NCBI RefSeq assembly: GCF_036429475.1
Contig: NZ_CP144125.1
Location: 3,241,521 to 3,305,520, forward strand
From: Halalkalicoccus sp. CGA53
GTDB lineage: Archaea > Halobacteriota > Halobacteria > Halobacteriales > Halalkalicoccaceae
Length of the DNA stretch: 64,000 nt
Direction of reading: 5' to 3'
The position numbers and the translations under genes were made by a program. Below are positions 1-64,000 of the stretch, piece after piece. The notes beneath the pieces were generated by a model that ran no database searches, was not told the origin of the DNA, and was given only the letters and a program-made list of their open reading frames with translations. The first letter of the stretch is position 1. The number at the start of each line of letters is the position of its first letter.

Positions 1-1139
1 TTTGCTACAGAGGTGGTTGTATTTATTATCGCACGCTCGCGCGCTCGTCCTAGAAAATCCAGTCCAGCGCTCGTATATTTCATAATGGAATTCAATACTA
101 AATATATAGAAAATAATTGGATTACAAGAACTGCACCCAAATAATCTGACCCGAAAATATACTCGATCATGGGTTCGGCGAGTAATGCAATCCCTGCAGC
201 TGCAGGTAGATACAGCGCGAGTGTATATAGTACAGACTGTTCGAAGATACGAGATATCTTCTCAATGTTTTCGTCAGCTTTAGCCGACCCGAATGCCGGG
301 GCAAGCGTGTAGCCGAGAGCACTAACAGGAGTTTCGACCATCTTCACGATCTTTTCGCCGAGAGTATAGAAGCCGACAGCGACCGGACCTAAAAAGAACC
401 CCACCAACAATGTGTCTACGGTTTTCGAGAGTAGAGAGCCGCTTTTCGTGGCTATAATGGGGATGTTGTATTCGAAGATTCGTCTTGGTAACCCCGGCTC
501 GGGCTCCTCATCAGGATCATAGTTCGGATATACAAAGACAAATAGTAGGAAGAAGGCCGTTAAAAAGGAAAGCGCGTACCCTATCGTATATCCCAACATA
601 CCTCCGAAAGCCCCAAATCCGAATATGACCAGCGCACCCGCCGCAAGGAGCGTTCCGACGCTGTTCACAATGTTAGCTATCGAGATTATCTTCATTTCTT
701 CAAAACCTTGTAGTAAGTGGTCCAAATACGAATAAAGTGTAGAGAAAGCGAGAAAAATACTACCCAGTAATAGCAGGGGGGCCACGTCGGGATTATTCAC
801 TAACTCGGCGATTTCCGCATGAAAAAGTCCAAGAATAATCACTGACACTACGGTTGAAATTAATATAAACAGCGTCCCAAATCGAATAACATGTCTTACT
901 TGTCCTGGATTAGATACTTTAAATTCGGAAATATATCGTGATGCTGAGCGTCCAAATCCCAAATTTGAAACGAACGATAGCATTGATATCACCGAAAACG
1001 CGAAAAAGAGAAGTCCGTATCCATTGGGATCGAGAACCCGAGCTAATATAATAGTCAATATTCCTCCCGTAATTGCGGTCACAAATTTAGAAAATAATTT
1101 CCATCTCAGACCCGATATAATAGATGACACTAAATCCAT
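1..1139 (-). CDS. Polysaccharide (Wzx-type) flippase, C-terminus beyond window
   Basis: The minus strand reads without a stop from ATG 1139-1137 to the window edge, giving about 379 residues. It starts MDLVSSIISGLRWKLF and has many hydrophobic helices. Landmarks typical of the PST/Wzx (MATE-like) flippase family are GYGLLFFAFSVISML near residue 43, then LGFGRSASRYISEF, and later LGPVAVGFYTLGEKI. The family is usually 430-500 residues, so the last 60-100 are missing. It would flip lipid-linked glycan units across the membrane, which suits the glycosyltransferases further along. An AT-rich tract at 1205-1240 could hold its promoter. Base composition is AT-rich like the rest of the island. Confidence 0.85.
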   Translation of the reverse strand, partial: MDLVSSIISGLRWKLFSKFVTAITGGILTIILARVLDPNGYGLLFFAFSVISMLSFVSNLGFGRSASRYISEFKVSNPGQVRHVIRFGTLFILISTVVSVIILGLFHAEIAELVNNPDVAPLLLLGSIFLAFSTLYSYLDHLLQGFEEMKIISIANIVNSVGTLLAAGALVIFGFGAFGGMLGYTIGYALSFLTAFFLLFVFVYPNYDPDEEPEPGLPRRIFEYNIPIIATKSGSLLSKTVDTLLVGFFLGPVAVGFYTLGEKIVKMVETPVSALGYTLAPAFGSAKADENIEKISRIFEQSVLYTLALYLPAAAGIALLAEPMIEYIFGSDYLGAVLVIQLFSIYLVLNSIMKYTSAGLDFLGRARERAIINTTTSVA

Positions 1140-1870
1140 TTTTCTAGCTATGATTTTCTATAGCCACTCAATTAGCACTTTCGATATCCGGCACCCATCC
1201 TGGTTATTCATATATAAGACTACCGGAATTTAATATATGTTATTTTGATTTAAGGCCTGAACCGGTTCGCAAATCCCATATCAATTCATAAAAAGGGAAG
1301 CTACTACTCGTGTTCTGAGGGTCGATTTTAAATTACTGTATTTACCTGAATACCAATTGATATAAACGGTTCTATTAAGTCCGCTGATAGGGTCGAAGTA
1401 CTCGGTGCTTTACAGCAATATAAAATAAAAGGTCGGTGGCAGTGTCTAGTTGAGGGGATTTGAGAAGCGAGCAGGTCGTGGTGAGTGGTGATCATGCAAC
1501 TCGCAGACCTGCTCAAAGAGACTCTCGACGTGGAATCTCTTGAGGCTTGGGAGAACGAGCGCACCCCGACACCCATCAGGGTGTTCGGGGTGCGCCTGCA
1601 CTCGATGGGATTGTCTGTGAGGGAAACGACCGCGGTCCTCGAATGGCTCGGCGTAGAACGGTCGCATGGAGCGGTCTGGTCGTGGACGCATCGGCTAGCG
1701 GATCGCCAGCCCGACCCGCCGTCGGCAACGCCGACGCGGGTCGCGGTCGACGAGACGGCGATCCGCGTCGACGGCGAACTCTGCTGGCTGTATGCGGCGA
1801 TTGACATCGAGTCGAAGCTGCTGCTTGATGTGGAATTGTTCAGCCGACGCGGGACCGATCCCGCGTCGTT

Positions 1871-1919
1871 CACGAGAGCGCAGCTCTCGTGCAGCCCATC
1901 AGAACGCTTCGCGTTCTGA
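1871..1919. repeat. Twin perfect hairpins inserted in the IS6 transposase (PATE/REP-like)
   Basis: Two 9-bp perfect stems with 3-base loops lie 7 bases apart. CACGAGAGC/GCTCTCGTG occupies 1871-1891 and TCAGAACGC/GCGTTCTGA occupies 1899-1919. The block falls inside a conserved stretch of the transposase (TDPA...FLHRL), adds a stop and shifts the frame, so it looks inserted. Small paired palindromes of this sort resemble ends of IS200/IS605 elements and their haloarchaeal PATE derivatives. That link is an inference. Confidence 0.6.
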
Positions 1920-2116
1920 GGATGGCGTTCTTGCATCGACTCACACAGAACCACGATCTTTCGGAGGCGGTGGTTCTGGCGGATGGCTTTGGGTATCTGA
2001 CTGCGCTTTCTCGATTAGGGTTGAGCGGTCGGCTCGATTACTCGGAGAGAAACCTGATTGAGAACTGTCCCGTTTCGAGTATTTAAATCCGGTGTCAGGC
2101 CGTCAGATTCGGCCTG

Positions 2117-3316
2117 ATGGCGGAAACAGTTCAATCCCAGATACAGCGTTCGTTTGACCAGAATCTCGTCGAAGGTAGCCAGTCAGCCTCCACTGCGAGC
2201 GAATTTTACTCGCTGCTCGACGCAGTCGACAGCGAGTTCATCGCCGATCAGTTCGATATCGGCACCTACACGAACAAGCACGACTTTGAGAACCATCTCA
2301 AGGTCGGTATCTTCGAGGGAATCAACCCGTCTGACTCGCTTGCTGAACTCGCCGAGAAAACGGCTGTCCACGATCAACTGGAAGAAATGGCTGCATCGAC
2401 GTTCTCCCGGCATACGAACGACCGCGACTACCGCGCGGTCGTTCGTCTCTTCTTCGAACTGCTTCACTCGCCCCAGCTCTATCACCAACGCGCTGTGCAG
2501 CGCAAGCGACTCGAATCGCTCGACCGAGCAGTCGTCGCTATCGACGGAGCAAACCTCACTCTCACCAGATCGGTTGCTGTCCCAAGCGAATTACATGACG
2601 ACGAACCCATTGCCAAGATCAAGCCAGGCGACCGCGGCCTCAAATTCAACTTGGCCGCACGTGTCGACGGACACGCCAAGGGGCTGCTTGGCGTGTCCGT
2701 AACAGCGGGCGAAACACGCGAACCGACACAGTTCGATCATCTCCAAGACGACGTCGAGGTCTTCGCAGACCTCGACTCGCCGATTCGCGTGTTTGATCGT
2801 GGTTATCTCGACTATGACCGCTTTTGTGCGTTGAAAGAGCGAAAAGAGGAGTTCGTGTGTTTGTTGCAGTCAGATTCTCGGGTCGATGTCCTGGATTCGC
2901 TCCAGGACATCGACATCACTGACGAGGCGGGAACACGACACGTACGCGATGACCTGATTGAACTAGCCGAGACCGGCGAAACCTTTCGGCGGATCGTGTT
3001 CGAGGACGTGGACGGAGAGGAGATAGCGTACCTGACGACGCTATCTCCGGAGGAGTATGATCCGGTGGACGTGATGAACATCTACACGCTACGGACACTG
3101 ATCGAGATTCTATTTCGGGAGTTGAAACAGTATACGAACATCGAGAATTTTCACTCACAATCGGTAAACGGCGTGTTGTTCGAGTTGTTCTGTACGTTGA
3201 TTGGGTACGTGCTGGTCGAGTGGTTCCGGCACTGCCACCCGCTGCGGGGTGGCGTGCCGGAAGCGTTCCGGCTGATCCGCACACGCTGGAATCAGTCCCA
3301 GCGCGCGTACGGGTGA
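2117..3316 (+). CDS. IS4-family (ISH8 group) transposase
   Basis: This is an intact 399-residue transposase, full length for the group. DDE landmarks are VVAIDGANLTLTRS near residues 140-153, IRVFDRGYLDYDRF near 233-246, and the Y-(2)-R-(3)-E-(6)-K signature at YTLRTLIEILFRELKQ near 323-338. The ATG at 2117 lies 52 bases inside the left end, behind an AT-rich stretch at 2080-2090. The coding sequence holds an unusual number of perfect hairpins: 13 bp at 2414-2446, 14 bp at 2667-2700, 9 bp at 2753-2776, 14 bp at 2882-2914 and 11 bp at 3019-3048. A further GC-rich hairpin at 3334-3365 follows the stop. The gene looks functional, although the ISH1-like insert separates it from its right end. Confidence 0.92.
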   Translation: MAETVQSQIQRSFDQNLVEGSQSASTASEFYSLLDAVDSEFIADQFDIGTYTNKHDFENHLKVGIFEGINPSDSLAELAEKTAVHDQLEEMAASTFSRHTNDRDYRAVVRLFFELLHSPQLYHQRAVQRKRLESLDRAVVAIDGANLTLTRSVAVPSELHDDEPIAKIKPGDRGLKFNLAARVDGHAKGLLGVSVTAGETREPTQFDHLQDDVEVFADLDSPIRVFDRGYLDYDRFCALKERKEEFVCLLQSDSRVDVLDSLQDIDITDEAGTRHVRDDLIELAETGETFRRIVFEDVDGEEIAYLTTLSPEEYDPVDVMNIYTLRTLIEILFRELKQYTNIENFHSQSVNGVLFELFCTLIGYVLVEWFRHCHPLRGGVPEAFRLIRTRWNQSQRAYG

Positions 3317-3443
3317 ATCACCGATGAGTTGGTGAGAGCGCCGCCGCAGGAGCGGCGGCACTCTCCATGCCGGCAGAATCTCATGCCGGTGAAGCTGATT
3401 CGGAACGATGGTGCCTGATTGGGTCCGTGTTCAGCAGGTTCGT

Positions 3444-4563
3444 TGCCTTGTTTTGCCGCCGAGTGACGACAGTCTCAGACGTTCTCACAGCGATCTTCCG
3501 TCAGATTAACCGGGAAATGGACGCCGTCTGGCGATATGGTATCGCTCAGACGGCTTGCGCGGATGTGTCGAGATCTTGCCAAACACCACGTTGACGAGCC
3601 AGACGTACCCGCCGCGCCGGACGGCGCGGACGGGTACGCCGAGTGGGTACAGATCGCGTTAATTCTGTACCGCGTCGAATTAGAGAAGAGCCTCCGCGAG
3701 ACGGAAGATTACCTCAACGAGATGCCCGGTGTCCTCGCCGTGTTCGGACTCGACGAGGCACCGCACTACAGCTCGTTCTGTCGGTGGGAACAAGACTACC
3801 GGATGCGTGAACTCCGCCGCCTGCTCCGCACGTCGGCGGAGCAGGCGGGCTGGAGTGGTGAAGCCGCGATTGACGCGAGCGGCTTCCAGCGCGATCAAAC
3901 CAGCTACCACTACCGCGACCGCGCGAACTACTCGTTCCAGTCGATGAAGACGACGATCTTGATCGACGTGAACTCGCTGGCAATCAAGGACGTGCATTTT
4001 ACGACGCAGAAGGCGTGGGACGGCCATATCGGGATGCAGGTCTTCCGCCGAAACGCGGAAGACCTGCGCGTACTGTCTGCTGACGCGAATTACTCGTGGA
4101 GCGACCTCCGAGAGGAGTGTCGCTCCAACTCAACGCGACCGTTGATCAAACACAGAGAACAGACTCCGTTGCAGAAGGCGCACAACGCTCGGATGAACGA
4201 GGACTACAACCAGCGCTGGATGAGCGAAACGGGCTTCTCGCAGTTGAAGGAAGACGACGGCGAGAAGCTGCGCTCCCGGAGCTGGCACGGCCAGTTCCGG
4301 GAGCTGACTCGGAAGTGCATCGTCCATAACCTAACACAGGCGGCGAGTTAGGGCTCGCCGCCTGCTCCCCTTCTCCGGACGTATCCGGGAGAGGCATCGC
4401 CGTCGTCACCGGAACAATGGAGCAAGATACCATAGTTTTGACCCTTCGATAAACACCGCTAGCGACAGCTATCGCATCTTCTGACTCCAAGAACCGGTCT
4501 CTGACGCCGTAAAACCGTGAATGATCGACCCCACCCCGACGCAGTCTTGCGTTCAACAAGGCA
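3444..4563 (+). mobile_element. ISH1-like IS5-family element
   Basis: This 1120-bp element starts TGCCTTGTTTTGCC and ends AACAAGGCA, giving a short inverted repeat TGCCTTGTT. It is flanked by the exact 8-bp duplication AGGTTCGT at 3436-3443 and 4564-4571. Length, end sequence and 8-bp duplication all agree with the known ISH1 element (about 1.12 kb). It is the youngest layer of the three-element nest. Confidence 0.93.
3536..4351 (+). CDS. IS5-family (ISH1 group) transposase
   Basis: The protein has 271 residues, close to the size of ISH1 transposase. DDE landmarks are AAIDASGFQRDQTSYHY near residues 110-126, VLSADANYSWSDL near 181-193, and the Glu in WMSETGFSQLKEDDGEKLR near 228-246. The gene fills most of its element. 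Its coding sequence holds perfect hairpins of 13 bp at 3817-3848 and 13 bp at 4036-4067. A 10-bp stem at 4338-4363 has the stop codon in its loop. The frame is intact, so the element is probably still mobile. Confidence 0.92.
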   Translation: MVSLRRLARMCRDLAKHHVDEPDVPAAPDGADGYAEWVQIALILYRVELEKSLRETEDYLNEMPGVLAVFGLDEAPHYSSFCRWEQDYRMRELRRLLRTSAEQAGWSGEAAIDASGFQRDQTSYHYRDRANYSFQSMKTTILIDVNSLAIKDVHFTTQKAWDGHIGMQVFRRNAEDLRVLSADANYSWSDLREECRSNSTRPLIKHREQTPLQKAHNARMNEDYNQRWMSETGFSQLKEDDGEKLRSRSWHGQFRELTRKCIVHNLTQAAS

Positions 4564-4854
4564 AGGTTCGTTCTACGTTGATCGTTTGGTGATCTGATGG
4601 ATCACCGTCACTGGGGTCGTTGCTCGCTCGGTAAGCCTTATCAAGTCGAAACGAGACAGATTGAGAAGTGGTTTCAAACGCTTGCGATGCGCACCGACCG
4701 CTTTCATACCTATTGGCGGGGCAGTCGGCAAAGCGCAAGACGTTGGCTCCGCCGCTTCGCTTACCACTACAATTTTCATCGACCGAATCAAGCGCTCGAC
4801 AACCGCACTCCGGTTGAGGAGGTCCTCATCTAGACACTGCCGAAATATGAATAA

Positions 4855-5008
4855 CGCTCTTCCGTAGGAGATTGTTGATACAGTTCGGTTCATCGCTGGC
4901 TGAGCCGAGATCGGGGTGTAGAGTGGTTCGTAACCCATAGCTCAACTCTTAACACTCAGCGGAAAATCGCAAGACTGCGCTCCATCAACAATGTGCTACG
5001 CAAGAGCG
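4855..5008. mobile_element. 154-bp MITE, copy A
   Basis: Terminal inverted repeats CGCTCTTCCGTAGGA (4855-4869) and TGCTACGCAAGAGCG (4994-5008) match at 13 of 15 positions. The exact 9-bp duplication TATGAATAA flanks it at 4846-4854 and 5009-5017. It has no reading frame of note. A second copy of identical length lies at 15061-15214. An imperfect internal hairpin (TCGGTTCA/TGAGCCGA) sits near the left end. I do not recognise the parent transposon. Confidence 0.88.
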
Positions 5009-5052
5009 TATGAATAATATTAAGTAGCCGTGAGAGGAGCCTCAGTAACGGA

Positions 5053-5181
5053 ATGAACGTATTCAGCCACGTGTTGATCGAAGATATAATCGATTCTTAT
5101 CTACCTTCCAGGAGGTTAGGCCACTTCCCTGATGTAATCGGCCAAGAACTACACCAACTACACGAAATTCATAATGGGTGA
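5053..5181 (+). CDS. Possible 42-residue ORF coupled to the next gene
   Basis: ATG 5053 opens a 42-residue frame (MNVFSHVLIEDIIDSYLPS...). Its TGA overlaps the ATG of the nucleotidyltransferase-like gene by 8 bases (ATGGGTGA). It could be a small coupled gene, or the surviving tail of a gene cut away when mobile DNA arrived upstream. I see no known domain. Confidence 0.3.
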   Translation: MNVFSHVLIEDIIDSYLPSRRLGHFPDVIGQELHQLHEIHNG

Positions 5182-5998
5182 AAAAACGACGTCATCAACG
5201 GAATTCGAGAGCGGCCAGACACAAGAACCCCGAACATATCCAGTGACAAAGACGGAAATCACTCGAGAACTATTTGAATCGTTAAATGAGCTCAATCTGA
5301 CGTATGTTGTGGCTTCAAAGTACAAAAATTTACCCGAAACTATAATTGGTGACATCGACATCTATGTCGAGGATCAAGATTTCGATAAAGCAATCGAGAT
5401 CTGTAAAGGCTTGGGGCTTGAGAAGCGCCAATCCCTTCCAAAGCACATCTATCTTCTTAAAAAGGTGGTCAGAGACCCCTGGACTGCTTTTACCACCGTA
5501 TTTAATTCCCCTCGAAAGATCCAACATCTCATACGCAACGAACAGAAGCGGGCGACGGGTTCGGAATATTCGTACCATCGTAACCAAAAAATGGTGAACG
5601 ACGAACTGATGATCGACATCCGGAACAATCTCGCATACAAGTCTCTTCAGGACCGCACCCGTATTCCGGTGAAATCAAGCGTCACCAATCAATTCTTCAA
5701 GCGGCGACGCCCATATAATGGGTTCTATGTCCCCGCTCCCTGTGATGAACTCGCACATATAATCTCCCGTCAGGTCTTCGATAAGGACGGTGCTTTCTCT
5801 CATTACTACGTCAACCGGTGTGACGAGCTGGTCGAAACGCTGAGGAACGATCCGGAACAAAACAATCAATTCAGAGATTTACTCTGTGATATTTTCTACG
5901 ACACTGATAAACTCATATATGATCTAATAATTAGGAGGAAATACGATGTGATCCTTTCGGAGCTATATCGGAATAGAGCCACTGATGAAATTTCGTAG
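5174..5998 (+). CDS. Nucleotidyltransferase-fold-like protein of a glycan locus
   Basis: This is a 274-residue soluble protein. Near residues 57-71 it has IGDIDIYVEDQDFDK, a G-D-x-D pattern like the metal-binding site of the MNT/polymerase-beta-like nucleotidyltransferase fold. A preceding strand-helix unit (LNLTYVVASKYKNLP) fits the same fold. The rest is rich in Lys, Arg and Tyr and not assignable by eye. Proteins of this kind occur in archaeal surface-polysaccharide clusters, but the substrate is unknown. It is flanked by overlapping short frames upstream (to 5181) and downstream (from 5985). Codon use is AT-rich like its neighbours. The fold call is tentative. Confidence 0.6.
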   Translation: MGEKTTSSTEFESGQTQEPRTYPVTKTEITRELFESLNELNLTYVVASKYKNLPETIIGDIDIYVEDQDFDKAIEICKGLGLEKRQSLPKHIYLLKKVVRDPWTAFTTVFNSPRKIQHLIRNEQKRATGSEYSYHRNQKMVNDELMIDIRNNLAYKSLQDRTRIPVKSSVTNQFFKRRRPYNGFYVPAPCDELAHIISRQVFDKDGAFSHYYVNRCDELVETLRNDPEQNNQFRDLLCDIFYDTDKLIYDLIIRRKYDVILSELYRNRATDEIS

Positions 5999-6119
5999 AA
6001 TGCAACCGTTTCAGCGTTTTAAATCTGATAGATATACATATATACCTGCCAGCGAATTAGTTAATCGTCTTCTGGATTTCCTTGGTCCGTGGATACCATC
6101 TAATAGCGTTATCAACTAA
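5985..6119 (+). CDS. Possible 44-residue ORF overlapping the preceding gene
   Basis: ATG 5985 lies inside the end of the nucleotidyltransferase-like gene in another frame. It opens a 44-residue basic peptide (MKFRRMQPFQRFKSDRYTYI...NSVIN). Its TAA overlaps the ATG of the next short frame (TAATG, 6117-6121). Such junctions suggest translational coupling, but no family is recognisable and it may be gene debris. Confidence 0.3.
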   Translation: MKFRRMQPFQRFKSDRYTYIPASELVNRLLDFLGPWIPSNSVIN

Positions 6120-6301
6120 TGATTTTTACTGAGAACGGCCGACAGAAGTCAAAGATAGAGTTATTAGTCAAATTCTATACGGACATTATTTCTTCACATA
6201 GCATATTAAATTTAATTTTATTTGCTGTCACTATTGATGGTGAGTGGACTGGATCAGAAGAGGTCTTCGACATAAATTTCATCGGACTTGGCTTGCTGTA
6301 G
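6119..6301 (+). CDS. Possible 60-residue ORF
   Basis: This frame begins at the TAATG junction with the previous short frame. It encodes 60 residues with a hydrophobic middle (IISSHSILNLILFAVTI) that could span a membrane once. It may be a small membrane protein or a remnant. The 88 bases between it and the ParB-like gene show nothing else. Confidence 0.25.
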   Translation: MIFTENGRQKSKIELLVKFYTDIISSHSILNLILFAVTIDGEWTGSEEVFDINFIGLGLL

Positions 6302-6389
6302 TGAGTAAGGGTTCCCTCAATTCCCACTGTAAAAGTCCAAAACAAGGAGGACCAATGCACATATGACTATTGAGATACACTGGTGACTC

Positions 6390-7280
6390 ATGATAGAAGT
6401 ATTCAAACACAAGACTGAGAAACCGTCATTGGGGCAAATCGGTTATAAAACGCTGAAAAATAAAGGGATATATCACTTTATATACGTAGTATTTAAATTT
6501 ATTTTTTCTAAGATGGACGAAGCGATGCTCTCTCATTTTCCCATTTATCACGGTCTAAGGGTTAGCTATTACGAGTACAAAACAATCTTGACGAGCGATT
6601 ACGATGCACCTCTTAACCCATATAAAATCGAATGGGTGGATCCAGACGATATAAACGAGTTTACTAGAAGAAATGTGAGGCCCGTACAAAGTTGTGGATT
6701 GATCAAAAACGGTAATTGGGATAGACGAGACGATTACGTATATTCCGAAGGGTATGGAAAGAGATATTGGCATAACCGTGCCAGAAATGGTATCTATTTC
6801 GAGGATTCACTGTTCTATCAAGCACTGAAGAACCATTTCGACCACGGTATTGATTGGAAAGAGACAGAATACTTTCAAGCTGCAAGCAAGGCATTCGAAA
6901 TCGGTGAAAAAATTAGTAACGGGTATACCTCTGAGCAGGAATTGTTATTAGATTTCAAACGTACTGATGAACTGTACCACGAAATTAAGAATAACGGTTA
7001 TAAAACACGTGCCGATGTCAATAAATGGCACGATTACGACAGGGGTGTGATGACATTTAAGAAATTAAAGAAGTCCGAGATTACTGTGGATATCGGTAGA
7101 AATGGAAAATTGTTGTTCGCATCTAGTGGTAAACATCGCTTGGCTATAGCCAAAATTTTGGGTTTAGATGAGATCCCTGTTATATTTATTTGTAGACATA
7201 GAAATTGGATGAACCATCGTGATTATATATATCGTAATGAGTTGAAGGTTTACCATCCTGATTTAAGTGAATTTCAATAA
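6390..7280 (+). CDS. ParB/Srx-like protein of the glycan island, paralogue 1
   Basis: This 296-residue protein shares its whole architecture with those at 9246-10100, 19227-19988 and 18593-19237. Early there is YKIEWVDPDDI (about 80-90), then NGNWDR. The middle has FDHGIDW and a helix with YHEIKNNGY. Near 228-262 is ITVDIGRNGKLLF followed by GKHRLAIAKILGLDEIPV. The last block looks like the G-x-H-R nucleotide-binding motif of the ParB/sulfiredoxin fold, whose members include CTP-binding ParB and ATP-dependent serine kinases. It ends RHRNW...YHPDL. No helix-turn-helix is visible, so DNA partitioning is unlikely. A GGTGA at 6382-6386 could be a ribosome-binding site. The exact reaction is unknown. 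Confidence 0.7.
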   Translation: MIEVFKHKTEKPSLGQIGYKTLKNKGIYHFIYVVFKFIFSKMDEAMLSHFPIYHGLRVSYYEYKTILTSDYDAPLNPYKIEWVDPDDINEFTRRNVRPVQSCGLIKNGNWDRRDDYVYSEGYGKRYWHNRARNGIYFEDSLFYQALKNHFDHGIDWKETEYFQAASKAFEIGEKISNGYTSEQELLLDFKRTDELYHEIKNNGYKTRADVNKWHDYDRGVMTFKKLKKSEITVDIGRNGKLLFASSGKHRLAIAKILGLDEIPVIFICRHRNWMNHRDYIYRNELKVYHPDLSEFQ

Positions 7281-7336
7281 TATATAGTTATATAAATATA
7301 TAATAATAAATTAAAGTAAAATGTAGATATTAATAT

Positions 7337-8039
7337 TTATTTAAATATATGGGGATTATTAAATAGAATAAAAAAGACGGGGCCAAGGCAGTCTCCAGCT
7401 GGTCGAAATAGTCCGATGAGTGAACGTTCGAGTCCTGTATTAGAAGTAAACGGCCACTCTTGGGGGCAGCGTGAATATAAGCAGGTGTTCCAGAACCAGC
7501 TTAACGGATGGAACGAGTGATTTGTCATTGTTATCTTCTTCCCGGAAAACGATGCGTAGAACGTGTCGATCCAACGTTTCAGCTCCTGAAGCCACCGCCC
7601 GATCTGATTTCTAAGTCAGTGCGGGATCACTACCTGGCGAATACAGACCCGCCGGATGGTGGCTCCGTATTCGCGTATCCCCTCGATAATCACCGTCCTC
7701 GGCAGCTCGCTGTACAATTGCTCGAACTCCGCGAAGAATAAGCGTGTCGTGAGATAGCTTTTCGATGGATACGCCGTGAGATGGACCGCCACCCATCTCT
7801 CCGGATCGACCGTCGCAAACAGCACGAACCGCTGACCACCCTGGCGAATCATCGTCTCATCGACCAGAATTCGACCGAGAAGCTGCGTGACAGGCCGGCG
7901 ACCCGTCGCGGAGAGTCGACTTCCGAAACGTACGATCCACCGCCAAATCGGCACGTGCGAGCACTCGATCTTGCCTTCTTCTTGAACCCCCTCCCCCTGA
8001 TTCTTTGGAGATGCACTAATAGACCCACTAGCGGCCGCT
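7337..8039 (-). pseudogene. Decayed IS6-like DDE transposase
   Basis: Read on the minus strand, 7954-7619 encodes LGRILVDETMIRQGGQRF, then ATVDPERWVAVHLTAYPS, a first-Asp catalytic region with the usual downstream strands. An in-frame TGA at 7616-7618 follows. The same frame then continues as LRNQIGRWLQELKRWIDTFY and TNHSFHPLSWFWNTC, matching the C-terminus of IS6-like transposases. The N-terminal part beyond 7954 is frameshifted. No clear inverted repeats were found, and the IS630 element abuts its upstream side. Bases 7281-7370 are extremely AT-rich and show no gene. Confidence 0.65.
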
Positions 8040-9139
8040 TCTGACCGTTAGGATTGAATGCTAGTTTTCGATGGCAGAGCCCGCAGAAGAGCCATGAGTA
8101 ATCGGCGAGCATATCTCGAGCGGCATCTATCCGACGAGGAATTACACGACGCGATCAAGAAGGCGGACGATCGACGTGTCGTCCGCCGTCTCTGTTTCGT
8201 GCGGAATCTCTACGCAGGCGATACAATCGAAGAAGCTGCCTGGCGTGTCGGAGCGACCCAAGGAATCGGCAGTCAGTGGCTTCAACGATGGAACGAAAAC
8301 GCCCAAAATGGATTGATCCCGGGCTTCGGGGGCGGCCAGCCCCAGAAGCTCTCCCTCCAACAAGCACGAGATTTCCAACGCCTCCTCGAAGACGGCCAAC
8401 CCTGGACAACTGCCGAAATCAAACAGCTGATCGAAGACGAGTTCGGAATCAGCTATCATTCTGGCTCTATCCAGCGACTGCTCCGTAACACCTACCGTAT
8501 GTCCTACGCGATTCCACGTCCAGAGACGCCGTCCCGACCGGAGAATGCAGAAGAACTGCTCTCCGAGCGCCTCTTCCAGGCGCTCGGCGAGACAGCAGAT
8601 GACTCTCTCGAGGAGGCCGCTGATCCCGGCTATATTGGGCTTCTTTCGACGCGTCGTGGCCGATGCTGACGGATAATAAGCATCGAGTCTGGGCGTTCGG
8701 CACGCCCAGACTCGTCAAACAGATGCCGCAGGTGAAAACCGCCGCTGTTGGCTTCTAACCCGTGAACGGAACGAGCGTGCTCCGATCACTAGAGTCGTTG
8801 CATAAAGAGCGGATCGGCGAGGTGTTCGAGACGATCCGCGAGCAGAATCCGACCGGTCGGATTCTACTCGTCTTGGACAATTTCTCCTCGCACACGTGTA
8901 CCTACACACGTGAGAAGGCCGAAGAACTCGGTATCTCGCCGGTGTTTCTTCCAGTTGCCTCGCCGCATCTCCAACCAATCGAGCCGGTCTGGAACAGCCT
9001 GAAACGGTATCTCTCCCCGATATCGACCGAGAGCGCGGACGAGTTCCGCGCTCTCGTCGAAGCAACGTTCCTCGAACTGACACAGCGACTCAGCTCCTTC
9101 ATCGACATCAATCGCTTGTGCTAGACCCTAACGGTCAGA
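8040..9139 (+). mobile_element. IS630-family element
   Basis: The inverted repeat TCTGACCGTTAGG at 8040-8052 matches the reverse complement of 9127-9139 (CCTAACGGTCAGA) perfectly over 13 bases. The 1.1-kb length and the enclosed transposase fit IS630. The expected TA target duplication is not obvious at either edge, so the exact outer boundary may be off by a few bases. The transposase is broken. Confidence 0.8.
8094..9124 (+). pseudogene. IS630-family transposase with frameshift and internal stop
   Basis: The N-terminal half (MSNRRAYLERHLSDEELH...) carries a helix-turn-helix-like segment (TIEEAAWRVGATQGIGSQWL). A frameshift near 8630 ends it. The downstream frame reads DNKHRVWAFGTPRLVKQMPQ and then meets TAA at 8757-8759. 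It resumes as MNGTSVLRSLESLHKERIGE (from about 8762). This part holds the second and third catalytic residues, in LLVLDNFSSHT and HLQPIEPVWNSLKRYL. Perfect hairpins lie at 8162-8187 (9 bp), 8684-8714 (13 bp) and 9028-9056 (12 bp). Two lesions make it inactive. Confidence 0.85.
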
Positions 9140-9210
9140 GTGGTACCGAATGTTCAATACTGAAAGTCGTTGAATTAGATAGTACCTATTACGGACAATA
9201 TGTGGCTACC

Positions 9211-9220
9211 TTTATATTTT
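9211..9220 (+). promoter_or_regulatory. TATA box of the ParB-like paralogue 2
   Basis: TTTATATTTT is centred about 30 bases before ATG 9246. This is the spacing expected for an archaeal TATA box giving a leaderless or nearly leaderless mRNA. It decides the ATG over an in-frame TTG at 9219. Confidence 0.6.
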
Positions 9221-9245
9221 GAGTGGACATATACAGGCACAAAGT

Positions 9246-10100
9246 ATGGGGAGAGTTAACACAGCCATCCGTCTTGGTCAACACGGTGGGGTAAAACCAC
9301 TTCTTGATGAGACGGCCAAATACATCCATGAAGAGATTGTTAAAAAAGTTATCCGTCTACTATCCCGACTTGACGATCCTCGCCCGCTATATCGCAAGTA
9401 TGTGGCCTTCAGGCGCCGGCTTCAGCCACAAAAATTCACCGATGCGGACCCATTCAAGATCATCTGGGTAGATCCATCGGAAATCGAGTACGGCGAGAAA
9501 ACTACAACAGGGTATGGATGGGGGCGTGTTGAAGATGGCAATTGGGACCGATCCACCGAACTAATTGAAGGACTAGAGGGTATCACCGCCCATTTCAAAC
9601 ACGGCGTGCCCTGGACCGAAACGCAGCGATTCCAAAAAAAGGTAAATCGAATTCGGCGTGGGAAGACATCAAAAGGATGTGCAAGTGCTGAAGAGCTCGA
9701 AGCAAGGTATAAAGAGATCGATAAACTGTACGAGACGATCCGAAAAAATGGGTACCAGCCCCAACGCACAATCATTAAGGAAAATCCTTTAAAACACTCC
9801 CACTTGTTTTATAAATCGGGAGAAATTTTGCATCCTGAATTGGACGAAGTCAAAGTAACAATCGGCCGTGATGGTCAAATCTTACACAGACACGATGGTA
9901 GACACCGTCTCGCTATCGCGAAGTTATTAGATATTGAATCAATTCCGGTAGTTGTTAGGACACGCCACCTCCATTGGCAGGAGGTACGAGACGATTATGT
10001 TAACAAAATGAAGGGTAAAAGAGATAATTCTGATCGTTTCTCTCTTTATAAATGCCATCCCGATTTATACGATATTACCCAAGGTTCGACGGAGAAATAA
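9246..10100 (+). CDS. ParB/Srx-like protein of the glycan island, paralogue 2
   Basis: From ATG 9246 this encodes 284 residues. It repeats the family plan: FKIIWVDPSEIEYG, then EDGNWDR, ITAHFKHGVPWTETQRF, IDKLYETIRKNGYQP, VKVTIGRDGQILHRHDGRHR and LAIAKLLDIESIPVVV, then RTRHLHWQ, ending with a HPDLYDI tail like paralogue 1. The G-R-H-R block is the presumed nucleotide-binding motif of the ParB/sulfiredoxin fold. The decayed IS630 and IS6-like elements separate it from paralogue 1, so the pair may have been adjacent before the insertions. The substrate is unknown. A role in glycan modification is inferred from context. Confidence 0.7.
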   Translation: MGRVNTAIRLGQHGGVKPLLDETAKYIHEEIVKKVIRLLSRLDDPRPLYRKYVAFRRRLQPQKFTDADPFKIIWVDPSEIEYGEKTTTGYGWGRVEDGNWDRSTELIEGLEGITAHFKHGVPWTETQRFQKKVNRIRRGKTSKGCASAEELEARYKEIDKLYETIRKNGYQPQRTIIKENPLKHSHLFYKSGEILHPELDEVKVTIGRDGQILHRHDGRHRLAIAKLLDIESIPVVVRTRHLHWQEVRDDYVNKMKGKRDNSDRFSLYKCHPDLYDITQGSTEK

Positions 10101-10193
10101 TTACGTGAATTATTTTTTCAACCGATATTCGCTTCTCTACATGGTTTGCCCACAAGACACATATATTGAAATGGATATTCGAAAGGTGAACGT

Positions 10194-10397
10194 ATGGAGC
10201 CAATTAATAGCTTACAGACACAGCATCAGACCCTTCATTCGCGATTTAGGTACAACGATCGGCAATTAGAACACAGGGATCAAAATATAAGCGGTAGCAT
10301 CCGATTTCGTTCTTCACGAAATTGTTTGATAGTGAAGGGACCATTAAGAGCGTTTAGCGAACACATCCGGTGTAACTTAAAGAGTAATAGGGAATAA
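10194..10397 (+). CDS. Possible 67-residue ORF before the beta-helix gene
   Basis: ATG 10194 has a GGTGA five bases upstream (10185-10189) and a TATA-like CATATATTG at about 10161-10169. The frame stops two bases before the ATG of the beta-helix gene, so the two would be coupled. The peptide is basic and shows no domain. It may instead be the 5' leader of the next gene. Confidence 0.35.
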   Translation: MEPINSLQTQHQTLHSRFRYNDRQLEHRDQNISGSIRFRSSRNCLIVKGPLRAFSEHIRCNLKSNRE

Positions 10398-10399
10398 CT

Positions 10400-12940
10400 A
10401 TGAGTGACGAAACCGAACACAAGGGTTACAACAAACCTGATCACGGCGAGCAGGATTGGCACAACCCCCTAAATGAAAACTTTGTTCTCATCGATAGCGA
10501 CATTCACGAAATCGAACAACTGATCGAGGAAAGCGGTGACATTGGGGCGACAGCAAAATTCGAGAAGTTCCTTCATGATCCGACTGAAGCACCGGTTAAG
10601 GGCCCGATCACTGAAGCGTTCAATGCCGGGTCACTGGATCACTATGGCGACGAATCTACTGATTTGGACCGGTGGAGTCTAGTCACCTCGGATATCGAGG
10701 GAGACCATATGCTTCGTTTCGATGCACCGGACGGCCTCTCCGACACCGAATCCTATCATCTTATCAGTGACGTTTCCGAGACCCATCGGGGATTTAGCTA
10801 CTCCGCGTACGTGCGTGGCGAGGACAACGGCTCGAGAGGCGAGTTCGGCTTCGCCGTTCTTACCTCGTTCTCCGACGGTACGATCACAGATGGATTCGTC
10901 CTCAGAATGAACCTCGATCGAGATTCGATTGAGATCATGGAGTATAGCGATGGGTTTGTCGGTGGGACGACCGCAGACGTCAACCTCTCGGCAGACACGC
11001 TTTACCGCCTTGAACTCGATGTCGAGTTCGATGGTCGACTCATCGGCCGGATCTATGACACCGACGACAACGCATTGCAGGACTTGATCGTTGATCCAGA
11101 GCAGTCCGATGTCCACAACGGCGGCTTCGGCTGGTACGCTCGCGTCGGATCGGAGGATGAATGGGCCGAATATGACTTCCTGACAAAACAACCACTCGCA
11201 TCGACACCCGCCCGCGTGAGCGGGACGTCATCGAACGGCGGCGGGTCGATCGAAGGGACGGCCGCTCTCTCAACGGATATTTTGGTTTACGAGGATAACC
11301 CAGGAGAGTACGTTGTCCTCGATGATAGTGGTGATATAGTGCATAGCGGGTCGAACGCAGTAACAGCGCTCCAACAGGGTATCGACGCAACGCCGACACG
11401 AGGCACGATCTGCGTCCGGGGCCACTATAACCTCGATGATGAGATAGAAATCACTGACTATAAACATCTCATCGGCTACGGCGCGCACTTCGAGTGCACG
11501 ATGTCGAGCGACCCGCATATACAGTGCGTGGCTGGGACGGCCTCCTCAGGAATCGAAGTCACCGACATAGATTTCGGAGAAGAAGAGATACTCACACTGG
11601 AATCAACTAGTGGGATGGAGCCGGGCGATCTCTTAGAGTTTTACTCTGACGAGGAGATCGATCGGATCGGAACGGGCGACGAGCGTCCGCTGGGCGAACT
11701 GCATAAAATCCAGTCCGTTGATAGTGACCCCTTTTACGGTATCGCATCTGGCGAAGTCCTGTTGATGGACACAATGGAATGGGAGTATGACACATCCTAC
11801 GACATCCACGTCAATCATATCCCAGCCGATAGCGTCACGATAGAGGGGCTTCGGATGACCGGCCCGGAACCGCGCGAGAACTACCGAGCAATTCGTTGCC
11901 GGCAGCTCGAAAATCCCGTTATTGAATCCGTCGATCTGGAGACGTTCGGCGGTCGGGGCGTTATGATGGATAGGTCATATATGGGCGAGGTTCGGAACTC
12001 CCGGTTTTCGGATATGCGCGAACAGGGCGCTGGCTATGGCGTTTCGGTTCAGTACGGCTCGGCGCATACGAAGATCCACAACTGTCGGTTTTACGAGAAT
12101 CGTCACGGTGTCGCTCACGTCTCCGGTGGATCTAATTCGATGAACCGCCGGACGCACGTCTCCAATTGTCGGTTCCTTCGCGGACAGAGTTCGCAAATCG
12201 ACACCCACGGCGACGAGTGGAACTGTCGAATAAGCGATTGTATGTTCTCGCAACCGCGTAACTTTGCCATCCATACCGGAGCGCGCGAGATCGTCATCGA
12301 CGGCTGTGAGTTTTACTGCGGTGGGTCTGCTGGCCTCACTTCGGACCGTGGCGAGTGGGTCGATCAACGCATCATCTTCATCAACAACAAAGTCATTCGA
12401 GGTTCGCGGAACTGGCTCATGCGACTCGACGATGATGGTTACGACCTCATCAAGGTCCATAACAACGAGTTCTTTGACATCTCCGTCCCCGTTCTTCGCC
12501 CGACGACGAGCGAAAACATCGACCATATTCACTTCACTGACAACTTTATCAAGGGTATTAACAACCAAGTTCTGCATCTAGGGAACCTATCTGATGGGAA
12601 AATAGGCGAAGTGACAGTTTCGGGCAACTACTCGGAAAACTGCAACTCGACCATGTACCGATTCAGAAATATAAGAAACTTAAGGTTCACGAATAATGAG
12701 ATGGCCACACAGAGTGGCTTCAATTATATGATCGAACTCGAATCGGTTTCGGATTCGTTCATTGCGAACAACGTATTCAGAGACCATGGGAACAAGGGAG
12801 GGATCGAACTAAACGACGCTGAAGATTTCCAGAGCGAGAATAACGTCATCATGGGCAACGTTGGATATGATTTAGGTGACGATGTTATCGAGAATTCGTC
12901 GGCCGGTTCCCACGAGATCCTCAATAATTTCAATTTCTAG
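10400..12940 (+). CDS. Right-handed parallel beta-helix protein, tailspike-like
   Basis: This is an 846-residue acidic protein. The N-terminal EQDWHNPLNENFVLIDSDI (about 15-33) resembles the N-terminal motif of many phage tail-fibre and haloarchaeal surface proteins. Residues 75-255 look like a concanavalin/LamG-type beta-sandwich (RFDAPDGL, YSAYVRGE, DFLTKQP). A Ser/Gly linker (SGTSSNGGGS) follows. From about 300 to 840 there are irregular rungs of the pectate-lyase type with Asn and His stacks (IHNCRFYENRHG, VSNCRFLRG, ISDCMFSQ, IDGCEFYCG, FINNKVIRG, VHNNEFFD, FTNNEMATQ). It probably binds or cleaves a polysaccharide. No signal peptide, Tat motif or membrane anchor is visible, which is odd for a surface role. 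Confidence 0.75.
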   Translation: MSDETEHKGYNKPDHGEQDWHNPLNENFVLIDSDIHEIEQLIEESGDIGATAKFEKFLHDPTEAPVKGPITEAFNAGSLDHYGDESTDLDRWSLVTSDIEGDHMLRFDAPDGLSDTESYHLISDVSETHRGFSYSAYVRGEDNGSRGEFGFAVLTSFSDGTITDGFVLRMNLDRDSIEIMEYSDGFVGGTTADVNLSADTLYRLELDVEFDGRLIGRIYDTDDNALQDLIVDPEQSDVHNGGFGWYARVGSEDEWAEYDFLTKQPLASTPARVSGTSSNGGGSIEGTAALSTDILVYEDNPGEYVVLDDSGDIVHSGSNAVTALQQGIDATPTRGTICVRGHYNLDDEIEITDYKHLIGYGAHFECTMSSDPHIQCVAGTASSGIEVTDIDFGEEEILTLESTSGMEPGDLLEFYSDEEIDRIGTGDERPLGELHKIQSVDSDPFYGIASGEVLLMDTMEWEYDTSYDIHVNHIPADSVTIEGLRMTGPEPRENYRAIRCRQLENPVIESVDLETFGGRGVMMDRSYMGEVRNSRFSDMREQGAGYGVSVQYGSAHTKIHNCRFYENRHGVAHVSGGSNSMNRRTHVSNCRFLRGQSSQIDTHGDEWNCRISDCMFSQPRNFAIHTGAREIVIDGCEFYCGGSAGLTSDRGEWVDQRIIFINNKVIRGSRNWLMRLDDDGYDLIKVHNNEFFDISVPVLRPTTSENIDHIHFTDNFIKGINNQVLHLGNLSDGKIGEVTVSGNYSENCNSTMYRFRNIRNLRFTNNEMATQSGFNYMIELESVSDSFIANNVFRDHGNKGGIELNDAEDFQSENNVIMGNVGYDLGDDVIENSSAGSHEILNNFNF

Positions 12941-13625
12941 CTTCTAAGTTCGATATTCGTCGGATTTTTAGAATTGGCCATACTCTCAGAAATATTATGT
13001 AGGGCGCGCCAAATTCTACGGTTAAATACCCCTTCTCTACCCATGAGGAGAAAGTCGCGACTTTTTGGCCGGATCTTCTACAAGGACCACTTACTAATGG
13101 CTGACAATAAATTTAACGATCGGCCTACCATCGTATGATATTATCTTAATTTTCCCAACTAGAAATCATAGGGCTTATATCGGTTATTGGGATGTCATGT
13201 ATATGTATCATTGGTGTTTGGTTAAGCACAGGATGGCCTCGTGAAGGCACCAGCCACTCATTCATTGAGAAATTGGCGTGATTTCTCTGTTGACGAGCGT
13301 CACATGAGAGTGAGAAGAGTTCGGGTATCACAACCTCTCCCACGCAGTCTACCACGATAACTTTGTCAACAGAGCGAAGATTCTTGGTTCCTCCACTTAA
13401 CCGAACATCGATAGATATATAACCTTTGATATATGTCCCAATATGATTTGTATCCAAGACGTATTAGGCACATCCATCAAAGTGAGGTATCGATGTGTAT
13501 TGGACACGAGAACGTTTACAAAGCTTGAAAACCAATGTCTTATTAAAGTGGCCTAGTGAACCGATGAAAGTTGATAATTTAGAACTAAGCGGGATTAAAC
13601 AAAATTGAGAAGACACTACACAACA
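12941..13625. other. AT-rich intergenic region
   Basis: About 685 bases with no convincing gene. A 103-codon minus-strand frame at 13146-13457 has no recognisable family. Several short AT-rich stretches just before 13626 could hold the promoter of the glycosyltransferase. No repeats were recognised. Confidence 0.5.
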
Positions 13626-14573
13626 ATGTTAAACCATACTGTTAGTGTTATATTACCAACATACAATCGACCAGAACGCTTGCGATGCTCCGTTAAAAGC
13701 GTTCATAACCAAACCATCGATAATATTGAGTTAATCATCGTTGATGATCACTCTACACCATCGGCTAAAGAAGCGATTTCAGATGTTGATCTTAGTAGTA
13801 TTTCAGATATAGTTTACTTGAGGCATGATCGAAATATGGGACAGAACGTCGCAAGAAACACCGGAATCAAGGAAGCAGGGGGAGAGTTCATCGCCCTCTT
13901 GGACGATGATGATATTTGGTTAGAAGAGAAGCTGGAGCGACAACTAAATACGTTTCAACAATCAGATGATAAAGTTGGGGTCGTATTTACCGGGCATAAG
14001 CAAGTAAACGAACAGGGGGAAATCATAGGCTATAGTTCGTCCGACGCAAGCGGTGATCTAACCGAATATATACTCTCCGGTGGAGAACTATCGCCGACAT
14101 CGGGTATCATGGCCCGGATGGAGGCAGTTGAGAAGGGGGGACTATTTGATGAGAACTGTCCGCTTTACACAGATAAGGACTGGCTTCTCCAGCTATCTAC
14201 CTCTTGCACCTTCGAATCCATTCCTGATCCGCTTTTTATTAGACGAATAGGATCGCCAGATCGCATTAGTAATAACTTCGAAATGAAACGTGATGTCGCG
14301 ATTCCATACTGGATCGAGAAATACCGATCAATGGCTAGAGACCACGGTTGGGTCTGTGAGCGAAGGTTTATGTCCCAGATGATGTTTCATGTTGGTAGAT
14401 CAGGTGTGAAATACAAATATTTTTCTGACGCCAGGAAATACCTCTTTAAATCAATTCTTTACTATCCATTTCGTTTGGGACCTTATCTGTACTTTACAGT
14501 AGCACTATGCGGACCAAAGGGATACAGGCTAGGAATGAAGTACAAAAAGCTAGCTCTAAAACTAAATAAATAA
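13626..14573 (+). CDS. Family 2 glycosyltransferase
   Basis: A 315-residue GT-A enzyme starting at ATG 13626 (an in-frame TTG at 13605 seems less likely). It opens with HTVSVILPTYNRPERLRCSV, followed by ELIIVDDHSTPS. Then come the N-x-G-x-N-x-A-R motif in NMGQNVARNTGI, and FIALLDDDDIWLEEKL with the metal-binding D-x-D. Acceptor-side residues YTDKDWLLQLS follow near 180. The C-terminus is basic and amphipathic, probably membrane-associated. It would transfer a sugar from a nucleotide donor to a lipid-linked glycan. The gene stands alone between AT-rich spacers. Confidence 0.88.
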   Translation: MLNHTVSVILPTYNRPERLRCSVKSVHNQTIDNIELIIVDDHSTPSAKEAISDVDLSSISDIVYLRHDRNMGQNVARNTGIKEAGGEFIALLDDDDIWLEEKLERQLNTFQQSDDKVGVVFTGHKQVNEQGEIIGYSSSDASGDLTEYILSGGELSPTSGIMARMEAVEKGGLFDENCPLYTDKDWLLQLSTSCTFESIPDPLFIRRIGSPDRISNNFEMKRDVAIPYWIEKYRSMARDHGWVCERRFMSQMMFHVGRSGVKYKYFSDARKYLFKSILYYPFRLGPYLYFTVALCGPKGYRLGMKYKKLALKLNK

Positions 14574-15396
14574 ATTGAATACGCAGAATGATTATTATTC
14601 TATAAAAAAGTATTGATGTTGTCGATCCCTTATCAATATATAAATATTCTTACTCTCAGAAGTGATGAGAAATGCCAACCAAATAAATGGAGCGGTTGAA
14701 ATTTGTTTAGTATGAACACTTCACAAAAGCGTTAATTGAGGCGTTCACTTGCTGTGAAAGCGATAATCGGACCCGTCCTTGAGCAGACGGCATCAACAGA
14801 ATATCATGTTTGCTTTTGTGACGGAGATTGTTGGTAAGTCATAGCGCGATTTCGAGGATGGTTTTAATGCTTCTATCCCTAGTCTTCGTAGAAGCGGCGG
14901 CGGAGGTGAAAGGCTCAGAGGTATGGTGTGGATTCATCCTTTGAGATACCTCATAAAGTAAGAGCCAGGATCGCACCAGCTGGTCATGGCTCTTGCAGGT
15001 ACTCAGTGGACGTCTCCATCAACGTACTCGTCGTCACAATGGACGACCTATTCACCGGTACGCTTATCCGTAGAAGATTGTTGATACAGTTCGGTTCGTT
15101 CCTGACTGAGCCGAGGTTTGGATGTAGAGCGGTTCGTAGCCCATAGCTCAACTCTTGGCACTTAGCGGAAAATCGCAAGACTGCGCTCCATCAATCATGT
15201 GCTACGCAAGAGCGTCACCGGTAAAAGCGTGTCCTCATCCAGAGGTTCTCCGCGCGACGCTACGAGACACCTACTTGAATAGAACATCGTTCGTCGGGTG
15301 GCGTGTTCGCGTCACCCATGCCCGCTGTGACTTCCATCTACTGCAATAGTTGACCCAATCCTCAATCTAAGAGCGTTTTCCCTACGAACACATCAC
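14574..15396. other. Gene-poor spacer containing MITE copy B
   Basis: No convincing gene lies here. MITE copy B occupies 15061-15214. Around it, short open stretches such as 14928-15060 and 15224-15349 lack start signals and known motifs. They may be debris of an older gene or element. Confidence 0.5.
15061..15214. mobile_element. 154-bp MITE, copy B
   Basis: It has the same length as the copy at 4855-5008 and is clearly homologous along its length, including GTTGATACAGTTCGGTTC and AATCGCAAGACTGCGCTCCA. The exact 9-bp duplication TCACCGGTA flanks it at 15052-15060 and 15215-15223. Its left inverted repeat is more worn (CGCTTATCCGTAGAA) than the right (TGCTACGCAAGAGCG). Confidence 0.88.
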
Positions 15397-16164
15397 TTAT
15401 GATTGGTTTCTAGCCAGCGAGTTTAGTTCCCGTATAAGTGTTAGTTTTGTATTAGAAAGTGAGCCGGTATTATCAATCCTGACAACCGTTAATCCACGTT
15501 CTTCAGCCAGTTTTCCAACTGTTGAAACACACTTGGCCATAGTTGCAAACCGCTTTTTCCGCGAGTATTCCGAAAGCTTCTTCATGCTACTCGGTAGCCC
15601 CTCGGGTCGTCTCCGCGCCCTCTGATATCCTACCTCAGGTCTGACATCAACATGTACCAAGATCCTCGGCAAAGGGACCACGTTCATGTATTGGTCGACC
15701 AACCGCTTCTCAGGTTCATCGTTTCTACGTGAGAACATCGAAACCGCACCCATCGCGAATCCTTCATCAAAGACAATTGATGAGTCCTCGTCTTTGATAG
15801 CACCATAATGCACAGCTCTTCTGATCAACAATCGACGAACGCGGTCATGGTCGTCAACCTCGATTTCTTCTATGATTTGTTCGACAGTCTGTGCGAAATC
15901 CGGGTACTCAGTTGCGAAATTGTGGTATGAGTATACAGGCCTATTTCGGAGTCGTGGATATGCACGTAGAACATTTCTTCCAATTTTCCCTGGCAAACGT
16001 AAAAGCAATGGCATGATATTCTTCGCGGGTCCATCCATTACCGACTCAAAATAAACGTCCCTTGCGGCGCGTGCGTCTGGAATATTCCGAACTGCGGTTT
16101 TCGCGAGCGTTGATTTTCCGCTCCCAGAGATACCAATGAACTCGTAGTTGGAAGGGGAGGTCAT
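15397..16164 (-). CDS. P-loop kinase-like protein
   Basis: A 255-residue protein with a textbook Walker A loop at residues 11-19 (GISGSGKST) right after a first beta-strand, FIGI. SIVFDEGFAMG near 129-139 is Walker-B-like. A basic patch, YQRARRRPEGLPSSMKKL near 185-202, could be the LID of a small-molecule kinase. The size fits nucleoside or metabolite kinases rather than AAA+ machines. Similar proteins accompany archaeal and bacterial capsule genes, but the substrate is unknown. It lies 215 bases downstream of the membrane glycosyltransferase-like gene on the same strand. Confidence 0.65.
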   Translation of the reverse strand: MTSPSNYEFIGISGSGKSTLAKTAVRNIPDARAARDVYFESVMDGPAKNIMPLLLRLPGKIGRNVLRAYPRLRNRPVYSYHNFATEYPDFAQTVEQIIEEIEVDDHDRVRRLLIRRAVHYGAIKDEDSSIVFDEGFAMGAVSMFSRRNDEPEKRLVDQYMNVVPLPRILVHVDVRPEVGYQRARRRPEGLPSSMKKLSEYSRKKRFATMAKCVSTVGKLAEERGLTVVRIDNTGSLSNTKLTLIRELNSLARNQS

Positions 16165-16379
16165 GACGATGTTGTTTTGTTACGTGATATAAATCAGTTT
16201 GCTTCTTCAGAACCACTTTACTATTCATAGTTAAACAATATTGGACGTCAGCTCCTTTGTAGTTTTAGCTTTTTTTAGGGTATTTGTACAATATGTTACC
16301 TACAGGATGGTAGATTTTTATTACAAATTAACCCATTTTTTTCATAGGACTTTTCTAAATTGATAAGGTAATTTATTAA

Positions 16380-18293
16380 CTATTCGTTCGAGGACTCACG
16401 ATTCTCAATCGCATAAAGGTTGAACCCACCGTTGTCCTGCACACGGTTAATACCTGGCTCTTGTTCCAGATAGTCTAAGTCCTCATCTGACCAACGGAGG
16501 CCGTTTATCACTTGGGTTTCATATATACGGTCTCTTTCCTTCACGTATAAGTATGCATATTCGCCATAAAAACCATGTAGGTCTCGTTGGTTCTCTATTT
16601 CGTCCGCACGTGACTCATCATTCGCAAAGTGATCAGGGACATTTTCTCTTCTGTAATCATCTTCGTAAGACCGATCAGTGTCATAGCCTCGTAAAACCGC
16701 ATCCTGATACCGATACAGGTTCCTACGCATTGTGGTGTGTAGGGCTTCTTCATCCGCTATTTTAAGGGCGATGCTGTGGCCTTCTAAAGTCTGTTCTGGC
16801 ACATGGTGTGAATCTTGATATATGTATGGCGAACCATATATAACCGGGACAGTCATTGATAAACATATTATTATGAAAATAATCGCAATCGGTTTTGTTT
16901 TGTCCACGGAGAACCGAGAAGCCAGAAATTTCAGTATTTGACCAACGGCGAGAGCACCCATGATCGTCACCATCGCCATAAGAAACCCATAGTGGCGCAT
17001 ATACTGGTCAGATAGGCTGCCTAAAATATAAACGAAAAACAGAGCCGACGTGACAAAGAATCCAAATGTCCAAAAAGCAAAGACGAGATTAGTAGCCCTT
17101 GATTTAAAAGAAATCGGCTGGACGAGCGATTGCAATCTTTCAAACCGAGTGAAGAACGTAGTAGTAACGCTAGCACCCATCAAGAGGGCACAGATTGCAC
17201 AGTAAATTACGCTAATAAGAAATAATTTAATGAATATCTCTTCTATGGTGCCGCCAATTGCCTCAAGCGAAACTCCCCTTGTTTGAACGCTAGCCGCTGT
17301 TTCCGTATCGATAAACATAGAACCGATCATGCGGCTGAAGTTCCGCTCAAAGCGTTCGGCGATGATCGCCTGAGACCAAATCCAAAAGAATATGACAATG
17401 AGACTTGCGTGTATGTAAATCGGCATCACAGTCCCAGTCGTGGACAACTCGGTACGCCAGAAAGTGGCGTAGAGGAGGTGCGCGCCCGCAATTCCGAGGA
17501 ATAAAAGAATGAGGCTGGCGGCATGCTGCGGATGCAGAACCACCATAGAAAATGAAACCAATATTAACAGTAGCGAAGTCCGATGATCCTGCTCCAGCAT
17601 CACGAAAATCAAAAGGAAGAGAGCTAGCGTGACGTACAAAATCGCTTGGGCGGATGGTTGGGGTTCTACCCGACCCTGAATGTGATTTATAGGGAGAAGC
17701 AACATTCCCGAGAATAGGGCCATTCCGAGAATCCAACGATCATTGGAGAATAACCGAGCCGTCAATACTGAAAATATAATAAAAGTGAGCACAAAAGCCG
17801 GTACGACGATAAGGAATGTCCTGTTGAGTTCGACTCCGGTAGCCCCACTCAGGAACACTGTAACAGTGTGAATGAACGGATACTGCGAGTTGGTTATCTC
17901 GTTAACACCATACGCAAACTCCCGAGTGGCTCCTAAGTGTGAGAGGGCGTCGCTCTCCGCTTGGTAGTACCAACCGCGAATTCGTGGGAGCATTACTATA
18001 CTCATGAATGACAACAGTCCAAGAACATACGATGCGCTTCGGATGGGACGCTTGCTTGCTGAAAAAGCAACGACGGTTGCGATGACTAGCGCTGCCATAA
18101 TCGAGATCCAGTACGAAAACGGGGTCCCTTCTACATTGTGAACTGTACCATATATCGATACTTCGTACCCCGCTGCCGGATTAAGATGAGCTATTAAAAT
18201 AGCCGCGGAGGTGAAGATGAAGCCTACTGTGAGAAGAATTCCATGGATTTCAGCTTGGGAAACGGAGAACCGAGTCCGTTTTTTATATTTCAT
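16380..18293 (-). CDS. Polytopic membrane protein, GT-C glycosyltransferase-like
   Basis: A 637-residue protein with about 11-12 predicted membrane helices. A long first loop contains YYQAESDALSHLGATREFA, where the acidic residues resemble the catalytic loop of GT-C enzymes using lipid-linked sugars. A soluble C-terminal domain of about 130 residues ends the protein. Another loop carries HIQGRVEPQPSAQ. Archaeal glycan clusters often contain such proteins as dolichol-phosphate-sugar-dependent transferases or polymerases. An AT-rich stretch just upstream on the minus strand (18294-18330) contains TATA-like sequence. The remaining bases to 18592 show no gene. The exact role is inferred. Confidence 0.7.
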   Translation of the reverse strand: MKYKKRTRFSVSQAEIHGILLTVGFIFTSAAILIAHLNPAAGYEVSIYGTVHNVEGTPFSYWISIMAALVIATVVAFSASKRPIRSASYVLGLLSFMSIVMLPRIRGWYYQAESDALSHLGATREFAYGVNEITNSQYPFIHTVTVFLSGATGVELNRTFLIVVPAFVLTFIIFSVLTARLFSNDRWILGMALFSGMLLLPINHIQGRVEPQPSAQAILYVTLALFLLIFVMLEQDHRTSLLLILVSFSMVVLHPQHAASLILLFLGIAGAHLLYATFWRTELSTTGTVMPIYIHASLIVIFFWIWSQAIIAERFERNFSRMIGSMFIDTETAASVQTRGVSLEAIGGTIEEIFIKLFLISVIYCAICALLMGASVTTTFFTRFERLQSLVQPISFKSRATNLVFAFWTFGFFVTSALFFVYILGSLSDQYMRHYGFLMAMVTIMGALAVGQILKFLASRFSVDKTKPIAIIFIIICLSMTVPVIYGSPYIYQDSHHVPEQTLEGHSIALKIADEEALHTTMRRNLYRYQDAVLRGYDTDRSYEDDYRRENVPDHFANDESRADEIENQRDLHGFYGEYAYLYVKERDRIYETQVINGLRWSDEDLDYLEQEPGINRVQDNGGFNLYAIENRESSNE

Positions 18294-18592
18294 AATTTAT
18301 TATAATTATATATTGGTAGTAATATGAAATAATTCACTGTACCACCATTCTCAAAGATGATCATTCCTCAAGTCGCAAAGTATCGTCTGAGAATAAAAAC
18401 ATAGCGGTTATATTCCCAGCATGAGGTTCTATCAAAGTGACCCAGTCTGTCATTCAGGTCAGTGTGAGACGCAATCACTCTCCCAAACTAAAAATGTTCT
18501 ACACCAAATATTCTTGAGTAGACTTTCACTCATTACTCTGGCTCATCTTTATCAGTCGTAACATTTAGTTGTGAGTATTATACGATATTTAA

Positions 18593-19237
18593 TTATGTTG
18601 GTATCGAACGAATCGGTTCCGGTATTTTCTTCGTTGCTTGAGGGTGATAGAGGGAAAGAACAACCGGTATCTCTTCAATTCCCAGTACCTGAGAGATCGC
18701 GAGCCGATGGCGACCTCCTCTGAGGTGAATCAAACGCCCCTTTCGGTCCATACCGACGATAATTTCGTCGGGAATCGTTGCAGACCCGATCTCATGACGG
18801 CCATCATTCAGGGGTGATTCGGAGCGGTAAAGCTCTGATTGGTAGCCGTGATTGTGGATCGATTCTATCAGCTCTTCGATTTCTGAGCACCGACTTTCGA
18901 ACCTCTGCTGGTCATCGCTCTTGGCGAACAGCGGCGTTTCGTCCCATGCACTATCGTTTTTGAGTACAGTTTCGATGGACCGGTAGACGTAGTGGCGACT
19001 GAAGCTCATTTTAAACCGGTCCCAAGGACCTCCCGCCGCCCCCCGGACTGCATCGCTTCCAAAGAGTGGAAAGGCATTCGGCGGGATTAATTTAATGTAA
19101 TCAATATCGATGGGATCCACCTCTATGACGAAAATTCGATTAGACGGGTTTCGCTTTGAGGATAAACGAGTGTACCTCGTCACCGGCCAGAGTACTAAAG
19201 ACGAGTAGCCGAACATTGCGTATTGTCTAAGACTCAT
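18593..19237 (-). CDS. ParB/Srx-like protein of the glycan island, paralogue 4 (shortened)
   Basis: A 214-residue, more diverged family member. It keeps FVIEVDPIDIDYI, a GGPWDRF equivalent of the N-W-D motif and a helix with IEELIESIHNHGYQSE. It also keeps IIVGMDRKGRLIHLRGGRHR and LAISQVLGIEEIPVVL. It lacks the W-x-x-x-R and HPDL tail of the others. Its start overlaps the end of paralogue 3 by 11 bases, so the two are co-transcribed and probably coupled. The adjacency suggests a tandem duplication that diverged, or a heteromeric pair. Confidence 0.65.
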   Translation of the reverse strand: MSLRQYAMFGYSSLVLWPVTRYTRLSSKRNPSNRIFVIEVDPIDIDYIKLIPPNAFPLFGSDAVRGAAGGPWDRFKMSFSRHYVYRSIETVLKNDSAWDETPLFAKSDDQQRFESRCSEIEELIESIHNHGYQSELYRSESPLNDGRHEIGSATIPDEIIVGMDRKGRLIHLRGGRHRLAISQVLGIEEIPVVLSLYHPQATKKIPEPIRSIPT

Positions 19238-19988
19238 TTACGAACTCCAAGTCCGGGTGATTGCCCACGCGAGCCCCTTGTCTCGCTTTTTCACGCGTCC
19301 GCTGCCACTCACGGTGTCTAACGGCTACCCGGACGGGTATCGAGTCGAGATGCAGGATTTTTGCGATCGATAATCTATGTTTGCCGTCAAAAAACAATAA
19401 CCTGCCGTCACGGCCGATATCGACGGTTACCTCGTCTTTTTTGAGATGTGTGAATCTGCGCAAGAGCCGGTACAGACGTGTTTGTTTTACCGCCCCCTTA
19501 TTTTTGAGTTGTTCTTCCTGTGTGAGGTAAGCGCCACTTTCGATTGCAGCGTAGAGGTCGTCGAGTTCGTTACACTTGTTCCGAACTTCAACGACACTAC
19601 CACAACCCCATGCGGAAGTCCCATTATCAATGAGAGCCATGACCTCCCCGATGAATGGCGTAGATTCCCATGGTATTCCATTGACAAAATGCGCTTCCAA
19701 GGATGGATAGATCGGCTTTTGAACGTTATCGTAGAACGTAGCGGATTCAAACGCTAGCGATTTTTTGTCCCAGTCACCTTCCTTTACGGTTCCTGCGGCC
19801 TCCCATTTCTGAAATGGTCGAAGTGAACAATATTGAATGTCTCCCGGATTGACCCAAATAATACTGAATATTTCCGCGTCTGTATAGTTGTTCGACAAGT
19901 GGGATAAGGCTTTGATATAATATGGATCTGAAGGCGGGTAATATTTTATCGAGGTAGCGAGGAACTTCGCTGCATTAAACAAATTCAT
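19227..19988 (-). CDS. ParB/Srx-like protein of the glycan island, paralogue 3
   Basis: A 253-residue protein. Conserved blocks are FSIIWVNPGDIQYCSLRPF near residue 40, then VKEGDWDKKSLAF, LEAHFVNGIPWESTPF and LDDLYAAIESGAY. After these come VTVDIGRDGRLLFFDGKHRL and SIAKILHLDSIPVRVAVRHR, and it ends HPDLEFV as paralogues 1 and 2 do. The G-K-H-R motif is the presumed nucleotide contact. The gene overlaps its upstream neighbour by 4 bases (ATGA) and its downstream paralogue by 11. The three therefore form one translational unit. Confidence 0.7.
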   Translation of the reverse strand: MNLFNAAKFLATSIKYYPPSDPYYIKALSHLSNNYTDAEIFSIIWVNPGDIQYCSLRPFQKWEAAGTVKEGDWDKKSLAFESATFYDNVQKPIYPSLEAHFVNGIPWESTPFIGEVMALIDNGTSAWGCGSVVEVRNKCNELDDLYAAIESGAYLTQEEQLKNKGAVKQTRLYRLLRRFTHLKKDEVTVDIGRDGRLLFFDGKHRLSIAKILHLDSIPVRVAVRHREWQRTREKARQGARVGNHPDLEFVNES

Positions 19989-20293
19989 GGGAGTTGTTTA
20001 TAGAGACACCCGAGGTGATTGAGTCGTTCGTTCACCCTCCCAAAATCTACATTTTCGACTCCCTTTGACGGTCCAGCGACAATCTCTCGACACTCGCCTT
20101 GCTCGTAAACAAGCCACGTGATTATCACCAGTTGGTCTGTGTAAGTTCCCGAAGTGTGCCCCCACGCACGGATCGGTACAGGACAGGATTGTCCCCCAAC
20201 GATATCCCCGTCGTCCGATGTAACGACGGTTATTCCTCTAGCTTTGTCCATAAGCTCTCGAACTGGTTCGAAACACCGTATTAGATTGCTCAC
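19985..20293 (-). CDS. Conserved-looking 102-residue protein, unknown function
   Basis: GTG-started (20293-20291) 102-residue soluble protein. It contains ITVVTSDDGDIVGGQSCPVP, then WGHTSGTYTDQLVIITWLVY, suggesting a compact beta-rich domain. It ends at an ATGA overlap with ParB-like paralogue 3, so it is likely a partner in the same operon. I do not recognise the family. Confidence 0.6.
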   Translation of the reverse strand: MSNLIRCFEPVRELMDKARGITVVTSDDGDIVGGQSCPVPIRAWGHTSGTYTDQLVIITWLVYEQGECREIVAGPSKGVENVDFGRVNERLNHLGCLYKQLP

Positions 20294-20345
20294 ATACGCC
20301 TCCTAAACGCCGTCTCTCGGCACATAGCGTTCGCCGTATACATAG

Positions 20346-21437
20346 TTACGAATCGACTCCTAGACAGCTACCGTATAGGGATTTGTGTTGAGCACCGATT
20401 TGTTCGATGGTGAACTTACTCATCGCGTGCTGAAAGGCGTTTTCGCCCACCCGATTTAGATCCTCGTTTAACATTGTTTCGATACACCGAGCAAGGGCTT
20501 CATAATCCCCGACTGGATAGAGATAGCCCGTTTCTCCGTTCGTTATGACCTCCGTCACCCCAGCTATTTCGGTCGATACGATCGGAAGTTTCGCCGCGCT
20601 TGCCTCGACGTGGGTCGTCGGAAGTCCCTCGTTCTCGGATGAGGAGACGAAGACGTCCGCTACGGAGAAATACGGTTCGATTGCTTCGACGTAACCCGTA
20701 ACGGTAATACACTCCTCTAGGCTTTGTTCTGTGACTCTCTTCTCGATCTCTTGCCGGCAAGGACCATCGCCAACGATGTAGAGATGGACTTCGTCGTCAA
20801 TAAATCGCATCGCCTCCACCAGATCCTGTTGGCGCTTTTGCTTGACGCAGCGAGCCACGTTCAGTAGGATTCGCTCCCCGTCGTGTTGTGCTTCCAGATC
20901 TGTCGTATCGGCAGCCTCTACACGCTCGCAAAATCCCTTGACATCAATCGCGTTGTAGATTACTGTCATTCGGTTCGAATCCGGATACGACTCGCGAACG
21001 CCCTTCGAGACGCAAACGATCCGATCCGAAAGTCTACCTGTCACCCGTTCAGCAAGGCGTTTCGGCCTTGTTTTGTGATCTCGAACGTTGTGATACGTTG
21101 CTACTTGAGGGATACGAATCCGAGCACACGCCAGCCGACCGACAACATGCGAGAAGGGCAGGTGGGAGTGTAGCAAATCGATCTCCCGATCCTTCAGAAC
21201 GCGAGAGAGTCGCCACGTGGCGCGAGGAATCGACATCGTCGAAACGCTGGTCCCGAGGGAAACAACATCGATATCGCTTTCCTCGAGATCGGAGAACAAC
21301 TCGCCGGTTGGGTTCGCGACGATCACGATCGGCTCAATGCCCTCGTATCCCTGCATTTCGATTGCCAGGTCCTTTACTAGACGCTCTGCCCCACCGGACC
21401 GAAGATCGTTGATCAAGAACGCCAGCTGAAGTGTCAT
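20346..21437 (-). CDS. Family 4 glycosyltransferase
   Basis: A 363-residue GT-B enzyme. The N-terminal Rossmann half has the glycine-rich acceptor loop INDLRSGGAERLVKDLA at about 9-25, and later LLHSHLPFSHVVG. The C-terminal half has NVARCVKQKRQQDLVEAM, LYIVGDGPCRQEIE and VTGYVEAIEPYFSVADVFV. The E-x7-E donor site is at SSSENEGLPTTHVEASAAKL, near 272-291. It is a retaining transferase using a nucleotide sugar. It overlaps the upstream GT4 gene by 4 bases (ATGA), so the two act in one operon. Confidence 0.92.
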   Translation of the reverse strand: MTLQLAFLINDLRSGGAERLVKDLAIEMQGYEGIEPIVIVANPTGELFSDLEESDIDVVSLGTSVSTMSIPRATWRLSRVLKDREIDLLHSHLPFSHVVGRLACARIRIPQVATYHNVRDHKTRPKRLAERVTGRLSDRIVCVSKGVRESYPDSNRMTVIYNAIDVKGFCERVEAADTTDLEAQHDGERILLNVARCVKQKRQQDLVEAMRFIDDEVHLYIVGDGPCRQEIEKRVTEQSLEECITVTGYVEAIEPYFSVADVFVSSSENEGLPTTHVEASAAKLPIVSTEIAGVTEVITNGETGYLYPVGDYEALARCIETMLNEDLNRVGENAFQHAMSKFTIEQIGAQHKSLYGSCLGVDS

Positions 21438-22708
21438 ACTGATCCACCATCTTTAATTGACTCAGGGATAGAAACGCTGCGGAAAACCTCCTTGTACGTT
21501 TCAGCACATCGTTCCCAGTCCAGACGCTCGGCCGAGTCGAGCGCACCCTCCTCGAGATCCTGACGTAGCTCCGGTTCACTGATCAGCTGTCTCATTCGTT
21601 TCGCGATCGCACCGGCGTCTTTCTGCGGAACGACATACCCGTTTTCGCCCTGTTTGACGACGTCTGGGATCCCACCAACTTCTGTGCCAATGACCGGGTT
21701 GCCGGACGCGAAAGCCTCGGCGATGACCGTCGGCATTCCTTCCGTGTCTCCCGACTCCGCTTCTATCGATGGAACGACTACGAAATCGGCCATGATGTAC
21801 TGTTCGATGAGCTCTTTTTCGCTGACCCATCCTTTGAATGTGACGTAGCCGTTGAGGTCGAGTTTGTCAGCGTAATTGTGTAGCTCCTCTTGGAGCGGCC
21901 CCCTGCCCACGATCGAGAGGTGGAAATTATCTACTTCCGGGCTGACAATGGTCATAGCATCAAGCAAATAATCAACGCCTTTCTTTTCAGCTAGTCGTCC
22001 GACAAATAACCCCTGAATCTCGCCATCAACGCCGGTATCAACCCGTAGCTCCGATTTCGAGGAAACGTCATACTCGTTAACATGGGCACCCATCGGTTGA
22101 ATCTGAAATTGCCCATCAACAGGAACGGTGCCGCCTCCGATTTCTAAGAAACAATCTCTGATATGTGTGCTGACGGGAAGAATCATATCTGACCGCTGGT
22201 AGACGTAGTTAACGATCAGCCACCCAAACGGTACTTTTTGTAATACGAGAACACCCCTGGCGTGTAAAGTTAGGACATGTGGAATACCCAGTACTGACGT
22301 TATAAAAGCCCCGATCAGTCCATTCGGGAGCAACCAGTGTGAGTTCACAACATCGACGTTTTCCTTCCTGATGACCCAAATTGTATGGAGTAGCAACGAT
22401 AATATAAATATAGGGGCTTGAAATATCGCCAGCAGATTGGTCTTCATCGATGGAACGATTCCTCCCTTTCCTTGGAAGGCCAGTCTCTGATATCGAAATG
22501 GGACGAAGTACGGAAATCGATAAACAATTATACCCGAAATCGTTTCTTTTCGTCTTGCTCCAGGATAGTGTGGTGCAAGTACGACAATGTTCAAGTTATC
22601 ACTTTGAAGTGCCTTCGTCAATTCAAACATAAACTGTGGAACTGTGTCCCCCTCCCAGCGGAGAAAGGTCGTTGCTAGTACCAGTACGGTCAGTTGTTCA
22701 TTACGCAT
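21434..22708 (-). CDS. Family 4 glycosyltransferase
   Basis: A 424-residue GT-B enzyme beginning LTVLVLATTFLRWEGDTVPQ. It has a putative membrane-associating hydrophobic stretch near 95-112 (LLAIFQAPIFILSLLLHTIW). DVVNSHWLLPNGLIGAF and TLHARGVLVLQ follow. The C-terminal nucleotide-sugar domain has LFVGRLAEKKGVDYLLDAM, LSIVGRGPLQEEL and the E-x7-E site in EGMPTVIAEAFASGNPVIG. It is the first of the coupled GT4 pair and would add a sugar to a lipid-linked intermediate. Confidence 0.92.
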   Translation of the reverse strand: MRNEQLTVLVLATTFLRWEGDTVPQFMFELTKALQSDNLNIVVLAPHYPGARRKETISGIIVYRFPYFVPFRYQRLAFQGKGGIVPSMKTNLLAIFQAPIFILSLLLHTIWVIRKENVDVVNSHWLLPNGLIGAFITSVLGIPHVLTLHARGVLVLQKVPFGWLIVNYVYQRSDMILPVSTHIRDCFLEIGGGTVPVDGQFQIQPMGAHVNEYDVSSKSELRVDTGVDGEIQGLFVGRLAEKKGVDYLLDAMTIVSPEVDNFHLSIVGRGPLQEELHNYADKLDLNGYVTFKGWVSEKELIEQYIMADFVVVPSIEAESGDTEGMPTVIAEAFASGNPVIGTEVGGIPDVVKQGENGYVVPQKDAGAIAKRMRQLISEPELRQDLEEGALDSAERLDWERCAETYKEVFRSVSIPESIKDGGSV

Positions 22709-22738
22709 TATATACGATCCTGTAGTCGTTCGTGTTCG

Positions 22739-23920
22739 TCACAACCCTCTGTTGAATACCTGACGCCTCTTTTCCTCTTCCAATATGAATGTTGCACTCT
22801 GAAATAGCACACCAACAGTTGGACCTAGATCCTTTGAAGAGAACACTCCATAACATATCTGGTTTTCTAACTGAGAGGTTAATTGGTGGATACCACATAT
22901 CAGTCTTTCTTGTTGGCTTGCCCAAAACAGGCCGCTCGGTAGAATCCATCGGTACAGCAAGTCGGTGTCGTAGTCGATGACCCGGTCTGGTATCTCCTCG
23001 TCCATCGCGAGTCGGACCAGAAGTCCCGGGATATCGACACCTGATCGAATCGTGAGGCCGACTGACATCCAGAAGCGCGGATTGACCTCGAGGAGTTTGT
23101 ACGTCGCGTCATCCGGATCATAGAGCACGTCCATGTGCGCCGGTCCGACCCAATTCACCTCCCGTAGAATCCCGAGCATCCCGTCTACCCACGGCTCGAC
23201 AGGGACACTCTTGGCCTCCACGGCAGGACCTCCGGAGACGGGGTACTGTTTCGTCTCTTCGTAGACGTGAACAGCAACCGGTTCGGAGTTCTCATCGAAC
23301 AGCGTTCCAATGCTGAAGTGTCCCCCCTCGTGGCTAACGTACTCCTGAATGATCGGAACGCCATAGTCGCGTTCGACCTCTGTGTACGCCCGTTGCATTT
23401 CGTCCGCGGACTCGACTCGGACGATCCCTCTCGACCCCGAAGCGCGTCGAGCGCGCACCAGCGCCGGATAGGAGACTTCTTCCGCGATCGTCTCGAGTGG
23501 TGTATCCTCCGGGAAGTACGTCCGCGGGACTGGCGTTCCGGCGTTTTGGGCGAGCCTGATCGTCTCCCCCTTGTCGGCGAAACGCTCGATCTTTTTCGCA
23601 TCGGCGAGGTAGAGCGAGGTCAGCGGATCGAACCGATCCCGGTGTGTCGCGAGGAGCCGCGTCGTCGCATCGCGCGTCGGAATCACGACGTCGTAATCGG
23701 TCCGTCGGAGTTTCCGCAGGAGTGCATCGACGAAGCCCGCCGGTTTCTCATCGGGAGACGGATACGATATCGTTCCGTCTACGTGCTTCGAAAAGCGCGT
23801 CAGATTCCACCGAAATGACTCACCGAGGTGGATCGAGTACCCCCCCTCTCCCAGCGATCGCGTGACCGACAGACTCGAAAGCGTCCGACCGTCGAGGACC
23901 AGCACCCTCGTCTCGGTCAT
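22739..23920 (-). CDS. ATP-grasp ligase-like protein
   Basis: A 393-residue protein. An N-terminal pre-ATP-grasp domain (VLVLDGRTLSSLSVTRSLGE) leads into YDVVIPTRDATTRLL. The ATP-grasp core includes YPALVRARRASGSRGIVRV near 152-170, IIQEYVSHEGGHFSIG, and the metal-binding YKLLEVNPRFWMSVGLTIRS near 285-304. It resembles carboxylate-amine ligases of the CarB-like group found in surface-glycan clusters, where they attach amino acids to sugars. The substrate here is not evident. It sits 30 bases upstream of the GT4 pair and 54 downstream of the GNAT gene, in one operon. Confidence 0.85.
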   Translation of the reverse strand: MTETRVLVLDGRTLSSLSVTRSLGEGGYSIHLGESFRWNLTRFSKHVDGTISYPSPDEKPAGFVDALLRKLRRTDYDVVIPTRDATTRLLATHRDRFDPLTSLYLADAKKIERFADKGETIRLAQNAGTPVPRTYFPEDTPLETIAEEVSYPALVRARRASGSRGIVRVESADEMQRAYTEVERDYGVPIIQEYVSHEGGHFSIGTLFDENSEPVAVHVYEETKQYPVSGGPAVEAKSVPVEPWVDGMLGILREVNWVGPAHMDVLYDPDDATYKLLEVNPRFWMSVGLTIRSGVDIPGLLVRLAMDEEIPDRVIDYDTDLLYRWILPSGLFWASQQERLICGIHQLTSQLENQICYGVFSSKDLGPTVGVLFQSATFILEEEKRRQVFNRGL

Positions 23921-23974
23921 AGCCTAGTCTCCTTCGTGATCGCTACCGTTCGATCGATCGACGTTCGAGCGGTT

Positions 23975-25240
23975 CTACACATCGTAGAGGCTCACCCTGA
24001 TCTCTGAGCTACTGACTCCGGCTCTCGACCCCTCCTCACTAATGGGTTTGCACATCAGTACCTGTTTGTCGATCTCGATCCAGTCCTCTCCTGGTCGTTT
24101 CTCGAGCGCGCCGACCAGGAGGTCGTAACCCTTCTCTCTCGAGACACGTCGGATCGTCGCGAGCAGGACGTCGAAATCCGTCTCCTTGCGGTATACCACG
24201 TCGAGTATTCTGCCTTCGGTCACCGTATCGTTTCGCTTCGGGCCTACGACCGCGAACCCGGAGATCACACCATCCTCACGAGTGACGACCACGTCGCAGT
24301 CCGGGTAGGATGTCATGTGATCGATCTCCGCGGCCGTACGCGAAAACGAAACGGTCCCTTCCGCAAACCGTTCCTGATACAGCGAGCAGACCTCGGAGAC
24401 TTCCGAAGGCGTCAACCGGTCCGTTCGTTCCGCGTTTCCGGTCGGGCCATCTTCCTGACCGAATTCCTTTACGTCCCGCTTGTATGGGAGCACGGTGGAT
24501 AGCGCCACCTTTCCAACGGATCTGAACGTTTTTAACCGATCGCGGTTGCTCACGCCCTCAATGAGCTCGTCGATCGCGGATTCGTCGGGTTCGAGCCACA
24601 CCACGGGGTCGACCCCGTTCGCAGGCTTCCCGTTGAGTATTTCGGTGACGGTTACCGTTCCATCGTGGAGCCGAATACCGACGCGGTCGGTCACCGCTGA
24701 CGGGAGACGGCCGGCGAGTCTCGACACACCGGTTACCCGCTGGGCGTACCGTTTGATCACGGCCCCCGGTGAGAGCACGTTTACCCATAGTGGGACGGGA
24801 CGACACTCGAACCCGCGTCGTTGATTCGCCTTGTAGGTCAGGTTCTCCTTGCTGTTGTACGCGAGGAGGACGTCTGCACCCTGTTCCAAACAAAAACGTT
24901 GAGTCGCGGCATGGAGATCCGAATAGTGTCCCCGTCCGCGATAATTCTCCTCGACTGCTCCGTCACCCAGGAGAAAGCCCTTGATCCGTTTCCCAGTACT
25001 CCCACAGCACAGCTCCTTCTCGTATAGCCGTCGATGTGCGATCACGCGGTCGTTCGAGGTCTTGTAAAAGACGTGATCGCTGGCGTCGAAACCGGGGTAG
25101 GCGTGATAGCGCCAGCGATAGTACCGACTGTCTCCCCACTCGTCGAACGCCGAATTGAGCAGTGCAAGTGACTTCTCTATCGGAGGAAGTCCTCGCTCGA
25201 CATCCACCATCGTTTTCTCGATGCTAGCCAATCGGTTCAT
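23975..25240 (-). CDS. GNAT-type N-acyltransferase
   Basis: A 421-residue protein with two GNAT-like halves. The first carries the acyl-CoA loop in GAVEENYRGRGHYSDLHAA (about 94-112), then FCLEQGADVLLAYNSKENLT and a YKANQRRGF signature. The second half (SEVCSLYQERFAEGTVSFSR onward) has GRILDVVYRKETDFDVLLAT. This double-GNAT arrangement occurs in glycan-locus acyltransferases. It would acylate an amino sugar or an amino-acid substituent, which fits the neighbouring ATP-grasp protein and deacetylase. The 263-base gap upstream shows no gene. Confidence 0.8.
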   Translation of the reverse strand: MNRLASIEKTMVDVERGLPPIEKSLALLNSAFDEWGDSRYYRWRYHAYPGFDASDHVFYKTSNDRVIAHRRLYEKELCCGSTGKRIKGFLLGDGAVEENYRGRGHYSDLHAATQRFCLEQGADVLLAYNSKENLTYKANQRRGFECRPVPLWVNVLSPGAVIKRYAQRVTGVSRLAGRLPSAVTDRVGIRLHDGTVTVTEILNGKPANGVDPVVWLEPDESAIDELIEGVSNRDRLKTFRSVGKVALSTVLPYKRDVKEFGQEDGPTGNAERTDRLTPSEVSEVCSLYQERFAEGTVSFSRTAAEIDHMTSYPDCDVVVTREDGVISGFAVVGPKRNDTVTEGRILDVVYRKETDFDVLLATIRRVSREKGYDLLVGALEKRPGEDWIEIDKQVLMCKPISEEGSRAGVSSSEIRVSLYDV

Positions 25241-25503
25241 TTTCCGTTCGTATAGAGGTTCCTATCCATAGAGACGTCACCTATTCGAACAAAGAGACGT
25301 GCTGCCTGCGAGCGCGGCCGAATGTAGAATCGATGGGGGGATCTCATGGTTCGAAATCGATTCGTGAAAGCCCGTATCACTCAATGAGAACTTCCTGTGA
25401 ATCGTCCTGATTTCTCATCGGTCTATGCATCGAATCGGTAACGGGCGGTCCGTTTACACTGTCCTACCGGGGGAACGTGAACCAGTAGCGGTAACCGAAT
25501 AGC

Positions 25504-26343
25504 TCAGGCGAGAACCCCGTGGACCAACCGGTCCCTTGATTGCGACTCGCCGAATCGGGTATCGACGTCCGTCACCCGACCGAACCAGTACTCCCGCTCG
25601 CGTAGCAGGTCGATAGTCTCGGCGAACAACTCAGCCGAGTGATCCAGATTGCGTTTCATGATGAACCGTTTCGGGTGACCCAGTCTATCGTGTGAATCAG
25701 TTCGGAAGAGGTCCTGTAGATGGACGTTGAACACGAGCGGGGCCGGAAGCGGGGCTCTTCGTAAGTAGTGTCGGTACGGTCTGCCGAGCAGTTTGATATA
25801 GCTCTGACAGATAGGGACCCTGGTGTACGGCGTCGCAGCGATCGGTATCTCCAGGAGCTCCTCGACCTCCGCCGGTCGGTACGGATGGAGTGGTTTGTCC
25901 AAATTGTTGTACACCCCCGGCCGGTAGGAGGGAAAAACGCTGGAATCGAACTGGAACCCCTCTTGTTCCAATATGGTGAATTCGCCCGGCTCGATGTTCC
26001 CCTGTGGCGCGCGGTAGCCGATCGGATCGGAGCCGAAGTGAGATGCGAACGCCTGTTTACCGCATCTCACCTCCTCTCTGAAGTCGTAGGATTTGCTGGT
26101 GTCGTGTCCGTACGAGTGGAGGTGAAACTCCACGTCGAGTTCCGCATCGAACTGGTCGATCACCTCCGGGAACCGCTCGAGCGTCCTTCCGACGACGAAG
26201 ATACTGATCGGAATCCCGAGGTCATCGATCAAACCGATGAACTCCTCGATATACTCGAAGGTGAGATGATCGTAGCCCGGTTCATCGAAATACCAGTCGT
26301 TCTCGAGGTCGAGGGTCACACACGCGAGTTTCTCCTCACTCAC
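25504..26343 (-). CDS. Polysaccharide deacetylase (NodB homology, CE4)
   Basis: A 279-residue protein. VTLDLENDW near residue 9 supplies the catalytic and metal Asp. EFHLHSYGHDTS near 72-83 matches the H-S-x-x-H metal motif. GYRAPQGNIEP near 108 is the R-A-P motif 3, and PLVFNVHLQDLF is a later His motif. The enzyme would remove N-acetyl groups from a sugar. No signal peptide is seen, so it may act on cytoplasmic intermediates. Its start overlaps the upstream GT2 gene by 8 bases. Confidence 0.9.
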   Translation of the reverse strand: MSEEKLACVTLDLENDWYFDEPGYDHLTFEYIEEFIGLIDDLGIPISIFVVGRTLERFPEVIDQFDAELDVEFHLHSYGHDTSKSYDFREEVRCGKQAFASHFGSDPIGYRAPQGNIEPGEFTILEQEGFQFDSSVFPSYRPGVYNNLDKPLHPYRPAEVEELLEIPIAATPYTRVPICQSYIKLLGRPYRHYLRRAPLPAPLVFNVHLQDLFRTDSHDRLGHPKRFIMKRNLDHSAELFAETIDLLREREYWFGRVTDVDTRFGESQSRDRLVHGVLA

Positions 26344-27430
26344 GCACCTGGACCTCCATGCTCTCGTTCGCTTGCATGTCGAAGAGCATCGCGAACATGA
26401 TGAACATACTACCCATGGTGAAGATCATCAGGCTCATCGCCCCCCGCATGAACAGCGATCCGTCCCCGGTAAACCACACGGTCAACGACCAGATGCCGAG
26501 CAGCACTCCGATACCCACGTTGGCCGCGCCGAAGTAATAGAATAGCGCTAGCGGGTGGAAGTCCAACACCAGGTATCGTGTCTTCAATCGCCAGAGGAAG
26601 TTCCAGAGCAACATCCGTGATACTTTCCGAATGTACTCCGAATACCGGATAGAACTCGCCTCCTCCCCGTAAACGGCGGGCATCGCGACGTCTGCAACGC
26701 GCATCCCCTTCGCGTTCAGTTTCACCAAGAGGTCGTTGCAGTAGCCGTAGTACTCGTACATCCCCTCAATGCCGACGTTGTCGAGGGCGCGGAAACTGAT
26801 CGCGGTGTAGCCGTTCTGCGGATCCATCGTCTTCCAGTAGCCACTCGCGATCTTGGTCAGGAAGGTGAGTATCGCGTTCCCGACGAACCGGAAGGGAGGC
26901 ATCTCCTCACGGAAGTCCTTATACAGAAGGCGATTGCCCTTCGCGTAATCCGCATCTCCCTCGACGATCGGATCGAGCAGGCGTGACATCTGCGAGAGGT
27001 CCATCTGGCCGTCCCCGTCGACGGTCACGGTGACGTCTATATTGTCCATCAGCGCGGCGAGGTACCCGGTCTTGATCGCCCCACCAGCACCCCTGTTCGA
27101 GATGTGTTTGATCGGGAGGACGCGGCCAATCGGCTCGGTGACGATCGCCCGATTCATGAGCAGTTCCTCGTTCTGTGTGAAGCCACCGTCCGTCTGGGCA
27201 TTTCCCTGAATACTCACTTCGTGATCTGGTACCATCTCCGGCGGCACATCGCCCAGTTCGACGTCCTCCTGAGCCGACGCGAGTACCTCTTCCCAGGTTC
27301 CGTCGGTCGAGCAATCGTCGATAATGTAAACCCGATCCACGTACCTCGGCATTCCAGTGATCACGTCACCTATCAATCCTTCTTCGTTGTACGCCGGCAC
27401 CACGACGCCGATGCTGTGATCGTTATACAT
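26336..27430 (-). CDS. Family 2 glycosyltransferase with membrane tail (dolichol-phosphate type)
   Basis: A 364-residue protein. HSIGVVVPAYNEEGLIGDVI opens a GT-A domain. YIIDDCSTDGTWEEV carries the nucleotide-binding Asp residues and VTVDGDGQMD near 133 the metal motif. GYTAISFRALDN and YGYCNDLLVKLNAKG complete the fold. A long insert (about 57-92) separates the first motifs. Two or three helices span 288-356. The layout resembles dolichyl-phosphate glucose or GlcNAc synthases that charge the lipid carrier. It is the first gene of the minus-strand run. The 344-base gap upstream holds AT-rich promoter-like sequence. Confidence 0.88.
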   Translation of the reverse strand: MYNDHSIGVVVPAYNEEGLIGDVITGMPRYVDRVYIIDDCSTDGTWEEVLASAQEDVELGDVPPEMVPDHEVSIQGNAQTDGGFTQNEELLMNRAIVTEPIGRVLPIKHISNRGAGGAIKTGYLAALMDNIDVTVTVDGDGQMDLSQMSRLLDPIVEGDADYAKGNRLLYKDFREEMPPFRFVGNAILTFLTKIASGYWKTMDPQNGYTAISFRALDNVGIEGMYEYYGYCNDLLVKLNAKGMRVADVAMPAVYGEEASSIRYSEYIRKVSRMLLWNFLWRLKTRYLVLDFHPLALFYYFGAANVGIGVLLGIWSLTVWFTGDGSLFMRGAMSLMIFTMGSMFIMFAMLFDMQANESMEVQVRE

Positions 27431-27774
27431 GGATCACTCCCGTCGCGGTTGCCTGATCGTTTCGCCTTCTCATTCTTTGTCGAGATCTTCTACGCATTCA
27501 TTTCCCTCCCCTGACAACCGATCCTATTCGGTTGTCATCCCCGCCACTGAGATCCCGAGTTATACCAGTCGCAGTATTCGGGGACCTGTGTCATCCGTTG
27601 TTCACCATACTGGTACATATATATACGAGACATTTTAGATCAAATGCGAATTAAAACGTGGTGTAACCAGTGGTTTAACGAGCGCATCCTTGAGGTATCG
27701 GGGAGCGGGACCCCAGGTAGTTCCTAATTAATCGAAGGATTAAACGGTGATCTCCAAAGGTCATCCCCCAGCCG
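27431..27774. other. Promoter-bearing gap between two minus-strand operons
   Basis: No gene is seen. ACATATATATACGAG near 27616-27630 is TATA-like and could serve the GT2 operon with a long leader. The end of the DUF1616 gene lies at 27775. No strong hairpin terminator was seen. Confidence 0.4.
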
Positions 27775-28776
27775 TCATTCCACGTCCACCCAAATATGTA
27801 ACGACCGGTAGGCGTTCTCCCGCGTCGGTTCGCTCGGCGGGTCGTCTTTGTACAGGAGGTACGTGAGGCGAAGGTCCTCACCGGTCATCGTCGGTGTCAC
27901 CTCGTGTTCAATCATCTCCGATTCATTGTGGGCGAGCGTTGTCCCGAGCCGGTCGACCTCCTCGCGTTCGACAACCGTCGAGTCGTTGCCCTCGGTGTCG
28001 ACTCGTTGGAGCTGGATCACCACGCTATACTCGACGGTCTCGTGTTCGCGATTCTCGATACCAGCGACGAGCGGCTGGCTCTCCCCGGAGACGAACTCCT
28101 CGGGGTAGCCCGCCGCGACGTACTCCCCGTCGTCTCCCTCGGTCACGAGGTAGAACTCGGTGAAACGTTCGCCCTGCTGTGGCGAGGCGATCGCGTAGCC
28201 CATCGTGGCGAGCGCGAGGACGATCGAGAGCGCGAGCGCGACGTTTACCGCCGCCTCGACCCTGTCATCTGGATCGAACAGCTCCGTTCGTGCGCGCTCG
28301 GTCCACGTTCGCCACGGAACGGAAAAGCGCTCGTCGGGCGAGAGCGCCTGTCGTCGCGCCGCGGCGACCGCGACGCAGACGAGCGTGAACCCGCTCAGGC
28401 TGAGAACGATCGGTCCGAATCCGAGCCCCCAGGGCGAAAAGGTAAGCACAAGGCCGATCAGCGGCACGAGCGCGACGCTCATTCCAAAGCCGAGCGCGAG
28501 CCGTTCGACCCAGTCGATCCCCCGGTTCTCGTCGATTCCCTCGCCGTCGGGCCTCGGCGACTCGCCTCGCTCCGGAAAGAGCGCCGCAATGAACGCATAC
28601 CCTGGCAGGAAGAGGACGAACACAAGCCCCGAGAGCACGCGAATCGCCGACTCGTTCACGACCGGAACGAGTGTCGATGCGACGGCGAGAATGGTCAGAG
28701 CGACGACACCCACGAGGTCCGCTGGGAGCCTCCGAACCGGCTCAGGTATGAGCAGAGCGAGGTCCCGACGATTCAT
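27775..28776 (-). CDS. DUF1616 membrane protein
   Basis: A 333-residue protein with four hydrophobic helices in the first 160 residues (VGVVALTILAVASTL, LSGLVFVLFLPGYAFIAALF, LGFGMSVALVPLIGLVL, LSGFTLVCVAVAAAR) and a fifth near 180-198. An external domain of about 130 residues ends YLLYKDDPPSEPTRENAYRS. The LPGY-x-(2)-AALFP segment is characteristic of DUF1616. Such proteins accompany archaeal surface-glycan or S-layer genes, with unknown function. It is 44 bases downstream of the DUF4129-type gene, probably in one operon. Confidence 0.85.
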   Translation of the reverse strand: MNRRDLALLIPEPVRRLPADLVGVVALTILAVASTLVPVVNESAIRVLSGLVFVLFLPGYAFIAALFPERGESPRPDGEGIDENRGIDWVERLALGFGMSVALVPLIGLVLTFSPWGLGFGPIVLSLSGFTLVCVAVAAARRQALSPDERFSVPWRTWTERARTELFDPDDRVEAAVNVALALSIVLALATMGYAIASPQQGERFTEFYLVTEGDDGEYVAAGYPEEFVSGESQPLVAGIENREHETVEYSVVIQLQRVDTEGNDSTVVEREEVDRLGTTLAHNESEMIEHEVTPTMTGEDLRLTYLLYKDDPPSEPTRENAYRSLHIWVDVE

Positions 28777-28820
28777 CTTTTCAAAATATCCCCTACTCGG
28801 TCATAAAACGGATGCATCGT

Positions 28821-30848
28821 CTACGACTCCGCGAAACGTTCGGCATCACCGATCGCCTCGTCTGCCACGTCGGTTGGCGTCGAATACGGTGCGTATACAG
28901 CGGTTTCGTATCGCGTTGTGAGCGACTTCAGGCAATCGATTTCCTTCTCCGAGAGCCCCTCTGCGAGGCAGGTCTGGTAGAACTCCCAGTGGGTCATCGC
29001 TTCCGATGGTCCGCGCCCAAGCGCGAGTCTCGCTGCGGCGTACGCGGACTGGATCGCTCGATCCGTCTCGCCCGCTCGAAGTCGTTTGCGTGCGGCGAGG
29101 AGGAGCGCTCTAATCGCCTGGGCGTTCGTCGTTACCCCGGTAGCACCGGGTAGCTCATTCTCCCCTTCGATCTCATCTTCGGTCCCCCGGGAGGCTCTCC
29201 GTCGGCTGATACCCACGGCGAGAGCCACACCCATAACTGCCACGAGTGCGGAGAGGAGAAGTGTGTCTCCCGAGACCGGGATGCCATACGAATCCAAGAG
29301 ACCGTCTAAGCTGCCTGCACCATCCCCGTCGTTCAGGTCGAGTGTCATCGATACTTCCGCGTCTTCGATGTTGCTCCCCGGGTCCGCGTAGGTGACGGTT
29401 ACTGTGGCGGTAGGTTCGTCGGGGAGGGTGATCGTTCGTTCGAACGTCCCCTCATCGGTAGTTCGGACCTCGGTTCTGGCCCCCTCGACGTCGATTTCGA
29501 TCGTTTGATTGGGAAGCGCCTCGCCAGCCGTTGTGCTTAGTTCTCCCGCAATGATCGCGCCGTCTTCACCCGTCGGTTCGACGCGTACCTCAAGGTCACT
29601 TTGGGTTTCCGTGATCGAAACCGGCACAATCGCTTCCGAATTGGAGAGGGCTTGATCCTCCAGATCGGTAAGCACGCGAACGTCGGCATCCCCGGATGGG
29701 ACGTTCGCGGGAACCGTCGTGTTTACTGTGAACGTCCCGTTCTGGGTCGTCTCCGTCCGATCGTACTCCTCACCGTCGACCACGAGCACCACTGGCACTG
29801 CGTCAACCGCCACGTCGTCCGCACTTACCGTGCCGTTCACCATGAGGTCGTCACCGAACGCCGCGCTCTCCGTGTTCTCGGTCACCTCGGTCGTCGAATC
29901 GACCTGTTCGACAGAGACCGGTACGGTTGCGTTCGATCCCACGTACGGAGACCCACGCTCCGGTACGTACTCGACTTCGAGCGCGCTCGCGTCAAGCGGG
30001 AGCACCGTCGGTCGGTACGGTACGCTGAACGAACCGGTGGCGGTGGTCGTCGTGCTCAGCCGTTGTCCTTCGATCTCGAGGGCGATCGGTTCGTTCGTTA
30101 CCGGTTCTCCCTCGACGGTTTGTACCGTCCCTGAGAGCGTCATTGGCTCACGAAACGAGATCTCCGTCGGATCGCCATCTACGCTGAGCTCCGTCTCTAC
30201 GAACTCCCGTTCTCTGACTTCAGAATGTTGACTGTCGATCTCGGAGCGGATGTTTTCGACCGACTCACGTTCAGCGCTCGTGTCCCTGCCCGTCTCCTCT
30301 TCGATACGATCGTACTCGTCGTCCGCGCGGTCGGCTCTTTCCTCGATCGAGGCAGCGAGTTCGTCGAGATCGCGGGCGAGGTCTCGAGCACGGTCTCCAT
30401 CGCCGTCCTCAACCGCGTCTTGGTACTCTTCGTACGTACGCTCGTACGCCTCCACGTCGTCGGTGAGGTTGCGCTGGTTCTCCACCGCTTCCTCGAACTC
30501 CTCCGCCGTTCGCCGCTCTTCGTCCTCGGTTTCTTCGTCCTCGCTGTCTTCGACCTCCGCGTATCTCCCGAGCAGTTCGTCGTACTCCTCTCCAACGGCA
30601 TCGCGTGCGCCATCATACTGGCGTTCGCTCAACAGTACGGAACTCTCACCGAGGCGGTCGTCGAGCCGGTCGCGTAACCACTGGCTGACGGCGCTTTCGT
30701 TACCCTCCACCTCTGCCTCGTCTGGGTGTTCGTGTTCGGTCGTCTCGTTCGACGGGTCGGCGACCCCGACTGCTCCAAAGGCTCCGAGGAGGCAGACACC
30801 GACGATGAGCACCGAGCCCGCGAGGACCAGACGCCGGTTCGATAACAC
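28821..30848 (-). CDS. Surface-anchored coiled-coil/Ig-like protein with DUF4129-type cytoplasmic tail
   Basis: A 675-residue GTG-started protein. It has a signal-anchor (LVLAGSVLIVGVCLLGAFGA) and then an acidic region with strong coiled-coil character (about 50-210). At least four beta-sandwich (Big/CARDB-like) repeats follow from 220 to 520, each with GT-V and NGTF/GSFSV strand motifs. A single helix (LLLSALVAVMGVALAVGIS) near 545 precedes a tail of about 110 residues, with AIRALLLAARKRLRAGETDR and WEFYQTCLAEGLSEKE. That tail resembles the C-terminal DUF4129 domain found next to MoxR and DUF58. It is probably a large extracellular scaffold sensing or supporting the envelope. Confidence 0.75.
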   Translation of the reverse strand: MLSNRRLVLAGSVLIVGVCLLGAFGAVGVADPSNETTEHEHPDEAEVEGNESAVSQWLRDRLDDRLGESSVLLSERQYDGARDAVGEEYDELLGRYAEVEDSEDEETEDEERRTAEEFEEAVENQRNLTDDVEAYERTYEEYQDAVEDGDGDRARDLARDLDELAASIEERADRADDEYDRIEEETGRDTSAERESVENIRSEIDSQHSEVREREFVETELSVDGDPTEISFREPMTLSGTVQTVEGEPVTNEPIALEIEGQRLSTTTTATGSFSVPYRPTVLPLDASALEVEYVPERGSPYVGSNATVPVSVEQVDSTTEVTENTESAAFGDDLMVNGTVSADDVAVDAVPVVLVVDGEEYDRTETTQNGTFTVNTTVPANVPSGDADVRVLTDLEDQALSNSEAIVPVSITETQSDLEVRVEPTGEDGAIIAGELSTTAGEALPNQTIEIDVEGARTEVRTTDEGTFERTITLPDEPTATVTVTYADPGSNIEDAEVSMTLDLNDGDGAGSLDGLLDSYGIPVSGDTLLLSALVAVMGVALAVGISRRRASRGTEDEIEGENELPGATGVTTNAQAIRALLLAARKRLRAGETDRAIQSAYAAARLALGRGPSEAMTHWEFYQTCLAEGLSEKEIDCLKSLTTRYETAVYAPYSTPTDVADEAIGDAERFAES

Positions 30849-30925
30849 TGAACGTTATACATCGAGGACGGTAAAACATCTTACTATCCGGAAGGTTCAA
30901 CTAGCGGACCGAGTTCTATCAGTGT

Positions 30926-32371
30926 ATGCGGTTCACACGCCGGTACTGGGCGACGGCTTCGCTCGTCGCCGTCCTTTCCGGGGGAGCGGTCGTGCTCGTC
31001 CAGCCGGTGCTGTTTTTCGGTGCGGCACTCGTCGGAGGGTGGCTACTGGCGAGACAGTTTGCTTTCGTCGACGAACTCAACTCGACTGTCGAGAGCCTCG
31101 AACTGTCACAGACGCTCGAGAAGGAGCGTGCGGTCTCCGGGACGCCCGTACCTCTCGTCGTAACGGCGTCACTTCAGACCCCCGCAACGCTGGACATCCA
31201 CGTCCGCGGCGGCGTGCCGGTTACCGCGAGTGCCTCGAGCCAGGCAGAGTTCACGATCGAACCGGGTGTGACCGAGGAATCGCGAGTGATCGACTTACAG
31301 TGGGGGGTCGCCGGTAAGTTCACTCTACAGGAGGCAGCGGTTACCGCTGCAGATCCGTATGGGCTGTTCACCGAGCAGGTTTCGATGGGGACCACACCTA
31401 CGATCACTGTCGAGCCCCGGGGACCGCGGTCCGTACACCTCGGTCGGGCAGGGGAGCAAGTCAGGCGCGCACTCGGTGATCACGAAGTCGATCCGCTCGA
31501 CGTCGGCCTCGAACCGGAGGAGGTCCGGCAGTACGTCCCAGGTGATGCCGTTCGAATGATCGACTGGAAGGCGACGGCGAGGTTCGACTTCCCCCACGTC
31601 CGTACGTTCGAGACGGAGACGGATCGAACGACGATCCTCATCATGGACCATCGGGGGCCCATGGGGATGGGCCACGAAGGCGAGACGAAACTCGACTACG
31701 CCCGCCATGCGGGCTTGCTGTTCGCGAGGGAAGCGCGAGCACGACGTGACCCGTTGGGGTTTTACGCCGTAAGCGGGGACGGAACCAGCCTGAGGCACCC
31801 GCCGACGGGGACGAACCGTGGCTACGCAGCGATCAGAGCCCATCTGTACGACCTGAACGTGAACGAAGCGGGCGATGTCAGTCACAGAGGAGGGCCGTTG
31901 ATGAGAAAGAATCGGCGGACTGCCGGGCGCCTCATAGGCGACGACTCTCCGTTTGCGATCACGCTTAGGACGTATCTAACTCATGGAGATAGTTCAGTTG
32001 TGAACACGGAACGAAAGCCGTTACTCGCGTGCACCAGAATGCACGTCGACCGACAACAGGGAGCGACCCGGACGGTGATCGTAACCGATGACTCGCACGG
32101 AGAGGAGGTCCGTGAGGCAGCAATGATCGCTCGACGTGGGAACAATCGGGTGGTCGTCGTGCTTACGCCGACTGTGCTGTTCGAACCAGAGGGACTGGGA
32201 GACCTCGCTACCGCCTACGACCGATACGTGGAGTTCGAGAGATTTCGACGGTCACTCGACGTAATCGACCGCGTGGAAGCGCTCGAACTCGGCCCGGGTG
32301 AACGACTCTCGGCTGTCTTAAATGCCGGCGAAAGAAGGAGTCCGGAAAGAAGGAGTCCGGCGAGGTCATGA
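30926..32371 (+). CDS. DUF58 family protein (vWA-like), MoxR partner
   Basis: A 481-residue protein. Two N-terminal helices (ASLVAVLSGGAVVLVQPVLF and onward) are followed by a beta-domain. The DUF58 signature is VRQYVPGDAVRMIDWKATAR near 204-223. TTILIMDHRGPMG is a MIDAS-like strand near 236-248. MoxR/DUF58 pairs act in assembly or activation of envelope or enzyme complexes. A 15-bp perfect tandem duplication (GAAAGAAGGAGTCCG, 32330-32359) encodes the repeated RRSPE tail. The gene diverges from the DUF4129-type gene across 77 bases. It overlaps its downstream neighbour by 4 bases. Confidence 0.88.
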   Translation: MRFTRRYWATASLVAVLSGGAVVLVQPVLFFGAALVGGWLLARQFAFVDELNSTVESLELSQTLEKERAVSGTPVPLVVTASLQTPATLDIHVRGGVPVTASASSQAEFTIEPGVTEESRVIDLQWGVAGKFTLQEAAVTAADPYGLFTEQVSMGTTPTITVEPRGPRSVHLGRAGEQVRRALGDHEVDPLDVGLEPEEVRQYVPGDAVRMIDWKATARFDFPHVRTFETETDRTTILIMDHRGPMGMGHEGETKLDYARHAGLLFAREARARRDPLGFYAVSGDGTSLRHPPTGTNRGYAAIRAHLYDLNVNEAGDVSHRGGPLMRKNRRTAGRLIGDDSPFAITLRTYLTHGDSSVVNTERKPLLACTRMHVDRQQGATRTVIVTDDSHGEEVREAAMIARRGNNRVVVVLTPTVLFEPEGLGDLATAYDRYVEFERFRRSLDVIDRVEALELGPGERLSAVLNAGERRSPERRSPARS

Positions 32372-32841
32372 CCGAGACGGATCGGTTCCCAGAGCGGACG
32401 CAGACACCCACCTGGATCGGCTCCATCGCGTTGCTGGCAACCGTCTCGGCGTTCGCACTCGTCGGGGGAATCCAGGGTGGAGTCGCTGCGACGGCACTTG
32501 TGCCGATCTGGTTACTCCTACCCGGGATATACGTCGTCGCGTTCGGTCACATCCTGCTCGCGGCGTTCGTCGGTGACCTCAGCGTCGTCTCGGTACTCGC
32601 AGTCGAGATCGGTTTGTTACTCCTCCTTGCGGACGCAGCGTACGCCCATCATCGACCTGGGACGCTCTTCGCGAACGCTGTCTTCGCCGCTGGTGGACTC
32701 GTCGTTGTCGTCGCCGTGATACTGGCTGGAGATGGGAGACTGTGGATCACGGCCGGCGGCCTATTATTCGCGTTCGGAGCAGCTGCATACGGGATTCATC
32801 GGTACGAACTCGTTTCATTGGGAGTGCTGACAGATGAGTAA
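32368..32841 (+). CDS. Small polytopic membrane protein of the DUF58 operon
   Basis: A 157-residue protein of almost continuous hydrophobic helices (about five): IGSIALLATVSAFALVGGIQ, ALVPIWLLLPGIYVVAFGHI, LLAAFVGDLSVVSVLAVEIG, LFANAVFAAGGLVVVVAVIL and ITAGGLLFAFGAAAYGI. It overlaps DUF58 (ATGA) upstream and the next gene by 8 bases, a strongly coupled trio. It probably forms a membrane complex with them. I do not recognise a named family. Confidence 0.8.
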   Translation: MTETDRFPERTQTPTWIGSIALLATVSAFALVGGIQGGVAATALVPIWLLLPGIYVVAFGHILLAAFVGDLSVVSVLAVEIGLLLLLADAAYAHHRPGTLFANAVFAAGGLVVVVAVILAGDGRLWITAGGLLFAFGAAAYGIHRYELVSLGVLTDE

Positions 32842-33673
32842 CCAAGACCAACTGAATACGGAACCGCTGGGGACACAAGCAGGGTTGGTCGCCCAGATCA
32901 GACTGCTGGAAGCGGAGAACGAACGGCTCAGGGAACGGCTCGCGGATTCACGGCGAGCCCGTCACCGGAAAGCTGCGCTCTCGCTCGCTACAATGGGAGC
33001 CGGCGCCATCGGAAGCGCGATTCTCTTTCCGGTCGCACGCGACGTCCTGCTCGCGCTCGGAGGCACCGGACTGTTCGCTGCGGTCCTGATCATCTATCTC
33101 ACACCCGAGAGATTCGTCTCTGCTGCCGTTGGTGAACGGATCTTCGAAGCGCTCGAGAGTGACCGATCGGCGATCATCAGCGAGCTAGAGCTACGAGAGC
33201 AGCAGGTCTACCTTCCAATCGAGATGGAGTCTCGGAGAGGCGTTCGGCTGTTCGTCCCTCAGTATCGCGAGTACGAGCGCCCTTCAGACGACGAACTCGG
33301 TGCCTTCTTCGTCACCCCGTCGAACGAACTGGCCCGCGGGGTGGCGTTCGAGCCGACCGGGTACGCGCTTTACGACGAGCTTCGACGGACCGTTCGAGGG
33401 GGCTTCACTGACGACGTTCCAGTACTCGCCACCCAGGTCGCTGATGGAATCGCCGAATCGTTGGAACTGGTCGAGACAGCTACAGCTGACGTCGAAGAGG
33501 GACGGGTTTCGGTCGCGGTTACGAACAGCGCATACGGCCCCGTTGACCGCCTCGATCATCCGGTCGCTTCGGTCGTCGGTGTGACGCTCGCCGCGGAGCT
33601 CGGTACTCCAGTCACGATGGACGTAACGAGCACGACCGATGCGGATTACTTGATCACCGGTCGTTGGGAGTAG
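32834..33673 (+). CDS. Haloarchaeal protein with coiled coil and two membrane helices, DUF58-associated
   Basis: A 279-residue protein. A coiled coil at about 20-48 (IRLLEAENERLRERLADSRR) precedes a hydrophobic hairpin (ALSLATMGAGAIGSAILFPV; LLALGGTGLFAAVLIIYLTP). A soluble domain of about 190 residues follows. It includes LREQQVYLPIEMESRRGVRL and a C-terminal repeat-like part (VSVAVTNSAYGPVDRLDHPV). It is the last gene of the DUF58 operon. Its 3' end overlaps a convergent zinc-ribbon gene by 20 bases. Confidence 0.75.
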   Translation: MSNQDQLNTEPLGTQAGLVAQIRLLEAENERLRERLADSRRARHRKAALSLATMGAGAIGSAILFPVARDVLLALGGTGLFAAVLIIYLTPERFVSAAVGERIFEALESDRSAIISELELREQQVYLPIEMESRRGVRLFVPQYREYERPSDDELGAFFVTPSNELARGVAFEPTGYALYDELRRTVRGGFTDDVPVLATQVADGIAESLELVETATADVEEGRVSVAVTNSAYGPVDRLDHPVASVVGVTLAAELGTPVTMDVTSTTDADYLITGRWE

Positions 33674-33797
33674 AAGAAGCGTTTTGGTCTATCTCAGACC
33701 CGCAAGCAGTACAGAGATCAGATTGCCATTCGACGGTCACACGTATCTCCGTGTCCCGACCGCACTCCGGACAGTGTGCTAACCGAGTAATACTCAT
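33654..33797 (-). CDS. 47-residue zinc-ribbon (CPxCG-type) protein
   Basis: ATG 33797-33795 to TGA 33656-33654 encodes 47 residues. Two C-x-x-C knuckles are visible: HCPECGRDTE (Cys 9 and 12) and LCTACGSE (Cys 29 and 32), spaced as in a four-Cys zinc ribbon. Small CPxCG proteins are common in haloarchaea and often regulate or bind partners. It overlaps the convergent operon by 20 bases. It lies 107 bases past the MoxR stop on the same strand, with AT-rich TTTAAAT near 33833-33839 that could be its own promoter. Confidence 0.75.
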   Translation of the reverse strand: MSITRLAHCPECGRDTEIRVTVEWQSDLCTACGSEIDQNASSTPNDR

Positions 33798-33904
33798 CAC
33801 TTGTTTAATGGGCGGTAAGAATATGACTCTAATTTAAATAACCAGGGAGGTTACTGCCAGCTATAAAAAACTACCAGGGGAGTTTTTCAGTTGAAATTAT
33901 TCTT

Positions 33905-34892
<988 letters not shown>

Positions 34893-34900
<8 letters not shown>

Positions 34901-35978
34901 TACTATCGTCTCTCTTCCGACGCGACATAACGGCTGTGACTACACGATCCCGCCGTTCGGCATCCCACTCTGGATACCGATCGTCGAGCATCGACCGCAT
35001 CTCACGCTCTGTCGGAACGTCCGGCGTCCGCTTGCCAATCGTCGGTTTCAGCCGCCGTAAACGGACACCGGCCCGTTTTAGCGTCGACCATCGGTAGACA
35101 GCCCCGATACCCAGTATGATGCTCCCGCCGAGGATCGCCTGCATCGACATCGACTCGCGAAGGGTTAAAACCGCTGCAGTGAGCGGCGGGATCTCACCGG
35201 TATGAGAGGTGTCGAAGACCACTCGGTCGTGTGTCGAGAGGAGTCCGTGGACGAACGCCCTGTTGCCCTCACGTTCGAGCATCGCGTTGATGAACACGCT
35301 CGGATCGCTGACTGTGACGACCTCTCCATCGCCAACCGGTTCCGCAGTGACGACCGGGTAGGGACCCATCTCGTCGCCCTCGGTGAGTTCTCCGGTACGG
35401 GTTCGATCGAGATATGCGAACTCCGAACTGCGAACGAGAACGGTCGCATCGCCTTCATCGAGCGCAGACCCGTGATTGAGCGTCAGCTCTTCGACCCCGA
35501 TCAGATACGGATGTGCGGCCACCTCCGGAGCGACGACGAGCGCGGGTGACCGATAGTAGCTGCGTTCGTCCCGGAGTGGATCGCCGTCGATACGTGCACT
35601 CGCACCGAGATCCTCTAGTAGAGGGTTCGTATGCGGTCCGTAGGCGTCCGCGACGACGAGCGTCCCACCCCCCTCAACGAATGCGGTAAGGCGGTCGCGG
35701 TCGGCAATCTCGTACGGCTCGTTCGGTGCGAGAACGAACACTACCGACCCCTCCTCCGGTAGCTCCTCATATCGCTCGGTATTAGTCAGAACGATCGTCT
35801 CCGCGTCCGCTGACTCCGCCTCTCCCCGCAGCTCCGACGTGCCCTCCCACGAGGGTGTGAAGGCGCCGAACGCGACACCGGAGATGCTCGCCGCAACGAC
35901 AACCGTCACTACGACGACGGCGCCGAGGCCGATCGCGAGCAGTTCGGGGTACGTTCGGTTCGTAGGAATCCAGTCCAT
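34893..35978 (-). CDS. DUF4350 membrane-anchored protein
   Basis: A 361-residue protein. An N-terminal helix (LLAIGLGAVVVVTVVVAASI) is followed by an external domain with VVFVLAPNEPYEIADRDRLT and FVEGGGTLVVADAYGP, the DUF4350/GATase-like core. A second helix near 290-308 (QAILGGSIILGIGAVYRW) and a basic cytoplasmic tail end it. DUF4350 proteins regularly accompany MoxR and DUF58. The substrate or partner outside the membrane is unknown. It is coupled to MoxR. Confidence 0.85.
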
Positions 35979-35979
35979 C

Positions 35980-36255
35980 TCAGAGCAACTCCCAGGGGAT
36001 GACCTCGACGAGCCACCGTGCGACGATGTACCCGAAAACTGCGAGACCGACCAGGATAATCCACCGAAGCCGTCGTCGCCACTCTGGCGTGACGTTCACC
36101 GGCGCCGTGAGTTCGGTGACGATCAGCAGTCCGATCAGGGAAAGCAGGAAGAACAGCTCTGGCGAGAGGGCGTCGAACAGTGTTAGCAGTACAATGACCG
36201 AGAGCATCCACGCAATTTGGCCATTTAGGAATAGCCGTCGTCGCCGTGTAAGCAT
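35980..36255 (-). CDS. Small membrane protein with three helices
   Basis: A 91-residue protein with helices at LNGQIAWMLSVIVLLTLFDA, LFFLLSLIGLLIVTELTAPV and IILVGLAVFGYIVARWLVEV, joined by a basic loop (PEWRRRLR). It abuts both neighbours by one or two bases, so it belongs to the MoxR operon. No named family is recognised. Confidence 0.75.
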   Translation of the reverse strand: MLTRRRRLFLNGQIAWMLSVIVLLTLFDALSPELFFLLSLIGLLIVTELTAPVNVTPEWRRRLRWIILVGLAVFGYIVARWLVEVIPWELL

Positions 36256-37596
36256 CTATCGGTCCCCCTCCCGCAGGTCGACTGGTCTACCGGTCGAGTC
36301 CTGAGACGGTCCTCGAACGGAGTCGAGGAGACGGGCAGTCCGGCTGTTACGAATCGCGTCGGACATCGTCACCGGTTGTATCCGATCACCATCTTCCTCA
36401 GATTCATTTAGTAAACAGCACCCAAGGAAGAACCCGAGTGCGACCGAGGAGACGCTCAGTCCACCGAGAAAGAGCGATTCGAAGCCCATGAACAGAAAGA
36501 GCGCAACCGTCGACCCGACGACGAACGCAGTCCACACCGACCAGCGCTTTCGGATTCCGTGGGCCAGCGCGTAGGCGAGGGAACCGAGATACAACGATCC
36601 AGCGATGATGCCGGTATTTAGCAGGGCGTGGAGGAAGGAGTTATGTGGACCTGAACTCCGACCGATCTCCGGACCGGGATCGACGAACCCGATTCCCCAG
36701 AGCGGATCCTCGGCAAGCCGTTCGAGATACTGTACCCATCGGTTGACTCGACTCATCAGCGTTGAGTCCATCACATCCGGAATGTGTCCGATACGTATTA
36801 CCGCATACAAGGTGAGAACACCGACACCGAGCCCTCCAACAACCAGCCAGCGGTCGCGTCCGGAGAGTACTATCAGCGACCCAACAGTGAAGCCGAGATA
36901 GGCGGCGTCACCTTCGCTCATAAATAAACCGAGCACGCAGGTTAAGAATGCGAGTGCCCAGAGCAGGCCACCACGCGCCAAGACTGTATAAAGCGCTGCG
37001 AGCGAGACTATCATCATAAACAGACCGTAGCTGTTAGAGTTAGAGAACACCGACCGAGTGTGGATCGGAAACCGCTCGTATCCCATAACGTTCTGACCGA
37101 TCGGAGCAGGGCTCGATCCCATGATCGTAAAAGGATCGCCCTGCGAAACCCGCCAGAGCATCCAGATCCCGAAGAGAGACATGAGAACACCTAAGAGGGT
37201 GAGTCCCATCGCGAACGTCTGTTTTCGGCCTCGGACCAGCCGTGGGAGGACAATTACGGTGGCAAACACCGCAATCGGCGTAACGACGATGTACTCGAAC
37301 AGTTCCGTGTGGGGGGAGTAAAACTGGTAGTGGGCGACCAGCCCCAGCCAGTACCCTCCGATAAGCAGCAGGAAGATCGGATCAGTCCGAAGACGGATGT
37401 CCGTCAATAGAATGGCATATACGATAATGATGAGTAACACCGAAAGAGAGATCAGATATCCTTGGCGTGAAGGAATAAACCACGTGTTTGGAGCGACAGC
37501 GGCCGTGATGGCGAGGACCGCGAGCAACGGATAGTGTAGCGGAACGGTCGGCTGACTCTCGGACCCCCCTCCCCATATCAGTCGAGTACGGTCCAT
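36256..37596 (-). CDS. O-antigen ligase/polymerase-like membrane protein
   Basis: A 446-residue protein with about 11 membrane helices. A long external loop near 170-185 contains GYERFPIHTRSVFSNSNSYG. Another near 310-325 has GRSSGPHNSFLHALLNTGI. The H-N-S-F/L motif after a long loop, with an R-x-x-x-F segment, is typical of WaaL/RfaL and Wzy-like enzymes. They join glycan to a lipid or protein acceptor, or polymerise repeat units, on the outer face. Its place between the MoxR genes and a sugar nucleotidyltransferase ties that cluster to glycan assembly. Confidence 0.8.
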   Translation of the reverse strand: MDRTRLIWGGGSESQPTVPLHYPLLAVLAITAAVAPNTWFIPSRQGYLISLSVLLIIIVYAILLTDIRLRTDPIFLLLIGGYWLGLVAHYQFYSPHTELFEYIVVTPIAVFATVIVLPRLVRGRKQTFAMGLTLLGVLMSLFGIWMLWRVSQGDPFTIMGSSPAPIGQNVMGYERFPIHTRSVFSNSNSYGLFMMIVSLAALYTVLARGGLLWALAFLTCVLGLFMSEGDAAYLGFTVGSLIVLSGRDRWLVVGGLGVGVLTLYAVIRIGHIPDVMDSTLMSRVNRWVQYLERLAEDPLWGIGFVDPGPEIGRSSGPHNSFLHALLNTGIIAGSLYLGSLAYALAHGIRKRWSVWTAFVVGSTVALFLFMGFESLFLGGLSVSSVALGFFLGCCLLNESEEDGDRIQPVTMSDAIRNSRTARLLDSVRGPSQDSTGRPVDLREGDR

Positions 37597-37611
37597 TCTC
37601 CCCCCTACGGC

Positions 37612-38352
37612 TCACGCAGTCTCGGCTGCCTCGACTTCGACCTCGCCGGTGATCCGGCGCTCGGCTTCCTCTCTGTCCTCGGGATAGCCGACGTCGATCC
37701 GCCAGCCGTCGATGCGGATCGCGTCGATCGTCCGGCCCGAGCGGATCAGCAGGTCGATCGCCTCACTGATCTCGTACTCGCCGCGGTTCGAGGGTTGGGT
37801 GAGGTGACACGCGTGGAAGATCGCCGGCGTGAACGTGTAGAAGCCGGTCATCACCAGGTTCGATGGCGGGTCCTCGGGTTTCTCGACGACCTCGATTATC
37901 TCGCCGTACTTGTTCGTCTCACAGACCCCGTACCGATCCGCTTCCTCCCAGGGTACTTCCTCGACGAGGAACGCTGCGTCCGCTCGGTCCTCGTGCTGGC
38001 GTCGAACGACGTCCGCGAGGTTCGCGTCGAAGACGTTGTCACCGAGCATTAGCATGAAGTCGTCGTCGATGTGCTCCTCGACGGTGAGCAACGCGTGTGC
38101 GAGCCCGCTCTGTTCGCGCTGGTGGGCGTAGGTGATCGGCGTGCCCTCGAACTCGTCGCCGTAGTGGTCGATGATGACCTCCTTCTTGTAGCCGACGACG
38201 ACGAGCAGTTCATCCGCGCCGAGTTCGACGAGCTGTTCGAAACAGCGTGTGAGAATCGGCTTCCCGTCTATCTCGACCATACCTTTCGGTTTCTCGTCGG
38301 TCAGCGGTCTCAGTCGCGTTCCCTTCCCAGCGGCAAGGACGACAGCTTTCAT
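37612..38352 (-). CDS. Sugar-1-phosphate nucleotidyltransferase (RmlA/AglF-like)
   Basis: A 246-residue protein from ATG 38352. An upstream in-frame ATG would add an unlikely 19-residue extension. MKAVVLAAGKGTRLRPLTDE and KPKGMVEIDGKPI give the nucleotide-binding signature. DDFMLMLGDNVFDANL carries the sugar/metal site. YGVCETNKYGEIIEVVEKPE and RIDGWRIDVGYPEDREEA complete the fold. It would make UDP- or dTDP-activated sugar for the island's transferases. It is the first gene of the run down to MoxR. AT-rich sequence upstream (38370-38395, CACAAATAAATAATG) could be its promoter. Confidence 0.9.
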   Translation of the reverse strand: MKAVVLAAGKGTRLRPLTDEKPKGMVEIDGKPILTRCFEQLVELGADELLVVVGYKKEVIIDHYGDEFEGTPITYAHQREQSGLAHALLTVEEHIDDDFMLMLGDNVFDANLADVVRRQHEDRADAAFLVEEVPWEEADRYGVCETNKYGEIIEVVEKPEDPPSNLVMTGFYTFTPAIFHACHLTQPSNRGEYEISEAIDLLIRSGRTIDAIRIDGWRIDVGYPEDREEAERRITGEVEVEAAETA

Positions 38353-39024
38353 AGTAGAACGTATCCATCCGCACACAAATAAATAATGACTTCGAAACGA
38401 ATTTTCCACAGGTGACTGTTAGCACAGATCTCCGTTCTGTTTTTTTATGATAACATAGAACGTCGGGGAACAATGTCGGCGCACACCGGCGAGTTTGCAA
38501 TCAACGAGAACTAGATTTTCGGTTATTGGAACGCCGATGCTCAGCCTACCTGGACGGAATTAATAAACTTGTATTAGTTTATATTTTTTACTGTTTTATT
38601 CAGATGAATAGTTACTATTACAGGACGGGGTCGGTTTTTTAGTGCCTCTTTAAATAGATTGGCACCGAAATCGTCACAATTCCTGTCAATAATATAAACA
38701 CCCATTAGTTTATATTCCGAGTACGCGTCCTCGCTGCGGATTTGATCGACGCCGGGCCGTATCTCCTGAGTGAACTAAAAGTCGTTCGTCCTCGATGTCA
38801 AGAGTACGTTGAGCGGAATTACTCTCTTTGGTACCAGATTGGGCATCCCATTCCACGAATCAGAACCGGTGTGAAGTAAAAAAATATGAACGGTTGAAAT
38901 TCAAGGTGGAAGGGAGTGTTCGGGTTTTGGTAACCCAACCCCGAGGTGCCTCAGCACGGACTCGATTGCGTTCATGAACAGGATGTATATTTATATCGCG
39001 GGGGCTTGGATGTCAATAACGAGC
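38353..39024. other. Divergent AT-rich intergenic region separating glycan and catabolic islands
   Basis: About 670 bases without a supported gene. It contains TTTATATTTTTTAC near 38579, ATATAAAC repeats near 38690-38715 and a small inverted repeat GGGTT-N5-AACCC (38922-38936). The TATA-like TATATTTATAT at 38986-38996 lies just before the AtuA-like gene. The inverted repeat could be an operator. Confidence 0.45.
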
Positions 39025-40407
39025 ATGATCACTATCGGTTGTGGATGCGGGAGCGCACTCGACTGGATCGAACCATCGAGTAGACTGATCGAAGAGGGGC
39101 TAGATTACATGATACTCGAGACGATCGGGACGGCCGCTACCTGCCAAGCGGCAAAACGTGCACACGACGGCGGCGTCGGATATCACCCGTATCTGGAGGA
39201 CAGGCTCGAGGTGTTACTCGGACCCGCCGCCGAGCATGGGACGACCATCGTTACGAATGCTGGCATTGTCGATCCGATCGGTGCGGGTCAACTCGCCCGA
39301 CAAGTCGCCGACGACGAGGGAGTCTCCGTGCAGGTGATCTCGATCACCGGCGACGACTGTATGGACCTCATCACGGACGATCCGGATCAGTTCGATACGG
39401 CCTCCAGTGACGCCATCTCCGCCAACGCGTACATCGGTGCGGAGGAAGTCATCGGAGCGCTCGAGCGACTCGATCCGGAGTACGACGCACACGTCGTCAT
39501 CGGCGGTCGGCTCTCGGATCCCGCGCTCGTCGTCGGTCCGCTCGTCCACGAGTTCGGGTGGGCACTCGACGACTGGGACAGGTTGGGACAGGCGACGGTC
39601 ATCGGTCATCTCCTCGAGTGTTCCGCACAGGTGACCGGCGGCTACTTCTGTGACCCGCCGCGGAAGCCAGTCGAGGACCTCTACCGGATCGGGTACCCCT
39701 ACGCGGAGGTGACGGAGGACGGAACCGCGGTCGTGACGAAGCCCGAGGGATCGGGTGGACGTGTGGATCGGCACACAGTACGAGAGCAGCTCTTCTACGA
39801 GGTCCACGATCCCTCCGAGTACGTTCAACCGGACGTGGTCGCCGATTTCACGACCGTCGAACTCGCCGAGGTCGGCGAGGACCGCGTCGAAGTGAGCGGG
39901 GGAACAGGACGCGAGCGGCCGGAGGACCTGAAGGTGCTGATCGGGTCGATCGCGGGCTATCAGTTCGAGAAGTTCATCCCCCTCGGTGGACCGAACGCGG
40001 TCGGACGCGCCGAGGTGATCATAGAGAACGTCGAGAAGCGACTGGAACATATCTTCGAGGTCGATCGCTCACGAATCGATCTCCGGATGGAGATACTCGG
40101 CGTGAACGGCCTCTACGGCGACGCGTACCGCGACGGCTCACGAACCGGTTACACCAACCGGACCGACGAACACGAGGAGGTGATCCTGCGGGTCGCGGGC
40201 AACGCCCCCGAGGAGGAGCTGCTCGATCCGGCACTCCGGACCGTCTCGACCACGCTGCCCGGACCCGGCGGAAGTGGGATCGCGATCCCCTACGCAGCTG
40301 GTGGAATCACCGAGAAGGCGGAGATCGAACCGGTCTATCTCCCGCGAGAGCGAGTGACACGAGGAATCGACTACGTCGAACTAACGAGCCGGAGAACGCG
40401 AGCATGA
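39025..40407 (+). CDS. AtuA-like (DUF1446) protein
   Basis: About 460 residues. The N-terminus MITIGCGCGSALDWIEPSSR and LDYMILETIGTAATCQAAKR match the start of AtuA/DUF1446 proteins. VTNAGIVDPIGAGQLAR, HVVIGGRLSDPALVVGPLVH and AQVTGGYFCDPPRK follow. The family is known from acyclic-terpene use (AtuA) and many uncharacterised acid-degradation clusters. In-frame ATGs at 38974 and 39010 exist. The TATA-like box at 38986-38996 would place transcription starts near 39015-39022, so I prefer 39025, with doubt. The stop overlaps the DUF4387 gene by 4 bases (ATGA). The pair probably forms one enzyme. Confidence 0.8.
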   Translation: MITIGCGCGSALDWIEPSSRLIEEGLDYMILETIGTAATCQAAKRAHDGGVGYHPYLEDRLEVLLGPAAEHGTTIVTNAGIVDPIGAGQLARQVADDEGVSVQVISITGDDCMDLITDDPDQFDTASSDAISANAYIGAEEVIGALERLDPEYDAHVVIGGRLSDPALVVGPLVHEFGWALDDWDRLGQATVIGHLLECSAQVTGGYFCDPPRKPVEDLYRIGYPYAEVTEDGTAVVTKPEGSGGRVDRHTVREQLFYEVHDPSEYVQPDVVADFTTVELAEVGEDRVEVSGGTGRERPEDLKVLIGSIAGYQFEKFIPLGGPNAVGRAEVIIENVEKRLEHIFEVDRSRIDLRMEILGVNGLYGDAYRDGSRTGYTNRTDEHEEVILRVAGNAPEEELLDPALRTVSTTLPGPGGSGIAIPYAAGGITEKAEIEPVYLPRERVTRGIDYVELTSRRTRA

Positions 40408-40763
40408 GAGCAGACGACCGAACTACGAACTGGGAACCGAAACCGATCGACGAAGCCGAGATCCTCTACGATGTCGCTCACGCCCGTGCCGGTAACAAAC
40501 AGGACATCAGCAACGTCACCGTCGTCCCGTACGACGACGCGATCTACGAGGAGCTGGTGGCTATCCTCACGCCGGACCGAGTGAGAGCCCACTTCGCTGG
40601 TATCGTGACGGGGGAGGTAGAGCGCTACTGTATCGAAAACGTCTGCTCGATGAACTTCGTCATGCACGGTGCCCTCGATGGGGGGTGGACGCAGTCGAAC
40701 AGGATCGACAGAAGTGGGAAGACACTGAGCACGTTCATGCTTCGACTTCCGCTCCACGAGTAA
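40404..40763 (+). CDS. DUF4387 / AtuA C-terminal-type partner
   Basis: A 119-residue protein. LYDVAHARAGNKQDISNVTV near 27-46, VRAHFAGIVTGEVERYCIEN and SMNFVMHGALDGGWTQSNRI match the small AtuA-associated domain, which in other organisms is fused to or follows AtuA. It is translationally coupled to the AtuA-like gene. It is probably the second subunit of the same enzyme, acting on a CoA-linked or free acid. The following 228 bases carry only the promoter of the binding-protein gene. Confidence 0.85.
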   Translation: MRADDRTTNWEPKPIDEAEILYDVAHARAGNKQDISNVTVVPYDDAIYEELVAILTPDRVRAHFAGIVTGEVERYCIENVCSMNFVMHGALDGGWTQSNRIDRSGKTLSTFMLRLPLHE

Positions 40764-40991
40764 GGCAGTTCAAAGGAGGGCTTCCGGCGAGAGTCCGTGT
40801 GAGCTGGTGAAACGGGAGTAGCCCGAGAGCGATGTAGGTGAGTTCGGAAATGAGACTCGATCGATTCGGTAGTAGTCACCGAACAGCCATATTATTCGAG
40901 GAGGAACGTGACGAAAATAGGGACAGGGAGCGGGGCATTTCCAATACCTCCCAATAGATTTAAGCCATTGTACTATGAGGTGTGACATGGT

Positions 40992-42065
40992 ATGCCCAAG
41001 CAACTGCCATCGAGAAGGCGATTCCTTGCAGGGACTGCAGGAATCGGTGCTATCGGATTCGCCGGCTGTCTCGGCGACAACGGTGATGACGACGAGGACG
41101 AAGACGACAACGGGAACGGCGACGGCGTAGTCGACATGCGTGTCGGCTCCTCTACATCCGGTTCGACCGTCTACCAGACTTCACAGGCGATCCAGCGCGT
41201 CTTGAACGACCACTCGGACGTCACGAGCTGGGATACGCAGACAACCGGCGGGGACCCAGCCAGCGTCAGGCTCTACGACCAAGGAGAGCTCGAGGCGTAC
41301 GGCCTTCCGAACTTCATCATCAGGCGCGGTATGAATGGCGAAGATCCGTTCGAGGAGGAAAAAGAGGTCCCACACCAGGGGTTCACCTACTTCGAGCGTG
41401 ACGACTTCTTCGTCGCTGTAGACGGCTCCGGAATCGAGACGACGGACGACATGCTCGGACGGGACGTCCACCTGCTTCAGCCAGGCTGGGGGACGCGGGA
41501 ACTGTTCATGGATATCATGGACGAGGATCCCGACCTGAAAGAACAGTTGATCGAGAACGTCGTCGATATCGACGTCGACGACGTCGCAGGAGCGGTCGAG
41601 GAAGGACAGGTCGAGGCGATCCTTGGGTACGGCGCGAATGAGGTGAACCTCCCCGCGTGGTTGGCAGAAGTAGACGCAAGAGCGGACCTCCACGTTGTCG
41701 AGGTGTCCGATAGCTTCCGGCAGGTGTTCGAAGATTCGCCGCATGCACCGTATTTCGAAAAAGACGTTTACGGGTTTGAGCAGGACGTCACGAGTGTGAC
41801 CGACCAGATCGGGGGGTACCAAATCCTCTTCCAGTATATGTTCAGTCCAGACCTCTCGGCTGAATCGGTGTATGAAGTTCTGGACATCTCATACGAGCAC
41901 TATGAGTCCGTTCAAGAAGGACAGCCGGCATTCTTCAATTACGGAGAGGAGCCTGACCGGTTCACTACGGCGATCGAAGGCGACTTCGTCCCGGTCCACG
42001 CCGGTGCGGCCGACTTCTACGAGGAACACGACCTGTGGGAGGACGAGTGGGAGCGCGGTGACTGA
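40992..42065 (+). CDS. TAXI-family TRAP transporter solute-binding lipoprotein
   Basis: A 357-residue protein. A Tat signal (SRRRFLAGTAGIGAIGF) is followed by a lipobox (GFAGCLG, Cys near 26) and an acidic linker (DDDEDEDDNGNGDG) typical of haloarchaeal lipoproteins. MRVGSSTSGSTVYQTSQAIQ matches the TAXI-type ligand-binding fold. VHLLQPGWGTRELFMDIMDE and VEAILGYGANEVNLPAWLAE continue it. It captures an organic acid outside the cell for the fused permease at 49475-51469, about 7.4 kb away. ATTTAAGCC near 40955-40963 is TATA-like. Confidence 0.9.
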   Translation: MPKQLPSRRRFLAGTAGIGAIGFAGCLGDNGDDDEDEDDNGNGDGVVDMRVGSSTSGSTVYQTSQAIQRVLNDHSDVTSWDTQTTGGDPASVRLYDQGELEAYGLPNFIIRRGMNGEDPFEEEKEVPHQGFTYFERDDFFVAVDGSGIETTDDMLGRDVHLLQPGWGTRELFMDIMDEDPDLKEQLIENVVDIDVDDVAGAVEEGQVEAILGYGANEVNLPAWLAEVDARADLHVVEVSDSFRQVFEDSPHAPYFEKDVYGFEQDVTSVTDQIGGYQILFQYMFSPDLSAESVYEVLDISYEHYESVQEGQPAFFNYGEEPDRFTTAIEGDFVPVHAGAADFYEEHDLWEDEWERGD

Positions 42066-42256
42066 CGGGTTAGGTTCCTGACTCAACTAATCCGGGTCGC
42101 TCTATTGTTTCGTTCGTTCGATTAGACTGGATCCGAGATGGTGATACTCAGAATCGCCGATCCTCTCGGAGTGCCCGCGCAAAACCCACTCGATGACAGT
42201 TTCGGGAGTGTACGCGATATGTGACTGAACTCACATCTTCGAGCACGTCAGCCGAC

Positions 42257-42490
42257 TCAAAACTCGAACCAGACGATATCGAGATAGTACGCCAGGCCCC
42301 AGTAAACGAGGAGAACCGTCAGGACGATAGAGAAGAACACTCTCACCAGGGATCCGACCAGTTCCGGATCGTTCGGTGTGAACGCATCGAACTTCCGCCT
42401 TAATGTAACAGAAGTAGCCTCCAGCTGCCGACCCGTTCGAGCAGTAAGATCATCGTCTCCCCTGTTCGAGTCGTCCGAGTTAGACGCCAT
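42257..42490 (-). CDS. 78-residue single-span membrane protein
   Basis: From ATG 42490, 77-78 residues. An acidic N-terminus (MASNSDDSNRGDDDLTARTG), a linker with FTPNDPELVGS and one C-terminal helix (LVRVFFSIVLTVLLVYWGLA) ending YYLDIVWFEF. It converges on the TRAP binding-protein gene. It might be a reduced transporter subunit, but TRAP small subunits usually have four helices. The function is unknown. Confidence 0.6.
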   Translation of the reverse strand: MASNSDDSNRGDDDLTARTGRQLEATSVTLRRKFDAFTPNDPELVGSLVRVFFSIVLTVLLVYWGLAYYLDIVWFEF

Positions 42491-42924
42491 AGTCGGGAGA
42501 TACGCCCGACCGACATAAAAATTCGCCCACGAACTACAGCTGAGCTCTATCAATCCCGGTAGGTATGAGAGCGCTGGCGATACGACCGATCGATGGCCTC
42601 GTCAGTTTCGATGAACGTAGTGAGGTGCTCTCCAGCGATGAGGTAGTCGAACCCTGTTAGACGCTGCGGCACATATCAAAAAGCGGGACACAGAACGCGC
42701 TGATCGAAACCCACGTCCCGAGAAGAGGATCCTCCGCGAACCGCTTTCCTGACGTATCACAGTCGATCGGTTTCCTCGGGTTCGCCACCCTGATCCACGG
42801 TCGTCATCGGACCGTACTGTCCGACTTGAGAGCTACTTTCAGTGAACCTCGGTCTTCATCCGAGCGTGAGGAGGTGGATGCTGTCAGTCGTCTACTCGTC
42901 GTCGCGGTGAGTCGTTGATCGGTT
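42491..42924. other. Intergenic region without a supported gene
   Basis: About 430 GC-rich bases. Minus-strand frames here lack recognisable domains and run into the reading frame of the enolase-superfamily gene. No repeats or hairpins of note. Confidence 0.45.
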
Positions 42925-44091
42925 TCACTCGTACACTCTCCGTCCCGTCTCGCGATCTTCGATCTCCTCCCAGTCGTAGTCGACGCCGAGACCCGGTCCA
43001 TCGGGGACCGAGACCCGTCCCTCGTCGTCGATCGTCTCGAGCATATCGGAGTAGTCGTCGGCGTAGACGGGGGGCTGGGTGTTCTCACAGTCGGGGTGGA
43101 CCAGCGCCACCTCGTAGTAGTTGCTGTTGCGCGTCGCCGCGAGACACTGGCGCTGAGCCGGTCCCGGTGCGTGATACTCGACATCAAGACCGAACCCCTC
43201 GGTGGCACGAGCGATCTTGATCGCACCGGTGATCCCCCCGTCGTACTCCGGATCCGCACGGACGAAGTCGGTCGCCTCCGCCGCGATGAAATCGGTGTGC
43301 GGCTCGAGCCCACGGACGTGCTCGGTCTGTAAGAGCGGGGTATCGATCAGTTGCCGGAGCTTCCGGTGGGCGTGCTGTGAGACGCCCCCGTCCCGATACG
43401 GGTCCTCGTACCAGAGGAACTCCGCCTCGTCACACGCTCGACCTATCTTCAGTGCGTCGGCGAACGTCTCCGGGTTGCACGCCGGATCGAGCATCAAGTC
43501 CATCCGGTCACCTACGCGCTCGCCGACCGCGAGGACCGTCTCGACCGTCTCGTCGGGATCGGTCCAGTCGCCACCCCAGTCGTGGATCTTGAACCCCGGG
43601 TAGCCCATCTCCAGACATTCCTCCGCGAAATCCGCGAACGCCCCCGGTGAGTCCAGCCCGCCGTTCTTATCGCCCTGATAGGTCGAGGCGTAGGCGGGAA
43701 ACGACGTACGGTACGTTCCGAGTAGCTCATGAATGGGGGCGTCTCGATACTTCCCGGCGAGATCCCAAAGCGCGATGTCGAGCGGACCGATCCCCATCCA
43801 GTCGTACTTCCTGAGCGCCCGCTTCATCGCGCTCCAGTGGCGCTCGCGCTCTAAGGGGTTCTTCCCGATCAGGTAGTCGGCGACCATGTTGATCTGTGCT
43901 GCCGCCGGCGAGTTGCCCCCGACGTACTCGCCCGTCACGCCCTCGTCGGTCTCGATCCGGAGCGCGAACAGCCGTCTCTCCTGACTGTTGCCCGGATCGT
44001 ACACGACGCTGAATCCGTTTGGGCTGTACCCGACGTCGGACACCTCGTAGGCGAACTCTATCGACTCAACTCTCGTGATCGTTGGTACCAT
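42925..44091 (-). CDS. Enolase-superfamily (MR/MLE) enzyme 1
   Basis: 388 residues from ATG 44091. The capping domain has ESIEFAYEVSDVGYSPNGFS and the barrel begins near 130. FKIHDWGGDW gives the second-strand Lys-x-His motif. The metal ligands are in LMLDPACNPE, WYEDPYRDGG and TEHVRGLEPH. A late His (VEYHAPGPAQ) may be the general base. It resembles acid-sugar dehydratases or racemases that abstract the proton alpha to a carboxylate. The substrate is unknown. It lies 74 bases downstream of the ThDP-enzyme gene on the same strand. Confidence 0.88.
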   Translation of the reverse strand: MVPTITRVESIEFAYEVSDVGYSPNGFSVVYDPGNSQERRLFALRIETDEGVTGEYVGGNSPAAAQINMVADYLIGKNPLERERHWSAMKRALRKYDWMGIGPLDIALWDLAGKYRDAPIHELLGTYRTSFPAYASTYQGDKNGGLDSPGAFADFAEECLEMGYPGFKIHDWGGDWTDPDETVETVLAVGERVGDRMDLMLDPACNPETFADALKIGRACDEAEFLWYEDPYRDGGVSQHAHRKLRQLIDTPLLQTEHVRGLEPHTDFIAAEATDFVRADPEYDGGITGAIKIARATEGFGLDVEYHAPGPAQRQCLAATRNSNYYEVALVHPDCENTQPPVYADDYSDMLETIDDEGRVSVPDGPGLGVDYDWEEIEDRETGRRVYE

Positions 44092-44165
44092 AGTACACGC
44101 TACCACTCTCGAGAGTCGATAAGAACCTTCGCGTTACGGCGAGGGATACCACCGAGAGCGGGACC

Positions 44166-45803
44166 TCACCACTCGCCGTCCCACACGCTTGCCTGTGGCT
44201 CGCGTGGATCAGTGGGGATCTCGACGAGCGTCGGTCCCTCGCTCGACTGTGCCTCAGAGAGGACGTCCCGGATCTCGTCGGTGGAGTCGGCCTGAAGTGC
44301 CCGCATGCCGTACCCCTCGGCGATCGCCGCGAACGAGACCGGAGCGGATGCCCAGTCGTACGCACCCTCTTCGAAGCGGTAGTTCCGAGAGGCTTCCTCG
44401 CTGATGATTGCGTAGTCGCTGTTGTTGAGGACGACGACCGTAAGGTCGATGTCGTGAGCGACTGACGTATGGAGTTCGTGGACGCACATCATGAGCCCAC
44501 CATCGCCGGTGAGTACGACGACCTCGCGGTCGGGGTTGGCCATCTTCGCTCCGATTCCCGATGGTAGCCCGGTCCCCATCGATGCCCACGACCCAGGGTT
44601 CACGTACCGGTTCGGTCCGTAAGCGTCGACGGCCAGTAACGCCCACAGCCGGAAACCCCCGGCGTCGACCGCGAGGACCGTCTCGGGGTCCAGCGAGTTG
44701 TTGACCGCACTCAGCGCGGCCACGGACGTCATCGGCGCCTCGGTGCGTTCACGGAGTGGCTTCAGATGTTCGTCGATCGCTTGTCGAACCGCCGCCGCCC
44801 GATCCTCGCCACCTCGTTCTGCCTCCTCCGTGTGCTCGGCGAGCGTACCGAGCGTCGCCTCGGCATCCGCGACGAGACCAACCGTCGGTGTGTATCCCAC
44901 GCCGATATCCGACGCGTGCATCGTCACATGGATCAGCGACGATGGCATTTCGACGCTCCACTCTCCGGTCGTCACGGCGTCGAAGTCCGTTCCAACCCCG
45001 AGTACGGTATCCGAATCGGCCAGGCACTCTAACAGGGCTGTCGGTGCACCTCCCGAGAGAACTCCCGCATATAGGGGGTGGTCCGCCGGCAGCACACCCT
45101 TGCCCTTGTACGTTGATACCACGGGGGCGTCGATTCGTTCCGCTACCGCCTGCAGTTCTTCGCTCGCGTCCCCAGACCGGACACCGCCGCCCGCGACGAT
45201 AACCGGTCGAGACGAAGCGTCGAGTATCTCCGCGGCCTCCGATACCGGTCGTTCGGGTGGTTCCGCTCTCGTCCCCGGTGATTGGGACGTCCGGTGGGCG
45301 AGCGAGACGTCCATCTTCAGGAAGTTCTTCGGAATCCCGAGCCTGACCGGGCCCGTCGGAGTACTCCGTGCGATATCGATCGCTCGGTCGAGTTCGGCGA
45401 TCGTACTCTCGGGGGTTTCGACCAGGATGTTCTCCTTCACGACGTTGTCGTACGTGTCCGGCGGCGTCTCGTGGATACCGTCTCCACCCCGGAGTTCCGG
45501 TTCCGTCTCGATGGCGATATGCAGGAGCGGAACACAGTCGTTGAGCGCGTTCTTCAGTCCGTTCATCGCGTTCATATCACCCGGTCCCGGGATGACGATC
45601 GTCGCGGCCATCTCCCCCGACGTCTCCGCATACCCCCATGCCTGGTGTGAAACTGCCGTCTCGTGGCGGGCCACGACGAAGTCGATCCCCTCGCGCTCCT
45701 CAATGCTCTCGTTGAGCGGGAGGCTCTGCTTTCCCGGGTTTCCGAATACCGTCGAGATGCCCTGCTCTATCAAGCGGTCGATTACGGCCTCATTGACCCG
45801 CAT
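44166..45803 (-). CDS. Thiamin-diphosphate-dependent enzyme (benzoylformate-decarboxylase / acetolactate-synthase-like)
   Basis: A 545-residue, full-length three-domain ThDP enzyme. The N-terminal PYR domain has STVFGNPGKQSLPLNESI and VVARHETAVSHQAWGYAETS, which contains the catalytic Glu. IVIPGPGDMNAMNGLKNALN follows. The middle domain has VSTYKGKGVLPADHPLYAGV. The C-terminal PP domain has the ThDP motif GDGGLMMCVHELHTS...NNSDYAI. The GNPG and HE signatures resemble benzoylformate decarboxylase more than anabolic acetolactate synthase. It would decarboxylate or ligate a 2-oxo acid made by the neighbouring dehydratases. A TATA-like AACTTATCTAC lies about 29 bases before the ATG. Confidence 0.88.
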   Translation of the reverse strand: MRVNEAVIDRLIEQGISTVFGNPGKQSLPLNESIEEREGIDFVVARHETAVSHQAWGYAETSGEMAATIVIPGPGDMNAMNGLKNALNDCVPLLHIAIETEPELRGGDGIHETPPDTYDNVVKENILVETPESTIAELDRAIDIARSTPTGPVRLGIPKNFLKMDVSLAHRTSQSPGTRAEPPERPVSEAAEILDASSRPVIVAGGGVRSGDASEELQAVAERIDAPVVSTYKGKGVLPADHPLYAGVLSGGAPTALLECLADSDTVLGVGTDFDAVTTGEWSVEMPSSLIHVTMHASDIGVGYTPTVGLVADAEATLGTLAEHTEEAERGGEDRAAAVRQAIDEHLKPLRERTEAPMTSVAALSAVNNSLDPETVLAVDAGGFRLWALLAVDAYGPNRYVNPGSWASMGTGLPSGIGAKMANPDREVVVLTGDGGLMMCVHELHTSVAHDIDLTVVVLNNSDYAIISEEASRNYRFEEGAYDWASAPVSFAAIAEGYGMRALQADSTDEIRDVLSEAQSSEGPTLVEIPTDPREPQASVWDGEW

Positions 45804-45900
45804 GGTTTTTCTTCACACACAGTGTAGATAAGTTCCGCGATAAAGGGGGTCGACCGTGTGAAGACCCGTGCCGATCGCTCCCGATGACCCTTGGTGAGCG

Positions 45901-47133
45901 CTACGTCTTTCGGTGTTTCTCGACGACATCCCAGTCCAGTTCGATACCGAGACCGGGTTCGTCGGGCACTTGGATGTATCCGTTTTCGATCAGCGGTTCG
46001 TCTGAAACGACCAGATCATCCCACCACGGAACGTCTCGTGCGTGAAACTCGAGTGCGAGGAAGTTCGGTACTGTCGCACCGACGTGCACCCCAGCCATGG
46101 TCGCAACGGGGCTTCCGATGTTGTGCGGAGCCAATGTCATGTAGTACCCTTCGGCGAGTTCTGCGATCTTTTTCGTTTCGGCGATCCCGCCCGTCTTCGG
46201 GATGTCGGGGGCGACGAACGAGACGGCCTGGTTCTCGACGAGGTCTCTAAACCCGTGGCGGCCGTAGCGGTTCTCCCCCGTGAGAAGTGGCTGGTCGACC
46301 GTACGGTTCAGCTCCGCGAGTGCTTCCGCGTTCTCCGGGGGAAGCGGATCCTCCACCCACGCGAGGTCGTACTCTTCGAGTGCGCTACAGAGCTTCTCGA
46401 CCGAGTCGCGGCTGAAGTTCCAGTGGAGATCGACTGCGATCTCCGCCTCGTCACCGACCTCCTCGACGACCGCCTCGACCAGCCCCCGCTTGTGCGCGAT
46501 CTCGGGTCCATCGAGGTGTCTCGAAAGCGTATCGATATCGCGGCCGGACGGGACATCGAGATCGAACTTGACCATATTGAAGCCGTCGTCGACGGCACTC
46601 CGCGCCGCCCGGGCGTAAGCCGCTGCCTCGTAGGTCTCGGATGGTTGGTGACTCAGGGCCGCTTCGACCATCCCCTCGCCGGCATGGCAATCGGCGTACA
46701 TCCTGACCTCTTCGCGCATCTTCCCGCCGAGTAGTTGGTAGACGGGTTGACCGAGTACCTTTCCCGCCGTATCCCACAGCGCGAGTTCGACGCCGCTGAT
46801 CGCGATCGTCCCGATCCCCTGCTGTGAGCCGCGGCCCGAAAGGCTCTCGCGCATGAGGTTGTACAACCGCTCGACATCGAGGGGGTTCTCGCCCTGCAGC
46901 ACCGGCGCGAAGTAGTCGGTGATCACCTCGTGAACACCGGGTGACGGATAGGACTCCCCGATTCCGGTAACGCCGGTGTCGGTCTCGACCTGTACGATCG
47001 TCCACGGGAAGTTTCCGTCCACGACGAGCGTCGATACGTCTGTGATCTCCGGCGTCTCTGTCGTCCGGCTCGGCGTCTCATCGAACTTCTGCCACATGAC
47101 GGTGGCTAAACGTTCAGCGAAGTCTGAGTACAT
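45901..47133 (-). CDS. Enolase-superfamily (MR/MLE) enzyme 2, sugar-acid dehydratase-like
   Basis: A 410-residue protein. It has the capping-domain TGIGESYPSPGVHEVITDYF and IGTIAISGVELALWDTAGK. The barrel has MVKFDLDVPSG (second strand) and AVDLHWNFSRDS (metal Asp plus His). WVEDPLPPENAEAL and LLTGENRYGRHGF give the metal Glu residues. FVAPDIPKTGG and LAPHNIGSPVA form the His-Asp dyad. This set is that of the mandelate-racemase subgroup, including galactonate-type dehydratases. It lies 97 bases upstream of the ThDP-enzyme gene on the same strand. CTTTATGACG near 47163 is TATA-like. Confidence 0.9.
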   Translation of the reverse strand: MYSDFAERLATVMWQKFDETPSRTTETPEITDVSTLVVDGNFPWTIVQVETDTGVTGIGESYPSPGVHEVITDYFAPVLQGENPLDVERLYNLMRESLSGRGSQQGIGTIAISGVELALWDTAGKVLGQPVYQLLGGKMREEVRMYADCHAGEGMVEAALSHQPSETYEAAAYARAARSAVDDGFNMVKFDLDVPSGRDIDTLSRHLDGPEIAHKRGLVEAVVEEVGDEAEIAVDLHWNFSRDSVEKLCSALEEYDLAWVEDPLPPENAEALAELNRTVDQPLLTGENRYGRHGFRDLVENQAVSFVAPDIPKTGGIAETKKIAELAEGYYMTLAPHNIGSPVATMAGVHVGATVPNFLALEFHARDVPWWDDLVVSDEPLIENGYIQVPDEPGLGIELDWDVVEKHRKT

Positions 47134-47319
47134 CGTGTCCTACGCTCACACCTCACCCGATTCGTCATAAAGCCTTCGGGGTCGAGCCCAGACGAACCGC
47201 GAAGAATCCGGTGTCGGGTCGAAACGCATCCCCGGGAAGTAGGGTCGTTTCCGGGCCCGTCTCCCCTCGAACGCCGCCACCAGCAGCTATATGCGAGGAC
47301 CGTCGAAAAACGGGACAGG

Positions 47320-48210
47320 ATGGTTTCGACTCTCGGGGTTGGATTGGCGCTGCTGGCGGCATGCTGTCTCGCCGGGCAGGCGCTCACGATCCGACTCGCG
47401 ACCCGTCACGGGCGGGCGAACGACGCCCTCCTGGTCGTGATCGCCGTAAACGTCGTCGTGCTGTTCCCGCTGGCGTTCCTCCTCGACCCGAACCCGACGG
47501 TCACTCCGCGGTCGATCGCCGCGTTCGCGGGCGCGGGGATCGTGGGGACGATGCTCGGCCGGGCGTTCTTTTACGAAGGGATCAAACGCGTCGGGGCGAG
47601 CCGCGCGGAGCCGGTGAAGGCCTCGATGCCGTTACACGCGACGGTGTTAGCCGTGCTCTTTCTCGGCGAACGCGTGACCGGGCCCCAGTTCTTCGGGATC
47701 GTGCTGATCGTCGCCGGTATCGCGCTCGTCTCCTGGGAGCAGGCCTCGACCGACCGACTGGAGGGCAACGAGACGCCGTGGCTCGGCCTGTCGTTGCCGC
47801 TGGCCGCCGCGCTGTTCTTCGGGCTCGAACCGATCCTCGCGACGATCGGCTTCGGGGAGGGGACCTCGGTTCCGATGGGCCTCGCGATCAAGACCGCCGC
47901 CGCGCTCGTCGTCTTCGTCGGCTACCTCGCCTGGCGCGGGACGTTGCCGGGCCGGGCGGACGTCCCTCCGGGGGCCTTCCGATGGTACGTCCTGGCAGGG
48001 GTCACGAGCACCACGTTTCTCTTGGCGTACTACGCAGGGTTGGCCGTCTCGCGGGTCAGCGTCGTCGTCCCGATCATGCAGACGAGTCCACTGATCGTCG
48101 TCGTGGTTTCGGCACTCCTCTTCAAGCGAATCGAGAAAGTCACCCCGCGACTTATCGCCGCCGCCGGCGTGATCGTCTGTGGCGGGATTACGGTGACGCT
48201 GACCGGGTGA
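47320..48210 (+). CDS. DMT-family transporter (two EamA domains)
   Basis: A 296-residue protein with about ten helices in two repeats. The first ends SRAEPVKASMPLHATVLAVL. The second has VSRVSVVVPIMQTSPLIVVV and VSALLFKRIEKVTPRL, both typical of the EamA end-of-repeat motif. It likely exports or imports a small metabolite. CTATATGC at 47287-47294 is a TATA box about 30 bases before the ATG, implying a leaderless mRNA. It points away from the enolase-superfamily gene. Confidence 0.9.
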   Translation: MVSTLGVGLALLAACCLAGQALTIRLATRHGRANDALLVVIAVNVVVLFPLAFLLDPNPTVTPRSIAAFAGAGIVGTMLGRAFFYEGIKRVGASRAEPVKASMPLHATVLAVLFLGERVTGPQFFGIVLIVAGIALVSWEQASTDRLEGNETPWLGLSLPLAAALFFGLEPILATIGFGEGTSVPMGLAIKTAAALVVFVGYLAWRGTLPGRADVPPGAFRWYVLAGVTSTTFLLAYYAGLAVSRVSVVVPIMQTSPLIVVVVSALLFKRIEKVTPRLIAAAGVIVCGGITVTLTG

Positions 48211-48262
48211 ACACGGTCGAATACCCCTGATCGGTAAAGACGAAACGAGCGAGGAGGGCTGC

Positions 48263-49315
48263 CTACCGTTCGCCCACGGCCTTCGCGAGCCCCCGGAGGT
48301 AGCCGGCAGTGAACCCGCGTCCACGGTGGCCCCAGTCGGTGTCCCCGGTCATCTGAGGTACGTGGTCCGGGATGACGATTCCGTCGAAGTCGGTCTCGGC
48401 GAGCGCACACATCGCCTCGTGCTCGTCGTAGTTCCCACAGTCGACGAACGTCTCGTTGAACGAGTCGCCCGTGCCGACGACGTCGCGGAAGTGGACGAAG
48501 ACGATGTCGTTACTATTGCCGAACTCCTGGATCACCCCCGGAACGTCGACACCCATCTCCGAGAAGCAACCCAGACAGAGCTTCAGCCCGTGGTTTTCGC
48601 TGGGAACCGCGTCCATCGCGCGGCGGAAACTTTCCGTGTCCCTAAAGAGCCGGGGAATGCCGCCGATCGGTTCGTCGATCGGCGGGTCGATCGGGTGGAG
48701 CGCGAGCGTCACGCCGGCCTCTTCGGCGACCGGGAGGATCCGTTCGAGGAACGCCTCGTAGTTCTCCCAGAGTTCCTCTTCGGTGTACTCTCGTTCGAGG
48801 ACGGGCCCGCTGGGGAGGTCGATATCCTCGCGCTGGAACTCCGTCGCGACCGCGTCGCCTCGAATGCGGGTCGTTCCCGTTCGCATCGGGACGACACCTC
48901 GGGGGTTCCACTGGTAGCCGAGCGTCGTCAGGTCGGCCGCACCCATGTTCCGGATCAGCTCTTCGATCGCCGTGAGCTGTCCCTCTGCTCCCTCGCGTCC
49001 GAACTTGACGTCGCCGTAGACGTTGTAGCCAAGCGTGTGGATACCCGCGAGACGGATTCCGTGGTCAGCGCAGGCGGCCTTCAGTTCCTGCAACTCCTCT
49101 TCGGATGGGATCGTGTCGGGACCGAGCGGGAGTCGTCGATCCGTTTCGGTCCGATCGCTTTCGTCGACGAAGACGTCTCCACCGGTCCCCCCAGTAGGTT
49201 CGACCGGATTGACGAAGACGTCCTCAACCCCGAGCTGAGCGACGTATCGTAATCGCTCGTCCGAGAGGGTGTTCGTTCGGAACCCTACTCGTAGCATCGA
49301 TTCGTTCCGTGGCAT
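48263..49315 (-). CDS. Mannonate dehydratase (UxuA)-like enzyme
   Basis: 350 residues from ATG 49315. A TATA-like GTTATG at 49339-49344 lies 27 bases upstream and supports this start over GTG 49327. Conserved UxuA blocks include LALHPIDPPIDEPIGGIPRL, HGLKLCLGCFSEMGVD, VHFRDVVGTGDSFNETFVD, IPDHVPQMTGD and HRGRGFTAGYLRGLAKAV. They hold the His, Cys, Asp and His metal/catalytic residues. The family removes water from D-mannonate to give 2-keto-3-deoxygluconate. Here the substrate may be a related sugar acid, given the surrounding dehydratases. Confidence 0.88.
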   Translation of the reverse strand: MPRNESMLRVGFRTNTLSDERLRYVAQLGVEDVFVNPVEPTGGTGGDVFVDESDRTETDRRLPLGPDTIPSEEELQELKAACADHGIRLAGIHTLGYNVYGDVKFGREGAEGQLTAIEELIRNMGAADLTTLGYQWNPRGVVPMRTGTTRIRGDAVATEFQREDIDLPSGPVLEREYTEEELWENYEAFLERILPVAEEAGVTLALHPIDPPIDEPIGGIPRLFRDTESFRRAMDAVPSENHGLKLCLGCFSEMGVDVPGVIQEFGNSNDIVFVHFRDVVGTGDSFNETFVDCGNYDEHEAMCALAETDFDGIVIPDHVPQMTGDTDWGHRGRGFTAGYLRGLAKAVGER

Positions 49316-49474
49316 GCGAGAGACCACGCGAGAGAGGACATAACAGTTCTGGTCGAGAAGGGTTCCGATAGCTCTACCAAGTCACCCGTGAGCCGACTGA
49401 GCAGGCGATATCCACCCCACTTTTCGTTACCGTTTCAGCGTTCCCGAGAAGTCGAGGGTGCGTCACCCGTCGGA

Positions 49475-51469
49475 TCAGAGTCGACGACGGACCGACGCAC
49501 GAACGGTGGTGATATCCATCTCGTTGACTTCCATGATCTGCCAGAAGATCGCGACCCCGGCTACAACGAGGAGGGCGCTCCGGAGGAGATCACTCGGTGC
49601 AGCCATGATGACCACGCCGAGGACGACAAACAACCCCCTGAAGCCGAAATAGACCGTCCTCGAGGCGAACGCTCGGCCGTAGTAGTTGAGCCCGTGGACT
49701 AACACCGCGGCACCTCCGAGCAACACGAGCGACGAGTACACCTTGTGGGCGGTGAAGCCGCCGACGATTATCTCGGGGTTGTAGATGAACGCGAACGGGA
49801 GGACGAACAGCGGTGCGGCGATCTTGACGGCTTCTAATGCCGACGCCCAGAAGTTCGACTGCGCGATCCCCGTCGTCACGACCACCGCGATCGCGATCGG
49901 CGGCGTGATCCCCGATAGGATAGCCGCGTAGAAGACGAAGTAGTGGACCGTCAACCGGTCGAGCGCGAACCCCTCGACGAGGGCGGGCGCGACGAGCAGT
50001 GCGACGATCGTGTACGCGGCGACGGTCGGCATCCCCAGACCGAGGATGATACAGATGATCATCGCGAGTATCAGCGCGATGATCAGGACGCCGCCTGAGA
50101 GGTCCATCAGCGCGAGCGCTAGCTTTCCGGGGACACCCGTCGTCACCAGGATGTCGACGATCGCGTTGATCGCCGCGACGATGACGGCGATCGGGGCGAA
50201 GACGATCGCGCCGTATTTCGCCCCCTCGATCGTCATGCGGAAGAGGTCGACGATCGACAGCTCGTTCCATCCCAGTGCGCGCTCGCCCAGTGGGAACGCA
50301 ACCCCGGTAGCGAACATCGCGATCGAGGTGTAGAGCGCGGCGGAGGTGACCGTCCACTGCGCGATACCGAGCGTGTAGATCAGCACGAGAAACGGGATCC
50401 CGAGCTTCACGGTCTCCGAGAGGAACTCGGCCTGTGACTTCTCCATCCCGACCTCCTCCTCGACGTCGATTGAGCCACCGTACATGATGTTCTGGTTGAT
50501 CGCCTTGTAGTGGACGGCGATCCCCACGGCGATGTAGAACGTGAGCGCTGGGACGATGCCGGCGACGAGGACCTCGACGTAGGAGATCCCGAGGATCGAC
50601 GCCATGATGAACGCCGCCGCGCCCATGACCGGCGGCATGATCTGCCCCCCGGAGGAGGCGACGGCTTCGATCCCGGCCGCGGTTGAGGACTTGAGACCGG
50701 CGTCTTTCATCAGGGGGATGGTCACCGATCCGGTCATAGCCGCGTTGGCGACCTGTGCGCCGTTGATCGATCCGATGGCGAGGCTCGCAACGACTGCGGA
50801 CTGGGCGATACCTGATCGGATGTAGTCGGAGGCTCGGAACGCCAACCGCATCACGTAGTCGAACGCCCCGTAGCCGTGGAGGAGCCCCGCATACAGGAGG
50901 AAGAGCGAGACCCAGGCGGCGACGATTCCACTGATCGATCCGAAAAAGCCCTCGAAATCGAGGACGAACACGTTCAGAATACGGGTGATCGACAGCCCGC
51001 CGTGTCCGAGAATCCCCGGCAGGTGCGCACCGAGCCACGCGTAGAGGAAACCGCCCGCGATGACGGAGAGAAACGCCATCCCGAACGCCCGGTAAATGAG
51101 ATAGAACATCGTCAGCGTGAACAGGAGGGCGAGGACGTACTCGTCGTGACGACCCACTCCGGTCCGTTGGAACAGCAACTCCTCGAAGTTCAGCATGAGA
51201 TATGTCACCGTGATTACGACAGTTGCCAGACATATTAACAGGAGATAAATTTCGTTATACCGCTTCTCTTCGAGGGGCTGAATGAGCTCGTCGAGGATGT
51301 AGATCCCGAACGCGAGACCGAACAGCCCGAGGGTGAACAGCGTACGCGCCCACTCTAGCGTAAACGCGTAGTAGATCGCACATAGCCAGAGCACGATCGA
51401 AAGCACGTAGGTGAGGGCTTTGACTGTGACCGCCGGGGTGGATTGGACGTTGGCATGTGACTCGGACAT
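49475..51469 (-). CDS. TAXI-TRAP transporter fused permease
   Basis: A 664-residue membrane protein with about 16-18 helices. It fuses the small (4-helix) and large subunits, as usual for TAXI-type TRAP permeases. Landmarks include TRTGVGRHDEYVLALLFTLT (variable loop), SAVVASLAIGSINGAQVANA, SVTIPLMKDAGLKSSTAAGI, VASSGGQIMPPVMGAAAFIM and ILGLGMPTVAAYTIVALLVA. It imports an organic acid using an ion gradient with the lipoprotein encoded at 40992-42065. The start is ATG 51469. CTTTATCAAG lies about 36 bases before it. Confidence 0.92.
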   Translation of the reverse strand: MSESHANVQSTPAVTVKALTYVLSIVLWLCAIYYAFTLEWARTLFTLGLFGLAFGIYILDELIQPLEEKRYNEIYLLLICLATVVITVTYLMLNFEELLFQRTGVGRHDEYVLALLFTLTMFYLIYRAFGMAFLSVIAGGFLYAWLGAHLPGILGHGGLSITRILNVFVLDFEGFFGSISGIVAAWVSLFLLYAGLLHGYGAFDYVMRLAFRASDYIRSGIAQSAVVASLAIGSINGAQVANAAMTGSVTIPLMKDAGLKSSTAAGIEAVASSGGQIMPPVMGAAAFIMASILGISYVEVLVAGIVPALTFYIAVGIAVHYKAINQNIMYGGSIDVEEEVGMEKSQAEFLSETVKLGIPFLVLIYTLGIAQWTVTSAALYTSIAMFATGVAFPLGERALGWNELSIVDLFRMTIEGAKYGAIVFAPIAVIVAAINAIVDILVTTGVPGKLALALMDLSGGVLIIALILAMIICIILGLGMPTVAAYTIVALLVAPALVEGFALDRLTVHYFVFYAAILSGITPPIAIAVVVTTGIAQSNFWASALEAVKIAAPLFVLPFAFIYNPEIIVGGFTAHKVYSSLVLLGGAAVLVHGLNYYGRAFASRTVYFGFRGLFVVLGVVIMAAPSDLLRSALLVVAGVAIFWQIMEVNEMDITTVRASVRRRL

Positions 51470-51781
51470 CGAAGTTCGTTACAGACCTTACGGCCCCACT
51501 TGATAAAGATTAGGACGTCCTCCGAGACGACCGGAGACCCCGGTCTCGCTACGACTCAAACTTCATATCTCAACTGAACATCCAAACGGTTCGAACCACC
51601 ACACCCGTCTCTTGCGGGCGAGTTCTCAGAACGGGGAGACGTCCAAGTGAAGCGGAGTTTCGGTTCGATAGAGCCGGAGTCCATCCACGGGTCGAATCCT
51701 CTCAGCCGTCGGGAACTCGGTAAGAACTCTAGAGAAGGCGACCATCATAGCTTTGGCGGCGGGCCAGAGAACGGCTAGTCG
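51470..51781. other. Divergent intergenic region
   Basis: 312 bases between the divergent permease and dehydrogenase genes. It presumably holds both promoters. No strong TATA box is seen on the plus side, and no further gene is supported. Confidence 0.4.
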
Positions 51782-52723
51782 ATGAAAGTCACGGTGCGTC
51801 ATGACCAACCGATTGCAAAAGCGCTAGCGGGACGTAGAGAGGGGTTAGTTGTCGTCGGGGCGGATTCCGAACGAGAGGCGCTCGAGGCGTTACCGGAGAG
51901 CGATGCGTTCGTCATCAATCCGACCAACTGGTCGGACGAGTATCTCGAATCGTTCACCGGGGGGCGGTGGATTCAAGCGACGAGTGCCGGATATTCGGCG
52001 TTTCCGATCGAGGAGTTCGAGTCGAACGGGATCGCCTTCACCAACGCGAGCGGGAACTACGGGCCACCCGTCGCCGACCACGCGTTCGCGCTGGCGCTCG
52101 CGCTCGGTCGTGGGATCTCGCGCTGTCGGGACGATCAACTCGACAGCAAGTGGAATCGCGACATCGGCTCCAGTTTGATCGATTTCTCGGACCGCACGCT
52201 CACAGTCGTCGGACTCGGAGATATCGGCGAGGAAGTCGCACGCCGAGGTGAAGGGTTCGGTATGACGGTGTACGGGACGAAACGGGATCCATCGACGTAC
52301 GACGGTCGCCTCCCTGCGGACCGCGTTCTGGCGTCGGGGAAGCTAGATAGTCTGCTTCCGAACACCGACGTCCTCGTTCTCGCCGTTCCTCTGACCGACG
52401 AGACTCACCACCTCGTCGACGAGAACGCCATCGAAGCCCTGCCCGATTCGGCGATCGTAGTGAACGTCGCCCGAGGTCCCGTTATCGACGAACGGGCACT
52501 CGTCCGAGCGCTCGAAACCGACCGGATCGCCGGGGCCGGTCTCGACGTGTTCGAAACCGAGCCCCTCCCCGAAGACTCACCACTTTGGGACCGCAAGGAC
52601 GTCGTGATAACCCCGCACGTTGGCGGTCGATCGGCCTCCTTCGTCGATCGGTTCGTCGACCTCTTCCTCGCGAACCACGACCGACTCGAACGGGGGGAAC
52701 CGTTGGTAAACCGTATCGTATAA
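51782..52723 (+). CDS. D-2-hydroxyacid dehydrogenase
   Basis: A 313-residue protein. The Rossmann motif is TVVGLGDIGEEVARRGEGFG near 141-160. Catalytic Arg is in VVNVARGPVIDERALV, Glu in FETEPLPEDSPLW and His in ITPHVGGRS, so the R-E-H triad is complete. It would oxidise or reduce a D-2-hydroxy acid with NAD(P). It heads a plus-strand pair with the LarA-like gene 103 bases downstream, a logical partner for interconverting hydroxy-acid stereoisomers. Confidence 0.92.
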   Translation: MKVTVRHDQPIAKALAGRREGLVVVGADSEREALEALPESDAFVINPTNWSDEYLESFTGGRWIQATSAGYSAFPIEEFESNGIAFTNASGNYGPPVADHAFALALALGRGISRCRDDQLDSKWNRDIGSSLIDFSDRTLTVVGLGDIGEEVARRGEGFGMTVYGTKRDPSTYDGRLPADRVLASGKLDSLLPNTDVLVLAVPLTDETHHLVDENAIEALPDSAIVVNVARGPVIDERALVRALETDRIAGAGLDVFETEPLPEDSPLWDRKDVVITPHVGGRSASFVDRFVDLFLANHDRLERGEPLVNRIV

Positions 52724-52826
52724 CCGTAGCCTCCGTCTCAACGGAGTTCGGCACAGGAGTCGGCCGACGGGCTCGAACCGGTTCCGGCGCGTAGATTTAA
52801 TACGGTTCGTCGACGGTACTCGCACG

Positions 52827-54167
52827 ATGAACCACGGAACGAGCGGTCGATCTGTCGAGGAGGAGACGATCGTTGAGGTGTGTGGCGATCGCGCCATTCC
52901 CCCTCTCGGCGTCATCGAACAGGTGTGGGACACCGATCCGATCCCGGTTACCGATATCGAGACGACGGCAGCCACGGCAGTGGATGGTCTCGCGTTGGAT
53001 TCAGTTCCGGATGGCGGAACCGTCGCGATCGGTGTCGGTAGTCGAGGTGTCGCGAACCTGCCCGCTATCGTTCGGGGGACGGTCGAGGGGGTTCGCGAGA
53101 GAGGATACGAACCGTTTCTCTTTCCAGCGATGGGTAGTCACGGCGGTGCGACGCCGGAAGGCCAGCGCGAGGTGCTCGACGCGCTGGGCGTTTCCGAGGA
53201 AACCGTGAACTGCGAGGTCAGGGCAACGATGGACGTCGAGCGGATCGGTGTCACGCCCGACCGTGAGGTGCCGGTCTTCACGGATGCGGAAGCGGCGACC
53301 GCGGACGCGATCGTCCCGATCAACCGAATCAAACCTCACACGATGTTCGCAGGCAACGTCGAGAGCGGCCTGTCGAAGATGCTGGTGATCGGGATGGGAA
53401 AACAACGGGGGGCGAAAACCGCACACGAATGGGCACTCGACTGGAGCTTTCGGAACATGATTCCGGAGATAACGACGCTCTTGATCGACCGCCTCCCGAT
53501 CGTCGGCGGGATCGCAATCGTCGAAGACCAGCGAGACGACACGGCAATCATCGAAGGAGTGCCCGCGTCCGGCTTCCTCGATCGTGAATCCGAGTTGCTC
53601 GAGACGGCCTACGATCTACTGCCGACGCTCCCCTTCGACGATCTCGACGTCGTCGTCTTCGACCGTATGGGAAAGGACGTAAGCGGTGCTGGGATGGATA
53701 CGAACGTCACCGGTCGTCTACTGCCGTTCAACGAACCCGAACCGGAGAACCCGTTCATCCGGCGGATTTACGTCCGGTCGCTCACGGAAGCGTCCGGCGG
53801 CAACGCCACCGGGGTCGGACAGGCCGATTTCATCCACCGGGACCTCTTCGCCGACATCGACGTCAGGAAGACCGTCATCAACACGGTCACCTCGGGAAGC
53901 GTCGAGAACGCACGAACTCCGGCGACCGTCGAGACGGATCGGGCCGGAATGCTCGCGAGCGTCTCCACCGTGGGGATTCGCCAGCCTGAGACGATCAGGA
54001 TACTCCGTGCGACCGATACGATGGACTTGGAGCGCCTGTACGCGTCCGAAGCCCTGCTCGAAGAGGCGCGCAGCCGTGAGGACCTCCGTGTGGTCTCGGA
54101 ACCGGAGCCCGTCGAATTCAGTGATGGTGACCTGGTCGCACCCTCTCCAACGAGATTGGTCGAATAA
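52827..54167 (+). CDS. LarA-like (DUF2088) protein
   Basis: A 446-residue protein. GVGSRGVANLPAIVRGTV and LFPAMGSHGGATPEGQREVL carry the conserved His. IVPINRIKPHTMFAGNVESG and LSKMLVIGMGKQRGAKTAHE match the LarA/DUF2088 core. TEASGGNATGVGQADFIHRD is typical of the longer DUF2088 branch. LarA racemases use a nickel-pincer cofactor on 2-hydroxy acids. Whether this branch does is unknown, and no lar maturation genes are visible here. TTTAATAC at 52796-52803 is a TATA box 28 bases before the ATG, so the mRNA is probably leaderless. Confidence 0.85.
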   Translation: MNHGTSGRSVEEETIVEVCGDRAIPPLGVIEQVWDTDPIPVTDIETTAATAVDGLALDSVPDGGTVAIGVGSRGVANLPAIVRGTVEGVRERGYEPFLFPAMGSHGGATPEGQREVLDALGVSEETVNCEVRATMDVERIGVTPDREVPVFTDAEAATADAIVPINRIKPHTMFAGNVESGLSKMLVIGMGKQRGAKTAHEWALDWSFRNMIPEITTLLIDRLPIVGGIAIVEDQRDDTAIIEGVPASGFLDRESELLETAYDLLPTLPFDDLDVVVFDRMGKDVSGAGMDTNVTGRLLPFNEPEPENPFIRRIYVRSLTEASGGNATGVGQADFIHRDLFADIDVRKTVINTVTSGSVENARTPATVETDRAGMLASVSTVGIRQPETIRILRATDTMDLERLYASEALLEEARSREDLRVVSEPEPVEFSDGDLVAPSPTRLVE

Positions 54168-54213
54168 CGAACAGGAACCGAACCGCCGTTCGGCGGACTA
54201 CCCTAGCCGTCCG

Positions 54214-55005
54214 TTACAGCGTTGCTTGTCCGAGACCGCCGTCGATCGTGACGGTCGTGCCGGTGATGAAGTCGGCTGCCGGCGAACTGAGAAACGCCAC
54301 GGTCTTTCCGAGCCCCTGTGGATCCCCGATGTGACCGACCGGAATACTGCTCCCACGAGCGGCCAGCCCCTCCTCGTAGGAGTCGTACTCGTCTCGCTCG
54401 ACGGCCTGCTCGACCAGAGATCTGATTCGGTCGGTCTCGTGCGGGCCGGGGAGGACGGCGTTCACTCGGACCTCGGGAGCGAATTCGCGCGAGAGCGTTT
54501 TCTCGAGACCGACGACGGCCATCCGAACGGAGTTCGACAGTACCAGCGAGTCGATCGCCTCCTTCACACTCCTCGAGGTGATGTTCACTATCGTCCCGCC
54601 ACCATCCTCGCGGAGCGGGTCCGCACTCTCTCGGACCAGTCTGACGACGCTCATGACGAGCAATCGATGGGCCTCGTTCCAGTCTTCGTCGGTCGTTTCC
54701 ATGAACGGCCCACTCGGCGGACCCCCAGCCGAGGTGACCAGGTGATCGATACCGCCGAACTCGTCCAGCGTTCGTTCGACGAGTGCAGAGACGTCACTCT
54801 CGTTCGTGATATCTCCCTGCTGTCCGACGACCGAGCCCTCCCCGACGCTCTCGAGGTGAGAGACGGCCTCATCTAACTGTCCTTCGTCTCGGCCGTTGAT
54901 CACTACGTTCGCCCCTTCGCGAGCGAGTTCTGTTGCCGCAGCGCGCCCGAGCCCGCTACTCGATGCGCTCACGAGTGCCGTGTTACCATGGATATCTAGA
55001 TCCAT
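54214..55005 (-). CDS. Short-chain dehydrogenase-like protein with atypical active site
   Basis: 263 residues from ATG 55005. The nucleotide site is NTALVSASSSGLGRAAATEL and TSAGGPPSGPFMETTDEDW is a subgroup signature. VNITSRSVKEAIDSLVLSNS follows, then VRMAVVGLEKTLSRE. The usual Y-x-x-x-K is absent: the matching region reads LSNSVRM. This subgroup, with GGPP and LSNxLR motifs, is common but its chemistry is unclear. The end GGLGQATL is normal. It converges on the LarA-like gene and diverges from the third enolase-superfamily gene. Confidence 0.85.
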   Translation of the reverse strand: MDLDIHGNTALVSASSSGLGRAAATELAREGANVVINGRDEGQLDEAVSHLESVGEGSVVGQQGDITNESDVSALVERTLDEFGGIDHLVTSAGGPPSGPFMETTDEDWNEAHRLLVMSVVRLVRESADPLREDGGGTIVNITSRSVKEAIDSLVLSNSVRMAVVGLEKTLSREFAPEVRVNAVLPGPHETDRIRSLVEQAVERDEYDSYEEGLAARGSSIPVGHIGDPQGLGKTVAFLSSPAADFITGTTVTIDGGLGQATL

Positions 55006-55112
55006 GGGCACACCGTCACAGCACACACACATTTCTCTTGCGGTCAGAGCGTCGAGACCCACGGCGTTCGCGTAAGCCGTCGGCGCCGGAGCCACCGTCC
55101 CGACCACCCGAC

Positions 55113-55120
55113 TTTATATT
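55113..55120 (+). promoter_or_regulatory. TATA box of enolase-superfamily gene 3
   Basis: TTTATATT is centred 27 bases before ATG 55143, as expected for a leaderless haloarchaeal mRNA. It supports 55143 over upstream in-frame starts. Confidence 0.7.
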
Positions 55121-55142
55121 CCGGCACTTGCTTCGGAGAAGT

Positions 55143-56381
55143 ATGCGGATCACATCGATCGACGGCTACGCGCTGTCCTCACCGATCGACCCGGAACAGG
55201 AGCGAGTGTTTCACGGTGGGGTCAGAACGCTGCGAAAACGGGACGTCGTACTCGTGGTCGTCGAAACCGCCGACGGCACCCGCGGGGTGGCACCCTCGGG
55301 AGCGAGCAGTTCCGCGATGCGGGAGTACTTCGAGGACGACTCACAGGGCTCGTTCGCCGACCTGATCGAAGGACCGATCGCTGCTCGACTTGAGGGCGAA
55401 CAGATTGACGACCCCGCTGACGTCGCCCATCTGCTCGAGGACGTAGACGTTCCTACGCGTCTCCGAGAGCAAGCAGTCGCCGCGCTCGACGTCGCACTAT
55501 ACGACGTGCGCGGTCGCGAACTCGGCGCGCCAATATACGAGTTGCTCGCCGAGCTGACGGACGAAACGCCGACCACGGACCTCCCCCTGTACGCGAGCGC
55601 CGGGATGTACATGCAACCGGATGCCTACGCGGAGCAGGCCGCGCTCATCGAGGACGCCGGGTTCCTCGGCTATAAGTATCGGCCCGGAATCGGACCAGAC
55701 GGCGACCGGCGTATCCTCGAACTACTCGTCGAACGGACGGGAATCGACCCGATGATCGACGCACACACCTGGTGGAAGATCGAAGGTGATGCGTACGACA
55801 GAGAAACCGTCAGATCCCTCGTCGAACACGCTGGCGACCACGGGGCCTACTGGGTCGAAGAGCCGGTCGCGCCGGACGACTACGACGGATACCGGGCGTT
55901 ATCGGACCTAGGCGTTCCACTCGCCGGTGGAGAGAGCGAACACTCAGCGGCCGGGCTCATCGACCTCGCCGAGACCGGTTCCGTGAGCTACCTCCAGGGC
56001 GACGTTCGCCATCACGGCGGCTTCACTGGCTGCTGGGACGCAGTGACCCACTGCGTCGGACGCGAGATCGAGTACGTCCCACACAACTTCGGGACCTGGC
56101 TGGGGCTGATCGCCAACGCTCACGTCGTGGCCGCCGCCCCCGAAACCAGTCTCCTCGAGTACCCGGTCTTCGAGCGCGATCCCGTGATCGACGTCGACGG
56201 CGATCCTGGGATGTACCCCTTCGATCTCGCCTTCGACGTGATAACCGGTGAAGTCGACGTTCACGACGGCTTCCTCCGAGTACCGGACGGTCCTGGCCTC
56301 GGGGTGGATGTCGATCTCTCGGTCGTTGAGGAGTACCCGTTCATCGAGGGGCCGTGGACGACGTTCGATTACGACGAGTAA
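55143..56381 (+). CDS. Enolase-superfamily (MR/MLE) enzyme 3
   Basis: 412 residues from ATG 55143. The capping domain has ITSIDGYALSSPIDPEQERV. The barrel has LGYKYRPGIGPDGDRRILEL (second-strand Lys) and PMIDAHTWWKIEG (metal Asp). YWVEEPVAPDDYDGYRAL and LAGGESEHSAAGL carry metal Glu residues. YLQGDVRHHGGFTG and YVPHNFGTWLG give the Asp and His of a mandelate-racemase-type dyad. It is clearly diverged from the other two enolase-superfamily proteins, so the three probably act on different intermediates or isomers. Confidence 0.9.
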   Translation: MRITSIDGYALSSPIDPEQERVFHGGVRTLRKRDVVLVVVETADGTRGVAPSGASSSAMREYFEDDSQGSFADLIEGPIAARLEGEQIDDPADVAHLLEDVDVPTRLREQAVAALDVALYDVRGRELGAPIYELLAELTDETPTTDLPLYASAGMYMQPDAYAEQAALIEDAGFLGYKYRPGIGPDGDRRILELLVERTGIDPMIDAHTWWKIEGDAYDRETVRSLVEHAGDHGAYWVEEPVAPDDYDGYRALSDLGVPLAGGESEHSAAGLIDLAETGSVSYLQGDVRHHGGFTGCWDAVTHCVGREIEYVPHNFGTWLGLIANAHVVAAAPETSLLEYPVFERDPVIDVDGDPGMYPFDLAFDVITGEVDVHDGFLRVPDGPGLGVDVDLSVVEEYPFIEGPWTTFDYDE

Positions 56382-56988
56382 TACCACGTTATCAACCGAT
56401 CGGTTCGCCAGGACGAGTTCAGGGTGGTGGGGCCGAGCCACCAGTACCAGTGTGTCGACGTGTTGCCGATATCCGTATCCCATACATCGTTCGACAGCAT
56501 CGAACGAGAGGACTAGAGGAATCGATAGCAAGCGAGAAGCACGGCAGTCGTCGTGCCCAAAGCCAGCAAGAATTACGTCCATCTTCGACCGGACGGCGTT
56601 CGCTCGAAGTACGACGCTCGAAAGGCGTTTTACAGAGGGGAATGAATATTCCCCCATGCCGAACCCAGTTGCCAGATGCTCCGACGCGTTTGATTACAGG
56701 CGGAATAAAACTATCCCGACGAGCGGAGTACAGAATTGTTTCTCGGGCCGATTGCCCCAAAACGGCAGCTCAGCGAGGGTACGAGGGTCGGCACCAATAG
56801 ATCGAAGGGGAGGTGACATTAAATTGTCCAAACACCGAGCGAGGTGTTCTCCAGGGGCGAATTCGAGTTCTCCTGTGGTTGGCAGATTTTCAAACAGATC
56901 GGAAACACGTTTGGTCGCGCGACTCGGGGTCGCCGAGAGGCGGACCCAGGGACGAACTCGAGATGGTACCGATCCGATCACCGCGTTT
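56382..56988. other. Convergent intergenic region, possibly gene debris
   Basis: About 600 bases between convergent stops. Minus-strand frames of about 95-113 codons exist, but I recognise no family and their starts lack promoters. It could hold remnants of a deleted gene. No hairpin terminator or repeat stands out. Confidence 0.4.
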
Positions 56989-57765
56989 TCAAAACATGAC
57001 CTTCCCGGCCGAGACGTTGAAATCCTGGCCGGTTATCCGGTCCGAATCCTCGGAGCAGAGGAACGCTACGAGGTTCGCGACGTCCTCTCTTTTGACAAAT
57101 TCACCCCGTGCCGACGCCGACAGGGAGTTCTGTCGGAGCTCCTCGGGTGTGCGACCGGTCCACTCGGCCTGTTTCTCGAAGACTCGCTCGATCCGAGGAC
57201 CGTCGACCGAGCCCGGACAGACCGCATTCACGTTGATATCATGCTCTCCGACTTCGGCTGCGAGAGATCTAGTGAACCCGATCAGCCCCATCTTCGACGC
57301 AGCGTACGGGGTTCGTCGTTTGCGAGGTCTCTTTCCGGTGACGGACGCGATATTCACGATCCGCCCGAACCCTTGTCGTTTCATCACCGGGAGTACCTCC
57401 CTGCAGGTCAGAAACGGTCCGCGGAGGTTGATCTCGACCGTGTCGTCCCACGCGTCAATGGTGGTATCCTCGCAGCGTGACGTCGGACCGGCGATCCCCG
57501 CGTTGTTGACCAGGAAATCGATCGAATCGAACGCCTCTAAGGAGGCTTCGACGGCGGATTCGACGCTTTCTGGGCGCCTGAGATCCATGTGAACGCCCAG
57601 CCCTCGCTGGTCGTTAGCCTCGACGAGCGACGTCGTTTCCTCGACACCCTCGTCGTCGATATCCGCCACCACGATATCGATTCCTCGGTTTGCCAGTTCG
57701 ACGGAGATACCCCGACCGATACCGCGCCCGCCGCCTGTGACGATCGCCGTGTCATTTGAAGACAT
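56989..57765 (-). CDS. Short-chain dehydrogenase/reductase
   Basis: 258 residues from ATG 57765. TAIVTGGGRGIGRGISVELA is the nucleotide-binding site. NNAGIAG is present, IVNIASVTGKR holds the catalytic Ser and YAASKMGLIGF the Tyr and Lys. NVNAVCPGSVDGPRIERVFE continues the fold. It is a classical SDR and would oxidise a secondary alcohol in the pathway. CTTTATT (minus strand, 57790-57796) sits 28 bases upstream, so the mRNA is probably leaderless. This start is chosen over GTG or ATG codons further upstream. Confidence 0.92.
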   Translation of the reverse strand: MSSNDTAIVTGGGRGIGRGISVELANRGIDIVVADIDDEGVEETTSLVEANDQRGLGVHMDLRRPESVESAVEASLEAFDSIDFLVNNAGIAGPTSRCEDTTIDAWDDTVEINLRGPFLTCREVLPVMKRQGFGRIVNIASVTGKRPRKRRTPYAASKMGLIGFTRSLAAEVGEHDINVNAVCPGSVDGPRIERVFEKQAEWTGRTPEELRQNSLSASARGEFVKREDVANLVAFLCSEDSDRITGQDFNVSAGKVMF

Positions 57766-58278
57766 ACGACGTAGATCGGCTCCGATGGCAATAAAGTACT
57801 GTCGGTCGGAGCATACGAGGGATGGTAGTACCCGTTCGTAAAATGATAGCGCAGGCACGATTCGCGACATCATTCGAACCGACACCGACTGATCACTACC
57901 CCTCGCGAACACAACCGGAGTCCTTTCTACATTCTCAGACCTCGAAGACCGGTGTCGAGCAGGTCCTCAGGATCTTCGAACTGAAATCCATCCGGATCGA
58001 CGTCGATAAGTCACGAGTCGATCTTTTTCCTCCTCGTATGTCGGTTCCGGGTTGTGCTCGGCTATTACATACATACAACTGTAAGGTGGAAATGAGTTAT
58101 CCGGATCACATAGACGTGGTTCGACCGAGCGGACGGGAGTCGTACGAGTAGACGAACTCACCCGTTCTCCACCAGTATTTCCCGAGAGATAGACCGTCGT
58201 ACGCCGAACGGGACCAACCTGGAAGGAGACCGATTCCCCCAAAGTATCGGGTGAGGTTCATCCATCGCATCACGACTT
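57766..58278. other. Intergenic region with a palindromic site
   Basis: 513 bases. It holds the SDR promoter and the 20-bp TTACA-N10-TGTAA site at 58065-58084. The 109-codon plus-strand frame at 57822-58151 has no recognisable family and is probably spurious. Confidence 0.45.
58065..58084. promoter_or_regulatory. TTACA-N10-TGTAA inverted repeat, site 1
   Basis: TTACATACATACAACTGTAA is a 20-bp site with perfect 5-bp arms. Seventeen of its 20 bases recur at 61118-61137 in another intergenic region, while the flanks differ. That suggests a protein-binding site. The IclR regulator encoded just downstream is a candidate binder. Confidence 0.45.
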
Positions 58279-59052
58279 TTACGAATATAGTACGTTAAGT
58301 GAAATTACGCGTGCACTGTTTATCAGCATATCAGGTATCTCCTCTTCACACAGCTCCTCACTCGCTCTCTTTTTCGGTATCGAGATGCTAAGCGCGCCGA
58401 AAACGGTCCCATCATCGGCGACGATCGGTGTCGCGACACAACAGATACCAGGGATCCGCTCCTCCCAATCAGTGGCGTATTTGCTCTGATTTATTTTGTC
58501 CAGTTCGTCGAGAAGGTCGTCCTTAGAGGTAAGCGTGTTCGACGTGTCTTTGGGCAGTGGTTCGGAACCGAGGATCTCCTCGCGCCGTTGCTCGCTCACA
58601 TGCGCAAGGATGGACTTCCCAGCTGCGGTGGAGTGAAGGTGAACTCGAGAGCCGATGTGAGTATCGACGACTACGGCCCTCGCTCCGCGTGCTTGGTAGA
58701 GGAAATAGCCCACTCCATCCTGTTCGACGGTTATCTGTGCACGCTCCCCGGTTTGTTCCGCGAGGTCGTCCACTTCTGGTTTGGCGACTTGGTATAGCTT
58801 CCCGTATTTTCCGGCCGTCTGGACGTATCCACCGAGTGTGAGCGCCATAAGGCCGGTTCTGTACTCACCGTTTTCCTCGACTACGTATCCACGTTCTTGA
58901 AGCGTCTTTACATGCGCGTGGAGCGTGCTCTTCGATAGCGTTAGGTTGTCCGCGAGGACACTCAGTGAGCAGCCACGTTGCCGATAGATCTCTTCGAGAA
59001 CGTCCAGAGAGTTCTGTGTCGCCTGAATTTTTTTCCCACTGGTTCCGTCCAT
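58279..59052 (-). CDS. IclR-family transcription regulator
   Basis: A 257-residue protein. The N-terminal winged helix has LDVLEEIYRQRGCSLSVLAD and LSKSTLHAHVKTLQERGYVV with recognition helix near 41-50. The C-terminal effector domain has YQVAKPEVDDLAEQTGERAQ, VHLHSTAAGKSILAHV and IPGICCVATPIVADDGTVFG, all standard for IclR. It would sense a pathway metabolite and control the catabolic genes. It is transcribed divergently from the carbonic-anhydrase-like gene. Confidence 0.93.
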   Translation of the reverse strand: MDGTSGKKIQATQNSLDVLEEIYRQRGCSLSVLADNLTLSKSTLHAHVKTLQERGYVVEENGEYRTGLMALTLGGYVQTAGKYGKLYQVAKPEVDDLAEQTGERAQITVEQDGVGYFLYQARGARAVVVDTHIGSRVHLHSTAAGKSILAHVSEQRREEILGSEPLPKDTSNTLTSKDDLLDELDKINQSKYATDWEERIPGICCVATPIVADDGTVFGALSISIPKKRASEELCEEEIPDMLINSARVISLNVLYS

Positions 59053-59425
59053 TCTATTGGATGGTTACCGGGCATCGGTATTACTCTTAGTACTCTATTG
59101 AATATCGATCAAATCAGCCGATGTCGCGAAATTTGAAGGATGAAATCGAGGAATTCGATTTTGTAATGGAAATCGATGGCTGTGTTGACTCGCCATAAGG
59201 CGGTGGAGTTCACTGTTACGCGGCTCGCTTGATGTTTAAAACGACACACATCAGGGCGAGTTCTCGGATGGTTCTTAACTGTTCCTTCGAGTCGGTTCGA
59301 CCCACTGACGACCACGAAACCGATTCGATCCACCGCACCCGTCTCATGGTTCGAGGCGGTTCGATGGACTCGCATCGAGCGACCGTCCGCGGTAAATATT
59401 TATCAGTGGCGTACCGTGCGTTTTC
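59053..59425. other. Divergent promoter region of the IclR and carbonic-anhydrase-like genes
   Basis: 373 bases. AAATATTTAT at 59394-59403 is a TATA box 28 bases before ATG 59426. On the minus side AGTACTAAGAGTAAT near 59081-59095 could serve the IclR gene. No further gene is supported. Confidence 0.5.
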
Positions 59426-59923
59426 ATGGAACGTACGATCAGAGGCAATTCTCCGATCATCGAAGAAAGTGCGGTCGTATCCGATCAGGCGTACCTCATC
59501 GGTAACGTCGAGATCAAGGACGAAGCCAGCGTCTGGCCGTTCGTCTGCATCCGCGGGGACACTGGCCCAGTCGAGATCGGCCGTCGAACCAACGTCCAAG
59601 AGTTCTCGATGATTCACGGCTCTTCGATAGGGGACAATGTGACCGTCGGCCACAACGTCGTCATCGACTTCGCGGAGGTCAAGTCGAACAGCCTCATCGG
59701 TATCACGAGCGTCATCTTAGACGACGCGACGGTCGAATCCAACTGCTTGGTTGCGGCGGGAAGCGTCGTGATGAGCGGACAGACAATCCCAGAAGGGCAC
59801 CTTGCGTACGGGACGCCGGCACAGACGAAGGAACTGACCGACGAACAGAGAGCCATGATCGAGCGGATCACCGACCACTACGTCGAGCTGGGCCAGGAGT
59901 TCGCCGCCGAGGACGGGATCTAA
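59426..59923 (+). CDS. Gamma-carbonic-anhydrase-like left-handed beta-helix protein
   Basis: A 165-residue protein. Hexapeptide rungs run from about 25 to 125 (AYLIGNVEIKDEASVWPFVC, IGDNVTVGHNVVIDFAEV, LIGITSVILDDATVESNCLV). The R-G-D of CIRGDTGPVEIG and Q-E of NVQEFSMIHG match active gamma-class enzymes, and the first two metal His residues (MIH, VGH) are present. The third, normally in GHxAxxHG, is replaced by Asp (GHNVVID). It may therefore bind metal differently or act as a CoA-related helper such as CaiE/PaaY. It has its own leaderless promoter. Confidence 0.85.
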   Translation: MERTIRGNSPIIEESAVVSDQAYLIGNVEIKDEASVWPFVCIRGDTGPVEIGRRTNVQEFSMIHGSSIGDNVTVGHNVVIDFAEVKSNSLIGITSVILDDATVESNCLVAAGSVVMSGQTIPEGHLAYGTPAQTKELTDEQRAMIERITDHYVELGQEFAAEDGI

Positions 59924-60095
59924 CTCAGTTCCGAGACTAAGGTGCAATTTTCGACGGGATCGGACTGGTGAAACCACGGCTCGGTCCTTCGATCGCGTCT
60001 CTCGTCGCTCGACCGCACAGAAGGGTTCCGAAGAGTCGGTGTTGACGAGGAGACAAATTCTTTATACGGTCCCCGTGCCGTGTGGGGTACGTGCG

Positions 60096-60902
60096 ATGAT
60101 ACCAGCAGACAGAATCGGCGTAGACGTCGGTGTTCGACTTCCTCTGGAGGGCGCGGTGCAGTGGGCCGTGGACGAAGGGGTGACATATGTCGACGTGCGG
60201 CCGACTGATGAGATCCTCGAGAGCGGCGGCCTCGACGACGAGACCGAATCGAAGCTCGTAGAAACGATCGCAGACGACGGGATCAGCCTCGGGTTACACA
60301 CGCTTTCTGCGATTAACACCGCCGCTTACTCACCCTACGTCGCGGATGGCGTCGAGCAGTACCTCGAGGCGTTCGTCGATCTCGCCGACCGGTTGAACGC
60401 CGATCGAATCATCGTCCACGCGGGATACCACTTCACGTCCGACGAGGATGCACGCCGCCGAGCCAGCATGGATCGATTAGCGAGACTCGCTGAGTACGCG
60501 GCCGCAAGGGACGTGAAACTGCTCCTCGAAAATATGAACCCGGAACCGGCCGACGCGGAAGTACACTACCTCTGCTCCGAACTCGACGACTGCAAGCGCT
60601 ACTTCGAGACGTTGTTGTCGGAGACCGTCGCCTGGGCGTTTAACCCCCCGCACGCGAACCTCCATCCGACGGGCGTTCACGGATATCTCGACGAGCTAGA
60701 TCTCGGAGTATGCGGTGAGGTCCGGCTGAACGACAACCGAGGCATCAAAGAAGAACATCTTCCCATCGGCGAGGGCAATATCGACTTCGAACGGCTGTTC
60801 GATACCCTCGAGCGGCGCCAGTATGACGGTCATTATATGCTCGCGTTCGGAACGCTCGAGCAGATGCTCGCGCATCGAAGCGAGCTGGCAACCGCCCACT
60901 AG
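60096..60902 (+). CDS. Sugar phosphate isomerase/epimerase-like TIM-barrel protein
   Basis: 268 residues from ATG 60096. TTTATAC at 60061-60067 lies about 32 bases upstream. The AP-endonuclease-2-like barrel has ISLGLHTLSAINTAAYSPYV, ADRIIVHAGYHFTSDEDARR, VKLLLENMNPEPADAEVHYL, NPPHANLHPTG and GEVRLNDNRGIKEEHLPIGE. The His, Glu, His and Asp residues suit a metal-dependent isomerase or epimerase of the IolE/hydroxypyruvate-isomerase type. The substrate is unknown. It is monocistronic. Confidence 0.85.
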   Translation: MIPADRIGVDVGVRLPLEGAVQWAVDEGVTYVDVRPTDEILESGGLDDETESKLVETIADDGISLGLHTLSAINTAAYSPYVADGVEQYLEAFVDLADRLNADRIIVHAGYHFTSDEDARRRASMDRLARLAEYAAARDVKLLLENMNPEPADAEVHYLCSELDDCKRYFETLLSETVAWAFNPPHANLHPTGVHGYLDELDLGVCGEVRLNDNRGIKEEHLPIGEGNIDFERLFDTLERRQYDGHYMLAFGTLEQMLAHRSELATAH

Positions 60903-61366
60903 CCGCTCGACACGAGCCAATACGTTGAGGCAGCCACCCGGTAGGTGCACCTATGGAAAATCACAGCCAAGCGTAATATTCCCATTTTCGATCGTCGGTT
61001 CGTTCTTACGACGGAATAATCGAACAACCTGCTGTATTATTTGATAATGTCGAACGAAGACTGGGATTATTATTTATGGTCATTTTCTACCTGAATTTCC
61101 TCCAATATCGATGCAAATTACATACATACTATTGTAATAGATGCTTCGCCGACTATCATCGATCGAGTACTATCAGCAAATTCGGATTTTCGGGAAATTC
61201 GATTCGTGACCGCATTATCCAATTACTGTAATCAGGAAGGAAATGCTAGTTCTCTTCTTTTGGACTCTATCGTGTGAAACAATCCGAGACCCAGTTCGAC
61301 AATGTCGAATTCTGGATCACTCTCGGAGCGACTGGCTTTAAGAGCGTTGCCGGTACTGACCACTGC
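60903..61366. other. AT-rich intergenic region with a palindromic site
   Basis: 464 bases, more AT-rich than the surrounding genes. It holds the second TTACA-N10-TGTAA site at 61118-61137 and a TATA-like CTTTAAGA at 61336-61343, which is 28 bases before ATG 61367. No gene is supported. Confidence 0.45.
61118..61137. promoter_or_regulatory. TTACA-N10-TGTAA inverted repeat, site 2
   Basis: TTACATACATACTATTGTAA matches site 1 (58065-58084) at 17 of 20 bases, with identical perfect arms. It lies about 230 bases before the flavin-reductase-like gene. It may be an IclR-type operator or another regulator's site. Confidence 0.45.
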
Positions 61367-61951
61367 ATGGAGCTGAACCCCACCGAGCACAACTCCAGAA
61401 CGATATATCGGATCATGACGACGGTGACGGCTCCGAGGCCGATTGCCTGGATTAGCTCGATGGACTCCGATGGGAACGACAACCTCGCGCCGTACAGCCA
61501 CTATAACAACGTCTGCGCCGCTCCACCCGTAGTGATGTTCTCTGCAGGAACGCACCGCGGCCTCAAAGACACGACGAGGAACGTCCTCGAGACCGAAGAG
61601 TTCGTGATCAACGCGGTTACGACGCCGCTCGTAGAGAAGATGGACAGCACGAGCGCCACGCTGGAGCCCGGTGACAGTGAGTTCGGCTGGGCGAATATTG
61701 CGCGTGAGGAGTCCACAGCCGTCTCACCCCCTCGCGTCGCGGAATCACCCGTCCACCTCGAATGCATTCTGTACGACTCGATGGACGTGTACAACAATCG
61801 GATGATCCTTGGCGAGGTCATACACATCCACATCGACGATAGCCTGTTGACCGAAGGCAAGGTGGACTCCCAGAAGTTCGATCCGGTCGGCCGACTGGGC
61901 GGCCCGTACTACACCGAGACGAGGATCATGGATGCCCAACGACAGTACTAA
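61367..61951 (+). CDS. Flavin reductase-like (FMN-binding split-barrel) protein
   Basis: 194 residues from ATG 61367. VTAPRPIAWISSMDSDGNDN and NLAPYSHYNNVCAAPPVVMF are the FMN-binding signature. HRGLKDTTRNVLETEEFVIN and NRMILGEVIHIHIDD complete the flavoredoxin/flavin-reductase fold. It would bind FMN and reduce it or a bound substrate. A TATA-like box 28 bases upstream and the match to family starts favour this ATG over one at 61274. It overlaps the next small gene by 20 bases. Confidence 0.88.
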   Translation: MELNPTEHNSRTIYRIMTTVTAPRPIAWISSMDSDGNDNLAPYSHYNNVCAAPPVVMFSAGTHRGLKDTTRNVLETEEFVINAVTTPLVEKMDSTSATLEPGDSEFGWANIAREESTAVSPPRVAESPVHLECILYDSMDVYNNRMILGEVIHIHIDDSLLTEGKVDSQKFDPVGRLGGPYYTETRIMDAQRQY

Positions 61952-62162
61952 CGCCGGCGCGGCGTCCGGATCGTCCGTCTCTCCGGTCTGGACAGTCACC
62001 GCGATGGTCGGGCTCGCCGAGATTTTCATCGGCGCCGTCGGCATCGTCATCACGGATGCGACGTTGTTCAGCGTCGATTCAATCTACACGATGTTGTTGT
62101 ACGTGGGATTGATCTGGTATTCGATAACGATGTTGACGAAACCCTATGTTACGCGCGGCTGA
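61932..62162 (+). CDS. 76-residue protein with two membrane helices
   Basis: Overlaps the flavin-reductase-like gene by 20 bases in another frame, which implies coupling. A polar N-terminus is followed by helices VTAMVGLAEIFIGAVGIVI and IYTMLLYVGLIWYSITMLT. No family is recognised. A membrane partner for the flavoprotein is possible but unproven. Confidence 0.6.
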   Translation: MPNDSTNAGAASGSSVSPVWTVTAMVGLAEIFIGAVGIVITDATLFSVDSIYTMLLYVGLIWYSITMLTKPYVTRG

Positions 62163-62217
62163 TCCGCACGGTCGGTATCACCACTCGGCGAACTGGTTCG
62201 CGTCGTCCAGTGGTGAG

Positions 62218-62616
62218 TCAAGCGAAGTGATACGCTTCGAGCGCTGCTCGGTGGTCGTCCGGAACCGGTTTTGACGTTTCGGTCGCTACATCAATGAAGA
62301 CCTGCTTGGTCTTCGCCTCCGCGACGGTTTCGGCGCCGTTCGTGATCGTGTACGCCCTGGAGATGCTCGACCGTCCTATATCTGAGAGTTCGATCCCGAC
62401 GGTGAGCGTATCCTCGATCGTGACTGGCTTTCGGTAATCGATCTCCAAACGGACGATGACGGAGTCGATCTCGTAGGGGAGCTTATCGAAAACCTCCTTG
62501 TAATACCGAGTGCGCGCTTGCTCGAGGTACGTCGCGTATACGGCGTGATTCACGTGCGCGTACGGATCGAGATCGCGAAACCGCACCTCGATCTTCGTGG
62601 TGAACTCTCTGGGCAT
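62218..62616 (-). CDS. Hotdog-fold acyl-CoA thioesterase (YbgC/FadM type)
   Basis: A 132-residue protein. VRFRDLDPYAHVNHAVYATY carries the D-x-(2)-H-V-N active-site motif near 14-26. EQARTRYYKEVF and VIVRLEIDYRKPVTIEDTLT continue the hotdog fold. It would hydrolyse an acyl-CoA. It starts 5 bases after the SDR stop, so they form one operon. Confidence 0.92.
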   Translation of the reverse strand: MPREFTTKIEVRFRDLDPYAHVNHAVYATYLEQARTRYYKEVFDKLPYEIDSVIVRLEIDYRKPVTIEDTLTVGIELSDIGRSSISRAYTITNGAETVAEAKTKQVFIDVATETSKPVPDDHRAALEAYHFA

Positions 62617-62621
62617 CGTCG

Positions 62622-63392
62622 TTACCGGATGTCCGGGGTGGGATAGAGGCCACCGTTCACGTGGAGAATCTGGCCGGTGATATAAGACGCTTTATCGGAC
62701 GCCAGAAAGAGGCAGGCGTCTGCCACCTCTTCGATGGTTCCCCGTCGCTTCAGTGCTGTCGTCTGTTCGACCTGTTTCATGTGCTCCTTCCAGTCAGCAG
62801 AACGGTTCGCGTGATCCCGTTCGGTATCGATCAATCCCGGCGAGATGCCGTTAATCCGGATCCCATCAGGCCCTAGCTCCTTCGCGAGCGCTCTGACCAG
62901 CCCCTCGATCCCGAATTTCGTGCTGAACGAGTGGACGCGACTTGGATCGCCGAGATACACCAAGGCACCGAGGAGGTTGATCACCGATCCGCTGCCCGTC
63001 TCGGCCATCTCCGGGGCGACTAACTGCGTCGTGAGGAACATGGAGCGAAGGTTGACGTCACAAACGTAGTTCCAATCATCGACCGTGATCTCGGCGAACG
63101 GTTTCTGCGGCCGCGTTGTCGCGTTGTTCACGAGTACGTCTATCGACCCGAGTTCGTCTTGCACGTTGTCCATCATTCGGGTGATCTGGTCCGGATCCTG
63201 TAACTCGCAGAGCGAAATATGGGACTCACCACCCGCACGTTCCACCAGTCTCGCCGTCTCTTCGCACCCCTCTCGATCAGAGTGCGCAGTCACGCCGACG
63301 TCGGCTCCGGCCTCGGCTACCGAGACAGCGATCTGCCTGCCGATATTTTTACTCGAGCCGGTTACAAGCGCTGTCTTGCCCTCAAGATCCAT
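62622..63392 (-). CDS. Short-chain dehydrogenase-like protein with atypical active site
   Basis: A 256-residue protein. KTALVTGSSKNIGRQIAVSV is the nucleotide site and VLVNNATTRPQKPF the N-N-A motif. In the catalytic region the Tyr of Y-x-x-x-K is replaced by Ser (HSFSTKFG, Lys kept). The usual catalytic Ser region reads INLLGALVY. The end YITGQILHVNGGLYP is normal. It may act by altered chemistry or be a binding protein. CCTTATACT (minus strand, 63415-63423) lies 27 bases upstream, giving a leaderless mRNA. Confidence 0.88.
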   Translation of the reverse strand: MDLEGKTALVTGSSKNIGRQIAVSVAEAGADVGVTAHSDREGCEETARLVERAGGESHISLCELQDPDQITRMMDNVQDELGSIDVLVNNATTRPQKPFAEITVDDWNYVCDVNLRSMFLTTQLVAPEMAETGSGSVINLLGALVYLGDPSRVHSFSTKFGIEGLVRALAKELGPDGIRINGISPGLIDTERDHANRSADWKEHMKQVEQTTALKRRGTIEEVADACLFLASDKASYITGQILHVNGGLYPTPDIR

Positions 63393-63414
63393 GCAAGAGA
63401 GTCACGCTGATACC

Positions 63415-63423
63415 AGTATAAGG
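63415..63423 (-). promoter_or_regulatory. TATA box of the SDR-thioesterase operon
   Basis: CCTTATACT on the minus strand is centred 27 bases before ATG 63392. The gene would be transcribed without a leader. Confidence 0.6.
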
Positions 63424-63507
63424 TTTTCTCTCACGGTTTCAATTCGAACGCGCACGCTCAGATACCGAGACTCCGTGCGGTGAGCTATGCTGCCGTATCA
63501 CTGATCG

Positions 63508-64000
63508 TTTACGTATGACCACGGCGGAAGCGATATCATGTTCGGCCGGGGTGCGGTGGAGGCCGTCGACGAGACCCTCCCCGACGGTCCCGATGCGAGC
63601 GCGCTGCTCGTTTGCGACTCGAACTCCTCTAGGAAACGGACGGCGACGTGATCATTGGCGTCGGCGGCGGAAGTACCCTCGACATAGCGCGGCAGATGAG
63701 CGTGTTTGTCGCCGATGGGCGCTCGTATGCGGACTTTATCGACGAAGCTCGGAAAGGAATCCTGCGACCGCCGGATCCGACCGCCGTGATGCACTCCGTC
63801 GTCGTTATCCCGACGACGTTCGCCGGCGCCGCCGATTCGAGCGGCGGCTCGATCGAAGTGCTGGGCATCGAGGGATCGCCCACGGAATACCCGATTCGAA
63901 CGGGGGATCGAACCGACCGATCGGGATGGTCTACGATCCAGACCTCTTCGAAACCACGCTGTGGTCGGCGCCCGCAGGATCGGTCATGAAGGGGTTTAAC
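63508..64000 (+). pseudogene. Iron-containing alcohol dehydrogenase / maleylacetate reductase, broken and truncated by window
   Basis: Family sequence appears in pieces. FTYDHGGSDIMFGRGAVEAV and ALLVCDSN lie at 63508-63620. After a frame change and a loss of about 40 residues, DVIIGVGGGSTLDIARQMSV, VVVIPTTFAGAADSSG and SIEVLG lie at about 63648-63870. A second frame change leads to IGMVYDPDLFETTLWSAPAG and SVMKGFN at the edge. The first frame has an in-frame TGA and no clear start codon. The lesions are too many for single base-call errors, so it looks decayed. Confidence 0.75.

Follow-up and report, generated by a model that had tools for sequence, protein, structure and literature searches.

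The ParB/sulfiredoxin (Srx) fold is increasingly recognised as a general NTP-binding module. Its characterised members without a helix-turn-helix (HTH) are the kinases SerK and SbnI and the ATP-using sulfiredoxin (PMC12704722; PMC5120207): SbnI of Staphylococcus is an ATP-dependent free serine kinase (PMC12704722), SerK of Thermococcus is an ADP-dependent serine kinase (PMC5120207), and sulfiredoxin, in the summary that PMC12704722 gives of its reference 54, applies the fold with ATP to the reduction of cysteine sulfinate. An archaeal SerK-like protein bound CTP when tested (PMC12704722), and the fold therefore does not fix the chemistry. A survey of the ParB-CTPase fold beyond chromosome segregation (PMC12704722, PNAS 2025) used PF02195 and TIGR00180 at curated cut-offs; the families it describes include archaeal members without an HTH and share the predicted fold of the family reported here, which falls below those cut-offs. 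Archaeal glycan and lipid pathways, where this family would probably act, have been worked out only in part (PMC8305020, for headgroups).

Four paralogues in a low-GC island

The window, a 64,000-nucleotide stretch of the Halalkalicoccus sp. CGA53 genome, encodes four members of the family, which are numbered below along with the genes around them.

2117-3316 and 3536-4351: two transposase ORFs
5174-5998, + strand: nucleotidyltransferase-like protein (weak PF14907 match), 391 bp before member 1
6390-7280, + strand: family member 1, 296 aa, ParB/Srx-like, every core motif present
9246-10100, + strand: family member 2, 284 aa; alternative ORF start possible at 9219 (TTG)
13605-14573, + strand: family 2 glycosyltransferase
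15397-16164, - strand: P-loop kinase-like protein; a homologue adjoins a family member in locus L103
18593-19237, - strand: family member 3, 214 aa, diverged and probably degenerate; C-terminal RHxxW, R232 and HPD block lost
19227-19988, - strand: family member 4, 253 aa, residue-numbering reference for the family
19374-19385, - strand: residues 202-205 (GKHR) of member 4, which align with ParB GERR and SbnI DGVHR; proposed P motif for phosphate binding
19767-19778, - strand: GDWD of member 4 (residues 71-74), with D74, acidic in 99% of 109 members, as proposed catalytic residue
19985-20293, - strand: 102-aa sulfatase/AlkP-superfamily remnant, no functional partner
20346-21437, - strand: family 4/1 glycosyltransferase
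21434-22708, - strand: family 4/1 glycosyltransferase
22739-23920, - strand: ATP-grasp protein
23975-25240, - strand: GNAT-like protein (weak match)
25504-26343, - strand: polysaccharide deacetylase
26336-27430, - strand: family 2 glycosyltransferase

The ORFs of all four members were confirmed at exactly these coordinates, and an alignment of the four proteins contained 29 invariant columns in the same order, in agreement with the original observation that they share an ordered set of motifs. Members 2 to 4 are 26-33% identical to member 1. A search of the genome with member 1 recovered the other three window copies at E 2e-26 to 2e-7, so their similarity is not due to chance, and it also found at least three further copies (C2:2439055, 3506142 and 3508239-3509299). 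The final R-H-x-x-W block holds for three of the four proteins, because member 3 has YHPQA in its place, together with EVDP for WVDP, MDRKG for IGRDG and no terminal HPD. Phylogenetic analysis placed members 2, 3 and 4 in separate, well-supported groups with proteins from other genomes and member 1 with copies from its own genome and others, in a tree with long branches and unsettled bootstrap values; being spread in this way, the window copies are, within the limits of that tree, not recent duplicates.

Members 3 and 4 had been proposed to be coupled to each other and to a 102-residue partner. The genes do overlap, members 3 and 4 by 11 bp and member 4 and the 102-aa ORF by 4 bp, but the supposed partner is, judged by its sequence, a decayed gene remnant. 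It is homologous to the C-terminus of a sulfatase/AlkP-like family (E 1.5e-31 after iteration), only the C-terminal part of that domain is left, and the metal-site DHG reads DDG. The homology begins upstream of its GTG start, at EAY, directly after an in-frame stop. Given the truncation, the altered metal site and the stop, we rejected it as a functional partner.

The first 24 kb of the window have a GC content of 42-57%, compared with mostly 54-65% for the rest and 66-68% for two other stretches of the chromosome. Together with the transposase ORFs, this low GC content fits an acquired island. A second cluster in the same genome (L134, C2:3506100-3510000) contains one intact member plus members in fragments or split over frames.

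Family distribution

At the order level, members were found in 119 of 342 genomes and 50 of 89 genera (E 1e-3 or better), while a phylum-level sample at E 1e-6 yielded 24 of 345 genomes, three of them outside the order; among Gemmatimonadota, two of 298 genomes had a member. Genomes often carry several copies. Sixteen plasmid records also encoded members, annotated as hypothetical or not at all; all 16 were haloarchaeal and none bacterial, and no relatives were seen in viral and phage collections. The family is highly diverged, with a median pairwise identity of 31% among 109 members.

Searches of single proteins against Pfam, NCBIfam and PHROGs returned nothing significant, and a literature search, whose coverage excluded most subscription journals, turned up no account of a family of this kind. 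By sequence comparison this is an undescribed family without a Pfam or NCBIfam model. Roughly one in three of the sampled haloarchaeal genomes has it, and it is tied to surface-glycan synthesis and missed by the models of the PMC12704722 survey.

Evidence for a ParB/Srx-like fold

Several lines of evidence, none decisive by itself, make a ParB/sulfiredoxin fold likely though unproven, as had been suggested from the motifs. Profile-profile comparison (hhalign) of the family with ParB_N gave E 6.5e-5 and a probability of 64%, with the match extending over a strand and the GxxR helix; controls gave 0.017 for a reversed profile, 0.075 for the best of 20 shuffles and 0.008 for the best of 31 unrelated neighbour families, the last being a hit restricted to the N-terminal portion of GT61 proteins. 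When a profile of 84 members was searched against PDB sequences, SbnI appeared weakly (E 0.13), behind unrelated chains that aligned over other regions (0.014 and 0.059), with the family GxHRLAIAKLLxLxxIPV opposite DGVHRFMSLKALGCEVIPV. The alignment of GxHR with ParB GERR and SbnI DGVHR fits the idea that this block resembles the nucleotide-binding loop of the fold.

AlphaFold models of two members, with five sequences underlying the models, had mean pLDDT values of 57 and 58, reaching 80-94 in the best blocks and falling below 50 in the GxWD region. Both showed the topology strand, helices, strand, strand, helix, strand, helix. Among the 50 PDB matches listed by Foldseek for each model, all were Srx, SbnI, ParB, Noc, KorB, PadC, SerK-type or Osa structures save 2hwj; SbnI-ADP was the top match for one model, SbnI (5ujd, 6nr6) had probabilities of 0.90-0.96 for both, and no match to either model had E <1e-3. 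Viral Foldseek matches that bore names were often ParB/sulfiredoxin.

The family differs from the ParB, Noc and KorB CTPases of the fold. None of the 84 members matched PF02195, even at E 0.1, the best TIGR00180 score among the four window proteins was 15 bits against a cut-off of 58, and no NPxQPR C-motif, HTH or partition context was seen in the family. The Pfam matches of the 84 members included no HTH family, which bears out the earlier remark that no DNA-binding HTH was visible. Sulfiredoxin resembles the family in the Foldseek match and in the placement of GxHR opposite GGCHR, but its motif cysteine is missing here, the helical region is longer and the context is different. The closest likeness is to SbnI and SerK, which share the predicted fold, a DGxHR-type phosphate helix and the lack of a DNA-binding domain, and which gave the best structural matches. 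Compared with them, the family has a longer stretch linking strand 1 to the helix that aligns next, with GxWD and FxxGxxWxxT in it, and conserved RHxxW and HPD motifs, and it occurs in glycan loci rather than in siderophore or serine metabolism.

Conserved residues and candidate active site

Three positions, G195, R205 and H225 (member 4 numbering), were invariant in all 109 members, and P48, G71, W73, D74, W107, T110, R193, G202, P218, V219, R224, W228, H244 and P245 were conserved in at least 91%. In the phosphate motif, G202 was found in 98%, H or N at position 204 in 99% and R205 in 100%; positions 193, 224 and 244 were basic in 94-97%. Near-invariant polar residues in a family of 31% median identity fit a conserved active site. 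The Srx cysteine position, 203, was Cys in none of the 109.

SerK (E30) and SbnI are reported to have a catalytic Glu after strand 1. Residues 49-57 of the family contain no conserved acidic column (35% at most), and the nearest invariant acid is D74 of GxWD, a candidate catalytic residue by conservation. It lies in the stretch from I51 to L142 (median 85 residues) that holds both GxWD and FxxGxxWxxT. The helix that follows, DxLY...GY, was placed opposite the ParB eL.SI..GL helix in one profile alignment, where some ParB rows had been extracted wrongly; with a cleaned set only the GxxR block aligned, so this equivalence is tentative.

A profile built from 44 member N-termini matched sulfatase-like proteins (6.7e-6, 1.8e-4) and one further protein (3.9e-5); GT61 and a methyltransferase-like protein scored 0.006-0.13, and the best reversed score was 0.32. 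This variable helical region may be a common placement module. Similar N-terminal regions precede glycan enzymes that are not related to the family, sulfatase-like and GT61 proteins among them, at L075:4026-5030, L086:8634-9641, L072:12574-13713 and L092:6287-7537.

Genomic context

The surface-glycan setting recognised in the window recurs in haloarchaea and, beyond them, in other archaea and in Gemmatimonadota. We found 154 genes of at least 150 aa lying no more than 700 bp from a member, and the 115 that were sampled included matches to flippase families (12), Glycos_transf_1 (7), GT61 (6), GT2 (5), Gfo/Idh (8), epimerases (4) and sulfatases (4). As a control, 114 genes were drawn, with slightly different ORF rules, from 20 arbitrarily chosen regions in member-holding genomes, and none of those glycan families recurred among them. 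Partition genes were absent from the neighbour clusters and Pfam counts, which held glycan genes instead, and no member was seen beside replication or partition genes in the neighbourhoods examined.

Outside the order, members adjoin a GT4 gene (L054, with a 4 bp overlap) and a GT2 gene in Gemmatimonadota, lie among glycosyltransferases and an ABC exporter (L217), are near an AglB-like protein (L213), or fall in a nonulosonic-acid-like cluster (L215) or a glycosyltransferase island (L212); some of these names come from BLAST to clusters or sequence reading. One member outside the order (L214) has no glycan neighbour.

Coupling to particular enzymes is lineage-specific. In one clade (support 100/99) a Gfo/Idh oxidoreductase is directly upstream of the member, and in another (support 100/95) a CDP-alcohol phosphatidyltransferase with an intact CDP-alcohol motif is adjacent in about 10 genomes. 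The latter gene is found in 156 of 332 genomes, usually away from the family.

Predicted function

The homology, the conserved residues, the glycan context and the lineage-specific coupling are established by computation, and on this basis we propose that these are NTP-dependent enzymes, most likely SbnI/SerK-like small-molecule or sugar kinases of surface-glycan or lipid-headgroup synthesis (probability roughly 0.4). Tentatively, and at somewhat less than even odds, they would constitute a new phosphotransferase family on the ParB/Srx fold, phosphorylating such building blocks in archaea and some bacteria. The kinase reading is favoured because the HTH-less SerK, SbnI and Srx use ATP or ADP, because of the glycan context, and because of the CDP-alcohol partner in one clade. 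Against it stand the absence of a PF02195 match, the low pLDDT, the lack of an acid after strand 1 and the usual location of the CDP-alcohol gene elsewhere.

In the proposed mechanism, the start of the GxHR (or GxNR) helix probably binds the nucleotide phosphates. The family-specific stretch leading from strand 1 to the DxLY helix would stand in for the ParB C-motif or SerK catalytic-loop region, bringing the invariant Asp of GxWD and the FxxGxxWxxT motif to the site, and an acidic substrate may be bound by the C-terminal block with RHxxWxxxR and HPD. An NTP or NDP would donate phosphate to a hydroxyl group on a building block such as a sugar, a polyol or an amino acid, and the product might then be used to modify glycans or, for one clade, a lipid headgroup, while the N-terminal helical region may hold members at the membrane with other glycan enzymes. 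If enzymatic, the family would extend the glycan and lipid pathways of archaea by one step and offer a compact set of testable residues; if the proposal is true, this would be a glycan-modification chemistry not yet described for the fold.

A kinase of a hydroxylated building block is tentatively ranked ahead of two other readings. In the first, which we regard as doubtful, the family is a nucleotide-gated switch or scaffold, in which binding of CTP, ATP or GTP reshapes the fold and so assembles or regulates membrane glycan enzymes with no metabolite being phosphorylated. ParB is a CTP switch and members of the fold bind CTP, ATP or GTP (PMC12704722), the N-terminal resemblance to neighbouring sulfatase-like and, weakly, GT61 proteins would fit a common assembly, and a separate adaptor for each pathway would agree with the presence of several copies in a genome; however, the ParB C-motif, clamp and dimer domains were not seen in the family, and the almost invariant polar residues that lie outside the P motif, in GxWD, RHxxW and HPD, look catalytic. 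Unlikely, in our judgement, is an ATP-dependent enzyme of another kind, one that activates a uronic acid or amino acid as an acyl phosphate or by nucleotidyl transfer before it is attached to glycan: asparagine-synthase-like, ATP-grasp and nucleotidyltransferase-like proteins do occur among the neighbours, but with some clades only, and the sulfiredoxin precedent for other ATP chemistry, as summarised in PMC12704722, is weakened by the absence of its cysteine. Regulation of the glycan island by DNA-binding or partition-type ParB relatives is highly improbable: the fold is the same and a ParB-type regulator of a biosynthetic cluster is known (EdeB, PMC9641203), but the family has neither a Pfam HTH nor a PF02195 match, no parA-like neighbour was noticed, and members are spread across many unrelated glycan loci.

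Other gene associations

Several neighbours of family members were considered as partners. Sulfatase-like genes are near members in several loci, but the sulfatase-like family occurs in 156 of 195 genomes and a wider search found a member alongside in one of 30 loci, and we rejected them as specific partners. The P-loop kinase was likewise rejected as a constant partner: the sampled loci contained just two further homologues, and of these one was adjacent to a member. Five of six homologues of the nucleotidyltransferase-like neighbour lie within 1.6 kb of a member, a weak count because the loci were chosen for holding one.

On a plasmid of Natrononativus amylolyticus (L159), a member has an AAA family ATPase as its neighbour, and the region contains no glycan genes. 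Two loci (L068, L092) place a member beside an asparagine-synthase-like amidotransferase, GT61 and a flippase. Members adjoin a CDP-alcohol phosphatidyltransferase, some with a 4 bp overlap, in L066, L069, L080, L094, L124, L219, L221, L223 and L238, and several of the CDP-alcohol loci add genes for a membrane protein of ~123 aa and for alcohol-dehydrogenase-like, PTPS-like and GT4-like proteins, the last names having been assigned by sequence reading.
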